In this document: piece by piece, positions 1-43,943 of the stretch | Layout of the letters: every line of letters begins with the position of its first letter | Position numbering within the stretch: position 1 is the stretch's first letter | IMG/VR virus record: IMGVR_UViG_3300044699_000050 | Location: 1-43,943 of that record | DNA length: 43,943 nucleotides | Direction: 5' to 3' (one strand) | Source: a virus | Notes under the pieces: generated by a model | The model's database searches: none | Told to the model about the DNA's origin: nothing | Seen by the model: the letters and a program-made list of their open reading frames with translations, nothing else | Position numbers and translations under genes: made by a program

Positions 1-646
1 GCCATGCCGACCGTAGACTGGCCCGGCATCAATCCATACGAACTCATGAAGGATATTGCGAAGTGGACGACTGCCGAGGACATCATCGTATCCGATACTG
101 GATGTGCGTTGGGATGGGTGATGCAGGGCTTTCCTTTCAAAGGGGAGCGTTTCCTACATGCTTTCAATATGACGCCTATGGGGTACGGCTTGCCAGCGGC
201 CATTGGCGCCCACTTTGCGACTGGGCGGCGCGTGGTGCTCATTACTGGAGACGGCTCGATCATGATGAGCCTGCCGGAGCTGGCAACTATTTCCCGCTGG
301 AACCTGCCGATCAAGATCATCCTGCTCAACAACGGCGGGCACGCCATGTGCCGCCAAACACAACGTCAATGGCTCGGCGCGAATATCCGGCTACCTCAGT
401 TGAAGGCGGGCTGGGGTTTCCGAAAGATTGGCGCACGCTATTCGCATCGTTCGGAATTGCGCCTTTGTTCACGATGGAAGGTGTTTTTAACTGGCCGTCG
501 GCTCCGCGCTAATCGTTGACATCGACCCCGACGCGCAACTCGTACCGCAGGCCAAGTATGGACAGCCGCTAGAGGATGCCGATCCGCCGCTGCCGTGGGC
601 AGAGTTAAAAGAACAAATGTTAATCGAACCTCTGGAGCGTAAATGA
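1..646 (+). CDS. TPP-dependent acetolactate-synthase-like enzyme, C-terminal part (left-end copy)
   Basis: This is the C-terminal third of the enzyme whose full gene is at 42054-43693. It carries the TPP-binding domain: the GDGS stretch, encoded at about 250-261, is followed by an NN motif about 25 residues later, the usual metal/diphosphate site. It is cut on the left by the contig end. Two missing bases, near 384 and 496, break the frame that the right-end copy keeps open. In turn this copy has the correct GGGG at 180-183 that the other copy lacks. The TGA at 644-646 overlaps the ATG of the next gene (ATGA), as is typical of this operon. Confidence 0.85.
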
Positions 647-896
647 GCCGTGCACGTGCGCAGGAAATCTTAACCGACAGCTTTGGCCGCTGGGGCCGTC
701 TGATCTTTCCCTATCACCAGATGGGCCGCATCGACTCGCTTGATCTGTTCGGGCCGACCGAACTCATGATCATGGCGATGTACCAGCACAATAAGCTCAA
801 GTGGCGCAAAGTGCTCGATATCGGCGCTAACCTCGGCCTGCACTCGATCCTGATGGCCAAGCTCGGCATGCAGGTGCGCGCCTTTGAGCCCGATTC
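1..896. repeat. Left copy of the terminal overlap (circular genome)
   Basis: This block is repeated at 43047-43943 with about 19 substitutions and three single-base indels. It covers the end of the TPP-enzyme gene and the start of the FkbM gene. The overlap shows that the contig closes into a circle or comes from a circularly permuted molecule. The copies are not identical, so this is not a simple exact terminal repeat. It more likely joins reads from two closely related genomes. Confidence 0.93.
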
Positions 897-1380
897 CCAG
901 CACTTCGGGCGGCTGATTACCAATCTGCGCGCCAACAACGTTTGGAATATGGTCAATGCGCAGATGGCGGCGGTGCATACGTCCGACGGACAGCACGAGT
1001 TTGTGCGTGTGCTCGACAATCTGACCGGAAATCATCTGGCGGGCTACAAAGACAGCTACGGGCCGCGCGAGACCGTCATGGTGCCGACTGTGGATTGCAG
1101 AGGTCTTTGGGATTGGGCCGACTTCGCCAAGATCGACAGTGAAGGTAACGAGGCCGATCTATGCGAGACCATGTCGGCGAAGGACATGCGCCACATGCAA
1201 GCCGTGTGCGAGGTGCGCGATGCCAAGAACGCCGAGCGGATCTATCGGCACTTTGACATGCTGCGCGTGCCGATGTGGAGCCAGAAAAACGACTGGAAAC
1301 AAGTAACGGCATTGACGCACATGCCGACCAAGAACAGGGAGGGGTCCTTGTTCATTGGTCACGAGGGCCCTTGGGTTTGA
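643..1380 (+). CDS. FkbM-family SAM-dependent methyltransferase
   Basis: A 245-residue protein with a Rossmann SAM-binding site, DIGANLGLHS at about residues 59-68, an acidic FEPDS loop about 22 residues later, and the FkbM-type KIDSEGNE motif near residue 165. FkbM enzymes O-methylate sugars or small metabolites. Inside this nucleotide-sugar operon it most likely methylates the sugar made by its neighbours; that substrate is inferred. The start is set by an ATGA overlap with the TPP-enzyme gene, and the stop overlaps the TTG start of the next frame. The right contig end carries the first 254 bases of the same gene with four silent changes, which indicates purifying selection. Confidence 0.88.
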   Translation: MSRARAQEILTDSFGRWGRLIFPYHQMGRIDSLDLFGPTELMIMAMYQHNKLKWRKVLDIGANLGLHSILMAKLGMQVRAFEPDSQHFGRLITNLRANNVWNMVNAQMAAVHTSDGQHEFVRVLDNLTGNHLAGYKDSYGPRETVMVPTVDCRGLWDWADFAKIDSEGNEADLCETMSAKDMRHMQAVCEVRDAKNAERIYRHFDMLRVPMWSQKNDWKQVTALTHMPTKNREGSLFIGHEGPWV

Positions 1381-1634
1381 ATAACTTCGATGGCAAAGAA
1401 TTTACGCACAAATGCGATGAGATTGCCGACGCGATCATGACCGGCGGAAACTATAAAAAGATTGCCGAACTGCAACTGCAAATGAATTACATGCTGGTCG
1501 GCTACATCTCGGTACTGCAGATGCAACTGAATATGTTGACAAGGGAACGGAATGAGCGATGCCGAAGAGCATTGGATGATTCACAGCATGGAGGATGTGA
1601 TCCAGCACTGGATCCAAGGATATTCTCAAAATGA
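1377..1634 (+). CDS. Small unknown protein in the sugar operon
   Basis: Open from a TTG that overlaps the previous stop (TTGA). The first 55-60 residues look like a helical protein rich in Leu, Gln and Met; the tail after about 1550 is Arg/Asp-rich and probably out of frame. The next gene starts at 1552 with an ATGA whose TGA lies in another frame, so the true end is probably near 1555 and one base may be missing. I do not recognise the family. Its place between the methyltransferase and the adenylyltransferase suggests an accessory role. Confidence 0.5.
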   Translation: MNNFDGKEFTHKCDEIADAIMTGGNYKKIAELQLQMNYMLVGYISVLQMQLNMLTRERNERCRRALDDSQHGGCDPALDPRIFSK

Positions 1635-1728
1635 TAAGAAACTATTCAGCTATGAATGGTTTTATGACTCGTCTAGCAAGAAAGTTGCTATCCGTATAGT
1701 TTTCGTAGGGAAACAGAAATCTAAATGA
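1552..1728 (+). CDS. 58-residue unknown protein
   Basis: A short frame starting MSDAEEHW and ending in a basic tail KQKSK, rich in Trp, Tyr and His. The start overlaps the likely stop of the previous gene and its TGA (1726-1728) overlaps the ATG of the adenylyltransferase at 1725. That double ATGA coupling is the main evidence that it is a gene. Its function is unknown. Confidence 0.55.
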   Translation: MSDAEEHWMIHSMEDVIQHWIQGYSQNDKKLFSYEWFYDSSSKKVAIRIVFVGKQKSK

Positions 1729-2156
1729 GCCGTGTGATCGCGCATGGCTGTTTCGATTGCCTGCATATTGGGCATGTCGAACATTTGCGCGCAGCCAGAA
1801 AGCTAGGGTCTTCTCTGTCCATTGCCTTGACCGATGATGCTGGGGTGGGTAAGGGCCAGGGGCGCCCGGTATTTTCCTGGCGCGAGCGCTCCGACATGCT
1901 AAGCGCGCTGCGCTTCGTGGATCAGACGTTCCAGGTGCGCGATCTAGAGCATTGCTTGAGCTTTCTCACGCCAGACGATATCTACGTCAAGGGGATGGAT
2001 TGGTTTGGCAAGTTGCCCGAACAATATCGGATCGAGCATGAGATCGGCGCGCGCGTCGTGTTTCTCGATACTTTGCCGGTTTATTCTTCTACGAAAATAC
2101 TGACCGGAGCGTTGCTCAGTGAACGAATTAGAACTGCTCGAGACGGCCAAGAATAA
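1725..2156 (+). CDS. hldC: Heptose-1-phosphate adenylyltransferase (HldE C-terminal domain type)
   Basis: A 143-residue stand-alone cytidylyltransferase-fold protein. The nucleotide-binding signature HGCFDCLHIGH occupies residues 7-17, matching the GxFDxLHxGH pattern of RfaE/HldE domain II. A YSSTKI segment near the C-terminus matches the SSTxI motif of the same fold. The family joins D-glycero-D-manno-heptose 1-phosphate to ATP, giving ADP-heptose in the cytosol. It is followed by a kinase with a 38-base overlap and then by an isomerase, the standard partners in heptose activation. Specificity for heptose rather than another sugar or glycerol phosphate rests on these neighbours. Confidence 0.85.
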   Translation: MSRVIAHGCFDCLHIGHVEHLRAARKLGSSLSIALTDDAGVGKGQGRPVFSWRERSDMLSALRFVDQTFQVRDLEHCLSFLTPDDIYVKGMDWFGKLPEQYRIEHEIGARVVFLDTLPVYSSTKILTGALLSERIRTARDGQE

Positions 2157-3057
2157 GCGCGTTCTGTTCTGTGGCGAGCGGATCATTGACGTGTATCACT
2201 ACGTCAAGCCGCTGGGCCGGCCGACCAAGGATGCCATCGTCTCGGTCGAGCGAGAGCATGCAGAAGCTTTCGAGGGCGGCGTAGCAGCGGCCTGCGCCCA
2301 CGTGCGCGATATGTGCAACGTCGAGATGTGGCAAGGCGGTAGCACCACGCGCAAAGAGCGCTTCGTCGAGTCCTCGCATGTACGCAAGCTCTTTGAGTTC
2401 TACGCGCCCGGCGGGCTCAACATCGCGCCCATGCCTCGGATGGAAGACTACGACGCGGTCGTGGTGCTCGACTACGGTCATGGCATGGCAACGCCTGAGT
2501 TCATCAAGTCGCTCGAGGCGGCCCGATATCTGGCCGTCAACGTGCAGACCAATAGCGGCAACTACGGCTATAACCTTGCAACCAAGTATCCGCGCGCAGA
2601 CTACCTGTGCGTGGATGAATCGGAGGCGCGCCTTGCGACACAGAACCGTACCGGGCCGATTGAGGACTCGCTATTCAAGCTCGCTGAAAAGGCTAAAAAA
2701 ACCGTCATCACCCTTGGGAAAGCCGGGGCCGTTGGATATTGCGGAACTGATCGGCGAACTGTACGCACCTCGGCTTATACCAATCAAGTCGTCGACACTA
2801 TGGGAGCAGGTGACGCCTTCTTTGCCGTTACCGCCATTGTCGCCGAAAGGGCTTCAATCGCTAGCCTTCTTAGGCTAGGCAACGCCGCCGCAGCGCTGAA
2901 AACCAAGATCATCGGACACCAGAGGAGCATCAACAAACGTGAGCTCATCCAATTTCTCGCTGGAATACCGGACAAGGTTCGTGGAAGCGCTGTCGACAGT
3001 GCAGATCACGGGGGAGCTCGACTTGCTGTCTGCTCCTCGTTTTCTGCTGTTCGGTAA
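2119..3057 (+). CDS. hldA: PfkB-family sugar kinase (HldE N-terminal domain type)
   Basis: Starts at a GTG inside the adenylyltransferase gene. Features of the RfaE1/HldE kinase are visible: an early FCGERIIDVY strand, a VVVLDYGHG segment near residue 115, and the catalytic DTMGAGDAFF motif near residue 225 that defines PfkB kinases. The family phosphorylates heptose 7-phosphate to heptose 1,7-bisphosphate. The last 35-40 residues overlap the next gene by 119 bases and look unrelated to kinases. A GTGA at 2939-2942 would give a normal coupled stop, so one base is probably missing just before it and the true end is near 2942. It lies in the same coupled operon as hldC and gmhA. Confidence 0.85.
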   Translation: MNELELLETAKNKRVLFCGERIIDVYHYVKPLGRPTKDAIVSVEREHAEAFEGGVAAACAHVRDMCNVEMWQGGSTTRKERFVESSHVRKLFEFYAPGGLNIAPMPRMEDYDAVVVLDYGHGMATPEFIKSLEAARYLAVNVQTNSGNYGYNLATKYPRADYLCVDESEARLATQNRTGPIEDSLFKLAEKAKKTVITLGKAGAVGYCGTDRRTVRTSAYTNQVVDTMGAGDAFFAVTAIVAERASIASLLRLGNAAAALKTKIIGHQRSINKRELIQFLAGIPDKVRGSAVDSADHGGARLAVCSSFSAVR

Positions 3058-3448
3058 CGGCGGCTCGGCTGCGATCGCCTCGCACATCGCAAACGACATA
3101 CTCAAGATGTGGGAGCGGCCGGCATTCACAATGGATGCGCCGACGCTAAGCTGCCTCTCCAATGACTTCGGGTGGGAGCGCGTATTTGAGGTCTGGCTTG
3201 AGCGCTCTCAGCGTACTGAAGACTGCGTGATTGCGATCTCCAGCTCTGGCGCGTCCAAGAACGTCGTGCGGGGATGCTTGCATGCGCGGGAGCACGGGCC
3301 TTTGGTGACGCTGACCGGCTTCGATGCAGACAATCCGGTGCGCGAAACCGGACACCTCAACTTCTACGTGCCGAGCAAGAATTACGGCATTGTGGAAACC
3401 GTGCACCTAGCGATTTTGCATGCCTTGTTCAATCCCGGTATAGGTTGA
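2939..3448 (+). CDS. gmhA: Phosphoheptose isomerase (SIS domain)
   Basis: A 169-residue SIS-domain protein, a little shorter than typical GmhA. It shows FGNGGSA near residues 36-42, the NDFGWERVF segment near residue 75, and the ISSSGASKNV phosphosugar loop near residue 100. GmhA converts sedoheptulose 7-phosphate to D-glycero-D-manno-heptose 7-phosphate, the first heptose step. The DnaA-binding SIS protein DiaA is a relative, but the adjoining heptose kinase and adenylyltransferase favour GmhA. It is the last gene of the operon; the promoter of a separate RNA unit starts at its stop codon. Confidence 0.86.
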   Translation: MSSSNFSLEYRTRFVEALSTVQITGELDLLSAPRFLLFGNGGSAAIASHIANDILKMWERPAFTMDAPTLSCLSNDFGWERVFEVWLERSQRTEDCVIAISSSGASKNVVRGCLHAREHGPLVTLTGFDADNPVRETGHLNFYVPSKNYGIVETVHLAILHALFNPGIG

Positions 3449-3474
3449 CATGGGCAATATTCCGTAGATATAAT
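3445..3474 (+). promoter_or_regulatory. Consensus sigma70 promoter for a small RNA
   Basis: TTGACA at 3445-3450 and TATAAT at 3469-3474 with an 18-base spacer; both boxes are perfect. It overlaps the end of gmhA. Transcription should start at A3480 or G3481. No open frame follows before the terminator at 3575. Confidence 0.85.
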
Positions 3475-3480
3475 GCGCGA

Positions 3481-3575
3481 GTTCTGCCTCCTTTCACACG
3501 CAAAGTAGTAGTTGCGCCGCTCTTGCCAAGCTGGGGTAGAACACAAAAGCCGCGGACGCCAATTCGCGGCTTTTT
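3481..3575 (+). ncRNA. Structured small RNA of about 95 nt, unknown family
   Basis: The predicted start coincides with the 5' strand of a 10-bp stem: GTTCTGCCTC (3481-3490) pairs with GGGGTAGAAC (3533-3542), with two G-U pairs. Inside it lies a hairpin CGCAA/TTGCG (3499-3516), and a weaker stem GCT/AGC (3519-3531) may form. The RNA ends in a 10-bp intrinsic terminator. This promoter-structure-terminator layout without an ORF is that of a free-standing sRNA. It is not a tRNA: it has no T-loop sequence. Its target and role are unknown. Confidence 0.72.
3545..3575 (+). terminator. Intrinsic terminator
   Basis: AAAAGCCGCG (3545-3554) pairs perfectly with CGCGGCTTTT (3565-3574) around a 10-base loop and is followed by a T-run. 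It ends the small RNA and probably also read-through from the sugar operon. The A-run on the other side could make it work in both directions. Confidence 0.9.
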
Positions 3576-3588
3576 CATATGGTACAGG

Positions 3589-3616
3589 TTGACATGTAAG
3601 CCTGACTCTGTATGAT
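3589..3616 (+). promoter_or_regulatory. Promoter of the beta-barrel gene
   Basis: TTGACA at 3589-3594 and TATGAT at 3611-3616 with a 16-base spacer, just after the terminator. The -35 context GGTTGACATG is the same as at 3443-3452. Transcription should start near 3622-3624, about 20 bases before the ATG. Confidence 0.8.
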
Positions 3617-3619
3617 AGG

Positions 3620-3640
3620 CGACTCCCTGATATGGAGTCG
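3620..3640 (+). promoter_or_regulatory. Hairpin or operator covering the ribosome-binding site
   Basis: CGACTCC (3620-3626) and GGAGTCG (3634-3640) form a perfect 7-bp inverted repeat around a 7-base loop. The GGAG at 3634-3637 is the only good ribosome-binding site for the ATG at 3643, so it is hidden if the RNA folds. The repeat also overlaps the likely transcription start, so it could instead be a DNA operator. Confidence 0.6.
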
Positions 3641-3642
3641 TC

Positions 3643-4206
3643 ATGTTCATCGAATTCTACGCAGTGCTGGCAATCGGCTATGGCAGCTCGCACGACGGCT
3701 CGACTAGCCTGGAGCGCACCTACACGGCCAGTACGCGCGATGCGCAAAGCGTCACCTACGGGCTTAATCTAGGCGCGCGCTATGGGCTCTGGGCCGGCGA
3801 GATCGGCTATCTATCGCTTCCAAAATATCATGCCTATGCGCAGGCCAACGACCCGCCACGCTCAGCTACGCAGGACATCACAGGCCGCGCTCTATTCGCC
3901 CGTGCGCTGATCCAAGCGCCGCAGACGTGGAAGGTGCAGCCGTACGCCTTCCTCGGCGCCGCGCGCGTCAATGGGAAGAATCGCGAGCAGGGGCAGTGCG
4001 CGACGTGCGGAGCGGCATACGTTCCAGACTGGCATAGCGAGACCAGCGCTACCGTTCCCTACTACGGGGCCGGCTTATCCGTGCCGTTGGGAACGCATTG
4101 GGCGGCGCGCGCCGAGTTCGGTATGCTGCCGAAAGCCGTTGATTCCTACTGGACCGGACGGCGCGACTACCGAATCGGAACGATCGGCGTATCCTACCGC
4201 TTCTGA
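3643..4206 (+). CDS. Outer-membrane beta-barrel protein (Lom/OmpX-like), probable moron
   Basis: A 187-residue protein made of alternating hydrophobic strands with Gly and aromatic residues, such as the stretches near residues 42-60 and 150-165, ending in VSYRF. The C-terminal Phe is the usual signal for the BAM insertion machinery. Phage barrels of this type, such as lambda Lom, are placed in the host outer membrane and can alter adhesion or block superinfection. It has its own promoter, follows a terminator, and opposes the late operon, which is typical of a moron. Oddly, no clear signal peptide is seen; the start MFIEFYAVLAIGYG already looks like a first strand. Either export differs or an upstream indel hides the signal. 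Confidence 0.72.
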   Translation: MFIEFYAVLAIGYGSSHDGSTSLERTYTASTRDAQSVTYGLNLGARYGLWAGEIGYLSLPKYHAYAQANDPPRSATQDITGRALFARALIQAPQTWKVQPYAFLGAARVNGKNREQGQCATCGAAYVPDWHSETSATVPYYGAGLSVPLGTHWAARAEFGMLPKAVDSYWTGRRDYRIGTIGVSYRF

Positions 4207-4298
4207 TGAAAAAACTACTCTACCTTCTGCGCTTTCTATTCCGCTCGCGCAAGACGATCCGCCAAGAGCGCGAGCGCGACTACCTGCGCCATCACTAA
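4206..4298 (+). CDS. 30-residue basic peptide coupled to the barrel gene
   Basis: The ATG at 4206 overlaps the barrel stop TGA (4204-4206). The product has a short hydrophobic start, MKKLLYLLRFLF, and a strongly charged tail with RSRKTIRQERERD. It ends at a TAA overlapping the convergent fibre gene. The stop-start coupling supports it; the size and lack of recognisable family keep confidence modest. Confidence 0.45.
   Translation: MKKLLYLLRFLFRSRKTIRQERERDYLRHH
4242..4276. repeat. Inverted repeat at the convergent junction
   Basis: CGCTCGCG (4242-4249) and CGCGAGCG (4269-4276) form an 8-bp perfect stem with a 19-base loop between the two convergent transcription units. It has no T-run. It may slow read-through, or it may simply reflect the Arg-rich codons of the small peptide. 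Confidence 0.35.
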
Positions 4299-5869
4299 CC
4301 GCGCATAGTCATGTGGATCATGCTCGACACGGACAGCGTGCCCGTGGCGGCGTTGCCTGTGCAGCCAGCGAGCAGCGATGCGGAGTGGCTTCCCTCTGCC
4401 GGAGATAGCACTGCCGTCACGGATACCGGAAAGCTAAAGTTTGCATTGGTTACGGTGTTTAGCAGGGTTGGCCCCGCAGCCGCACTGGTATTGTTCAAAC
4501 CGACTGCCACGCTGATGTTTTGCGATGCGCTGGTCGCCGTGCCCGATACGTCGATATGCACGGCGTAAATATCATCGCCGAACGTGATGAAACGGATGCG
4601 CGGCTTCTGCGGCGGTTCGGTGACAATGTTTGTCCCGATGCTATTTGCGATTGCGAGCTGCGTTTCGGCAGCGATCATGCGTCGATTAAACCAAGAGATC
4701 ACACCAATGTTGGCGCCCGCGCTCGTGCCGTTCGTGGCGCTCGTCTGCGTAAAGACGTAAGACGACGTCGCATCGGTTATCACCTTTCCGACATAGACCC
4801 GCGTGCTGTTGCCGCCAAGGATCTCAATACCCGTGGCCGAATCGGTCGAGTGATTGCCCGCCGCCGTGCTGTACATATCCAGCGCCAACGCGGAGGACGT
4901 CTGGAACGCATAGACGTCATAGATTTGACTAGCGAGCAATGCCAATGTCGATCCGGCCTGCAAGGGCGTCAGCGCCGACGTCGTAATGCCGCCGCTGGTA
5001 ATGGCTACCGAGATCCGGTTGGGAAACGGGAGCAAATTGCCTTGATACGGAATAAGCTGCAGTTGCGAGGAGCTTAGGAACTGCAGGCGGCATTGCCCCT
5101 GCGTGAACGACAACTGCTCAACCATCGCCAGCGTACCGCTCGAGTTGCCGACGTTGAGGTTGACCACGGTCGACGCGGTAATGCTAGAGGCCGAGAACGA
5201 TACCGCTTTGCTACGGTTGGTCGGATCGGATATAGCAATCAACGTCCCGACGATCGGCGGAGGTGATGGATTGGCCGCGTCCAATGTGGCGTATTGCACC
5301 GCCGAGAGGCCGCTGTCGATCGCTATGCTGTTGCTGGTGCTGACACCCACCGCGGTCGAGCCCGAGGCCAGCGCCGAGCTCGTAATCGTGACGTAGGCCG
5401 TACCGCCGCTTACTGTTGCCTTTACGCGCCGGCCCGCGTCAAAGGTGCTGCGCAGATCGCCCGAGACGCGGAAAGCCGTGCCTGATACGAAGGTCGGCGT
5501 GGGTCCGGCAGTCCACTCGCCGGAATTGCCGCCGCCGCCGCTCGCCGTCGCGTCGTTGACGCCGGCAAGATTGTCTTTCGTCCAGTAGGGCGAGACCGGC
5601 GGATCGCTATCGGTTGCAGGGGCGAATACGACCTTGTATGTCACGCCCTGCGTAAACCATACCTCGCCGCCGCTGGGCAGATCGCCGCCCGAGTCGAGCA
5701 CGATCGGATTGGTCCATGCCGAACCGGCGGCGTTGTCTTTGTAGACGGTTTCCTTGGTACTGGTGCCGGCGGTGTAGAAAAAGAGCTGCCCGCCGTTCGC
5801 CGGGACAATGCCGCCCGGTATAAATTGCTTTGACTGAATCGGGTCGGGTGCGAGAAAAGTCGTGGCCAT
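4295..5869 (-). CDS. Tail fibre or spike protein with virion-binding N-terminus
   Basis: A 524-residue protein. The first 90 residues have the phage appendage adaptor pattern GGQLFFYTAGTSTKETVYKD, followed by NPIVLDSGGD and a Tyr-Lys-Val strand near residue 78, as in P22-tailspike-like head-binding domains. The rest is Ser/Thr/Ala/Gly-rich beta structure with no recognised enzymatic motif. It is the last gene of the late operon, a usual place for the host-recognition protein. It probably binds the host surface; the receptor is unknown. Confidence 0.78.
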   Translation of the reverse strand: MATTFLAPDPIQSKQFIPGGIVPANGGQLFFYTAGTSTKETVYKDNAAGSAWTNPIVLDSGGDLPSGGEVWFTQGVTYKVVFAPATDSDPPVSPYWTKDNLAGVNDATASGGGGNSGEWTAGPTPTFVSGTAFRVSGDLRSTFDAGRRVKATVSGGTAYVTITSSALASGSTAVGVSTSNSIAIDSGLSAVQYATLDAANPSPPPIVGTLIAISDPTNRSKAVSFSASSITASTVVNLNVGNSSGTLAMVEQLSFTQGQCRLQFLSSSQLQLIPYQGNLLPFPNRISVAITSGGITTSALTPLQAGSTLALLASQIYDVYAFQTSSALALDMYSTAAGNHSTDSATGIEILGGNSTRVYVGKVITDATSSYVFTQTSATNGTSAGANIGVISWFNRRMIAAETQLAIANSIGTNIVTEPPQKPRIRFITFGDDIYAVHIDVSGTATSASQNISVAVGLNNTSAAAGPTLLNTVTNANFSFPVSVTAVLSPAEGSHSASLLAGCTGNAATGTLSVSSMIHMTMRG

Positions 5870-5870
5870 A

Positions 5871-7517
5871 TTATTCCTGTGGCGGGCGAAGGCCCAAAGA
5901 CGGCGCTACGCCGAGCGCTGCGGGGTTGCGTGTTGCGACGTCAGCGAGGCGCACGCCGAGGCCAACGCCAGGTGCCGAGCGCGATTGGCCCATAGACGAT
6001 CGAGCGGCTATACGTGCCGGAATCCGCACGAGCGGCACAGCGGCGCCTATCGCAGCTCCGGGTACGCCGCCATACTTAAAGCCCTCGAATGCGCCAACCA
6101 GGGATGCGAGCGCGGTGCCGTGCGTGAGGCCGGCAACGCCGACAGATGCGGGCTCGCGTGTGACTAACTTCCCTGGACCTTGTGCGAACTTTGCAATGGT
6201 CTCGAGGCCGCCGGACATCTTGGCGCCGTGATCGTACATGCGCCCAAGATAGGCGGCATCTACGTTGCCATCGCCCACATTCAGCGCGTTATCAACTTGG
6301 TAGTTTTTGGCGATTGCGGTACGCGCCTCGCGCATCTTCGGCACAAGATCGGGCCGCTTAAGCGCAACGGCGGTCTGATCGAGATCTTTCTCTATGGCCT
6401 TCGCCTGCCGATCCAAGGCTCTCGCCTGATCGCGCGCGCTGACCGGATGATTAGGCCCGTTGGCTTCTCGCCAGTAGGCCTGTGCATCCTCTCGTACCTG
6501 TTGCAATTGCTTGAGCTTGCCGCCGATCTCTGGAGAGAGCCGCTCGAGCTGTCGGTATGGCTCGGCCATGACGTTGCGCTGCTCTGCCAGTGCACGCTTT
6601 GTCAGTGGCGCATCCGGAGCAAGGCCGGCTTCTTCACGCGCAATCTTGTTTGTGACCTGCGCGTTTACATTAGACATTTCCTGCTTAGTCGCAGCCTTCC
6701 CGCCGATCGCTGTCATCGCCTTGCCGAAAGTATTTTCAGACGGCAGGACATAGCCGGCTTGGCGTGCCGCGTCGATCGTCTCATTCTCGACCGACTTGCG
6801 ACTCGTCTCGGCAGCGACGCGCTGGTTTTCCTTATCCATCATGCGATCGATCAGACTAGGACCGCGCTCGGCCACGTCGGCCAGCGGTACCGCTTCCGGC
6901 GCGCGCCGCTCGACACCGCCAGGTGCCTGTCCAGTTCCACCTTTACGGCGGTCCAGTTCGGCGCGTATCATCTCTTGCGCCTGCAGCTGCCGCTGTTGAA
7001 AACGCTCAGGGGAACCCAGCGGGGCTCGCGGGGGAGCAGCTGCAGGCGCCTCGCCCGCCGGCCGGAACCGGGCCGCCCCGCCAACAGCAAATGGCAGCGC
7101 ATTGATGCCGGTATTGACCGCCGTCCCGAGCAAGGGGCTGCCCGTAGCCTCACTCACACCGCCACCGGCATAATCGGCAAGCTCGGCCAGCTTCGCAAAG
7201 GGATAGGAGGCGACCTCTGTCAACTTCTGACCGTGCTCGGTGCGCGGTTTATATGTCAACGCATTTTGCACGCTCTGCGCGACGCGCGCGCCTTGACCGG
7301 GCTCGCCTGGCAGCGCTGCACCGACTAATCCCGCGATGCCACCGACGGCCGATCCCAGCATGCCGCTGCCCATAGACAGGCCAGCCTCGGCCATGCCGAG
7401 CTTGCCTTCGTCGGCGCCTTGCCCGCCGCTCATCTGAGCCTTGGCGGCCTTGTCTCGAGCCTCTAATGCTTCGAGCTCTTCCAGCTCTTGCAGGAGCTCG
7501 CGATCGTTAGCGGCCAT
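5871..7517 (-). CDS. Internal virion or DNA-ejection protein
   Basis: A 548-residue protein. It starts with an acidic Glu/Leu coiled segment and continues with a long Gly/Ala hydrophobic region (residues about 45-75) that could enter membranes. A Pro/Ala-rich linker and a helical charged body with many Arg, Glu and Gln follow. This is the build of podovirus ejection proteins like P22 gp16 and gp20, though I see no diagnostic motif. It overlaps the next upstream gene by 11 bases and sits with two other internal-protein candidates. Confidence 0.6.
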   Translation of the reverse strand: MAANDRELLQELEELEALEARDKAAKAQMSGGQGADEGKLGMAEAGLSMGSGMLGSAVGGIAGLVGAALPGEPGQGARVAQSVQNALTYKPRTEHGQKLTEVASYPFAKLAELADYAGGGVSEATGSPLLGTAVNTGINALPFAVGGAARFRPAGEAPAAAPPRAPLGSPERFQQRQLQAQEMIRAELDRRKGGTGQAPGGVERRAPEAVPLADVAERGPSLIDRMMDKENQRVAAETSRKSVENETIDAARQAGYVLPSENTFGKAMTAIGGKAATKQEMSNVNAQVTNKIAREEAGLAPDAPLTKRALAEQRNVMAEPYRQLERLSPEIGGKLKQLQQVREDAQAYWREANGPNHPVSARDQARALDRQAKAIEKDLDQTAVALKRPDLVPKMREARTAIAKNYQVDNALNVGDGNVDAAYLGRMYDHGAKMSGGLETIAKFAQGPGKLVTREPASVGVAGLTHGTALASLVGAFEGFKYGGVPGAAIGAAVPLVRIPARIAARSSMGQSRSAPGVGLGVRLADVATRNPAALGVAPSLGLRPPQE

Positions 7518-9480
7518 GTTTCTCTCTCAGATACTTGAGCCTCTGTTGCTCGGCTTCGGTTAGCGGTGCGTTTGCTGGCGGTGCGGCCTGCGCTTTGGTT
7601 GGCATTGGCGATTGCGGCGTCTCGCGCTTGGGCGGGGCTTCCTCTTTTCCAGTGAAATTGCTATGCAGTCTCTTCTGTGCCTTGGGCACCGCGCGCTGCT
7701 CTGCTTCCATCTCATTGGTCAATGTCTTAACCGCTGAGATAATGTCGCCATGTGAGAATCCTGCATCGAGGATCTCTCGCGCATGCTCTTGGTCTGCGAC
7801 ATGGACCTGACCGCCGCCGATGGTGCGCGCATAGGTATTTACGAAGCCATTGATGGCACCCTTGAGTGCACGTAGTTGCGGGCTGGCAGTGCGGCTCAAC
7901 GCGGCCTCATAGAGATCATTGACCGACTTAACGTTGGTACGCTTGAGCTCATCTGATGCTTGCAACACAAGCGGCCCGATTTCCTTGACTGTCTCAATGC
8001 CAAGCTCGACTCCACCAGCACGTGTGCCGATGGCGCGTTGTGCGGCGTTCTGGCCAAATACCTCTGACATCCTAGCGACGAATTCTTTGCCATTGATTCC
8101 CTGCGCTTGGGCCATAGATGCAGCTTCGCTCAGTACTGCGGCACGATCGGCCTTGGAAAGGCCCGCTGTCGCGCGGAAATCGCCATTCAGAGAACGATCC
8201 GCTGCGAAGTGGATGCCAGCCTTTGTCAGCGTCAACGGCCCGCCACCTGCCGCAGACCGCGGCGGCGGCTTCGTATAGTCACCCTTGAACTGCAGGACGT
8301 CATCCGCTATTTGCGCCTGATCTTTTCTGGATTTCGCAAAGTCTGAAATATTGAAGTTGCCCTTTGCAATGGCCCTTATCCGATCGGCGTATTCCGGCGT
8401 AAGCGTAGCCAGGAACTCTTCACCGCGCAGATAGGGCTTTTCCTGCGTCACGCCTGACAGTGTCGGCGAGCCGCCAACCTTAGGCTTGTCAGCCGGCCCG
8501 CCCGGAATCGGCGTCAGACGCTTGCCGCCTTCTTCCCACTGGTAGCCCGCCGGGGGCTTCATGTACTGCTCTTTGCCCGCTGTGGTGCCGCCGGTGTTAC
8601 CCTTATCCGCTGGCCCCCCCGGGATTGGCTCGAGCGCCGACCCACCGTCGACGTAACGGTATCCTGCGGGGGCCTTCTCCAGCTTAACGCCCGCCGCAGT
8701 CTGCCCACCGTTGCGCGTCTGCGCCTTAATATCGGCCTGATTTAACCGCACATCGGCCTGATCGAGCCGTCTGTCGGTCTGCTTCAGGCGCGTCTGTTGA
8801 ATTGGATTGTCGAGCTCGGCCTTCTTGCGTATCTCACGCTCGCGGCTCGTCTCCATCGCCTGTTTCGCTTGATCTGGCGTGGGCACGTTGGCCTTGAGTT
8901 GCGCGATCTCGGCGTCGGTGTAGCCGGCCTGCTTGAGCGCGCCGCTCTTCTCGCGCTGGTCGATCTCATCAAGCCACGCATCGCGAAAGCCTTGACCGGC
9001 AACATCCGGCGCGGCGCCTTGGTCCACTAGCCCCTGATGGCGCGCCAATGCCGCAGTCGTGAACTCGCGGGAGATTTCGTGCATGTTTGCAATGCGCAAC
9101 TTCTCTTCTCTTTGCTGCAACACCTTTTCTTGCGCTTCTCTGTAATCATGTAGCTGCTGCAGATTCTCCTCGCGCACTGCCATTTGGCGCGTCAGATGCC
9201 CCTCGCGTGCCGCACCCATAGCGAATTCCGGGCTGATGGCGCCAAGGCGCTGGATCGTCTCCGGCGTAGGGGCTCCCGTCTTCGGATCGAATGCGCCGGG
9301 GCTATTGAAGACGTCGCGCAGCTTCACGCGGTTCTCACGCGCGAGCTGCTGGTCGGCGAAGTCGGCCTGCGTCATCTGATGCCCGAGCGCGAGCTGGCGC
9401 AGCTGAAGCCCCTGCAGCGGGCTCATGACGCCGGTTTGTATGGGCTGGATTCCTCCAGCGATCATCGGATCAAGTGGCAT
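7507..9480 (-). CDS. Large internal virion protein with duplicated PAGY/IPGGPADK segment
   Basis: A 657-residue protein, mostly helical with long Gln/Arg/Glu stretches (residues about 40-270). It contains two copies of a segment running from PAGY through GG to PIPGGPADK. Such segments occur in internal or injected proteins of podoviruses. The C-terminal half is helical and ends in a basic tail. It is probably packaged in the head and ejected with the DNA; this is inferred from composition, size and position. Confidence 0.65.
   Translation of the reverse strand: MPLDPMIAGGIQPIQTGVMSPLQGLQLRQLALGHQMTQADFADQQLARENRVKLRDVFNSPGAFDPKTGAPTPETIQRLGAISPEFAMGAAREGHLTRQMAVREENLQQLHDYREAQEKVLQQREEKLRIANMHEISREFTTAALARHQGLVDQGAAPDVAGQGFRDAWLDEIDQREKSGALKQAGYTDAEIAQLKANVPTPDQAKQAMETSREREIRKKAELDNPIQQTRLKQTDRRLDQADVRLNQADIKAQTRNGGQTAAGVKLEKAPAGYRYVDGGSALEPIPGGPADKGNTGGTTAGKEQYMKPPAGYQWEEGGKRLTPIPGGPADKPKVGGSPTLSGVTQEKPYLRGEEFLATLTPEYADRIRAIAKGNFNISDFAKSRKDQAQIADDVLQFKGDYTKPPPRSAAGGGPLTLTKAGIHFAADRSLNGDFRATAGLSKADRAAVLSEAASMAQAQGINGKEFVARMSEVFGQNAAQRAIGTRAGGVELGIETVKEIGPLVLQASDELKRTNVKSVNDLYEAALSRTASPQLRALKGAINGFVNTYARTIGGGQVHVADQEHAREILDAGFSHGDIISAVKTLTNEMEAEQRAVPKAQKRLHSNFTGKEEAPPKRETPQSPMPTKAQAAPPANAPLTEAEQQRLKYLREKHGR
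8487..8685 (-). repeat. Duplicated 25-residue protein segment
   Basis: Two in-frame copies, at about 8487-8565 and 8607-8685, encode PAGY(Q/R)...GG...L.PIPGGPADK. They lie in the Gly/Pro-rich linker of the large internal protein. The copies differ at many positions, so the duplication is old. Confidence 0.75.
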
Positions 9481-9482
9481 AT

Positions 9483-10226
9483 TTACATGCTCCCACTGTA
9501 TCCGCCGCCACCGCCACCGCCACCGCCACTGCCAAAGAGCGACTGTTGCTGATTCATCATTTGGTTCTGCTGATAGTTATTCCAGCCGTTCACCGCGCCG
9601 CCTGCCAAGCTGTTGAACGCGCCCATGATGCCGCCCGCCTGCGCGTCGCCTATGCCTTGCGCCGTGTGACCCATCATCCCAGCCATGTTCGTTCCGACGC
9701 CAGCGAGCGCATTCGCCGCCCCGGCACCGACCCCTACGCCGCCGGCGAACTTGTTATAGGTATCGTTCTGCCAGTTGCGGAACTGATTCGCAGCGTTCCA
9801 ATATTCGTTGCTGGCCGCGCCTTGTGTGTAGTTCGCCAGGTTCTTCAGGGTCTCAGGCGCGTAGTAGTTGCCTCGTGCCGCCGCGCTCTTGTTTAGCGCG
9901 TCCGTGCCTTGGCTCAGGTTCCACTGGTAGGCGGGCGACTCATGGAAGTCCTGCAGGGTGAATTGCCGCGTCAGAGGCGCATTGGGGTTGAATCCGGTTG
10001 CCCTGTAGCCTCGACCATTATCCCAATCCCCGATGCCGAGCCCCTGCTGGAGCGCAGTCATGTTCTGCACGCCGAAGTTGCGGTACGGATCGAGCTCGCC
10101 CTTGTTGGCGTTGTACATATCGCCCTGCAGACGCAGAGCGTCCTTTCCAGCGCTCGCCTGCTTGTTGGCCGACATCTGCGATCCGATCATGCCAGCAACG
10201 CCTACACCTACCGCGACCCAACTCAT
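9483..10226 (-). CDS. DNA-transfer/ejection protein (P22 gp7-like position)
   Basis: A 247-residue protein with a hydrophobic N-terminus (VAVGVGVAGMIGSQ), a central Tyr/Asn-rich part, a Gly/Ala/Met hydrophobic stretch around residues 165-215, and a run of nine or so glycines near the end. This pattern is common in small ejection proteins that meet the cell envelope. The poly-Gly run gives the GCC/ACC simple repeat at about 9500-9535. Its start overlaps the stop of the cupin-like gene (ATGA). Confidence 0.6.
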   Translation of the reverse strand: MSWVAVGVGVAGMIGSQMSANKQASAGKDALRLQGDMYNANKGELDPYRNFGVQNMTALQQGLGIGDWDNGRGYRATGFNPNAPLTRQFTLQDFHESPAYQWNLSQGTDALNKSAAARGNYYAPETLKNLANYTQGAASNEYWNAANQFRNWQNDTYNKFAGGVGVGAGAANALAGVGTNMAGMMGHTAQGIGDAQAGGIMGAFNSLAGGAVNGWNNYQQNQMMNQQQSLFGSGGGGGGGGGYSGSM

Positions 10227-10649
10227 GTCAACTCCTTAGTCTTCAATTTATTGCGCTCATCGAATAACGCCGTCTTGTCTGGATATGTCAATTCCCGCTC
10301 CAGAGCCTTTAGGTTGCGCTTCTTCGATCTGTGGACCGTCAGACAGATCGAGTCCTCCAGGGCCAATACGGCCCGTTGGTCCCGGGCGCGCTCACAATGA
10401 TCGTTCCAGCCTCGTATTCCTTGACGCCGTCATCCGTGGTCACGGCTATACGCCCTTCGCCACGATGTAGAAATGCTCTTTTCGGTGCACTTTGCCAACA
10501 ATTAGCGTGTCTTTAGGGCGAAACAGCACGCGCGCATACATGCCGTCTGCAAAATAGTGCTCAGTCTCGAGCTCCACCTGCGGCATGGTCGACATGACAG
10601 CCTGCAGGCTCTCGATAGTTCCCCGTGAAACAATCGTGTCACCATTCAT
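10223..10649 (-). CDS. Cupin-like protein, split by frame shifts
   Basis: The 67 N-terminal residues contain VGKVHRKEHFYIVAKG, the His/Glu metal-site strand pattern of cupins. Translation past 10446 in other frames continues with IAVTTDDGVKEYEAGT and then a Leu/Glu/Lys tail, so the gene runs to a TGA at 10223-10225 that overlaps the next start. Two single-base errors, near 10446 and 10375, explain the break. Its role in the phage is unknown; it lies among tail and internal protein genes. Confidence 0.6.
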
Positions 10650-11926
10650 AGCGCAATCATGTATTCAAAATAGCTACCGGCCATCACTGAGGTCGATATG
10701 GCATCTGAGGCGTTTTGCGCCCATTGCAGGCTAAAGGGCAGTGTTGAGCCTGTGTCGTTGACGATGACGGCCTCGATCTGGAGGCAACCGCCACCGCCTG
10801 CGCCGAGAATCGAGGTCTGTATGCCAACGTTGGTATTGTTCGCGAAGGTCGGCGTGGCGCTTCCAGGCGGGATTCGACCAATGCAGATCGCGCTTTGCTG
10901 CCTAAACTTACGCCGCCGGCGTACAAGCTGGTACTGAAAGTCAGCCGCCGCTGCCGTGCTGTAAAAGATCATGCCGCGAGCGCGGTACGTGGAGCCATTG
11001 AACATATTGAAGATCAGCGCTGAGTCATCTGCCAGCGTGGAGTTATTCGCCCGGCTCTCGGTTGTCCCCTTCGATGCCATCGTCCAGATCTCATTCGCCC
11101 ACCTAAGCCCGATGGCCTGCGTCGAATCGACCTGTAGGAGCTGCCCGTGCGCGCCAACCGGCAAGCGCGTGTTGCTGGTCGAATAGGCGAATATGTCGCC
11201 TTTGGTCGTGAGCGGCGTTGATCCAGCGGCGACAGTAGTCCAGACAAGCCCCGTGGCCTGAGACGATGCAACCGTGAGAATCTGGCCCTCAGTGCCCACC
11301 GGCAGGCGCGTATCACTGGTCGAATAGACGTAGACATCGCCCTTGGTCGTGAGCGGGGATGAGCCCGCGGCGGTTGTCCCGGGGGTAGACCATGTCAGTC
11401 CCGTAGCCGTCCCGGAGGACACCGTCAAGACCTGTCCGTCTGTCCCGACAGGCAGGCGATCATTGACTGTACTGAAGGTGTATACATCGCCCTTCGTGGT
11501 CAGCGGCGAGAATGAAATCGTGGACCACTGCAAGAACGTCGTCTGACTGGTGTTGACCGTCAAGAACTGGCCCTGCGTCCCGATCGGCAGGCGCGTATCG
11601 TTCGCGGCGTTGCGCGTGTAGAGATCGCCTTGGGCAATCAGGGGCGGCGGGATTGGAACCGATGTGAAAGCGCTGCCGCTCCACGTGATCCAGACATCGG
11701 GATTGACCGACTGCAGAAACACCATCTTGCCCAGATCGGTATCAAAGTACGGCATACCCGACCAGCGGCCCGGCATGGTGCTGGTTGGCCTGGACGCCGT
11801 TGGACCGCTACGCGTGCCGTTAAACGATACCTGCCCTACAACCGTAAAATAGGCCTCATAGTCGCTGCGCGCATCTACGAGCGGCGTCTGTGGCTTTTGT
11901 ATGTTGGGGCCGGCGATTAGGGCCAT
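10646..11926 (-). CDS. Repeat-containing tail fibre protein
   Basis: A 426-residue protein. Four tandem repeats of about 45 residues fill positions 94-283, each with the theme PLTTKGD-x-YSTxxTRLPVG followed by GQ-LTV and ATGL-W. Such shaft repeats occur in phage fibres. The remaining C-terminal part is beta-rich and may be the receptor-binding tip. The N-terminus may attach to the tail. It starts two bases after the small ORF at 11929-12078 and is separated from the other fibre by internal-protein genes, giving the phage two appendage candidates. Confidence 0.75.
   Translation of the reverse strand: MALIAGPNIQKPQTPLVDARSDYEAYFTVVGQVSFNGTRSGPTASRPTSTMPGRWSGMPYFDTDLGKMVFLQSVNPDVWITWSGSAFTSVPIPPPLIAQGDLYTRNAANDTRLPIGTQGQFLTVNTSQTTFLQWSTISFSPLTTKGDVYTFSTVNDRLPVGTDGQVLTVSSGTATGLTWSTPGTTAAGSSPLTTKGDVYVYSTSDTRLPVGTEGQILTVASSQATGLVWTTVAAGSTPLTTKGDIFAYSTSNTRLPVGAHGQLLQVDSTQAIGLRWANEIWTMASKGTTESRANNSTLADDSALIFNMFNGSTYRARGMIFYSTAAAADFQYQLVRRRRKFRQQSAICIGRIPPGSATPTFANNTNVGIQTSILGAGGGGCLQIEAVIVNDTGSTLPFSLQWAQNASDAISTSVMAGSYFEYMIAL
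11078..11647 (-). repeat. Four in-frame fibre-shaft repeats
   Basis: Four units of about 135-150 bases. The second, third and fourth share TTKGD, RLPVG and GQ motifs almost unchanged; the first is more diverged (IAQGD, RLPIG). Repeat-number change by recombination could alter fibre length. Confidence 0.8.
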
Positions 11927-11928
11927 GC

Positions 11929-12078
11929 TTATGCTATAGTTCTATGCAGACGCGGGATCCCCCGTAGCCGGCATGTATCAGCGCAAGGCGGGAACAACTC
12001 TGAGCGGGACGACTGGAGACAGGATCGTCGGGAGCCCAAGAGGATGCTGACTGAAGCGGCTACGGCTTGCGTCTTCAT
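11929..12078 (-). CDS. Small ORF between stabilisation protein and fibre
   Basis: A 49-residue frame whose ATG overlaps the gp10-like stop (TAATG) and whose TAA ends just before the fibre start. The N-terminus MKTQAVAASVSILLG looks like a signal or lipoprotein start. The rest is Arg/Cys-rich and may be out of frame after an indel near 12035. It may be a small envelope protein or simply the fibre leader. Confidence 0.4.
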   Translation of the reverse strand: MKTQAVAASVSILLGSRRSCLQSSRSELFPPCADTCRLRGIPRLHRTIA

Positions 12079-13511
12079 TAGAATGGGGCGTTGGTCATCT
12101 CTGCACTTGCGCCCGTAATCACGCGCTTGACCGGATCGGTGATGCGAAGCTTGAGCACCCAATCTCGAGCCGCGCCGAGATTGCGCCAGATGAGCCGGTG
12201 CGTGAACTCGCCCAGCTTGCCCATGCTGGCGTAGCCCACCGAAGTAAAGGTGTTGCCGCCGTCCTTACTGACCAGTAGGTCACATACCGGGTTGACGCCT
12301 TGTCCGCTGACCGTGCCGACGCCCGACTCGATATCGATTTGCAGCTGCGAGATCCCGATATATTTGTCGTCATTCCAGATGTGCTTGGATATGACTTCCA
12401 TCGGCAGGGGATCGGTGCCGTCTAGATATAGCCCTTCAGTCAGCGCGTAGAGGTTACCAGTGGTGCGATCCGAGACGATCTGCTGACCGACGAAGTTGGC
12501 GAACTTGGTGCCTAGGAAGTTAGTCCCGTTCGATGCCTGCCACTCGGACCACACGCCCGAGAGCCCGTCATAGCACCACGCCTGCGCGTCGCCTATGAAG
12601 TTGATGAGGTACATCGGATGCCCTGCCACGCTGAAGCCAAAGCCCTTAGCATCGACCACAGACATATACCGGCTGATGATGCCGTCAATGTCCACGTCGC
12701 TGATCTTCTTCAGCGAGAAGCCTTGCATGCGGGCGATGGTGAGGTTCCCCGTGCGATCCTGAAACAGCGCCACCAGCGAGTTATCGAACTGCGAGATCGA
12801 CCACGGCGCGGCCAGGCCGAACTGCTGCGCGGCTCCCGGAATCTTGGAAAATGGGAAATCTGGCGAGCCCGTGTCCTGCCAAAACTCGGTGTAGACATCG
12901 CCGAACAGGTTCAATACCAAGTGGTCGACAATGCCCCCGCGCAGGTTGCCAGAGCCGCTTCCCGCGAAGCCGATCTGGATAGCCGGCCATACGGTCGGAT
13001 CGATCGATGGCGAGATCTGCGAGAGCTGAAATTGCCGCCCGTTGCTCGCGGTGACGATAAAGTAGCCGTCCAGCCATGTGACGGTGCGCGGCGCGGTCGT
13101 GAAGTTGCCGTCCGTGATCTGCGTCAACGTCGTGGTGACCATGTTGTAGACGTAGCCAAAGAAGCCGTCCACGATCACCAGATAGGTACCATCGTCGGCC
13201 ATCGAGATATCGCCGAGCGTGGTCGAGAGCGTCCCGAGCGTGGTCACATTGCCGCTGTTATCGGCAGAGTACAGCGTGCTCGCCTGCACGAAGAAGAGCA
13301 GCGGCGTCGTGAGCGTATTGACGGCCCACATGCCGCGCGTTGGGCTACTGCCGGTCGAGGTAACGAAATCCTGCAGGCCTGGACGGCCGATCAGAGAGAA
13401 CGCGGTGCGATCGTCCTCCTGGCGGCGCTCGACGTAGCAATTGATGCGCCGCTGTGCGGTGATAGCTGGTGACGCCGATTTTGTGCCGACGCCAAAGAGC
13501 TGCACCCTCAA
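12078..13511 (-). CDS. P22 gp10-like tail accessory (DNA stabilisation) protein
   Basis: A 477-residue protein that begins with MRVQLFG, then a RINCYVERR segment and a GRPGLQDF strand around residue 50. This is the start pattern of the P22 gp10 family. The body is WD-like beta structure with many Gly-Asp turns. In P22, gp10 follows gp4 on the portal, closes the head and holds the DNA before the needle and spikes attach. The neighbouring gp4-like gene supports this. The 3' end overlaps the next small ORF. Confidence 0.85.
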   Translation of the reverse strand: MRVQLFGVGTKSASPAITAQRRINCYVERRQEDDRTAFSLIGRPGLQDFVTSTGSSPTRGMWAVNTLTTPLLFFVQASTLYSADNSGNVTTLGTLSTTLGDISMADDGTYLVIVDGFFGYVYNMVTTTLTQITDGNFTTAPRTVTWLDGYFIVTASNGRQFQLSQISPSIDPTVWPAIQIGFAGSGSGNLRGGIVDHLVLNLFGDVYTEFWQDTGSPDFPFSKIPGAAQQFGLAAPWSISQFDNSLVALFQDRTGNLTIARMQGFSLKKISDVDIDGIISRYMSVVDAKGFGFSVAGHPMYLINFIGDAQAWCYDGLSGVWSEWQASNGTNFLGTKFANFVGQQIVSDRTTGNLYALTEGLYLDGTDPLPMEVISKHIWNDDKYIGISQLQIDIESGVGTVSGQGVNPVCDLLVSKDGGNTFTSVGYASMGKLGEFTHRLIWRNLGAARDWVLKLRITDPVKRVITGASAEMTNAPF

Positions 13512-13891
13512 CGCCTGCGCCCTTTGCCGCTTTCAATCCATCGCTGATATGCCGCGTCTTGCTGAGCCTTCTGCAGCCGGTAAATCTTCTGGTATTCCTC
13601 TGGCGTGACGCGGCGCGTGGGATCGTTGCCGAGCCCTTGTAGCGCTTGTAGCGGACTTGTGCCCCCAGCCTGCGCCGGGTAGCCGCCGGTGCCGCCTAGG
13701 TCTGGATCCATGCGCAGCGCGCGCTCGGTCTGCCCCGAAGCCCCGCCTGCGGCCATCATCATGGGCATCTGATCGAAGTAGTTCTGCGCCTGATCCTGTG
13801 GCATGCCCTGCACCATTTGCATGTACTGCATATAGCGGCGCATGGCCTCGGGGTCGTTCATCATCGAAAGTGGCATTCCGGGCGTGTTCAA
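13508..13891 (-). CDS. Met/Gln-rich small virion-region protein
   Basis: A 127-residue protein. The N-terminal 55 residues are extremely rich in Met, Gln and Tyr; the C-terminus is a charged helix ending in KGRRR. It overlaps genes on both sides by four bases, between the gp4-like and gp10-like genes. No family is recognised. The position suggests a tail-assembly or minor virion role. Confidence 0.6.
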   Translation of the reverse strand: MNTPGMPLSMMNDPEAMRRYMQYMQMVQGMPQDQAQNYFDQMPMMMAAGGASGQTERALRMDPDLGGTGGYPAQAGGTSPLQALQGLGNDPTRRVTPEEYQKIYRLQKAQQDAAYQRWIESGKGRRR

Positions 13892-14626
13892 TTGCGTGGA
13901 TTCCCATCGCTGTAAACGTTGTAGGTCGCATAAGACCGGCTCACGATCGCGTCATCGTAGGGCGCAATAATCTCGTCCATGTTCGTGCGCTTGAGGTTCG
14001 CCTTGGCGTCACTCGCATTGTTGATCAGCGCGCTCAACTGTTGCGTATTGAGCAGACAAGGCCAACCTGCACCCATGAGCTCGACGGCCAGATTCAGCAC
14101 GTAGGCACGCTCATAGCCGGGCGGCATGGATAGCGTCTGCGTCAGCGTCGAGAACGTCACCTGATTGAGCGTAGACGTGAAGAAGACCGTATAGGAGAGC
14201 AGCGGAATCGGAAGATGTTGATGACGCCATTCGGGAACGTGCGGTAGTACCACAGCGTCGTCGGAATCTGGCTCGTGATCAGCTTGTTGCCGATATCGTC
14301 CCACTCGGGCTGGGCGATCACGTTCATCTTATAGTCAAGATTGTTGCGTCGCGCACCCGTGCCGTGATGATTTCAAACGGACGCACGAGGTTAATGTCGG
14401 GCGTGCCGCTCTGCCCAATCGTATAACTCTGCTGCCCGATGATCAGCGAGAACGATTCCTCTTGCGTCACGTAGGAGGTCAGGAATTCGCCACCGCTCCA
14501 CGAGTCGAGCATTGCATTGAACGTATCGAGCGCAGCGCCAGCATCGGACGCGCTCAACACCTCGGTGAACCCAAGATAGCCTAATGCGCGAGCTGAGCGC
14601 GTGAGGATATCGGCTGCAGTGGTCAC
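13888..14626 (-). CDS. P22 gp4-like head-completion protein, one frame shift
   Basis: Two frames (14324-14626 and 13888-14304) read as one protein of about 245 residues with a break near 14310. The N-terminus has the gp4 pattern TRSARALGYLG, FNAMLDSW and a QQSYTIG strand. The C-terminal part has MPPGYERAYVLNLAVEL, a helix also typical of this family. In P22, gp4 binds below the portal and lengthens the channel. The short overlap with the next gene fits a compact late operon. Confidence 0.8.
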
Positions 14627-14668
14627 TGGACCGCTCCTTTAACCGGGTCTTTCAGATAGTTGTGGAAG

Positions 14669-16828
14669 TTACCCTTGCCATCCTTTGATGCCGTAATGCC
14701 CAATGCTGGCGTTTGGGTAAATCCACGCCTCGATTCCGAGCTCTTTCATGCGCCGCCCAAACACGCGATCTTCACCCCAGCGCAGCATTGGGCCTTCACC
14801 GCCCATCTGCGCACGCTCGCAGGTAAAGAATTCGGTATATACGCGATGCGGATTGGACGGGTCTGCGCCCTGATCCATATAGACGAGATCGGCAAACTTC
14901 TCTTTGTACTTCTCCAGCGCAGTGCGCGCCACGCGGATATAGCCGCCGGCGAGATAGTTTGCCTTGAGCACGGGCTCACCGTTGCTCATGATCACGCCTT
15001 CAGGGAAATGCTGGCCGTCGCGTTCCTGCAACTTGGGCTGTGCGGTCCAGATGTTCCAGCCGTTCTTTTGCGGATAGCTGCCCATGATGATCTCGAATGG
15101 CATCTGCAGCATGTTCACAAAGCTCTGCGAATCCCATTGCATGTCGCTATCGATCATGAACAGATCCGTAGCCGCCGGGTCTTCGAGAAACTTGTTCATG
15201 ATCGTGTTCTTGGCGCGATCGACGTAGGAATCGCCCGAGAGCTCCCAGAATTCATGCTCGATTCCAAGGCGCGTGAGCACCTGGACCGTAGCAGCCAGGC
15301 TCGCGATGTAGGGCGAGAAGCCGCGCATTTCATAGAAGGGCGTTGCAATGATCACCTTCTTACGCGGCGGGAAGTAGCGCGACTTGATGCGGTGATAGTT
15401 CACCCGCAAGTCTTGCCCCCATTGCCAGCGCACGGCAGGATCGTCGCTATGCAGCTGACTCTGCTGGCCAGCGTGCGAGCGCGTATGCGTCAGGTTCTCT
15501 TCGATGATCTTGATGTTCTCGCGCTGCAGGAGCTTAAGATAAACGTCGTAGTCGCACAGGCAACCTACGCTGTCGTCCCAGCCGCCCACATCGCGCAGTG
15601 CTTGCGCGCGGTACATGCCGGCGCCGAAGTAGTGGTTTCCGTACTGGAGCACTTGCAGCCATTGATCACGCGGCCGGTTCGTTGCGGCCGGGATCTTCCA
15701 AAAGAGATGATCTTTGCTCAGCTCAGCGCCATCCGCGTCAATGAAATCGGTGCGCGAGGCCACCATCTCGAGGAACGGATCGTCGTGAAACTCTTTCAGG
15801 CAGCGCGCCACAAAGGTCGGGTCGAGCAAGTCGTCAGCGCTGAAGGGCAGATAGAACTCGGTCTCGCACATGGCCAGCATGCGATTGTTGGCCGCGGCAA
15901 CGCCGATGTTCTCTTCGATCTTCTCGAATACCGTTCCAGGCGGCAGGATCTCGGCCAGCACATCGGCCGTGCCGTCGCTGCTCGCGTCGTCAATTACATG
16001 GAGCGCGCAAGGGACCGTTTGCGCCAAAACGCTATCAATCGACGCCTTGACATACTTCTCCATGTCGCGCACCGGAATGCCGATAGTGACGCATGCCTTG
16101 ACGGGAGTCGGCGGGAGAACGATCTTGTGCTTGGCATGGACCTTCTTGATGTCGGCAGCAAACAACTCCTCGCTATTGGGCTTCGGCGCGGTCAAGCGAT
16201 CGTCTGGCTGGGCGGCGTCCGCGAAGCGATAGGGCAGTATCCAGCCCTGATACTTCTGGAAAAAGCGCACAAACCACTCGAGATCGGAGCAGTGGAAAAA
16301 CTGCGGATCGAAGCCACCAATGGCCTTGTAGCATTCGCGCCGCATCAGCAGCGATGCGCCACCGATGGGGATGTTCTCCAGGCGCAACAGCGTGCGGATC
16401 CAGCCCTCTCGCGAGCGGTTGTGCGCGCGATAATGATACTGCTCATAGCCCGGCCGCTCACCCATCGGGCCAGACCAGGGCAAGCCCCAGGTGCAGCCGA
16501 TCCCCGGGTGCTCGTCCATCCAGGCCGCCTGCACCTCGAACTTGCGCTCCCAGATCCATTCGTCGGCCGATAGAACCGAGATGTAATCGCCGCTGGCGAG
16601 GCTCAGGGCGTGGTTGAGGCCGTGCGGGATGCCTCGGTTCTCAGGGAATCGGACATAGACCAGGCGTGAGTCGCCATAAGACTCGATCAGGCCTTTGATG
16701 TCCTCGGTCGATCCATCGTCTACGATGATCGCCTCCCAGTCCGGAATGGTCTGCGCGCGCACAGAATCGATCATCTTGCGCAGATACTCGGATTGGTTAA
16801 GAACCGACGTGCACACCGACACTTTCAT
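14669..16828 (-). CDS. Three-domain glycosyltransferase (tandem GT2-type)
   Basis: A 719-residue protein with three GT-A-like units in one chain. Unit 1 (1-235) has VDDGS at 36-40 and the acidic motif SADE at 87-90. Unit 2 (243-450) has IDDASSDG at 279-286 and SADD at 330-333. Unit 3 (about 490-719) starts KVIIATPFYE and has IDSDMQWD at 559-566. Such enzymes move sugars from nucleotide-sugar donors in the cytosol. It lies in the structural operon, between the small lysis-type membrane proteins and gp4. It could glycosylate virion proteins, or modify host glycans late in infection. The sugar operon on the other strand is a natural donor source; that link is inferred. Confidence 0.85.
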   Translation of the reverse strand: MKVSVCTSVLNQSEYLRKMIDSVRAQTIPDWEAIIVDDGSTEDIKGLIESYGDSRLVYVRFPENRGIPHGLNHALSLASGDYISVLSADEWIWERKFEVQAAWMDEHPGIGCTWGLPWSGPMGERPGYEQYHYRAHNRSREGWIRTLLRLENIPIGGASLLMRRECYKAIGGFDPQFFHCSDLEWFVRFFQKYQGWILPYRFADAAQPDDRLTAPKPNSEELFAADIKKVHAKHKIVLPPTPVKACVTIGIPVRDMEKYVKASIDSVLAQTVPCALHVIDDASSDGTADVLAEILPPGTVFEKIEENIGVAAANNRMLAMCETEFYLPFSADDLLDPTFVARCLKEFHDDPFLEMVASRTDFIDADGAELSKDHLFWKIPAATNRPRDQWLQVLQYGNHYFGAGMYRAQALRDVGGWDDSVGCLCDYDVYLKLLQRENIKIIEENLTHTRSHAGQQSQLHSDDPAVRWQWGQDLRVNYHRIKSRYFPPRKKVIIATPFYEMRGFSPYIASLAATVQVLTRLGIEHEFWELSGDSYVDRAKNTIMNKFLEDPAATDLFMIDSDMQWDSQSFVNMLQMPFEIIMGSYPQKNGWNIWTAQPKLQERDGQHFPEGVIMSNGEPVLKANYLAGGYIRVARTALEKYKEKFADLVYMDQGADPSNPHRVYTEFFTCERAQMGGEGPMLRWGEDRVFGRRMKELGIEAWIYPNASIGHYGIKGWQG

Positions 16829-16971
16829 TTATTCACCTCGCAATACCATACGTTAGATTGGAACCTGCACCACGCTGCAGGCGACATGGTCTTAACCAAA
16901 TGATTGGCAAAGGCCACGCCAGCCCACAGCAAAACCACTACGACCAGCACGATGATGTTCTTGCGCTTCAC
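16825..16971 (-). CDS. 48-residue membrane peptide
   Basis: A GTG start overlaps the previous stop (GTGA) and the TGA overlaps the glycosyltransferase start (ATGA). The product starts with a basic VKRKN and a strong hydrophobic helix IIVLVVVVLLWAGVAFA, followed by a short tail with two Cys. It could be a small spanin or other envelope protein. No family is recognised. Confidence 0.55.
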   Translation of the reverse strand: MKRKNIIVLVVVVLLWAGVAFANHLVKTMSPAAWCRFQSNVWYCEVNK

Positions 16972-17456
16972 TTGATCAGCTTCACGAACCCTAAAAGCGA
17001 CAGCGCGTCATCGCGAATGCTCATCAGCAGACCGCCGCATGCCGCCTGAAACTGCGTCTTGAACGTGCTTTGCCCCGCGCGGATTTTAATGATGCGCAGC
17101 CGCTCGGCCGCGGAGACGACACCTTTCACGTCGCCATCATTGAGTTTCAGCGTAGGCAGCGCGTCCGTGACGAAGCGATTGCACGTGCAGGCCAATGGGT
17201 CGATTGGCGCAGGATCGGTGGTCGAGGTCGGCGCGCATGCCATAGCCGTAGCAGCGGCGAAGTCCTCGGCCAGCTTGCTGACGTCTTCATCGGCTGCAGG
17301 TGCGGGCGCAGGTGCCGCCGCAGGCGTGGCGCCGATATTGGCCGCGCTGGCATCGCCTAGCGCGAACAGGATGATAAAAGCCATGATGGCCAGGATCACC
17401 ATCGCCGCATATGCAAGGCCGTTCATGATGTGCTGTTGTTGTTCAATCGTTTTCAT
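16968..17456 (-). CDS. Membrane-anchored protein with Pro/Ala linker
   Basis: A 162-residue protein. Residues 12-38 form a transmembrane segment or uncleaved signal (AAMVILAIMAFIILFALG), then comes a Pro/Ala linker (residues 42-55) and a domain with four Cys. It lies directly after the holin candidate, where a spanin or endolysin is often found. I see no lysozyme, amidase or peptidase motif, and the C-terminal part lacks the long coiled coil usual in Rz. Its role in lysis is therefore only suggested by position. Confidence 0.55.
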   Translation of the reverse strand: MKTIEQQQHIMNGLAYAAMVILAIMAFIILFALGDASAANIGATPAAAPAPAPAADEDVSKLAEDFAAATAMACAPTSTTDPAPIDPLACTCNRFVTDALPTLKLNDGDVKGVVSAAERLRIIKIRAGQSTFKTQFQAACGGLLMSIRDDALSLLGFVKLIK

Positions 17457-17688
17457 TTGGACCCTTCCTTAATAGTCTGCGTACTAACATCAGGACCACA
17501 TATCGGATATCGTGCATACAGACCGACGCCCATGTGACCAGACTTCCTAGTGCTACTTGCACTTCGTCGGGTAGCGACTCGTGCGTGTGAAGCTTCCATG
17601 CGTAGTTGATGATCACCGCAATCGGGAGACCAATACCGACACCCGTTACGGCCCGCGACTTCCTATCATCCGTCCGCCGATCCAACAT
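17443..17688 (-). CDS. Probable holin
   Basis: An 81-residue protein with a charged N-terminus (MLDRRTDDRKSR), two hydrophobic segments (about residues 14-32 and 44-70), and a basic/acidic tail RRLLRKGPNEND. The size and topology fit a two-helix phage holin, which would open the inner membrane at the time of lysis. It overlaps the GroES-like gene by 23 bases and the next gene by 14. There is no sequence signature beyond this. Confidence 0.55.
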   Translation of the reverse strand: MLDRRTDDRKSRAVTGVGIGLPIAVIINYAWKLHTHESLPDEVQVALGSLVTWASVCMHDIRYVVLMLVRRLLRKGPNEND

Positions 17689-17986
17689 CGAGTATTACTC
17701 CGATAATGCTAGGCTCTCTGAGTACAACCAGCTCTTGCCCATTGATTATTGTTATTTGGTGGCCGTTAGTAGAGAAAAGCACCTTATCGCCGACCTTCAC
17801 GTCCACTGGACGTTTCGTATGCGTGCCGCAGTGCTTACAACCGTACTGTTTCCCTTCGCCTACGCTCACCACTATGCCTATGTCCTCTTTGTAGTCCGAG
17901 TCCCAGGCTAGCAAAACTCCGCCATCTGACACCTCGGAAGGTGGCAGACGGCGGATTACAACTACATCGGATCGAGCTTCGATCAC
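17666..17986 (-). CDS. GroES-like co-chaperonin
   Basis: A 106-residue protein that aligns with the whole GroES fold: the VVVIRRLPP opening strand, a mobile loop SEVSDGGVLL at 17-26 with VLL in the GroEL-binding position, GIVVSVGEG at 37-45, VDVKVGDKVLF at 61-71, and the final EPSIIGVI at 91-98. Phage co-chaperonins such as T4 gp31 adapt the host GroEL to fold the coat protein. Here the gene is two genes away from the coat gene. An insertion with CKHC (Cys50, Cys53) in the roof-loop region is unlike standard GroES and could bind metal or form a disulfide. Confidence 0.83.
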   Translation of the reverse strand: MIEARSDVVVIRRLPPSEVSDGGVLLAWDSDYKEDIGIVVSVGEGKQYGCKHCGTHTKRPVDVKVGDKVLFSTNGHQITIINGQELVVLREPSIIGVILDVGSADG

Positions 17987-18237
17987 CCGATGATCCCCAT
18001 TATCTTGAGTTGATTGATAACGGCGATCACGGTGCTCGCAGTCGTTGCGTCTCCGAAGCCGAACGCGCCGGTGGAGCTCACCACCGTGGATATGGTGTTG
18101 CTGCCCACGATGGTTGCGCGCGCGACTGCGGTCGACCCATAGAACGCGATCAAATCGGTTCCGGACTGTCCGAAGATAGTCCCTTGCGAATTGCCGTCGC
18201 TCAACTGTCGGGCCGCGTTACTCGATGAAAGTGGCAT
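17983..18237 (-). CDS. Coat-adjacent small protein, paralogue A
   Basis: An 84-residue protein starting MPLSSSNAARQLSDGNSQGT, followed by a (S/T)DLIxFYxxTxVAR segment and a helical C-terminus. It is a tandem paralogue of the gene at 18247-18483. Similar LG-x-S-x-TD-x-x-FY motifs occur in small proteins next to phage coat genes. It may decorate the capsid or be part of a head fibre; no function is proven. Confidence 0.7.
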   Translation of the reverse strand: MPLSSSNAARQLSDGNSQGTIFGQSGTDLIAFYGSTAVARATIVGSNTISTVVSSTGAFGFGDATTASTVIAVINQLKIMGIIG

Positions 18238-18246
18238 TTAAGTCTC

Positions 18247-18483
18247 CTACGCCGCCACCGTGGAGCAAGTGATTAACCCCAGGTTGTGTAGCGCGATCGC
18301 CAGCGAACTCGCCAGCGCACCGGAACTCTGCGAGAGGGAAGCGAAGCTGCTGCCGCCCGCTTGCCGAGCAACCGGCGTTGCGTTGTAGAACCCGATCAGA
18401 TCGGTAGAGCTGATGCCCAAGACGGTCCCTTGCGAGTTGCCGTCGCTGAGCTGCCGTACTGCATTGCTGGAAGAGAGAGGCAT
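18247..18483 (-). CDS. Coat-adjacent small protein, paralogue B
   Basis: A 78-residue protein whose first 20 residues match paralogue A at all but one position. It shares GTVLGISSTDLIGFYNATP with the other's GTIFGQSGTDLIAFYGSTA, then diverges. It starts three bases after the coat gene ends. The pair shows a recent local duplication with diverging C-terminal halves. Confidence 0.7.
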   Translation of the reverse strand: MPLSSSNAVRQLSDGNSQGTVLGISSTDLIGFYNATPVARQAGGSSFASLSQSSGALASSLAIALHNLGLITCSTVAA

Positions 18484-18485
18484 GA

Positions 18486-19694
18486 TTAACCCCCCAGCCG
18501 CACAGCCAACTCGTCGTAATAGACGGTCGTGCCATACAGCATGTCGAGACGTGTCGGGAATACGTCGTTGTTGATGTCGTAGGCCCGGATCACACGCATC
18601 GAAATGTTGCGATAGGTTTCGCGCGCCGAGAAGTCCACACCCTGCGGAATCTCCATCGGCACCATCACCAGCCCGAACGCATCGCGCGTAAACGCGAGGT
18701 TGTTGATGCTGGCCGTGGTGGCCGCTGCACCCACACCGCTCGTCCCCGTCAGCCACGTCACAGCAGAGCCGGTAGAGGCCGGGCCGGAGACGTTCTGATA
18801 CGGTCCGCTGGTCACAATCGATGGCGAGAACGATACCGTCCAGGTGCTCGCCGTCGGGGTCGTGCTGGCCGTGACCACGAAGTTTTTGAGCTGGCCAGTC
18901 GATACACGCGACTGCGGGTTGACGTTGAACACGCCCGCCACGGTGAAGACTTCACCGATCGAGAGGTTCTCAGCCGGCGTCCCACCGAACATCGCCGTCG
19001 ATGCACCGTTGCCCTGCGCGGTCGTGATGACCATGCCAAGCGAGGTGTTGTGATTGCCGGCGTTGCCACGGACCACGTTCTGATCCATGTACATCTCGAA
19101 GTTGCCGATCGTGGCCAGATAGCCTTTGACCAACGCATCCCGAGCAGTCGGCATCACAAACGACGGCGTCAGGTTGTTGGCAATCGCCCAATAGCCGGCC
19201 GGGTTCAGCACCAGGTTACGGTTATCCTGCGGCGCCGCGTTGTCATCCATGCGCTGACCGACCAGCTGCACGGAGCTCGAGAAGGCTGCAGGGGTGACGT
19301 TCGGCGTGCCGACGTAGTTGGAGATCGAGAGCGTCTGTGCAAGCACGTCCGCGTCGATCTGGTTGGCCAGCGTGGCCATTGCCGGCTTCAAATAGCGCTC
19401 GGAGAACTCTTCCACCGTCAACGTCAGATCGGTCGAGGTGAACTGGAAGTCCACGCCCTTCTGCTGGTTGATGGTGATGGTGACCGAGGGCTCGGCGATG
19501 TTTTGGACCGCGAGGCCTGCGCCCGAGCGTACCGTGAACCGATTCGGCTTGCGGATCGTCAGCGAACTGCCGATCTTCACAAACTGATTCTCGAATTTAC
19601 GGTTGACTCGATTCGCCGCCACGAGGTTGTTCTCCAGGATCACCAGCGATTCCTTGGTGATGATCGAGGGAGTAAGCAATACCTGTGAGGACAT
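18486..19694 (-). CDS. Major capsid (coat) protein, P22 gp5-like
   Basis: A 402-residue protein. It starts with a helical N-arm, then LTIRKPNRFTVRSG, VTITINQQKGVDFQFTS and a long helix before residue 120, followed by the NLVLNPAGYWAI strand. The insertion region around residues 230-270 (VFTVAGVFNVNPQSR) resembles the I-domain position of the P22 coat. The C-terminus has the RVIRAYDINND belt strand. The preceding scaffold gene and P22-like portal support the call. It forms the icosahedral shell. Confidence 0.87.
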   Translation of the reverse strand: MSSQVLLTPSIITKESLVILENNLVAANRVNRKFENQFVKIGSSLTIRKPNRFTVRSGAGLAVQNIAEPSVTITINQQKGVDFQFTSTDLTLTVEEFSERYLKPAMATLANQIDADVLAQTLSISNYVGTPNVTPAAFSSSVQLVGQRMDDNAAPQDNRNLVLNPAGYWAIANNLTPSFVMPTARDALVKGYLATIGNFEMYMDQNVVRGNAGNHNTSLGMVITTAQGNGASTAMFGGTPAENLSIGEVFTVAGVFNVNPQSRVSTGQLKNFVVTASTTPTASTWTVSFSPSIVTSGPYQNVSGPASTGSAVTWLTGTSGVGAAATTASINNLAFTRDAFGLVMVPMEIPQGVDFSARETYRNISMRVIRAYDINNDVFPTRLDMLYGTTVYYDELAVRLGG

Positions 19695-19714
19695 GGTTTA
19701 AAACTCCAAAGGGG

Positions 19715-20725
19715 TCAGTGCCGCGAGCGCCTCGCCTGCGGATCTGCCCACCCCGACTCTTTGCGACGTCGCGCGGCGTACTGTTCCGTCGATTCGCTCT
19801 CGGGATCAGTGCGCACGGCTTCAGCGCCGGGCGTGATGGGATTGATCGGCTTGGGCTTTGCTGCCGCTTGCGGCTTTTCGATCGCTGGTGCTCGAGACGG
19901 CGTTGCAATTGACGCTATCGCCCTTGCCTCTATGCGACCCAGCTCGATGAATAGCTGACGCTCGTTGAGATTAAACAGCTGCTTGGCAACCTCGGGATTC
20001 TTTCCGAGGTAGTAAATGATCTGAGGCGCGTTCTCCGACTTGTAAATCTCCGGCACGATCGGCATTGGGATCTCGACATCCGAGCGCATGGCGACGTCCG
20101 CGTAATCCGGTGTGGATTCCTTGAACTTCGCAGTACGCTCCTCGAATGCCTTGCCCACAACCTCGCGCTCGCGATGGAACTTCTCTTGCGCGATACGCAT
20201 GTCTGCCTGCCGTGCGCTGTATTCGATCTTCGCATCGGTGTAGAGCATGACCGCCTCGGCGAACGTGTCCGCGTCTGGATAGTCAGCCCTGTTTGGACGC
20301 TGCGGCTCATCACTGGCAGGAACATCAACGCCCTGCGGCTGTTGTTGCGGCCGCAACTGCTTGATGATCTCCAGCGCTTCGTCGAGTCGCCGTGCGTTTG
20401 CCTCTGCCAGCTTGCGCTGCTCTTCTCGCTCTGCTGTCAGCCTGTCGAGCGCTTTCTGAACCCCACGGGGTTTTTTCTCCGTCGGTTCGCCGGACTGCTC
20501 ATCCGTAGAAGACGTCGCCGATTCGTCCTGTTGTTGTGCTTCCTCGGTCTCCACTGCTTCGGGTTCCGTGGGAGCGGCGGCCGGTGGCGCACCCTCGTTC
20601 TGTGCGTCCGGTTTTGTCTCTACGACCGGCATATCCGAAGTAGAAGACAAAGCCGGACTACTCTGCTGTTGGTCGAGCAGATCCAAGGTGATACCGCGAT
20701 CAATGTTTAGTGCTGCATCTGCCAT
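19715..20725 (-). CDS. Scaffolding protein
   Basis: A 336-residue acidic, Glu/Gln/Pro-rich protein with a disordered first 100 residues, a helical centre (KALDRLTAEREEQRKLAEAN, near residue 90-110), and a basic C-terminus (ARRRKESGWADPQARRSRH). This is the profile of phage scaffolds, which guide coat assembly and leave the procapsid. It lies immediately upstream of the coat gene. Its start overlaps the LamG-like gene by 19 bases. Confidence 0.8.
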   Translation of the reverse strand: MADAALNIDRGITLDLLDQQQSSPALSSTSDMPVVETKPDAQNEGAPPAAAPTEPEAVETEEAQQQDESATSSTDEQSGEPTEKKPRGVQKALDRLTAEREEQRKLAEANARRLDEALEIIKQLRPQQQPQGVDVPASDEPQRPNRADYPDADTFAEAVMLYTDAKIEYSARQADMRIAQEKFHREREVVGKAFEERTAKFKESTPDYADVAMRSDVEIPMPIVPEIYKSENAPQIIYYLGKNPEVAKQLFNLNERQLFIELGRIEARAIASIATPSRAPAIEKPQAAAKPKPINPITPGAEAVRTDPESESTEQYAARRRKESGWADPQARRSRH

Positions 20726-22138
20726 ACGGGTGCTCTCTGGTTAAAAAAAAAGCGGGACATCGTCATGATCACTTCGTCGTCGTCTTCGTTTTGCAGCTGA
20801 TCGATCAGCGATTCGAGCTCATCGGCTAGTTCGGACGCGCGCGCGATGTACTTGTCCGCGGTCTCCGGCGTGGGCATCTCTTCAATGAACGAATCGACTT
20901 CACGCGTGAGCTTCGCGATCTTCTTGGCTTCTGGCTTGGGCAAAATCCCCAAGTCGATACGGATCTGGCGCTGGCGCTCGAGCTCCTTGGCCTTGTCGGC
21001 CAGATCGCGATACCACCAGGGTTTGTTACTGCCGTCGAAGGATTCGTAACCCCACCAGGCGCGACCGCCGCGTGTAGTCGTCTGGATCGCCGGCGCGTCG
21101 CTGATGCCGCCGCCGAAGTCCTGGAATGCCTTGAGCAGCTGCGATCCGCCGCCAGCAAGGCCCGATGTTGCCGCCGCCGAAATCGAGCAGTGCGCGCAAC
21201 GTATCGGACGCGCCGCCCGTCAGGTTCGTGGTATTGCTCTGGATCGTGCCGCCGCCAGACTCGGTAAAGGCTTTCAGCGTCTCGCGCGCGCCGCCGCCAA
21301 GGCCGATATTGCCCCCGCCCTTCTCGGTCAACTTCTGCAGCGTGTCTAAGCCACCGCCTGTCAAGTTCGTGGCGGTATTGATCCACTTCGACACCATCGA
21401 ACTAATTTCGGTATTCAGATTGCCGTCGGCATTGCCGGTATTCCAGATCTTGAGTTCGCCGATGCGCCCGTTGTAAAGGCTCGTCGGATTTGCCATGACG
21501 TTGAAACCGACCGCCATTTGATTGTTCAATGCAGCGGTGTTGCCGCTAGCAGTCGTCACAAATGTGCCGCCATTCTTGGAGATAGCTAGCACGTTAGAGC
21601 TGTGCGTCATGGCCAGAACCCAAGACTGCGACGACGCTATCTGCGTACTGGCAACGTCAACATTGCCGTCGTAGTTGTACGCCAGCGCGAACGACGTGCC
21701 GGATTCGGTCTTGAGATGCAGGCCCATGAATTGGCCGACATCTCCGACAATCGTATGGTTGTCGTATGGATTCGACTGCGCGGAAGTAATCGCCTCTGGG
21801 TAGATAGCGGCGATAATTGTGATGTCGGTGGCCGTGCCTACATTGCTCAAATTGCAGGGCACAGTGCCGAGCAGGTTTTGCCATACCGTCGTCGCATCTG
21901 CCGAACCGTCATAGTCCAAGCACGAATGCGCCATCAACGGCGTATTCGAGCGGAAATTCGGCGATGCGCTTGTTGTTAGATTGAACTCAGCAGCGAAAGT
22001 CGTGTTGATCGAGTCGCCGAAGTCTTGCCAGACCTGTACTTCATCGCCGTCGTTCGGCGCGCCAGTAGGCGAGCCACCGTTGTAATTGGTGAATAGATTG
22101 GTTGTGGTGCTGGCGTCTAAGTGTAGCGATAGGGCCAT
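20707..22138 (-). CDS. LamG/concanavalin-like virion protein with Gly repeats, one frame shift
   Basis: Two frames (21026-22138 and the stretch ending at 20707) join into one protein of about 477 residues. Residues 1-245 have a jelly-roll pattern starting LSLHLDAS with WQDFGDS, SCLDYDG and GRIGELKIWN, the layout of LamG/concanavalin carbohydrate-binding domains. Residues 255-350 hold at least four repeats of the type TGGxxDTLxxLxExGGGNIG. The C-terminal tail is a charged coiled coil (LADKAKELERQRQI onward). The shift lies near 21160. It is probably a capsid-surface or minor virion protein that may bind glycans. Confidence 0.7.
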
Positions 22139-22482
22139 TAGGGAGTCGTCCCTGCAATGAGAGAAGACACGGCCCCGAAGCCGGTCGGAAGTTTCTCAAA
22201 CGCGAAGATCTGATCTTGCGCGGCGTCCGGGAACTTCTTCACCTCCGGGATTTGCACAATCAGGACGTCAAGATTCAGATCACGCGGGCCGATCCTGCCC
22301 TGGCGGTCGAGGAATCCCACCACGGTTATCGCGCCAGCGCTCATGGTGACATTCTCGCCGCCAGTGACCGCGACTGTAGACACCGTGACGCCAGAGGATA
22401 CGATCGCAGTGAGAATCGTCCCGGTGAACGTGTGATAGCCGAACACATTGCCTGAATTGAACAGGTCTTTGTACCGTGGCAT
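22138..22482 (-). CDS. Small virion-region protein
   Basis: A 114-residue beta-rich protein (TILTAIVSSGVTVSTVAVTGG) with a Phe/Asp-rich end. It lies between the LamG-like gene and another beta-rich gene, in the head-gene block. Family not recognised. It is probably structural. Confidence 0.6.
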   Translation of the reverse strand: MPRYKDLFNSGNVFGYHTFTGTILTAIVSSGVTVSTVAVTGGENVTMSAGAITVVGFLDRQGRIGPRDLNLDVLIVQIPEVKKFPDAAQDQIFAFEKLPTGFGAVSSLIAGTTP

Positions 22483-22489
22483 TTAGATG

Positions 22490-22897
22490 TCATAGCTCAG
22501 GGAGTACGACGGAGTATGACGTCACTGTCACGGACACGCCTTGGACGACGTTGTTAGTGTTGAAATTCAGATCCGAGCCAGATCCGCTGGAAACGCTCCC
22601 GTAGGCCACGCGCGCGCGCGATGAGCTATAGGCTGCGTAGAATGTCGCGATCCCCGTCGATATCGCGGCAGTCGTGGCGAGCACCCCTGTAGTGGCCGCC
22701 GTAAAGGTGCTGGTAACAACCGACCCCGCCACACTCGAAAACGGCAGCTCAGCGACTATAAAGTCGGATCCGCTTGTATTCGTGTTGGCGTTCGCCGGTT
22801 GTGTACCAGCGTAGAGACATAACGCTCCGGCATCGAGTTGCTTGCCGAAGTTCTGGACCGCAGAACTGGCGGCCTGATTGCTGATCATGAAAGTCAT
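22490..22897 (-). CDS. Beta-rich minor virion protein
   Basis: A 135-residue protein with the pattern LDAGALCLYAGTQPAN near the start, then Thr/Ala/Ser-rich strands, GSGSDLNFNTNNVVQG and a final VTSYSVVLPEL strand. This strand order is common in small structural proteins next to phage portal genes. Its exact place in the virion is unknown. Confidence 0.65.
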   Translation of the reverse strand: MTFMISNQAASSAVQNFGKQLDAGALCLYAGTQPANANTNTSGSDFIVAELPFSSVAGSVVTSTFTAATTGVLATTAAISTGIATFYAAYSSSRARVAYGSVSSGSGSDLNFNTNNVVQGVSVTVTSYSVVLPEL

Positions 22898-22956
22898 TTC
22901 TTAGGCCCTATCACGCCGCCGCCGGTCGTTACCGGAACTTTCGTCTGTCCACTCAT
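22894..22956 (-). CDS. 20-residue peptide after the portal gene
   Basis: The frame MSGQTKVPVTTGGGVIGPKK overlaps the portal stop and the next start (ATGA at both ends). The overlaps suggest that it is translated, but it is very short. It may only serve to couple translation. Confidence 0.35.
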   Translation of the reverse strand: MSGQTKVPVTTGGGVIGPKK

Positions 22957-25459
22957 TGCAGCACCCTCTCCTTCTTTCCAACCTTCGGGCGCCCCGTCTT
23001 CGGGTCGCGATGGATATTGATACGCACGCCGCCGCGCTTGATCGACTTGATGCGGCCCGTCTTCTCGTCCTGCTCGAACTCGATATCGGCCTCATTGTCG
23101 GCCTCGGCCTGCTTGAGTCTTTGCTGCAGTTCTTTGATCGTCGAATGCGCCTCATCGACCTTCTTGCGATCGCTCTCGCGGCGCATGCCGGTTGCTGCAA
23201 GCTCGCGGTCCTTGTCAGCGCCCTCTTTCGCATCCTTCTGGGCGGAAACTTCTAGATGGTGCTTGGCCTCGGCCTCGGCCAGCTTGACCAGCATCTCGTT
23301 GGTGTGCTGCTTGTTGCGCGCCTCGATCTCTTCGAGCTTGGCTTTGTGGTCCAGCGCGTTCTTGGTGATCTGCGCGGTAAAGTCGGCCTGGATCTCGCGC
23401 AGCTTCATGTCCATCTCTGCGCCCGGATCGCCGCCCTTGGCTTCGATCTCCTGCATCTTGGCCACAAAGGTGGCCTGCACATCGGCGATCTTGGCCTCGT
23501 ATTGCGCGTTGATCTTCTGCACTTCCACGCCTAGCGCCTGACGCTGGATATCGCGGTCCTTCTCGGCATCACCCAGCATGGCCACAGCCTGATCGCGCTC
23601 TTGCGTGGCCTTCTGCGTCTGCTGCATCAGGTTCATGATCATGCCGCGCGCTTCGGCCGGCAGCTGGTCGAGCTTCTTGTCCAGCATGTTGGGCGGCAGG
23701 AGCGATTGCAGCCTAGCGCTGATCTCATCGGAGCCTGGCCAATCCATGTTCTTAGCGATCAGATCGCCGATGTAGGGCGCCGCGGTCGGAACGGCAGTCA
23801 TGAATGCCATCATCGAATCGGCTGCCTCAGCACGCTTGGTCGAGTAGTTCGGGCCAATCGTGACAGTCACGCCATACTTGCCATTCTTCGGATTGAACAG
23901 GCGGGCTACACGCCCGTCCTGCATGTTCTCCTGGCCGCCGGGCGCCGCGGTCGGATCGAGCATCACCTGCTCTTCGGAATCATCCTCGCGCAATATCGTC
24001 AGCATGCGCTTGCTGTCGTAGAGCTTGGGGATCAGATCAATAAGGATCTCGCCTGTGTAACGAAGCGATCGAGCCAGGTTGTCGACGTAGTGGAAGTTCC
24101 CCAAGTCACCCACTCGCTTGAGTTCGCGAAGGGCCTTGCCGGATTCGTCGTACATGCGTTCTTGCTCAGTAGCATCGAAGCGAATCCAGTGACCGCCTGT
24201 ATGTCCTGAGCCGCAGCAATCTTCGCCTGAACGATGCCCGCCGGCGGACCATCAAACTGCTGACGCTGAGGCGGCGGCGCCGGATGCCCCGCCACCGAGG
24301 TCTCTTTGTAGAGTAGGAACGGATAGCTCTTGATGTTGGCCGACTTCCATTCGCGTTCATGGCCTTCGATCTGCCCTTCGGCCATGATGAACGGAGCCTT
24401 CGGTGCCAGTGCAATCAACTCCGTTTCACTCGTGACCCAATAGTTATACATGCGCTGCGGGTCTTTGGCGGCACGAATCAATCCGGCATACGTCGTCTCG
24501 CCTTCGATGTTAACTTCGTCCCCGATGACGCGGACGACTGGGATGTGCGCGCCAAGCCACTCGCTTTCTTCGAGGATTTGCTTACTGGTGAGCTTGTACC
24601 ACTTGATTCGCTTTTCATAGACTGTACGCTCTTCAACTCTTGGAGCATCAGCCAATAGTGGGTCCAGCTCATCTTCATAGCCCACGTGGCCATTTTCAAG
24701 GCGTACCAGCTTGCGCTCAGTACTCTCATAGCAAAAGTACTCCGCAATGCGAATATGAGTCTCGGTGCTCCAGAGTTCATCGTTCTCTCCCATCCCCTGT
24801 TCTTCCCACGGTTGCGGGTCGGCGTCGGGGAAGTCTTCTTCAAATTGCTCACGCGGGATCAGATCACTGATGAACACCCACTTTGCATCGCACCCATCGG
24901 GCTCAGTGCTGTCTGGGTCCATATAAATGCGGAACGGATTCGGAACACGCTTGATACGAATGCACTGATCGAAGCTACCGTCGTATTCGTACTCGGTCAG
25001 GATGCGCCAGTAGCCCCAACCGATCGAGACCGCCGAGTCAAATCCCGTGTCGTAGGCAATGTCTGCCTTCGATTGCCGCTCAAGCGCCTTGATCAAGCCT
25101 TTATAGTCCTTCGCCGTCTGCGGGTCGCTGCGATCACCGATTGGAGATACGCCGATGCTGGGCCGGTTCTGCCGCTGGTCGTTCGTGATCTGATGCACGA
25201 ACGTTTGCATCTTGTTGATCGTGAGGCAAGGCCGCTTCTCGATCGTGCGCGATGCTTTGATGTCCTCGGGCCACTGCTCTCCGTTCTTGAAGCGCAGATC
25301 CTCTAAGGCCATTTGCCGGTTTTTGCTTTCTTTGGTTTCGGCGCGCGCGAATTGCTTAACGACTTTTCGGAGGAACGACGCAGTCGAATCCTTCTTAGCC
25401 GAGCCTGTCGCGGATTCATCTGCAGGCCCTCTTGAGGTTTTGGCTTCGTATCCTGCCAT
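22953..25459 (-). CDS. Portal protein, P22 gp1-like, one frame shift
   Basis: Two frames (24032-25459 and 22953-24155) join near 24160 into about 835 residues. The first 470 residues have the P22-portal landmarks: RPCLTINKMQ followed by QITNDQRQNRPSI, GWGYWRI, the YMDPDSTEPDG strand, and VTGFASMLLSKN near the join. The second part completes the wing and crown, then carries a long charged coiled coil (about residues 590-790) and a basic tail. P22 gp1 is about 725 residues, so this one has an extended C-terminal barrel-like coil. The portal is the DNA gate of the head and the terminase docking site. Confidence 0.88.
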
Positions 25460-26040
25460 TATTCGCTCAACATCCGCTGATAAGCATCAAACAGCGCTTG
25501 GTTCTTTGGGTGGCGCAACATGCGCATCATCTCGTTGACCTTTTGCACATGCGCCTTAGCGCCCGGACCAATGCCGTTCCAGCGCTCAATGGCCAAGTCA
25601 TCGCCATAGAGCTTGGCCTTCTGGCCCAGCGTGATCGCGGCCATCTTGGCGCGGTCTTCGGTGCTGGTTGTGGGCTTCTGTTGATAGCCGGATGGGAACT
25701 CGGGCCGATTCTCGTAGTAGATTCCATCGCCAACGCCCATCTGTGCCATCTGCCGATCGATGTCCGGATTGCGCGGCACGAGCAGGCTATTGAAGCCGAA
25801 GTCGGCGCGTGTACCCGGTCCATAATGATCGCCAGGGCGCTCAGCTAGACGGCCCTCGACCAGCGCATTTGGCAGGAACTTGTCGGCGAGGAACGGGGAG
25901 AATATCTTGGCCTGCGCCGCTTGCCGCTGCGCATTCGCCAGTGCGCGCAATGAGGCAACTGGCGCCTTCTCCGGCGCCCAATTGCGCCGCAGGTATTCTT
26001 CGTTCGGGTAGTAGTTCAAGCTTTCCTCGGCGTCGGCCAT
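25459..26040 (-). CDS. Virion-region protein upstream of the portal gene
   Basis: The frame is open further upstream, but the start MADAEESLNYYPNEEYLRRN at 26040 overlaps the previous stop (TGATG). The product has about 193 residues. The C-terminus carries LYGDDLAIERWNGIGPGAKAH and a final helix ending QRMLSE. The family is not recognised with certainty. It may be a structural protein or the missing cell-wall enzyme, but no catalytic motif is clear. Confidence 0.65.
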   Translation of the reverse strand: MADAEESLNYYPNEEYLRRNWAPEKAPVASLRALANAQRQAAQAKIFSPFLADKFLPNALVEGRLAERPGDHYGPGTRADFGFNSLLVPRNPDIDRQMAQMGVGDGIYYENRPEFPSGYQQKPTTSTEDRAKMAAITLGQKAKLYGDDLAIERWNGIGPGAKAHVQKVNEMMRMLRHPKNQALFDAYQRMLSE

Positions 26041-26318
26041 CAGTGCTTGCCTGCGTACGCGTTGCGTACTTGAGCGCCAGCTCGGTTGCGTGTGCGGCAA
26101 TCCATCTTGGCCATCGCGACATAGATATGCTGCTTGACCGTTCCTTCCTGCACGTTCAAACCCTTGGCAATCTCTTTGTTGCGCAATCCCTGCGCTACCA
26201 TCGCCACACTTGCTGTTCGCGCGGCGTCAGCGGATAGCCCTTCAGCTCTTCTTTAGTCTTCTTCAACGCTTTGTACAAAAACGCTGTTATCCAATGCTAA
26301 CTTCATGGGTCTACTCAT
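26040..26318 (-). CDS. LuxR-type HTH regulator, frame-shifted
   Basis: Reading across two single-base breaks (near 26268 and 26207) gives about 92 residues with the GerE/LuxR DNA-binding signature: LTPREQQV, then AMVAQGLRNKEIAKGLNVQ, EGTVKQHIYVAMAKM and RNRAG. These match the LuxR pattern LTxRExxVL...G.SNKEIA..L..S..TVK.H. There is no sensor domain. A stand-alone LuxR domain between terminase and portal genes could regulate the late operon or bind a host promoter; this is inferred. The ATG at 26318 overlaps the previous stop. Confidence 0.75.
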
Positions 26319-26519
26319 AGGTGTGCACAATCGCTCAGAACGTACTGACGGAAGGCCTCGCGGGCGCGTGCGCAGCTTGGACGAGCCAATATCCATCGGC
26401 ACCGTCGCGGTATACGTTCCAATGTTCGTTATCGCCTGGAGCTCGACCACTTCCACGTCGTTCCAGATGTCGTAGTACTCGCGCTCGGCGAAGCGCAGGG
26501 AGCGGATGGGGTCGCTCAT
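26315..26519 (-). CDS. Small unknown protein
   Basis: Starts MSDPIRSLRFAEREYYDIWN and, after one shift near 26365, ends EAFRQYVLSDCAHL at a TGA overlapping the LuxR gene start. It has about 67 residues. Family unknown. ATGA overlaps on both sides support a coupled gene. Confidence 0.5.
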
Positions 26520-26735
26520 AGCTTTCTCGCCATCAGCGCAATGAGATTCTTCTGCGCAATTCAGATAGCGTCTCAATCTGGTCGTGGATCTGATCCGCAG
26601 GATCGCCACGGCGCGCCATCAGCATCGATGCGCTCGCACCAGCCACGAAAACGACAGGGCCACCGCGGCTTCGAGCGTTCCGTCGTCGCGGTAATCGCAA
26701 TCATTGAGCAGTTGCGCGAGCGTCTTGGTGTTCAT
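26517..26735 (-). CDS. Small unknown protein, frame-shifted
   Basis: Starts MNTKTLAQLLNDCDYRDD, continues after a shift with MLMARRGDPADQIHDQIETL, and ends with ALMARKL at a TGA overlapping the next ATG. It has about 72 residues, probably helical. Two indels are needed. Function unknown. Confidence 0.45.
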
Positions 26736-26905
26736 GATTCCCTCGCCAGCTTTAACCAGATATCAATTTCTTCTTCGGAAGCGTCTTCCTTGGCGCGCGT
26801 CGTGTAATGCGAGTTCGCCGCCTTCGTAATCCGGCTGCAGGCCGCATGGTTTACATATCTGCGTGATTTGCCGCAAACAGGGCAGAGCGCAGAGCCCCAC
26901 TTCAT
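26732..26905 (-). CDS. Small Cys-rich protein, possible zinc ribbon
   Basis: A 57-residue protein starting MKWGSALCPVCGKSRRYVNH. CPVCG and a later Cys/His pair could bind zinc. The start overlaps the stop of the upstream membrane peptide (ATGA). No function is known; it may bind nucleic acid. Confidence 0.55.
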   Translation of the reverse strand: MKWGSALCPVCGKSRRYVNHAACSRITKAANSHYTTRAKEDASEEEIDIWLKLARES

Positions 26906-26994
26906 GCAAGCACCTTCAAGATCAGCGGCATCAGAATGCCGACCAGGATGATCGTCAGGATCGCTGCGGCTACTGCCCAATCGCCTCGGCTCAT
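26902..26994 (-). CDS. 30-residue single-pass membrane peptide
   Basis: MSRGDW followed by a strong hydrophobic helix (AVAAAILTIILVGILMPLIL). ATGA overlaps with both neighbours support translation. It may be a small membrane modifier. Confidence 0.5.
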   Translation of the reverse strand: MSRGDWAVAAAILTIILVGILMPLILKVLA

Positions 26995-27123
26995 TTCTTC
27001 TCTTTGCCCTTGCCAGCGACGTTGAGCGCAATGGCAACCGCCTGCTCTAGCGCTTGCTGCGGCGATCTCGGTCTTGATGTTTTTGCTTACTGCGGACTTT
27101 GACTTACCTTTGACCAACGGCAT
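26991..27123 (-). CDS. Small basic protein of a common phage type (DUF6496-like)
   Basis: Starts MPLVKGKSKSAVSKNIKTEI and, after one shift near 27055, ends with QAVAIALNVAGKGKEKK at a TGA overlapping the next start. The pattern of Lys/Ser-rich start plus QAVAIAL-x-x-AGK end is widespread in small phage proteins. The role is unknown. Confidence 0.6.
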
Positions 27124-27180
27124 GGGAGACTCCAAAAAGACAATGTCCACGTAACCCCAATACAACTCGCTGCTGATCTC

Positions 27181-27306
27181 TCAGCGGCTCTCAACGCATG
27201 CGCTCGCGTCGTGTATCCTTCGCTCGCAAGCGTGATCTTCCCGTTGCGGGCTCTTCAGGTGCAGATACCATTGGCTGTCTTTGCCCTTGAAGATCTCGAT
27301 GTTCAT
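27181..27306 (-). CDS. DUF1508/YegP-like small protein, frame-shifted
   Basis: Starts MNIEIFKGKDSQWYLHLK, the typical opening of the DUF1508 repeat. The shifted frame gives NGKITLASEGYTTRAHAL, the rest of the repeat, so one base is wrong near 27250. The true end may lie downstream of 27181, toward 27124. The family is small and of uncertain function. Confidence 0.55.
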   Translation of the reverse strand: MNIEIFKGKDSQWYLHLKSPQREDHACERRIHDASACVESR

Positions 27307-27641
27307 TGCCCGGTCACCCAGAGGGAGGAGCGGAGACCGTCTGAAATCCGAGCCCGGCTGCCGATGTTTTGATCCCACTATCGGCTTGGTGTTAGGCGCA
27401 GAGCAGTTGCTATAGCGCGAGCGGAGGCTGAAAACGCTAGGGAGCTCTGCTCTGCACGCCAAACTCGTTTGATCTATATGTCAATCCCAGGCCGCCGACC
27501 TCGACAACCCTCCCCGGTGATCTCACGGAGGTCACATCTCCCAGGAGACGGATCGGATTGGCTGGGGCTTTTTCACGTTCCGCTTCCGTTCATGCAGCGA
27601 TCGAACGCGCGCTCTTTCAGGCTCTCATCTGATTGATGCTG
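27307..27641. other. Stretch without a supported gene, holding inverted repeats
   Basis: No frame here is convincing on either strand. It contains a hairpin GCCGAT/ATCGGC (27360-27385, 14-base loop) and a larger inverted repeat pairing 27395-27406 with 27447-27460 (12 bp with a 2-base bulge, around GCAGAGCAG/CTGCTCTGC). These could fold in the late transcript as processing or regulatory structures. No intrinsic terminator with a T-run was found for the minus strand. Confidence 0.4.
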
Positions 27642-27828
27642 TTATGCGCCTGCCAGATCCCAGCCTTCCTGGTACGAGTTCGTGATCATTTGCTTCTCGT
27701 CGTCGCTCTCGCCGTCGTCACGCACGATGTTGAACGGAAGCGCCACGGATCGCCTTCCTTGTACTCGGGGAAGCCTGCTTGAGTGCCATCAACTCCTCAA
27801 CGGTCAGCCAGCGCAGTTCGCGCGGCAT
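27642..27828 (-). CDS. Small protein after the terminase, frame-shifted
   Basis: Starts MPRELRWLTVEELMALKQA and reads across two shifts to FPEYKEGDPWRFPFNIVRDD and a WDLAGA end. About 62 residues, acidic, no recognised family. Confidence 0.45.
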
Positions 27829-27830
27829 CT

Positions 27831-27977
27831 TCAGGTGATGCTGTCTCGCACCTGCAAACAGTAATGCGAGTAGCGCTTGCAGTAGCCCTGCTTCTCGGAA
27901 GAGGCCGAGTGCCCGACAGCTGCGAAGGCCAGAAGACCCAGCCAGAGCGCTACTTTTATTGTTCTTAGCCCATCCAT
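27831..27977 (-). CDS. Small exported protein
   Basis: A 48-residue frame with a signal-type start: [21 protein letters not shown] then a GHSA-SSE cleavage-like site. The short remainder has two Cys. It overlaps the end of the terminase gene by 13 bases. It may be a small envelope protein; function unknown. Confidence 0.45.
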   Translation of the reverse strand: MDGLRTIKVALWLGLLAFAAVGHSASSEKQGYCKRYSHYCLQVRDSIT

Positions 27978-29254
27978 GCCGTGTTCTCCTGTCCTGAACT
28001 GTATTGAACGATCTGTACCTGCGGAATCTCTGTGGTCTCGTGCTTGCGATTGATGCTGCGGCAAACTCCGAGAACGCATCCGCGTAGTGCGAATGATCGT
28101 CGTGCAACGGCTGCTTGCTCCATTGCCCGAACTCGTCCACGTCGTATCGGTAGTGGCGCAATGACTGAATGCCATCTGCGCATTTCTCTTTGTCAAACCA
28201 GCAGTGCGGAAGATTTGACGAACTGGCGGGAAGCCAGCTCCTTCTTGGGCACGCGCATGCTAGTCTCGACCTTGCAGCGGTCAGCTTGCGCAGCGTCTCG
28301 GCGATCGAGTCGCTGTTCATGTGCTGATGGTTGCCATCGTGCGGCAGATAGTGCGTGCCGTACACGTAGCCCGATCTGCAGCACCTTTACATAGTAAGCG
28401 TCTTCTTGAGCTGATCTTGAAAGCAATCGATGACGCGATATTCATACCCAACTTCTGGACAAACCAAGATCGACGTGCAGTCGCCCACCCAGATCCCAAC
28501 ACGTGTGAACTGGCACGGATTCATCGTATGGAACCTCGTGATACGCCCTTCCGCTGTAGCGCACGAAGCTCGTCACGTAAATTGCACCGTCAGAGTGACC
28601 ACAGTGCCCCTCGTAGATATGGAGATAATCGTCTGGCCGAGTCCGGCGAAGATACTCGATTCATCTTTGGAGACCTGTGAGAGCCACGGGTTATCGTGGT
28701 ATGTCATCTTCACAACGAACGCATTCGGTGGCGGATTGGCCACGAAGCGCTGGTAGGTCTCGTCAGTCTCCAGCTCAGGGTTAAAGCTCACCCAGATCTC
28801 GGAGCTTCCCTTGCGGATTGTCGGTATGAGTACTTGCCACGAGTTGCGGCTGACATTTTTGGCCTCTTCGACCCACACAATGTCAACGCCCTCGAAACTC
28901 TTGATGCGATCAACGTTAAATCGCAAGCCCTCGAACAGAATCTCGGTGCCCTTATTGGTCGGGCCACAGCCAAGATGCGATTGTTCTGGATGTCAAAGCA
29001 TCTTGACATGCCCAACAATTCGATCTGGTCTTCGAGGAGCTTCTTGACTGAGTCTTTGATCGAGCTTTGCAGCTCACGCGCACACAGGATGCGCGTGGTT
29101 GCTGCCAGGCTGACTAGGAGTGCTCGGGCTAAGCCCAGCTCTTAGCGGAGTCTCGGCCGCCGTAGGCGACCTTGTAACGACGTGGTGTGAATAGCGGCTC
29201 AAGTGGCTTGGCTATCTGGATCTGCAGGTTCAACGGCGCGCCTTGACTCGTCAT
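27965..29254 (-). CDS. terL: Terminase large subunit, several frame shifts
   Basis: Frames between 29254 and 27965 join into about 430 residues. Landmarks in order: Walker [10 protein letters not shown] at 32-40; Walker [10 protein letters not shown] near 115; the coupling region with WVSFNPE soon after; and the nuclease segment CWDLGWAT near 250. The end matches [11 protein letters not shown], with its conserved acidic residues. It is an ATP-driven packaging motor with an RNase-H-type nuclease, of the Terminase_3/PBSX type. The ATG at 29254 lies inside the end of the small-subunit gene. At least five indels break it, which must be sequence errors if the phage is viable. Confidence 0.85.
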
Positions 29255-29536
29255 CGCCGCTAACTGCGGCCTCGCGTCCTACGAATTCGATTGTTGCTTG
29301 AATCTTCACCGGTGATGCGTCCTCATCGCCTGACATGATCACGGCTGTGGAGCTTTACCGTCAAGGGTTTCACGCAGCTCGCGTATGGCCCATTGCTCAC
29401 CTGCTGCGGCCAGATCGAGCACTTGCTCTGCAGCCGCTCGCAGTCGCTTGCCATCGTCTTGCACGATTGCGCGCTCGACATTGGCCCGCCATTTGCCGTG
29501 TTTGGCCGCAAGCTTGTTTCCAGGCTCAAACGCCAT
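29199..29536 (-). CDS. terS: Terminase small subunit, one frame shift
   Basis: The N-terminal part MAFEPGNKLAAKHGKW, then the helical AIRELRETLDGKAPQ segment, is typical of small podovirus TerS proteins. After a shift near 29340 it continues with VKIQATIEFV and ends at a TGA inside the large-subunit gene. It has about 112 residues. It recognises the packaging site and loads the large subunit. Confidence 0.7.
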
Positions 29537-29550
29537 GCTGTATACACAAG

Positions 29551-29634
29551 CTAACCGCGATGATTCTTCGGCGATCCAGGTGCAGTGCTCTCAATCTTGA
29601 CTCGAGCACCTTTAGAACCGCTGCCAGTCGTCAT
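29551..29634 (-). CDS. 27-residue peptide upstream of terminase
   Basis: Frame MTTGSGSKGARVKIESTAPG and seven more residues. The ATG overlaps the stop of the gene before it (ATGA). It is basic, Gly/Ser-rich and probably unstructured. Only the coupling supports it. Confidence 0.35.
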   Translation of the reverse strand: MTTGSGSKGARVKIESTAPGSPKNHRG

Positions 29635-29756
29635 GCGCTGGCTTGCGGTGTGGGTTTGGATCCACCGGAAGTACTACCGCGAGTAGGCACAGCTTGCGAT
29701 TGCGAGACGTCGTTGCCTAGGTATTGCTGGCTGACGCTAGAGGGCCGTTTGCTCAT
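29631..29756 (-). CDS. 41-residue Ser/Gln-rich protein
   Basis: Frame MSKRPSSVSQQYLGNDVSQS plus 21 residues; coupled by ATGA on both sides. Low-complexity, no family seen. Short proteins of this composition are common upstream of phage terminase genes. Confidence 0.4.
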   Translation of the reverse strand: MSKRPSSVSQQYLGNDVSQSQAVPTRGSTSGGSKPTPQASA

Positions 29757-29903
29757 TTGCCGCGAATGTTCTTAGCGTTCGACGGATTGGAGCTCGGGAT
29801 GGGGAACTTGCCACCGCCAGGCGAGAGCCTGAGCCGGTGTTGGTGTTCTGGCGGGCGCACTTCCACCCGTGCCACCTTGCTTGATGGGTTTGTTCGTTGC
29901 CAC
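29753..29903 (-). CDS. Small Gly/Pro-rich protein, frame-shifted
   Basis: GTG start, MATNKPIKQGGTGGSAPART, and after a shift near 29815 the end SSNPSNAKNIRGK with a TGA overlapping the next ATG. About 50 residues. It is the first gene after the candidate late promoter. Confidence 0.45.
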
Positions 29904-29948
29904 AGCGATCTCCCGGATCGGCGCTACGTTGTAAAGCTTACACTTCGC

Positions 29949-29977
29949 TTTTTAGGAGGTCGCTGAGTTTATGTCAA
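29949..29977 (-). promoter_or_regulatory. Candidate late promoter (leftward)
   Basis: On the minus strand TTGACA (29977-29972), a 17-base spacer and TAAAAA (29954-29949). The -35 box is perfect, the -10 box weaker. It lies about 45 bases before the first gene of the terminase-to-fibre operon, at the edge of an AT-rich gap. The TTGACAT context is shared with the other promoters of this phage. Confidence 0.5.
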
Positions 29978-30161
29978 GCGATCATTGCACTTTTACTATC
30001 ACACTGAAGTTATATGTCATGAGCTAAAGACTGACACTGCTTGACTTTACAAATGTATTGATTCCTTGCTTGCATTTGGCGACAAATCTATTTACATGAC
30101 AACTGCGCTCTGTACGCAAGCGAACACATTGAACTTTTGGTAGGCACGGGGCTGTAGGTGG
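29978..30161. other. AT-rich non-coding gap
   Basis: No convincing frame on either strand. It is clearly more AT-rich than the surrounding coding DNA, with ATATGTCATGAGC and TTGTCATG-like pieces. It separates the early leftward genes from the late operon. It is a likely site for regulation, packaging or replication signals, but no repeat array was recognised. Confidence 0.45.
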
Positions 30162-30416
30162 TTAAGCCGGTTCGGTTTTGAAATCTGGTGTTTTGAGAGG
30201 TTCGACCGATCGAATGAGGTCTTTCAGGGATGCGCCGCCGTGGATGACACTTCTGGCAGCAAGGTCCTTCGGCCTATCGTTGAGTATCACCCATGCGTGA
30301 TCACTGCAAAATCCACGGCCGCCTAGGGTGCTTTGGGATATCGTCCAGCGTCTGCGGCAGTTCTCGTACAGGCACAGCTGCTCTTCGGTGAGCGCTGGCT
30401 TTTCAGTTGGCATCAT
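30162..30416 (-). CDS. Small Cys/His protein
   Basis: An 84-residue protein with CLYENCRRRW near residue 14 and GFCSDH near residue 35. Two Cys pairs and a His could bind zinc. Its start overlaps the stop of the replication gene. It ends the early leftward unit. Family unknown. Confidence 0.6.
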   Translation of the reverse strand: MMPTEKPALTEEQLCLYENCRRRWTISQSTLGGRGFCSDHAWVILNDRPKDLAARSVIHGGASLKDLIRSVEPLKTPDFKTEPA

Positions 30417-31174
30417 TTTTCTTTCACCTTTTGGCTAATGCGCTCAGTGATCCTAGCACGCAGATTTGCCCAACTTTCTCCGCCTCGAGGAATAATCCCG
30501 AGCTCCTTGGCCTTGCGCATCGTGGCCTCTTCGGTTGTCCACACTGATCGGCGTGGCTTGTATCGCGCGTTGGGTTGGGTTCAAACACGCCGGCCCAACC
30601 GCGCTCGATCGATGTTTCCACCATCGCGTTGGATCCAGGCCTTTCGCTTTTGCTGTTTCGAGCTTTTCAAAATCAATCGAGCCGCGTAGTTTGAAAGCGG
30701 CTTCTAATTTTCTTTCTAAATTCAACAAAACCATTCCAAACCTCCTCTCTGACGACAGAGGTGTCCTGGTTTTCTGGTTTTGGTGTTTGGTTTTGGTTAT
30801 GGTTATGGCTCTGGTTAGCATAGCGTGTGCTTTGCATATGCATTGCACCTGCTTTGCGTGTGCTTGACCAACGCTTCTTAGCACTTTCCTTTTAATATTA
30901 GATATTTGCTGCTGGTCATTCTTGATAATTTCGGCCGTTCCTGGTACCACCCGTCGTCCATTTCGACGAAATACATCTTTAGTAGTGTGTTCACGGCGCG
31001 CTTTTCTGCATCACTTTCGCAACCGACTATTCGATACACTCTTTCGACGTCTTTTGGGAACGGGCCGACCTCAAAATACAATGGAATCATAAGCGCATAG
31101 ATCGCCCTCTCCAGACATGACAATCCGATCGTTGCTCCAAGGAAGTCAGAGCTGTAAAAGGGAAACCAATGCAT
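30413..31174 (-). CDS. DUF1376-type replication protein, several frame shifts
   Basis: The first 80 residues are clear: MHWFPFYSSDFLGATIGLSC then EVGPFPKDVERVYRIVG, the DUF1376 winged-helix pattern. A low-complexity Gln/Asn/Lys linker follows. The C-terminal part contains MVETSIERGWAGVFEPN, the pattern seen at the end of phage O-type replication proteins. About 253 residues after correcting at least three indels. Such proteins bind origin DNA and recruit a helicase. It lies next to the Cro-like repressor, as in lambdoid replication regions. Confidence 0.72.
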
Positions 31175-31205
31175 GTTGGTGCTCCTGGTTGTCTTAGTAC
31201 TTAAG

Positions 31206-31391
31206 TTAGTCTTTGTGCATTCGATTTAACTTCGCTTGACGCCGCTCGACTGCGCGCATAACGTCCTCCACGCGCGATTCGGGGATGCGCCCTTTTGCTA
31301 ACCAATCATAGATCGTCTGTCGGGAAACCTTCAGAGCAATCGCCGCTTGGCGCTTGTTTCCGAATACCTTTACGACTCCCATGGGTCCCAC
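31206..31391 (-). CDS. Cro/YdaS-like HTH repressor
   Basis: A GTG start at 31391 has GGAG five bases upstream; an in-frame ATG at 31436 is possible but lies on the operator. The product has about 61 residues with a helix-turn-helix FGNKRQAAIALKVSRQTIYD and WLAKGRIPESR, as in Cro/YdaS-type repressors. It ends in a basic helix. It is transcribed divergently from the rightward early genes and probably acts on the GACATGTC sites. No CI-type partner is visible. Confidence 0.8.
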   Translation of the reverse strand: MGPMGVVKVFGNKRQAAIALKVSRQTIYDWLAKGRIPESRVEDVMRAVERRQAKLNRMHKD

Positions 31392-31422
31392 AGTGTCTCC
31401 TTTCGTTGGGGATGGAATGTCA

Positions 31423-31428
31423 ATTATA
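31423..31428 (-). promoter_or_regulatory. -10 box of the leftward early promoter
   Basis: The minus strand reads TATAAT (31428-31423) preceded by TCGGT; no good -35 box is present at 17 bases. The palindrome at 31432-31439 falls in the spacer just upstream. This looks like a promoter that can be blocked by a repressor. Confidence 0.5.
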
Positions 31429-31431
31429 ACC

Positions 31432-31439
31432 GACATGTC
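31432..31439. promoter_or_regulatory. Operator-like palindrome 1 (GACATGTC)
   Basis: Perfect 8-base palindrome just upstream of the leftward -10 box. On the minus strand it reads TTTGACATGTCGG. One of three copies near the Cro-like gene. Confidence 0.55.
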
Positions 31440-31477
31440 AAATATCCTGCTATGGCTAGTATTCTTGCATAAAGTAC

Positions 31478-31505
31478 TTGACATGTCCACCCATACATGT
31501 ATACT
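31478..31505 (+). promoter_or_regulatory. Rightward early promoter
   Basis: TTGACA (31478-31483), a 16-base spacer and TATACT (31500-31505). Transcription would start near 31512, about 27 bases before the first gene. The -35 box lies within TACTTGACATGTC, so a protein on the palindrome would cover it. Confidence 0.82.
31480..31487. promoter_or_regulatory. Operator-like palindrome 2 (GACATGTC)
   Basis: Overlaps the -35 box of the rightward early promoter. A second imperfect palindrome, ATACATGTAT, lies 6 bases further and overlaps the -10 box. This position would allow direct repression. Confidence 0.6.
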
Positions 31506-31538
31506 AGGCACATCAACAACGCACCGGGGAGAAGCAAA

Positions 31539-31700
31539 ATGAACGACTTCACCAAACTGATCGAAACCGAAAAGCGCAGCGACGGATGGTATGCCCGCAT
31601 GAGCAAGGATTCGGGAATTCAAGACGAATGGCATGGCGCATGGGATACCCAATACATCGCAATCCAATCGATGATCCGCGTATTCAACGTCGGAGCCTAA
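31539..31700 (+). CDS. First rightward early gene, 53-residue protein
   Basis: MNDFTKLIETEKRSDGWYAR and 33 more residues; GGGGAGAA lies six bases upstream of the ATG. Acidic, no family recognised. Its place directly after the early promoter suggests a regulator or host takeover protein. Confidence 0.65.
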   Translation: MNDFTKLIETEKRSDGWYARMSKDSGIQDEWHGAWDTQYIAIQSMIRVFNVGA

Positions 31701-31702
31701 CC

Positions 31703-31846
31703 ATGGACCGACCCTTGCAACACATCATCGATGAACTCCAGGAGCTTCTTGACGAGCTCCAGGAAGCTAACGACCGCGCAGAGGGTAAGAGCACCAAGCG
31801 CACACTCGGCCAGCGCATAGACGATGTGGCAGCAGAACGGGAGTGA
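31703..31846 (+). CDS. 47-residue coiled-coil protein
   Basis: Starts MDRPLQHIIDELQELLDELQ: heptad Leu/Ile pattern of a coiled coil, then a basic end. Two bases separate it from the previous stop; its TGA overlaps the next GTG. Function unknown. Confidence 0.55.
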   Translation: MDRPLQHIIDELQELLDELQEANDRAEGKSTKRTLGQRIDDVAAERE

Positions 31847-32096
31847 CGAATGACGCCATACACCTGCCGTGGAAGCCAGACTCTTCGCCAAATTGGCGCA
31901 GAGATATCTTCGATATCGACAGCGTTCCGACTGGCAAAGAAGTTACTGGGGATCTGTACCAGCGTGCCAAGCTCATCGCAGCCGCACCGGATTGCTCGCG
32001 CACTTCAGTTGTTGCGCATTCGATGATGCGCGCTCTAGGTCGCGAAGTATTACGAAGCGCTCAGGACGCAATCGAAAGGCGCCGAATAGTACTTGA
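31843..32096 (+). CDS. Small early protein with AKLIAAAPD motif, frame-shifted
   Basis: GTG start coupled to the previous stop. It contains HLPWKPD, then GDLYQRAKLIAAAPD; the LIAAAPDLL segment is very common in small phage proteins of unknown role. One missing base near 31990 moves the true tail into the frame that ends at 32096, just before the next promoter. Confidence 0.5.
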
Positions 32097-32120
32097 CATG
32101 TCTACCAGCACATATATGAT
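32093..32120 (+). promoter_or_regulatory. Second rightward promoter with the same operator
   Basis: TTGACA (32093-32098), 16-base spacer, TATGAT (32115-32120). The block AGTACTTGACATGTC is the same as at the first early promoter, with the -10 box at the same distance. Transcription would start near 32127. Confidence 0.8.
32095..32102. promoter_or_regulatory. Operator-like palindrome 3 (GACATGTC)
   Basis: Third copy, placed on the -35 box exactly as in copy 2. The conserved flank AGTACTT points to a shared regulator. Confidence 0.6.
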
Positions 32121-32206
32121 GAGCATGTCAGCTGAAGCATCCGGGGCACAACAGCCTGCAAAAAAACTCCTCCCCGCGAGCCCCGTCACCTGGGTAGTGG
32201 TGAAGT

Positions 32207-32233
32207 TGCCGGTGCGTGTAACCGGCACTTTTT
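32207..32233 (+). terminator. Intrinsic terminator or attenuator in a leader
   Basis: TGCCGGT (32207-32213) pairs with ACCGGCA (32221-32227) around a 7-base loop, followed by CTTTTT. The ribosome-binding site GGAG of the next gene begins right after the T-run. The upstream leader holds a CACC/GGTG stem and a C-rich stretch that could form other folds. Confidence 0.75.
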
Positions 32234-32244
32234 GGAGAATGAAG

Positions 32245-32433
32245 ATGGCTAGTCAAGTACTCGACTCGCTGAATGATCAGATGGTGATTTCTAGTTGGCA
32301 TATCAGCATCCGCAACGGCATGAAGCCCGCCGACATGGCGCTCGCCGATATGCGAATTCTTGAAGCAAACGACATTTACCGCGCGGACGGCCAATTTCCT
32401 GGTCGCCTGTGTTCGCAAGATTCTCAACCCTGA
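32245..32433 (+). CDS. 62-residue early protein
   Basis: Starts MASQVLDSLNDQMVISSWHI; GGAG seven bases upstream. The same frame is open further upstream, but the terminator and the ribosome-binding site choose this ATG. No family recognised. Expression probably depends on read-through of the attenuator. Confidence 0.6.
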   Translation: MASQVLDSLNDQMVISSWHISIRNGMKPADMALADMRILEANDIYRADGQFPGRLCSQDSQP

Positions 32434-32445
32434 CACGGAGATCGT

Positions 32446-32865
32446 GTGAAGCAATTAGCTCTAGCAGTTTGTTTGTGTTTCGCAGTCAGTGCAGCTTACG
32501 CCAAGGGCGGAACTGGGCCTGGCTCGAGTGCTGGCGGTGGCAACAATGGACATGGCAATGGCGCCTCGCATGGCAACGGCGTCGGAGGTGGCGATGGCGG
32601 CCACGGGCATGGTGGACATGGTCATGGCGGTGGTGGTGAAGGGGGTAACGGCGGTGGCGGAAATTCTGGCGGTGGTAATGGTGGCGGCGGCTCTGGTGGT
32701 GGTGGCTCTCCGGGCCCCAGCGCGGGGGGCGGCGGTGGCTCTGTTGGCATTGGCGGCTCTGCTGCTTCTGCTAGCAATGGGGGCGGCGATCCCTGTGTGA
32801 AGGTCGCGCGCACATCTTCAATCAAAACCTCAAACGGTCTGGTTTACACGCTCCCGTGTAAATAG
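32446..32865 (+). CDS. Secreted Gly/His-rich protein
   Basis: GTG start with CGGAG upstream. A clear Sec signal, MKQLALAVCLCFAVSAAYA, is followed by KG. The next 90 residues are almost only Gly with Asn, His, Ser and Pro, including HGHGGHGHGG near residue 55. The last 30 residues contain two Cys (CVKVARTSS and LPCK) that could form a disulfide. It should be exported to the periplasm or beyond. The His-Gly part could bind metals. Such a protein is unusual in a phage; it may modify the host surface. Confidence 0.72.
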   Translation: MKQLALAVCLCFAVSAAYAKGGTGPGSSAGGGNNGHGNGASHGNGVGGGDGGHGHGGHGHGGGGEGGNGGGGNSGGGNGGGGSGGGGSPGPSAGGGGGSVGIGGSAASASNGGGDPCVKVARTSSIKTSNGLVYTLPCK

Positions 32866-32887
32866 CCGCGTTCCTGGGGAGGAAATC

Positions 32888-33001
32888 ATGATCTGGATTG
32901 AAGCATTACTTTTCTTAGCGTGGGGAAGCGCTACTTTCTTGGCCGGAACCTGGTGGGCAACGCGTCCGCGTGCAGACGCTGTGGAAGGACATCACCCATG
33001 A
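32888..33001 (+). CDS. 37-residue membrane peptide
   Basis: MIWIEALLFLAWGSATFLAG gives one membrane helix, then a short charged tail. GGGGAGG lies eight bases upstream. The TGA overlaps the next ATG. Function unknown. Confidence 0.6.
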   Translation: MIWIEALLFLAWGSATFLAGTWWATRPRADAVEGHHP

Positions 33002-33237
33002 CTGATAAATCACCTGCTGAGAAACTGAGCGAATGGCTCGCCAGGCAGAAATTTGCTGCTACAGAAGAGGCGGCAGTGCTGGCCTCGGCGCTGCTCACGA
33101 GCATTTGCAATCGCTGCGATACACCGCGCGATGCGACGGCCTGCTTCGCGGATATCTGCGCGCAGTTATTGCTGTGTATCCCTCGCGTATATGAAAACCA
33201 GTCAGAGGATTCCCATGGAAAATCTGCCGTCCACTAA
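32998..33237 (+). CDS. Small helical early protein
   Basis: A 79-residue protein, MTDKSPAEKLSEWLARQKFA at the start, with four Cys in the middle. ATGA-coupled to the membrane peptide, and it overlaps the RecT-like gene by 23 bases. No family recognised. Confidence 0.6.
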   Translation: MTDKSPAEKLSEWLARQKFAATEEAAVLASALLTSICNRCDTPRDATACFADICAQLLLCIPRVYENQSEDSHGKSAVH

Positions 33238-34269
33238 CGTGAACTGGGATGCGGAATTGCGCGGCGCGGCCATGCTGGTCAAGTCCGGCCTGACGCCCAA
33301 GGACATAAACCGCCCCGAGGCAGCAGCTGTTCGTGATCCTGGCCGGCCGTGACATGGGTCTGTCGCCTGTGCAATCGCTGCGCTCGATTCGTGTGATCCA
33401 AGGCAAGCTTGAACTCTCCGCGGACGTGCAGCTTGGCATGTTCCACCAGCGCGGGGGCAAGTCGCAGTGGCTCGAGCTCACGGACAAGTCGGTCAAGCTC
33501 AAGTTGGTCGCACCCTGGTCGATCGAGGCGCACGTGTGCACCTATACGATCGAAGACGCCAAGCGCGCTGGCCTGCTCTCCAATCAGACCTGGACTAAGT
33601 ATCCGAAGGCCGATGCTGCGCTCACGCGCCATCACTACCGGACTGAAGGATATTGGCTTCATTCTGGGCTCTGGCGTGTATGCGCCTGGCGAGATCAGCG
33701 AAGGTGAAGTCATCATCGATCAGCACACGGGCGAGGTGCTGCCAGGTGAGGTGACGATCGCGGAAAAGGTGGTGGCCGCCGATGTGCAGCCTACCGCTGG
33801 CGTTGTCTCCGAACTTCCGGCAGACATCTACGCAGGCGTCAAGCTCACGGCCGAGCTGATCGCCACATCGATCAAGGCGGCCAATACCACCGGCGCGCTC
33901 AATGTCTACTTGAGCCTCGACAACGCCGATGAAAAGATCGCGGTCAAATCCATGCTCAAGGGCATGCTCAACAAAGACGAGCTCAAGACCTTCCGCGTGG
34001 CCTACGACGATTACTGCAAAGAGCAGATCGCCAATATGCCCTCCGCAGTCGAGGAAGAGGGCGAGCGCTATCACGAATGGCGGCGCGAAAAAGAGCCCGT
34101 TGTGCTGGGCGCCGAGCCCGACATCAAAGACGTGCGCGCTCTGATCAAACAAGGCGATCTGGATACTGCGGCAGATGTGGCCAGCTCGCTCAGCGATTCG
34201 GTATTGCGCAAGATCGCCGAGGACGAAGTGTTGAAGGCGAGCTCGGCCAAAGCAAAGAGCATCGCATGA
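33215..34269 (+). CDS. RecT-like single-strand annealing protein, frame-shifted
   Basis: Three frames join with shifts near 33318 and 33630 into about 350 residues. The pattern AAMLVKSGLTPKDI, LAGRDMGLSPVQSLRSIRVI, GKLELSADVQLGMF and YPKAMLRSRAI is that of phage RecT-type annealing proteins. The C-terminal 200 residues form an acidic helical domain, with a second helical block ending AKAKSIA. It would promote recombination and genome circularisation during replication. It precedes a small Cys protein and a nuclease-like gene. Confidence 0.72.
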
Positions 34270-34460
34270 GCATGCCCTGTCAGATCTGTGGCGCGCAGGC
34301 CTACATCCGCGAGACCAAGTTCGTGCCCAATAGCCAAAAGCGGCGCCCGCACGTGTGGCGGCGCTACCACTGCACGGGGCCCGACAAGCATCGCTTCACC
34401 TCGATCGAGATCGCGGTGGTGGGCGAGCACAAGCCCTACACCTATCTAGGAGAGTTTAAT
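34266..34460 (+). CDS. Small zinc-ribbon protein
   Basis: MSMPCQICGAQAYIRETKF with CQICG and a later HCTGPDKH: a four-ligand zinc site. About 64 residues. The frame runs on past 34460 without homology; a TAA at 34457-34459 in another frame probably is the real stop, one indel away. It is ATGA-coupled to the RecT-like gene. It may bind DNA. Confidence 0.6.
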
Positions 34461-34834
34461 GACTACCGGATTGCGCTGGTCAGAGGATCCTGCTCAAAGC
34501 GTATCAGACGGGCAAGGATGCGGCGATCAAGCCGCTGTCGAACAAATACCATGCAGTTAAGACGGGAGAATACGACAGCAAGCGCGAGGCGGCACGAGGT
34601 TTGCAACTGCAATTGCTGGAGAAGGCGAAGAAGATCTTCGGACTTGAGCACCATACGGTATTCCCGCTGAGTGTCAACGGTGAGCATATCTGCAACTACG
34701 AGGCCGATTTCATCTATCAGGATGAGAGTTTCAAGACGGTCGTGGAAGATGTGAAGGGCGTGCGCACCGATTTGTACAAGCTCAAGAAGAAGCTGATGAA
34801 AGCAATTTATAACATTGACATTATTGAGGTGTGA
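34459..34834 (+). CDS. DUF1064-type nuclease-like protein, frame-shifted
   Basis: The ATG at 34459 has AGGAGA upstream. After one shift near 34495 it reads KYHAVKTGEYDSKREAARGL, then Asp/Glu-containing YEADFIYQDE and VVEDVKGVRT: the E...D...ExK arrangement of PD-(D/E)XK nucleases as in DUF1064. About 125 residues. It could process recombination intermediates. Confidence 0.7.
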
Positions 34835-34835
34835 T

Positions 34836-35069
34836 GTGAGTATGAGAGAGCCGCCGCATTTGGGCAAAGATTTATACAAAGGGATGGTCCAGTTCGTGAT
34901 GAAAGACCCGGCCTCGGTTTTGATCGACTGGGGCAAAAAGCGCATCTTGAAGGGCACAACCGAAGGCAAGGGGCAAGGGGCCATTGCCGTGTATCGGGCC
35001 AAGGCGAGCGAGCGCAGCAAGCGCGCTCGAGCGGCGGCTAAGGCGCGCAAGAACCTGGCTAAGACGTGA
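34836..35069 (+). CDS. Small basic protein
   Basis: A GTG at 34836 or ATG at 34842 starts MREPPHLGKDLYKGMVQFVM; the last 25 residues are Lys/Arg/Ala-rich, ending ARKNLAKT. About 76 residues. The basic tail suggests nucleic-acid binding. Coupled to the following peptide by GTGA. Confidence 0.55.
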   Translation: MSMREPPHLGKDLYKGMVQFVMKDPASVLIDWGKKRILKGTTEGKGQGAIAVYRAKASERSKRARAAAKARKNLAKT

Positions 35070-35152
35070 GGCGAAGATGGCGCGAGGCGTTCAGCCCGAT
35101 CTTATTCAGCGTGCTGATCCTCATTTTGGTCTTGCTCGTATTGGGCTGGTGA
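35066..35152 (+). CDS. 28-residue membrane peptide
   Basis: GTG start in GTGA overlap. A basic start VRRRWREAF is followed by a hydrophobic helix SPILFSVLILILVLLVLGW. Too short for a family match. Confidence 0.45.
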   Translation: MRRRWREAFSPILFSVLILILVLLVLGW

Positions 35153-35239
35153 ATGCTGCGGCCGCATATAGGCACAAACTGACGTTTGTCGTCAAAGGTG
35201 CGTTATGTCAACTGTCTAAATGAGAATGGACACAATCTA

Positions 35240-35513
35240 ATGTTGCGCCTGCACACGATCCTAGTGGCGCTTCTCCTGTTCGAGGTGCCGGCCGCACCGC
35301 AGCCGCAGCGCCCGGCTGGACGCTCACCGAATCGAACGTGGTTTACATGGTCATTCGCAATCCAAACGGGCGGAGCAAAGCGCGATCTATTCGAGTGCGG
35401 ATTGGGTGTTTTACAGCTTCGATGACGGCGGTATTGCGGTTTGGAATGGTCAAGCCATCATCGATTTGTCATGGGTTCCGGCCATTCCAATCTACAAACT
35501 CCTAAAACAATAA
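35240..35513 (+). CDS. Small exported protein, frame-shifted
   Basis: Starts with a signal-type stretch MLRLHTILVALLLFEVPAAP. After shifts near 35300 and 35385 it reads WTLTESNVVYMVIRNPNG, then SADWVFYSFDDGGIAVWNGQ, ending at a TAA. About 91 residues with beta pattern. It is probably periplasmic. Family unknown. Confidence 0.5.
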
Positions 35514-35525
35514 AGGTTGATTGCC

Positions 35526-36062
35526 ATGCGTACACTGATCGCTCTGCTCTGCCTGCTGTGCTCGATCGACGTCTTTGCCGACACTATCTGGTCAAATAGT
35601 GCGGTGCCGTCCGCAACCGCGCCGTCCACAGACGATTACAATCTGGGAACGAAATTCCATGCCGCCGCAGGTTATGTGATCGGCATTCGCTATTATCGAC
35701 TCTCCAACGATCCCGGTCCGCATATCGGTCGACTGTACAATTCGGCCGCACGCTGCTCGCGCAGGTGACATTTGTAAATGAAACCGCTTCGGGCTGGCAG
35801 TTGCAGCTGCTCGATGTGCCGGTCTTGCTGGTCGATTTAGCCGACTATGTCGTTGCGGTCAACTACAACGGCGGCGCGGGCTCGGCCTTCGCCTACACGC
35901 CCAATGCGCCGGCGGTAGACAACGGGTTTTGCATGCCAACTCGGCGGGGTCTATAGCTTTACCGTCAATGCTTTCCCACGCGTCCACACCAATGGCTATT
36001 ATCGCGATGTAGCCTACGCGCCCAAGGCGCGCACCTATATCCTGATTCCCAATGATCAGTAA
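35526..36062 (+). CDS. Secreted DUF4082-domain protein, frame-shifted
   Basis: Signal peptide MRTLIALLCLLCSIDVFA before DTIW. The rest reads across two shifts (near 35750 and 35925) as one DUF4082-like beta domain: YNLGTKFHAAAGYVIGIRYY, HIGRLYN, VTFVNETASGWQLQLLDVPV, YVVAVNYNGG and the VDNG turn. About 178 residues. DUF4082 domains usually occur in large surface or carbohydrate-linked bacterial proteins, so one as a small exported phage protein is unusual. It may bind glycans outside the cell. Confidence 0.7.
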
Positions 36063-36072
36063 GGTCGCCATC

Positions 36073-36947
36073 ATGAGGGCCTTACTTCTTTTTCTCCTGG
36101 CGCTGTTTGCGCTACCGGCCTTAGCCGATGAGCCGCTCTGCGCGCCGATCATGACCAAGCTCACCACGGGCTATTACGATTCGGCCTATCCGTATCCGCA
36201 GCCTAAGCCATCGTTTCCAACCCGTTTGCAGCAGTAGGCGATGGCGCGCCGCGCGTCTGGGCGGCCAGTTCGCCGGCATGTGCGCTCCAACGCGAGCTGT
36301 GTGCAGTGCATTCCTGCGCACCCAACTGCAACGTGAGCAACACGGCGGCCTATACCTGTCCCTATGCGGTCAACACCTCACCGCCGCACAGTTGCAGCTC
36401 TCCATTTTGGGATACGGCTTGGCCCAACATCGCATGCGCCGAAGGCTATACCGAGATCACCTCGGGGCCCAACGTTGGCAAGTGCTACAGCAAAAACGAG
36501 TCGTTGCTCGACCAGATCAACGGCGACTTGGGCTCGACCTATGTGCGAAACAGTGATGGCAACCTGACCAATTACACGGACACTCGCGGCCAGGACTGGA
36601 ATGTGACGAGCTTCGACGCGCAGAACCGTCCGATCGCATGGGTCAATCCAGACGGCACCACTAGCACGGTTGTCTACTATCCGGGCAGCAATCAGATCTA
36701 CAGCCGGCAACGGGCGGGCGGCCCTAGGCTGTTCAATGTCACGCCGGGCGTTCGTGGGCAAGCAGAGATATTGCGCTCAGACGGCGTGTATTCAGATGCC
36801 GGTACCTGGAATCAGGCGGCGGCGGCGGGCACCATGACGCTGGTGCGTCCAGCGGCCGGCGCGCCGCAAATCACGCTATTGGTAGCCAGTGGCGTGGCGG
36901 GATTGGCGGTAGGCAATCAGGTCTATACGTTCTTTGAGCGATCTTAA
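36073..36947 (+). CDS. Secreted Cys-rich protein, frame-shifted
   Basis: Signal peptide MRALLLFLLALFALPALA before DEP. A shift near 36213 joins the start to the long second frame. About 291 residues. It has a Cys-rich part (residues about 60-130), then a YD-repeat-like part (NLTNYTDTRGQDWNVTSFDA, then WVNPDGTTSTVVYYPGS) and a hydrophobic helix ITLLVASGVAGLAVG near the end. The YD-like part recalls RHS-type proteins, but one such stretch is not enough to call it. Confidence 0.6.
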
Positions 36948-37248
36948 AGCCGCGGCATCGATGGCTTGTGCGCGGTGCCGGTCGATTCTGGGCAGATGCC
37001 GAAAGCGCACACGATCGCGAGGCGCGCTGCAATGCGCAGTACAACCGCGACGAGAACATCTGCGGCGTGTATCTCAGCAACAACTACACCAAGCCCGGCG
37101 GCACACCTTACACCAACGATGTGGTGCTGTGGAACCTGCACCGCTACACCGTGTGCAAGGCCAGTGCCATTCGCAGGCTAGGCCAATGCCTGAGCGCGAG
37201 ACGCTAGAAGAGCTCGAATTGATCCACCAAGGAGCGCCGAATCCGTGA
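36934..37248 (+). CDS. Small Cys protein, frame-shifted
   Basis: A TTG start overlaps the previous gene. Across shifts near 36975 and 37180 it reads CNAQYNRDENICGVYLSN, LWNLHRYTVCKASAIRR and MPERETLEELELIHQGAPNP, ending at a TGA that overlaps the next GTG. The spaced Cys pattern resembles short domains at the ends of RHS-type proteins. Not proven. Confidence 0.5.
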   Translation: MSDLKAAASMACARCRSILGRCRKRTRSRGALQCAVQPRREHLRRVSQQQLHQARRHTLHQRCGAVEPAPLHRVQGQCHSQARPMPERETLEELELIHQGAPNP

Positions 37249-37442
37249 ACGCCGATCCGTGCATCAGCATCCTCCCGCGCAATCTCGTCTACACCTGCGA
37301 GCATTGCGCGGGGCGTCTGGACGCGACCAACTATCTGGTCGACGCGTTCAAATGCTACGACGGGACAATTGAACACATTCTTTGCTTCGATTGCATGCGC
37401 GAGTTTACACTGGACATGCACAAACGCAGGAGAGCGCAATGA
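37245..37442 (+). CDS. Small zinc-ribbon-like protein
   Basis: A 65-residue protein with CEHC near residue 18 and CFDC near residue 47: two CxxC pairs, likely one zinc site. Starts GTG in GTGA overlap and ends ATGA with the next start. Confidence 0.6.
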   Translation: MNADPCISILPRNLVYTCEHCAGRLDATNYLVDAFKCYDGTIEHILCFDCMREFTLDMHKRRRAQ

Positions 37443-37605
37443 CCGACGCAGACCGCCGATAGCGCAGAAGCATGATCTGCTCAATATTACCGCCATTGAG
37501 ATGAATGCAAACCCCCAATGGAACGACCAAGTCCTCGCCGCCATCGCAGAGGCTCGCGCAGAAGGCATCGCAGAAGGCATCGCAGAGGAGATGAAGAAAT
37601 CCTAA
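37439..37605 (+). CDS. Small helical protein with AEGIAEGIAE repeat, frame-shifted
   Basis: The likely ATG at 37439 and the frame from 37501 (MNANPQWNDQVLAAIAEARA) join after a shift near 37460. A short tandem GCAGAAGGCATC repeat gives AEGIAEGIAE. It directly precedes the radical SAM gene, and its end is uncertain because of a likely missing A at 37596-37599. Confidence 0.45.
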
Positions 37606-39603
37606 TCTATCTCGCCGATCTGACGCACACCGGCATGATCGTTGCCAGCAACGTCTTCCCGCTGGGAATCGGCTTGATCGGCGCCAACATCATGAAGGAG
37701 ATCCCACAGGCTCGAGTCGAGCTATTCAAGTATCCGCTGATCTTGACGCAGCCCTATCGCGTGAGACGCCGGATCTTGTGGGCTTCAGCAACTATAGCTG
37801 GAGCTGCAACATTGGCATGGCCTACGCACAGAGAATCAAATCGCGCTGGCCTACAACAATAATAATCGCAGGAGGCCAAATTATGGCGCGACCGATGAAG
37901 AACACGCTGATTTTTGGACTCGATTTCCGTTCGTTGACTTCTACATCGTCAAAGAGGGGAATTGGTTACGGTGCAGCTGCTTACTGAGCTCGCTCGCAAC
38001 CAATGGCAATGTGATGGTGTGCGAGTGCCCAGCTGCCATCGCGCAGAGCTCGGCGAAATCATCAAACCCGACCTTGCCCCACGAGTCAAATCCCTCGATG
38101 ATCTCCCGAGTCCATATCAATACGGACTGATGGACAAGTTTTTCGATGACGTTTTGATACCACTAGTACATACCACACGGGGATGCCCATTTAAATGTTC
38201 GTTTTGCACAGAAGGGACTAAATATTATGACGTCGTGCTAAGAGGACTACGCTCGCTGATGACCTCGAATATATCGGGCAACGCCGAGGCAAACTTGCAG
38301 ACCCTTTACATCTCCGATGCCAATTTCGGAATGTTCAAAGAGGACCGAGACAAGGCGCTTGCCATCGCCGAGAGTCAGCGCAAATACGATTGGCCCCGAT
38401 ATATTCACGTGTCCGGCGGAAGAATCACAAAGAGCGACTTTTGGAAGTTGCTAGCATCATCGGCGGGAGCATGGGAGTTGCGGCAAGTCTCCAGTCAACA
38501 AACAAGGCTGTTCTCGATAACGTACGGCGATCAAATATCTCTTTGGAACAGCTCACCGGCGTGGCTCGAGAAGGTTCAAAAATCGACGCCAACACCTACG
38601 CCGAGATCATCCTCAACCTCCCGGGCGACACCCTCGAAGCGCACACGCAAAGTCTCCGAGACGCGGTAAATTCGGGGCTGAGTTATATCCGCATGTACCA
38701 GCTGATCATGCTGCCTGAAACGGACATGAACACCGCACAGACGCGTGAGCAATTTGGCATGAAAACCATGTGGCGCATCATGCCGCGCTGTTTCGGGCGC
38801 TATCCCTTCCAAGGAGAGGAGTTCAATAGTGCCGAAATCGAAGAAATCTGCATCGCCCAAGACTCGCTTAGCTTTGGGACTACGTCGAGGCGCGCGAGCT
38901 CGACCTCACGATCGAAATCTTCCATAACGCCAATGTTTTCCGTGAGCTATTTGGGCTCTGTAATGTTGCCGGGGTCGAATGGTTTGATCTCCTGCGAAGT
39001 GTTCACGAACGACGTCGGACACATCTCGCTTCGCTATACGCCACATTTAGAGAAGACACTGTCAAGCCGCTATGGGGATCACGTGATGAAGCCCTCGCGT
39101 TCGCGCAAACGAACTTAGACGCCTACCTGACCGAGCAACTGGGCACCAATGAGCTGTTCAACGGCAAGGCCGTGGCGTTTTCAAGCTGCAGGAGGAATTG
39201 CATGATTGCATCTATCGAGAGGCAGCAGAGCTCATACCGGATTACCGTGAGTATCTTGAGGAAGCTCGGGATTTTTCGCTGCGACGTAAGCAAGCCCTCT
39301 TGGAAGACACCGAATCCGATAGCGGAAACTATAGTTATGATTTCCCTGCGCTTGTGGGGTGGACTTTATTGCGGATCCCGATAAGCATCGTCGCGACGTC
39401 GCCATCGTTTCAGTCACACCGCCGAGCAACGTAATACCATTGCGCAACTTGTCCATCAGTACGGAACATCGAACACCGGCCTAGGGCGCATTCTCCTGCG
39501 CGCACATATTAAACGTTTTTTCCGTAACATCGAGTACGATGGCATAATCAGCGATCGCGGTTTCGAGCAGTCTTACCGCCGCTCGACTAACTTGGGGGAT
39601 TGA
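37591..39603 (+). CDS. B12-binding-domain radical SAM enzyme, many frame shifts
   Basis: Reading from an ATG at 37591 (one A missing in its AAA run) gives about 670 residues. The N-terminal part ILIYLADLTHTG, FPLGIGLIGANIMKE and VGFSNYSWSCNIG has the cobalamin-binding fold pattern. The radical SAM motif CPFKCSFC lies near 38185, in the segment HTTRGCPFKCSFCTEG, and binds the 4Fe-4S cluster. Later segments include ILNLPGDTLEAHTQSLRDAV and YIRMYQLIMLPETDM, as in this superfamily. The TGA at 39601 overlaps the TTG start of the epimerase. Such enzymes often methylate or rearrange unreactive carbons, for example on sugars. At least six indels break it. Confidence 0.8.
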
Positions 39604-40516
39604 CATTGCGCATTCTTGTGACAGGTTCCTGCGGCTACGTCGGGTCTTCGCTGGTACCGAAATTGCGTGCAGCTGGACATGTAGTGCACGGTATTGACGT
39701 TAAATGGTTTTACGATGACGGGAGAGCGCCTATGCAGATGTCCGCAGTGTTGCGTTGGATGATGTTCGATTCGACTGTGTCATACACCTGGCAGCGATTT
39801 CTAATGATCCTACTAGTTCTGAGTATCCTCGCCGCAGCTGGGAAACCGGAACTTTGGCCACTTATCGCATTGCCGATGCCGCTGCCCGAGCTGGAGCGCG
39901 GTTTATCTACGCAAGCTCTGTCTCTGTATATGGCGCCGACCGTGGAATGGTTACCGAGGACATGGACCTGCGCCCGCTCTCCGACTACAACAAGCACAAG
40001 ATGGTGGCCGAGCGTGTGCTCCTGTCCTACGCGGATTCAATGCCAGTGCAGATCATCCGGCCTGCAACGATTTGCGGCCTATCGCCGCGCATGCGCCTGG
40101 ATCTCACGGTCAACATGCTCACCGTGCAGGCGCTCAGAGACGGCGTAATGACGATCTACGGCGGCCAGCAATGGCGCCCCTCGATCCACATCGATGACAT
40201 GACAGATCTGTACTTGTTCATGGTCGAGCATCCGGAATTGACCGGCATCTGGAATGCGGGCTTTGAGAATCACTCCCTTATACAGATCGCTGACATATTG
40301 GCCGCGCGACTGGCGCGCAGATCAAAGTCACCGAGGAGCGCGATCGCCGCTCGTATCAAGTCGACTCCAGCAAGCTGCTCAAGACCGGCTTCACTCCGGT
40401 GCGACATATCAGAGTCGCCATTTACGATCTGATCGACGCATGGAAGGCCGGCACGCTGAAAGACGAGCCGCGCTGGAATAATTTTAAATGGATGCGAGAG
40501 CTAGGGTCCGCGATGA
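39600..40516 (+). CDS. NAD-dependent sugar epimerase/dehydratase 1, frame-shifted
   Basis: TTG start coupled to the radical SAM stop. MTLRILVTGSCGYVGSSL has the NAD-binding GxxGxxG. After a shift near 39735 come CVIHLAAISNDPTSSEY, the YASSVSVYG strand, the catalytic YNKHK (YxxxK), and a PSIHIDD segment near 40190. About 305 residues, extended-SDR type. It probably oxidises, epimerises or dehydrates a nucleotide sugar. HldD-like ADP-heptose epimerase is one option, not shown. Confidence 0.8.
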
Positions 40517-41392
40517 GTAACATTCTAGTCGTGGGCGCCCGCAGCTTCAGCGGCCAGCACTTCTGCAAGTACTTGGAAAGATCGGCCATCAAGTCTGGCG
40601 CTCATCGCTGCGACAGCCGAGCATCCCGCTCGCGATGCAGTTCGACTACGCGATCAACTTCGCAGCGCTCAATGTCGTGGCGCCGTCGTGGGAGTATCCG
40701 CCGACTACGTGCGCGTCAACGTGATCGAGACCACTCGGCTATTCGACTTCCTGCGCCAGCAGAAGCACCTCGTTAAGTTCGTACAGGTGAGCACACCAGA
40801 GGTCTATGGCTCGATCCAGGGATTGATCAATGAAAACGTCTGCCATGAGCCCTCAACTCCATACGCCGTCTCTAGGGCCGCAGCGGAGCGAATGGCCCTA
40901 GCCTATCACCGTCGCTACGCTCTGCCCGTAGCGTTCACGCGTGCGTGCAATATCTACGGCCAGGACAGCAACTCTATCGACTCATTCCAAAGCTCATCGT
41001 CAGTATCCGCAAGGCGAGAAGTTCAAGCTCGAGGGCGTGGCGCCTCCTATCGTGCTTCCTGCACGTGCGCGACATGTGCGAGCCTACTACCGGGTCATGA
41101 TGCTGGGCGAAGCACCGCTTGCCTACAACGTCAGCGCGCAGTATCTCTGGAAGATTTGGGAGCTGTCGCCTTCATCTGCAAGCGCATGTTCACCTCGATT
41201 GAGGCGGCTTGCGAGATCGCGCCGGAGCGGCCCGCAAAGACGATCGCTACCACTTGAACATCGACCGCATCCGCGCGCTCGGCTGGTCCGATACGACGCG
41301 ATTAGAGGACGGCATCGCCGAGATGATCAAATGGGTTGACGACACTTCGAGACCCTGCGCCTGCAGCGACCGAATACGAGATCGAGCTATGA
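40513..41392 (+). CDS. NAD-dependent sugar epimerase/dehydratase 2, frame-shifted
   Basis: MSNILVVGARSFSGQHFCKY at the start (NAD loop), later VSTPEVYGSIQG, the active-site YAVSR with RAAAERMAL, and the FTRACNIYGQD strand. The catalytic Lys position appears as Arg (YAVSR), which is odd for an active extended SDR and may be a mis-read base. About 290 residues after four or more indels. Nearest type: NDP-sugar 4-epimerase or 4,6-dehydratase. ATGA-coupled at both ends. Confidence 0.75.
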
Positions 41393-42067
41393 GCAAAACC
41401 TGCATCATCCTCGGCAGCAACAGCGATATTGCAAAGGGATTGATTCCGCTGCTCGGCGCGATGGGTGGAGAGTGCACGGGCAATCGCGCGGGGCGCCTTA
41501 TATCCAATGGGATCTGATCATCAGCTGCATCGGCACGGTGGGCCAGTTGGGCTCTGGCATGAGTTGGATGTGGATCGCATCCGAGAGGGGATCGAGACTA
41601 ATCTGCTCACGCCAATCACTCTGGTGCGCCTGCTGATGAGCTTTCGCAATCCCGGCGCCTCGGTCTGCTTCCTCGCCGGTAGCAATCCGAACATGATCAT
41701 GCCCGGTTACTTCGCCTACAACGTATCGAAGATGGCGCTGCTTAAAGCCGTCGAGCAAATGGACTATGAGACGCCTGATGCTAAGTTTTTTGCGCTGGGC
41801 CCTGGAACGATACTTACGAAGATTCATCAGGCGACACTTGAGGCGCGCTGGCAGAACCCGAAGCTTGAGGCCGCGCTAAACGATGACGCAGATCAACAAC
41901 CCAAGATCCAGCGCGTATATAACACCCTCAAGTGGTGCATCGCGCAGCCGAAGGAAGTGGTCGGCGGGCGCAACATCTGCGCAAGCGATGTGCAGCTAGA
42001 TGACATGGCGCGCCGGTTGAAAGAGGACAACGCACTATGGAAGCTGCGGCGCCATGAAACTCGCTGA
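41389..42067 (+). CDS. Short-chain dehydrogenase/reductase, one frame shift
   Basis: Starts MSKTCIILGSNSDIAKGLIP (nucleotide loop), shift near 41505, then ISCIGTVG, an NLLTPITLVRLL helix, FLAGSN and the active-site YNVSK (YxxxK). About 226 residues. It most likely reduces a keto group of the sugar intermediate. It overlaps the TPP-enzyme gene by 14 bases. Confidence 0.8.
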
Positions 42068-43693
42068 AGCGCTGGCCAAGTTTATCGAATCGCAGGGCGT
42101 GCGCCACGTCTTTGGCGTGTCCGGGGGCGCGAGTCTCCACCTGATACATGGAATCACCGATGCCACGCAAATCCGCTTCATCCCAACAACTCACGAATGT
42201 AACGCAGGATTTAGCGCTGACGCTTACGCGCGCATGTGCGGCCTTGGAGTTGCTCTGGCCACTTCTGGGCCAGGAGCAACGAACCTTATCACTGCAATTG
42301 CTACAAGCTACTATGACTCGGTGCCAGTCCTCTACCTCACCGGCAACGTCGCCACCCATCGCCAGAGCAAAGCGCTCGGTGTCAGGCAATACGGCTTCCA
42401 AGACCACGATATCGTCGCCAGCGTCCGAGACTGCTCCAAATACGCCACTCAATTAAAAGACGCCAATTGCCTGATCGCAACGCTTGAGACGGCGATTTTT
42501 CTAATGCGCGAAGGCCGACCCGGTCCGGCGCTACTGGACATTCCTGATGATATCCAGCGAGCTGATATCCGCTATCCAATCTAGCCGCCGGCCGATCTTC
42601 ATCTGGGGTGCAGGAATGCGCCCCTACGCTGAGGAAGCGCGTACACTGTCCAGATCGTTAGGTATACCTTACGCCTGCACTTGGGGCGCTATCGACCTGG
42701 GGAGAACGACGATGCATTGTTTGCCGGTGGTTTTGGAACTCACGGAGTACGCGCTGCTAACTTTGCGGTGCAGAATTCTGATCTGGTTATCTCGCTGGGC
42801 TCCCGGCTGGATACTAAGGCCACTGGTTTCCCAGCTCACTTTGCCAGAGCTGCGCGCATTGCGATGGTCGATGTTGATGCGGCTGAAATCGCAAAATTTT
42901 CCGCACTTGGAAGAGTAATCGACTTTCCGATCTGCGCTTATGTAGGACAATTCATCGCCGCATTAATGCCTGGAGATGGCGTTACTTTGCTACGTGGTGA
43001 TCGCGCGGAGTGGCAGCTGCGCATCAAGTGGTGGAAAGAGCGCTACGCCATGCCGACCGTAGACTGGCCCGGCATCAATCCATACGAACTCATGAAGGAT
43101 ATTGCGAAGTGGACGACTGCCGAGGACATCATCGTATCCGATACTGGATGTGCGTTGGGATGGGTGATGCAGGGCTTCCCTTTCAAAGGGGAGCGTTTCC
43201 TACATGCTTTCAATATGACGCCTATGGGTACGGCTTGCCAGCGGCCATTGGCGCCCACTTTGCGACTGGGCGGCGCGTGGTGCTCATTACTGGAGACGGC
43301 TCGATCATGATGAGCCTGCCGGAGCTGGCAACTATTTCCCGCTGGAACCTGCCGATCAAGATCATCCTGCTCAACAACGGCGGGCACGCCATGTGCCGCC
43401 AAACACAACGTCAATGGCTCGGCGCGAAGTATCCGGCTACCTCAGTTGAGGGCGGGCTGGGGTTTCCGAAGGATTGGAGAACACTATTCGCATCTTTCGG
43501 AATTGCGCCTTTATTCACTATGGAAGGTGTTTTTAACTGGCCTGTCGGCTCCGCGCTAATCGTTGACATCGACCCCGACGCCCAGCTCATACCGCAGGCC
43601 AAGTATGGACAGCCGCTAGAGGATGCCGATCCGCCGCTGCCGTGGGCAGAGTTAAAAGAACAAATGATCATCGAACCACTGGAGCGTAAATGA
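42054..43693 (+). CDS. TPP-dependent acetolactate-synthase-like enzyme, frame-shifted
   Basis: About 546 residues after correcting breaks near 42580, 42700 and 43227. The first domain has FGVSGGASLHLIHG, the catalytic-type Glu in THECNAGFSADAYAR near residue 47, and ATSGPGATNLITAIA. The middle domain has RPIFIWGAGM and LGSRLDTKATGF. The last domain binds TPP through GDGSIMM and a later NN. The family includes acetolactate synthase and YerE, which adds a two-carbon unit to a keto-sugar in branched-sugar synthesis. Next to sugar epimerases and SDR enzymes, the branched-sugar role is the better guess. Silent differences between the two end copies show that the protein is under selection. Confidence 0.85.
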
Positions 43694-43943
43694 GCCGTGC
43701 ACGAGCGCAGGAAATCTTAACCGACAGCTTTGGTCGCTGGGGCCGTCTGATCTTTCCCTATCACCAGATGGGCCGCATCGACTCACTCGATCTGTTCGGG
43801 CCGACCGAACTCATGATCATGGCGATGTACCAGCACAATAAGCTCAAGTGGCGCAAAGTGCTCGATATCGGCGCTAACCTCGGCCTGCACTCGATCCTGA
43901 TGGCCAAGCTCGGCATGCAGGTGCGCGCCTTTGAGCCCGATTC
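43047..43943. repeat. Right copy of the terminal overlap
   Basis: Matches bases 1-896. It has GGG at 43226-43228 where the left copy has GGGG at 180-183, an extra G at 43429, and an extra T near 43543. Nearly all substitutions between the copies fall in third codon positions. The sequence ends inside the FkbM gene only because the contig ends. Confidence 0.93.
43690..43943 (+). CDS. FkbM methyltransferase, first 254 bases (right-end copy)
   Basis: Same gene as 643-1380, cut by the contig end. It differs from the left copy at four third-codon positions, all silent. The ATG overlaps the TPP-enzyme stop. Confidence 0.88.
   Translation, partial: MSRARAQEILTDSFGRWGRLIFPYHQMGRIDSLDLFGPTELMIMAMYQHNKLKWRKVLDIGANLGLHSILMAKLGMQVRAFEPD

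Follow-up and report, generated by a model that had tools for sequence, protein, structure and literature searches.

Phage-borne sugar cassettes are already known in kind from cyanophages, as about 44 further viral contigs proved to hold a related kinase and the trio of sugar-phosphate genes described below also occurs in cyanophage P-SSM2. In the latter phage (PSSM2_309-313), a nucleotidyltransferase, a PfkB kinase and a phosphoheptose isomerase, with a nucleotide-sugar epimerase nearby, follow one another in the same order (HldC, kinase, SIS) as in the DNA analysed here and in the related viral contigs L003 and L036 (PMC3037559). Three cyanophages have both the kinase group and the nucleotidyltransferase group of P-SSM2, and the authors left undecided whether such LPS-type genes are 'functional or stuffer DNA' (PMC3037559). 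The cyanophages carrying these clusters (P-SSM2, S-SM2, S-SSM7) are T4-like phages of cyanobacteria, not P22-like. In addition, genes for a TPP enzyme, a radical SAM protein and FkbM are all missing from the annotated P-SSM2 region, as is a three-domain glycosyltransferase following the capsid gene, and the P-SSM2 kinase and SIS proteins are shorter than their counterparts here.

The canonical ADP-heptose pathway (GmhA, HldA/HldE, GmhB, HldC, HldD) has four fold families in common with the locus, which differs from it by scores below the family cut-offs, an Asp in place of a catalytic Glu, the lack of GmhB and bacterial relatives in which the nucleotidyltransferase comes first. In bacterial nucleotidyltransferase-PfkB fusion clusters (Azospirillum, Rhodospirillales, Pelagibacteraceae and others), the kinase subfamily is shared with the phage, and its neighbours are SIS and epimerase genes and, in many cases, E1 alpha/beta genes; unlike the phage trio, these clusters are fused and chromosomal. 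Fusions of this kind with SIS, epimerase and E1 genes were seen in bacterial loci (L006-L034) across many phyla.

Keto sugars are branched by YerE-like (ALS superfamily) and alphaKADH2 enzymes (PMC12247030), and by YerE and the E1-type AviB1/AviB2 (PMC4753412). In yersiniose/erwiniose-type (YerE-like) and AviB1/AviB2-type branching, an ALS-like or E1-type TPP enzyme likewise has a dehydratase-like enzyme and a reductase as neighbours (PMC12247030, PMC4753412), but in the phage two separate genes encode the ALS-like enzyme, and the ketose-phosphate trio accompanies them. The searched phage records and papers contained no P22-like cassette that combines a split TPP enzyme, methylation genes and a capsid-linked three-domain glycosyltransferase, and literature searches on phage heptose or branched-sugar operons brought up nothing comparable. 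We lean towards reading the operon as the source of an activated, C-branched sugar of a heptose-like type, to be attached late in infection by a glycosyltransferase that the phage itself encodes.

Operon layout and genome context

The window, i.e. the whole stretch analysed, is virus record IMGVR_UViG_3300044699_000050 (43,943 bases). The operon claimed in the earlier note, from about 37591 across the contig junction to 3448, was borne out, with every named gene type placed by Pfam and NCBIfam; the pathway comprises roughly ten genes. The following features make up the operon and its virion context.

37591..39434, + strand: B12-binding radical SAM enzyme (KedN5-like C-methyltransferase family), CxxxCxxC present, frame-broken
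39600..40480, + strand: epimerase 1, GalE/HldD-like extended SDR (Pfam Epimerase, 3e-29), frame-broken
~40500..41340, + strand: dTDP-glucose 4,6-dehydratase-like extended SDR with altered STPEVYG / YAVSR motifs
~41380..42067, + strand: short-chain dehydrogenase/reductase (SDR), candidate ketoreductase (Pfam/NCBIfam), 59% identity to the L003 copy
42054..42584, + strand: PYR subunit of a split acetolactate-synthase/YerE-like TPP enzyme (TPP_enzyme_N, 1.6e-34)
42547..43693, + strand: central and PP subunit of the split TPP enzyme (TPP_enzyme_M, TPP_enzyme_C), GDG...NN motif, frame-broken here
1..643, + strand: second copy of the TPP enzyme PP part, in the contig-end overlap
643..1380, + strand: FkbM-family methyltransferase (fkbM_fam 61.5 bits, above cut-off), start repeated at 43690-43943
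1380..1728, + strand: two small ORFs, no conservation
1725..2156, + strand: HldC-like nucleotidyltransferase (CTP_transf_like; rfaE_dom_II 84.5 bits, cut-off 181.5)
2119..~2988, + strand: PfkB/HldA-like sugar kinase, GG and GAGD motifs retained
2939..3448, + strand: GmhA-like SIS isomerase in which Asp replaces the catalytic Glu of GmhA
12078..13511, - strand: head closure protein Hc3 (phrog_578, 2e-81), context
18486..19694, - strand: major capsid protein (phrog_283, 1e-73), context
22953..25459, - strand: P22-like portal protein (PF16510), two frames here, context

The P22-type portal (PF16510) and the head-closure protein (phrog_578) are markers of a P22-like podovirus. A nucleotide search of window positions 1-24000 against 50,697 phage records gave zero matches. 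The head region also encodes a protein with a weak laminin-G/concanavalin-like domain (21026-22138, - strand), and the P22-like relative L003 carries a GARS-like ATP-grasp protein (PF01071, PF02843; 13861-15303, - strand) amid its ejection and tail genes. Downstream of the cassette, an outer-membrane beta-barrel-like gene (PF13505; 3643-4206, + strand), possibly a surface protein altering the host, has no relatives among 152 loci.

The contig ends overlap, with positions 1-896 being 98% identical to the last ~897 bases. Substitutions between them are predominantly synonymous (15 of the 18 that were classified), which suggests that the two ends derive from strain variants of a single genome that closes into a circle or, more probably, is circularly permuted. 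Frame breaks fall at different positions in the two overlap copies, and the cassette genes are open frames in related phage contigs; most frame breaks in the window are therefore probably sequencing errors. The earlier note had regarded the breaks as indels, which probably holds for most of them but not for the split of the TPP enzyme, which is real in the relatives. A true loss of catalytic domains, which it had also considered, was not seen, as these frames are open in relatives.

Among the tailoring enzymes, the B12 radical SAM enzyme is a single frame of 669-759 aa in relatives, and the best NCBIfam match of epimerase 1 is heptose_epim, with a score under the cut-off. The L003 copy of the dehydratase-like protein scores 191 bits as RmlB-like, also under the cut-off. 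Its motifs read STPEVYG and YAVSR compared to the usual STDEVYG and YxxxK, so that Thr and Glu are retained while Pro replaces Asp and Arg replaces the usual Lys; because of these two replacements, its predicted activity is uncertain. Orthologues of the FkbM protein occur in L036, L046 and L049. The two small ORFs have no relative among the 152 loci.

The sugar-phosphate trio and the split TPP enzyme

The earlier note had named the three genes hldC, hldA and gmhA. Profile searches recovered the fold families it expected (CTP_transf_like, PfkB, SIS, TPP and radical SAM) but not the heptose equivalogs, with 72 bits against a cut-off of 209 for gmhA, 85 against 181 for rfaE domain II and 49 against 345 for rfaE domain I. 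The L003 copies of the trio likewise fall under the heptose equivalog cut-offs. The catalytic residues of GmhA are taken here to be a Glu (E65 in E. coli) and a His (H180). In the SIS alignment, all phage and bacterial members have Asp at the Glu position, whereas the Campylobacter and Burkholderia GmhA structures retain Glu and the deposited chain of Colwellia GmhA has Gln; the His motif is retained in the SIS protein of the window. The bacterial form of the kinase is a nucleotidyltransferase-first fusion with the kinase behind, the reverse of HldE. Judged by these scores, residues and fusion order, the naming as HldC, HldA and GmhA does not hold, and the trio is best classed outside these families, as a divergent nucleotidyltransferase/PfkB/SIS set.

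Its pathway may well be heptose-like in its working, because the SIS, nucleotidyltransferase and epimerase proteins have heptose enzymes as their best specific matches and a transaldolase is present in three cassette phages (L046 and records G011 and G014). In L046, the transaldolase (PF00923; 7963-8652) adjoins the SIS gene, which fits a supply of sedoheptulose 7-phosphate. On the other hand, the substrate may not be heptose phosphate, given the scores below cut-off and the Glu-to-Asp change in every SIS member. The trio would then act on another ketose phosphate and yield a different NDP-sugar of the pentose, hexose or octose type. The distinct nucleotidyltransferase-PfkB fusion of bacteria agrees with such a substrate, as does the structure prediction proposed in the earlier note. 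This gave a confident kinase fold (AlphaFold pLDDT 93.7) without discriminating the substrate, the Foldseek matches being sulfofructose kinase, ribokinase and HldA alike. Against it stand the heptose enzymes as best specific matches and the transaldolase next to the SIS gene, and a non-heptose substrate is considered a serious but less probable option.

As the earlier note had reported, no gmhB-like gene is present; the GmhB phosphatase model (TIGR01656) scored above its cut-off in none of 27 viral records, while each of the 14 control genomes gave a match. If the pathway follows the canonical route, the host could supply this step.

In L003, L036, L046 and L049, the TPP enzyme is encoded by a PYR gene of 171-176 aa and a central/PP gene of 371-401 aa, which overlap by 26-38 nt, and the window is arranged alike. 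Because two overlapping genes are found in every relative, the split is genuine, and the protein is predicted to be a true two-subunit enzyme and not the product of an indel. It has the ALS-type fold with the PYR-domain Glu and the GDG...NN motif; the label 'YerE-like' stands for this fold and these motifs. In the window, it is accompanied by the dehydratase-like gene with altered motifs and by the SDR, whereas records G046 and G039 lack the dehydratase-like gene. Acetolactate-synthase matches in the phage set were set aside, as several of these records carry bacterial-type genes.

Relatives, cassette classes and selection

A scan with the kinase profile returned 46 viral loci, some of them near-identical or redundant, and 30 bacterial or archaeal loci. 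The class I kinase of L003 gave no match at 1e-5 against the 50,697 phage records. Three cassette classes, with labels coined in this analysis, were distinguished. Class I consists of the window, L003, L036, L046 and L049, and contains the epimerase, the dehydratase-like gene, the SDR, the split TPP enzyme, the kinase and the SIS gene, with FkbM in most members and the B12 enzyme in three. Looking for the same gene order in other phages, as the earlier note had suggested, was fruitful: the order of the window recurs in L003 and L036, while L046 and L049 hold a rearranged but complete set. Class II (e.g. L002) is found on contigs of mostly 50-70 kb. It has a glycosyltransferase-like gene, a nucleotidyltransferase-kinase fusion, SIS, an E1 alpha/beta or ALS-like TPP gene, a SPASM radical SAM gene, a methyltransferase and a further glycosyltransferase-like gene. 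Class III (e.g. L038, L043, L045) combines a short SIS protein with E1 alpha/beta and a SPASM radical SAM gene. Class I cassettes have an ALS-like TPP enzyme and many of the others an E1 alpha/beta one, and the two types may functionally replace each other.

The cassette is under purifying selection in related phages. For related phage pairs with unsaturated synonymous sites, dN/dS is about 0.04-0.22 for most cassette genes, with a lowest value of 0.014; many pairs are saturated at synonymous sites, so the figures are rough, and nonsynonymous change is low throughout. This bears on whether the cassette is functionless filler or captured host DNA, the 'stuffer DNA' raised for the cyanophage LPS clusters (PMC3037559). 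The many frame breaks in the window could be read that way. However, the breaks of the two overlap copies do not coincide and the frames are open in relatives, the sets are rearranged yet complete, and dN/dS is low between phage pairs. Filler is therefore already disfavoured and very improbable. The phage sugar pathway is real and under selection, and probably functional.

The three-domain glycosyltransferase and the proposed pathway

A probable user of the sugar, overlooked in the earlier note, lies in the virion gene block.

14669..16828, - strand: 719-aa glycosyltransferase with two GT2 domains and a third GT-A-like domain, between the major capsid and head-closure genes

Its third domain is modelled as GT-A (pLDDT 83.6), with structural matches that include STIV A197 and the PBCV-1 capsid glycosyltransferase at low TM-scores. 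In all four P22-like genomes mapped (window, L003, L046 and L049), the gene comes directly after the major capsid gene and before the head closure gene, at 56-57% identity. Near full-length copies occur in about 34 viral contigs, and none of the phage records searched covers 80% of its length. In relatives of L046 and L049, a methyltransferase-like gene is located between the capsid and glycosyltransferase genes (L091, 4639-5343, and L092); it resembles the methyltransferase ending the L003 cassette.

A strict linkage between the trio and the glycosyltransferase was rejected, with a positive control run: 29 other glycosyltransferase contigs, mostly fragments, are without the kinase. The split TPP enzyme is present in all six glycosyltransferase records of at least 38 kb, window included. 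Two long records (G046 and G055) as well as G039 keep the SDR and split TPP genes and have no trio. Therefore, the branching module is the steadier partner of the glycosyltransferase and the trio an exchangeable front end; the pieces of the cassette are separable, as G046 and G055 illustrate.

According to the proposed pathway, of which we infer every substrate, the order of the steps, the acceptor and the benefit, the SIS isomerase would convert a ketose phosphate, most likely sedoheptulose 7-phosphate, to an aldose phosphate. The PfkB kinase would phosphorylate this product, a GmhB-type phosphatase of the host would take off one phosphate, and the HldC-like enzyme would activate the sugar, probably as an ADP-sugar. 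Next, the dehydratase-like enzyme would form a keto(-deoxy) sugar, to which the split YerE-like TPP enzyme might add a two-carbon branch with pyruvate as donor. The SDR would reduce the branched sugar and the epimerase would set its stereochemistry, with FkbM and the B12 radical SAM enzyme as presumed methylation steps. Finally, the three-domain glycosyltransferase would transfer the sugar, more likely onto a virion protein than onto host LPS. Of the modified heptose nucleotide put forward in the earlier note, a phage nucleotide-sugar operon with a probably heptose-like, branched product is retained, without the canonical enzyme identities. Its suggestion of interference with ADP-heptose-sensed signalling or defence found no support in this analysis. 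The HldC/HldA resemblance, taken alone, could point that way, but genes for methylation, branching and glycosyl transfer would then serve no purpose, making this role improbable in the extreme.

The acceptor might also be host LPS or capsule, with receptor masking or superinfection exclusion as the outcome. YerE-like enzymes serve bacterial LPS sugars (PMC12247030), the glycosyltransferase matches GtrB-like O-antigen conversion families, and the OMP-like gene lies directly downstream of the cassette. However, in every mapped relative the glycosyltransferase belongs to the late virion operon beside the capsid gene, which is late for exclusion, and an unsystematic look noticed no flippase or membrane-anchor gene beside it. 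Modification of the host surface is rated as plausible but less likely, the position of the gene among the late virion genes being in favour of glycosylation of the particle.

As a wider and rather tentative proposal, uncultured P22-like phages may be widespread carriers of a self-contained virion decoration system, in which a ketose-phosphate-derived, YerE-type branched and methylated sugar would be made with a split thiamine enzyme and placed on capsid or tail by a head-operon glycosyltransferase. The analysis also brings out a split YerE-like enzyme and a divergent nucleotidyltransferase/PfkB/SIS family. Since many unrelated viral contigs share the core trio, which is kept by purifying selection, and the head operon contains a glycosyltransferase to match, the function of phage LPS-type sugar genes becomes testable in a small phage.
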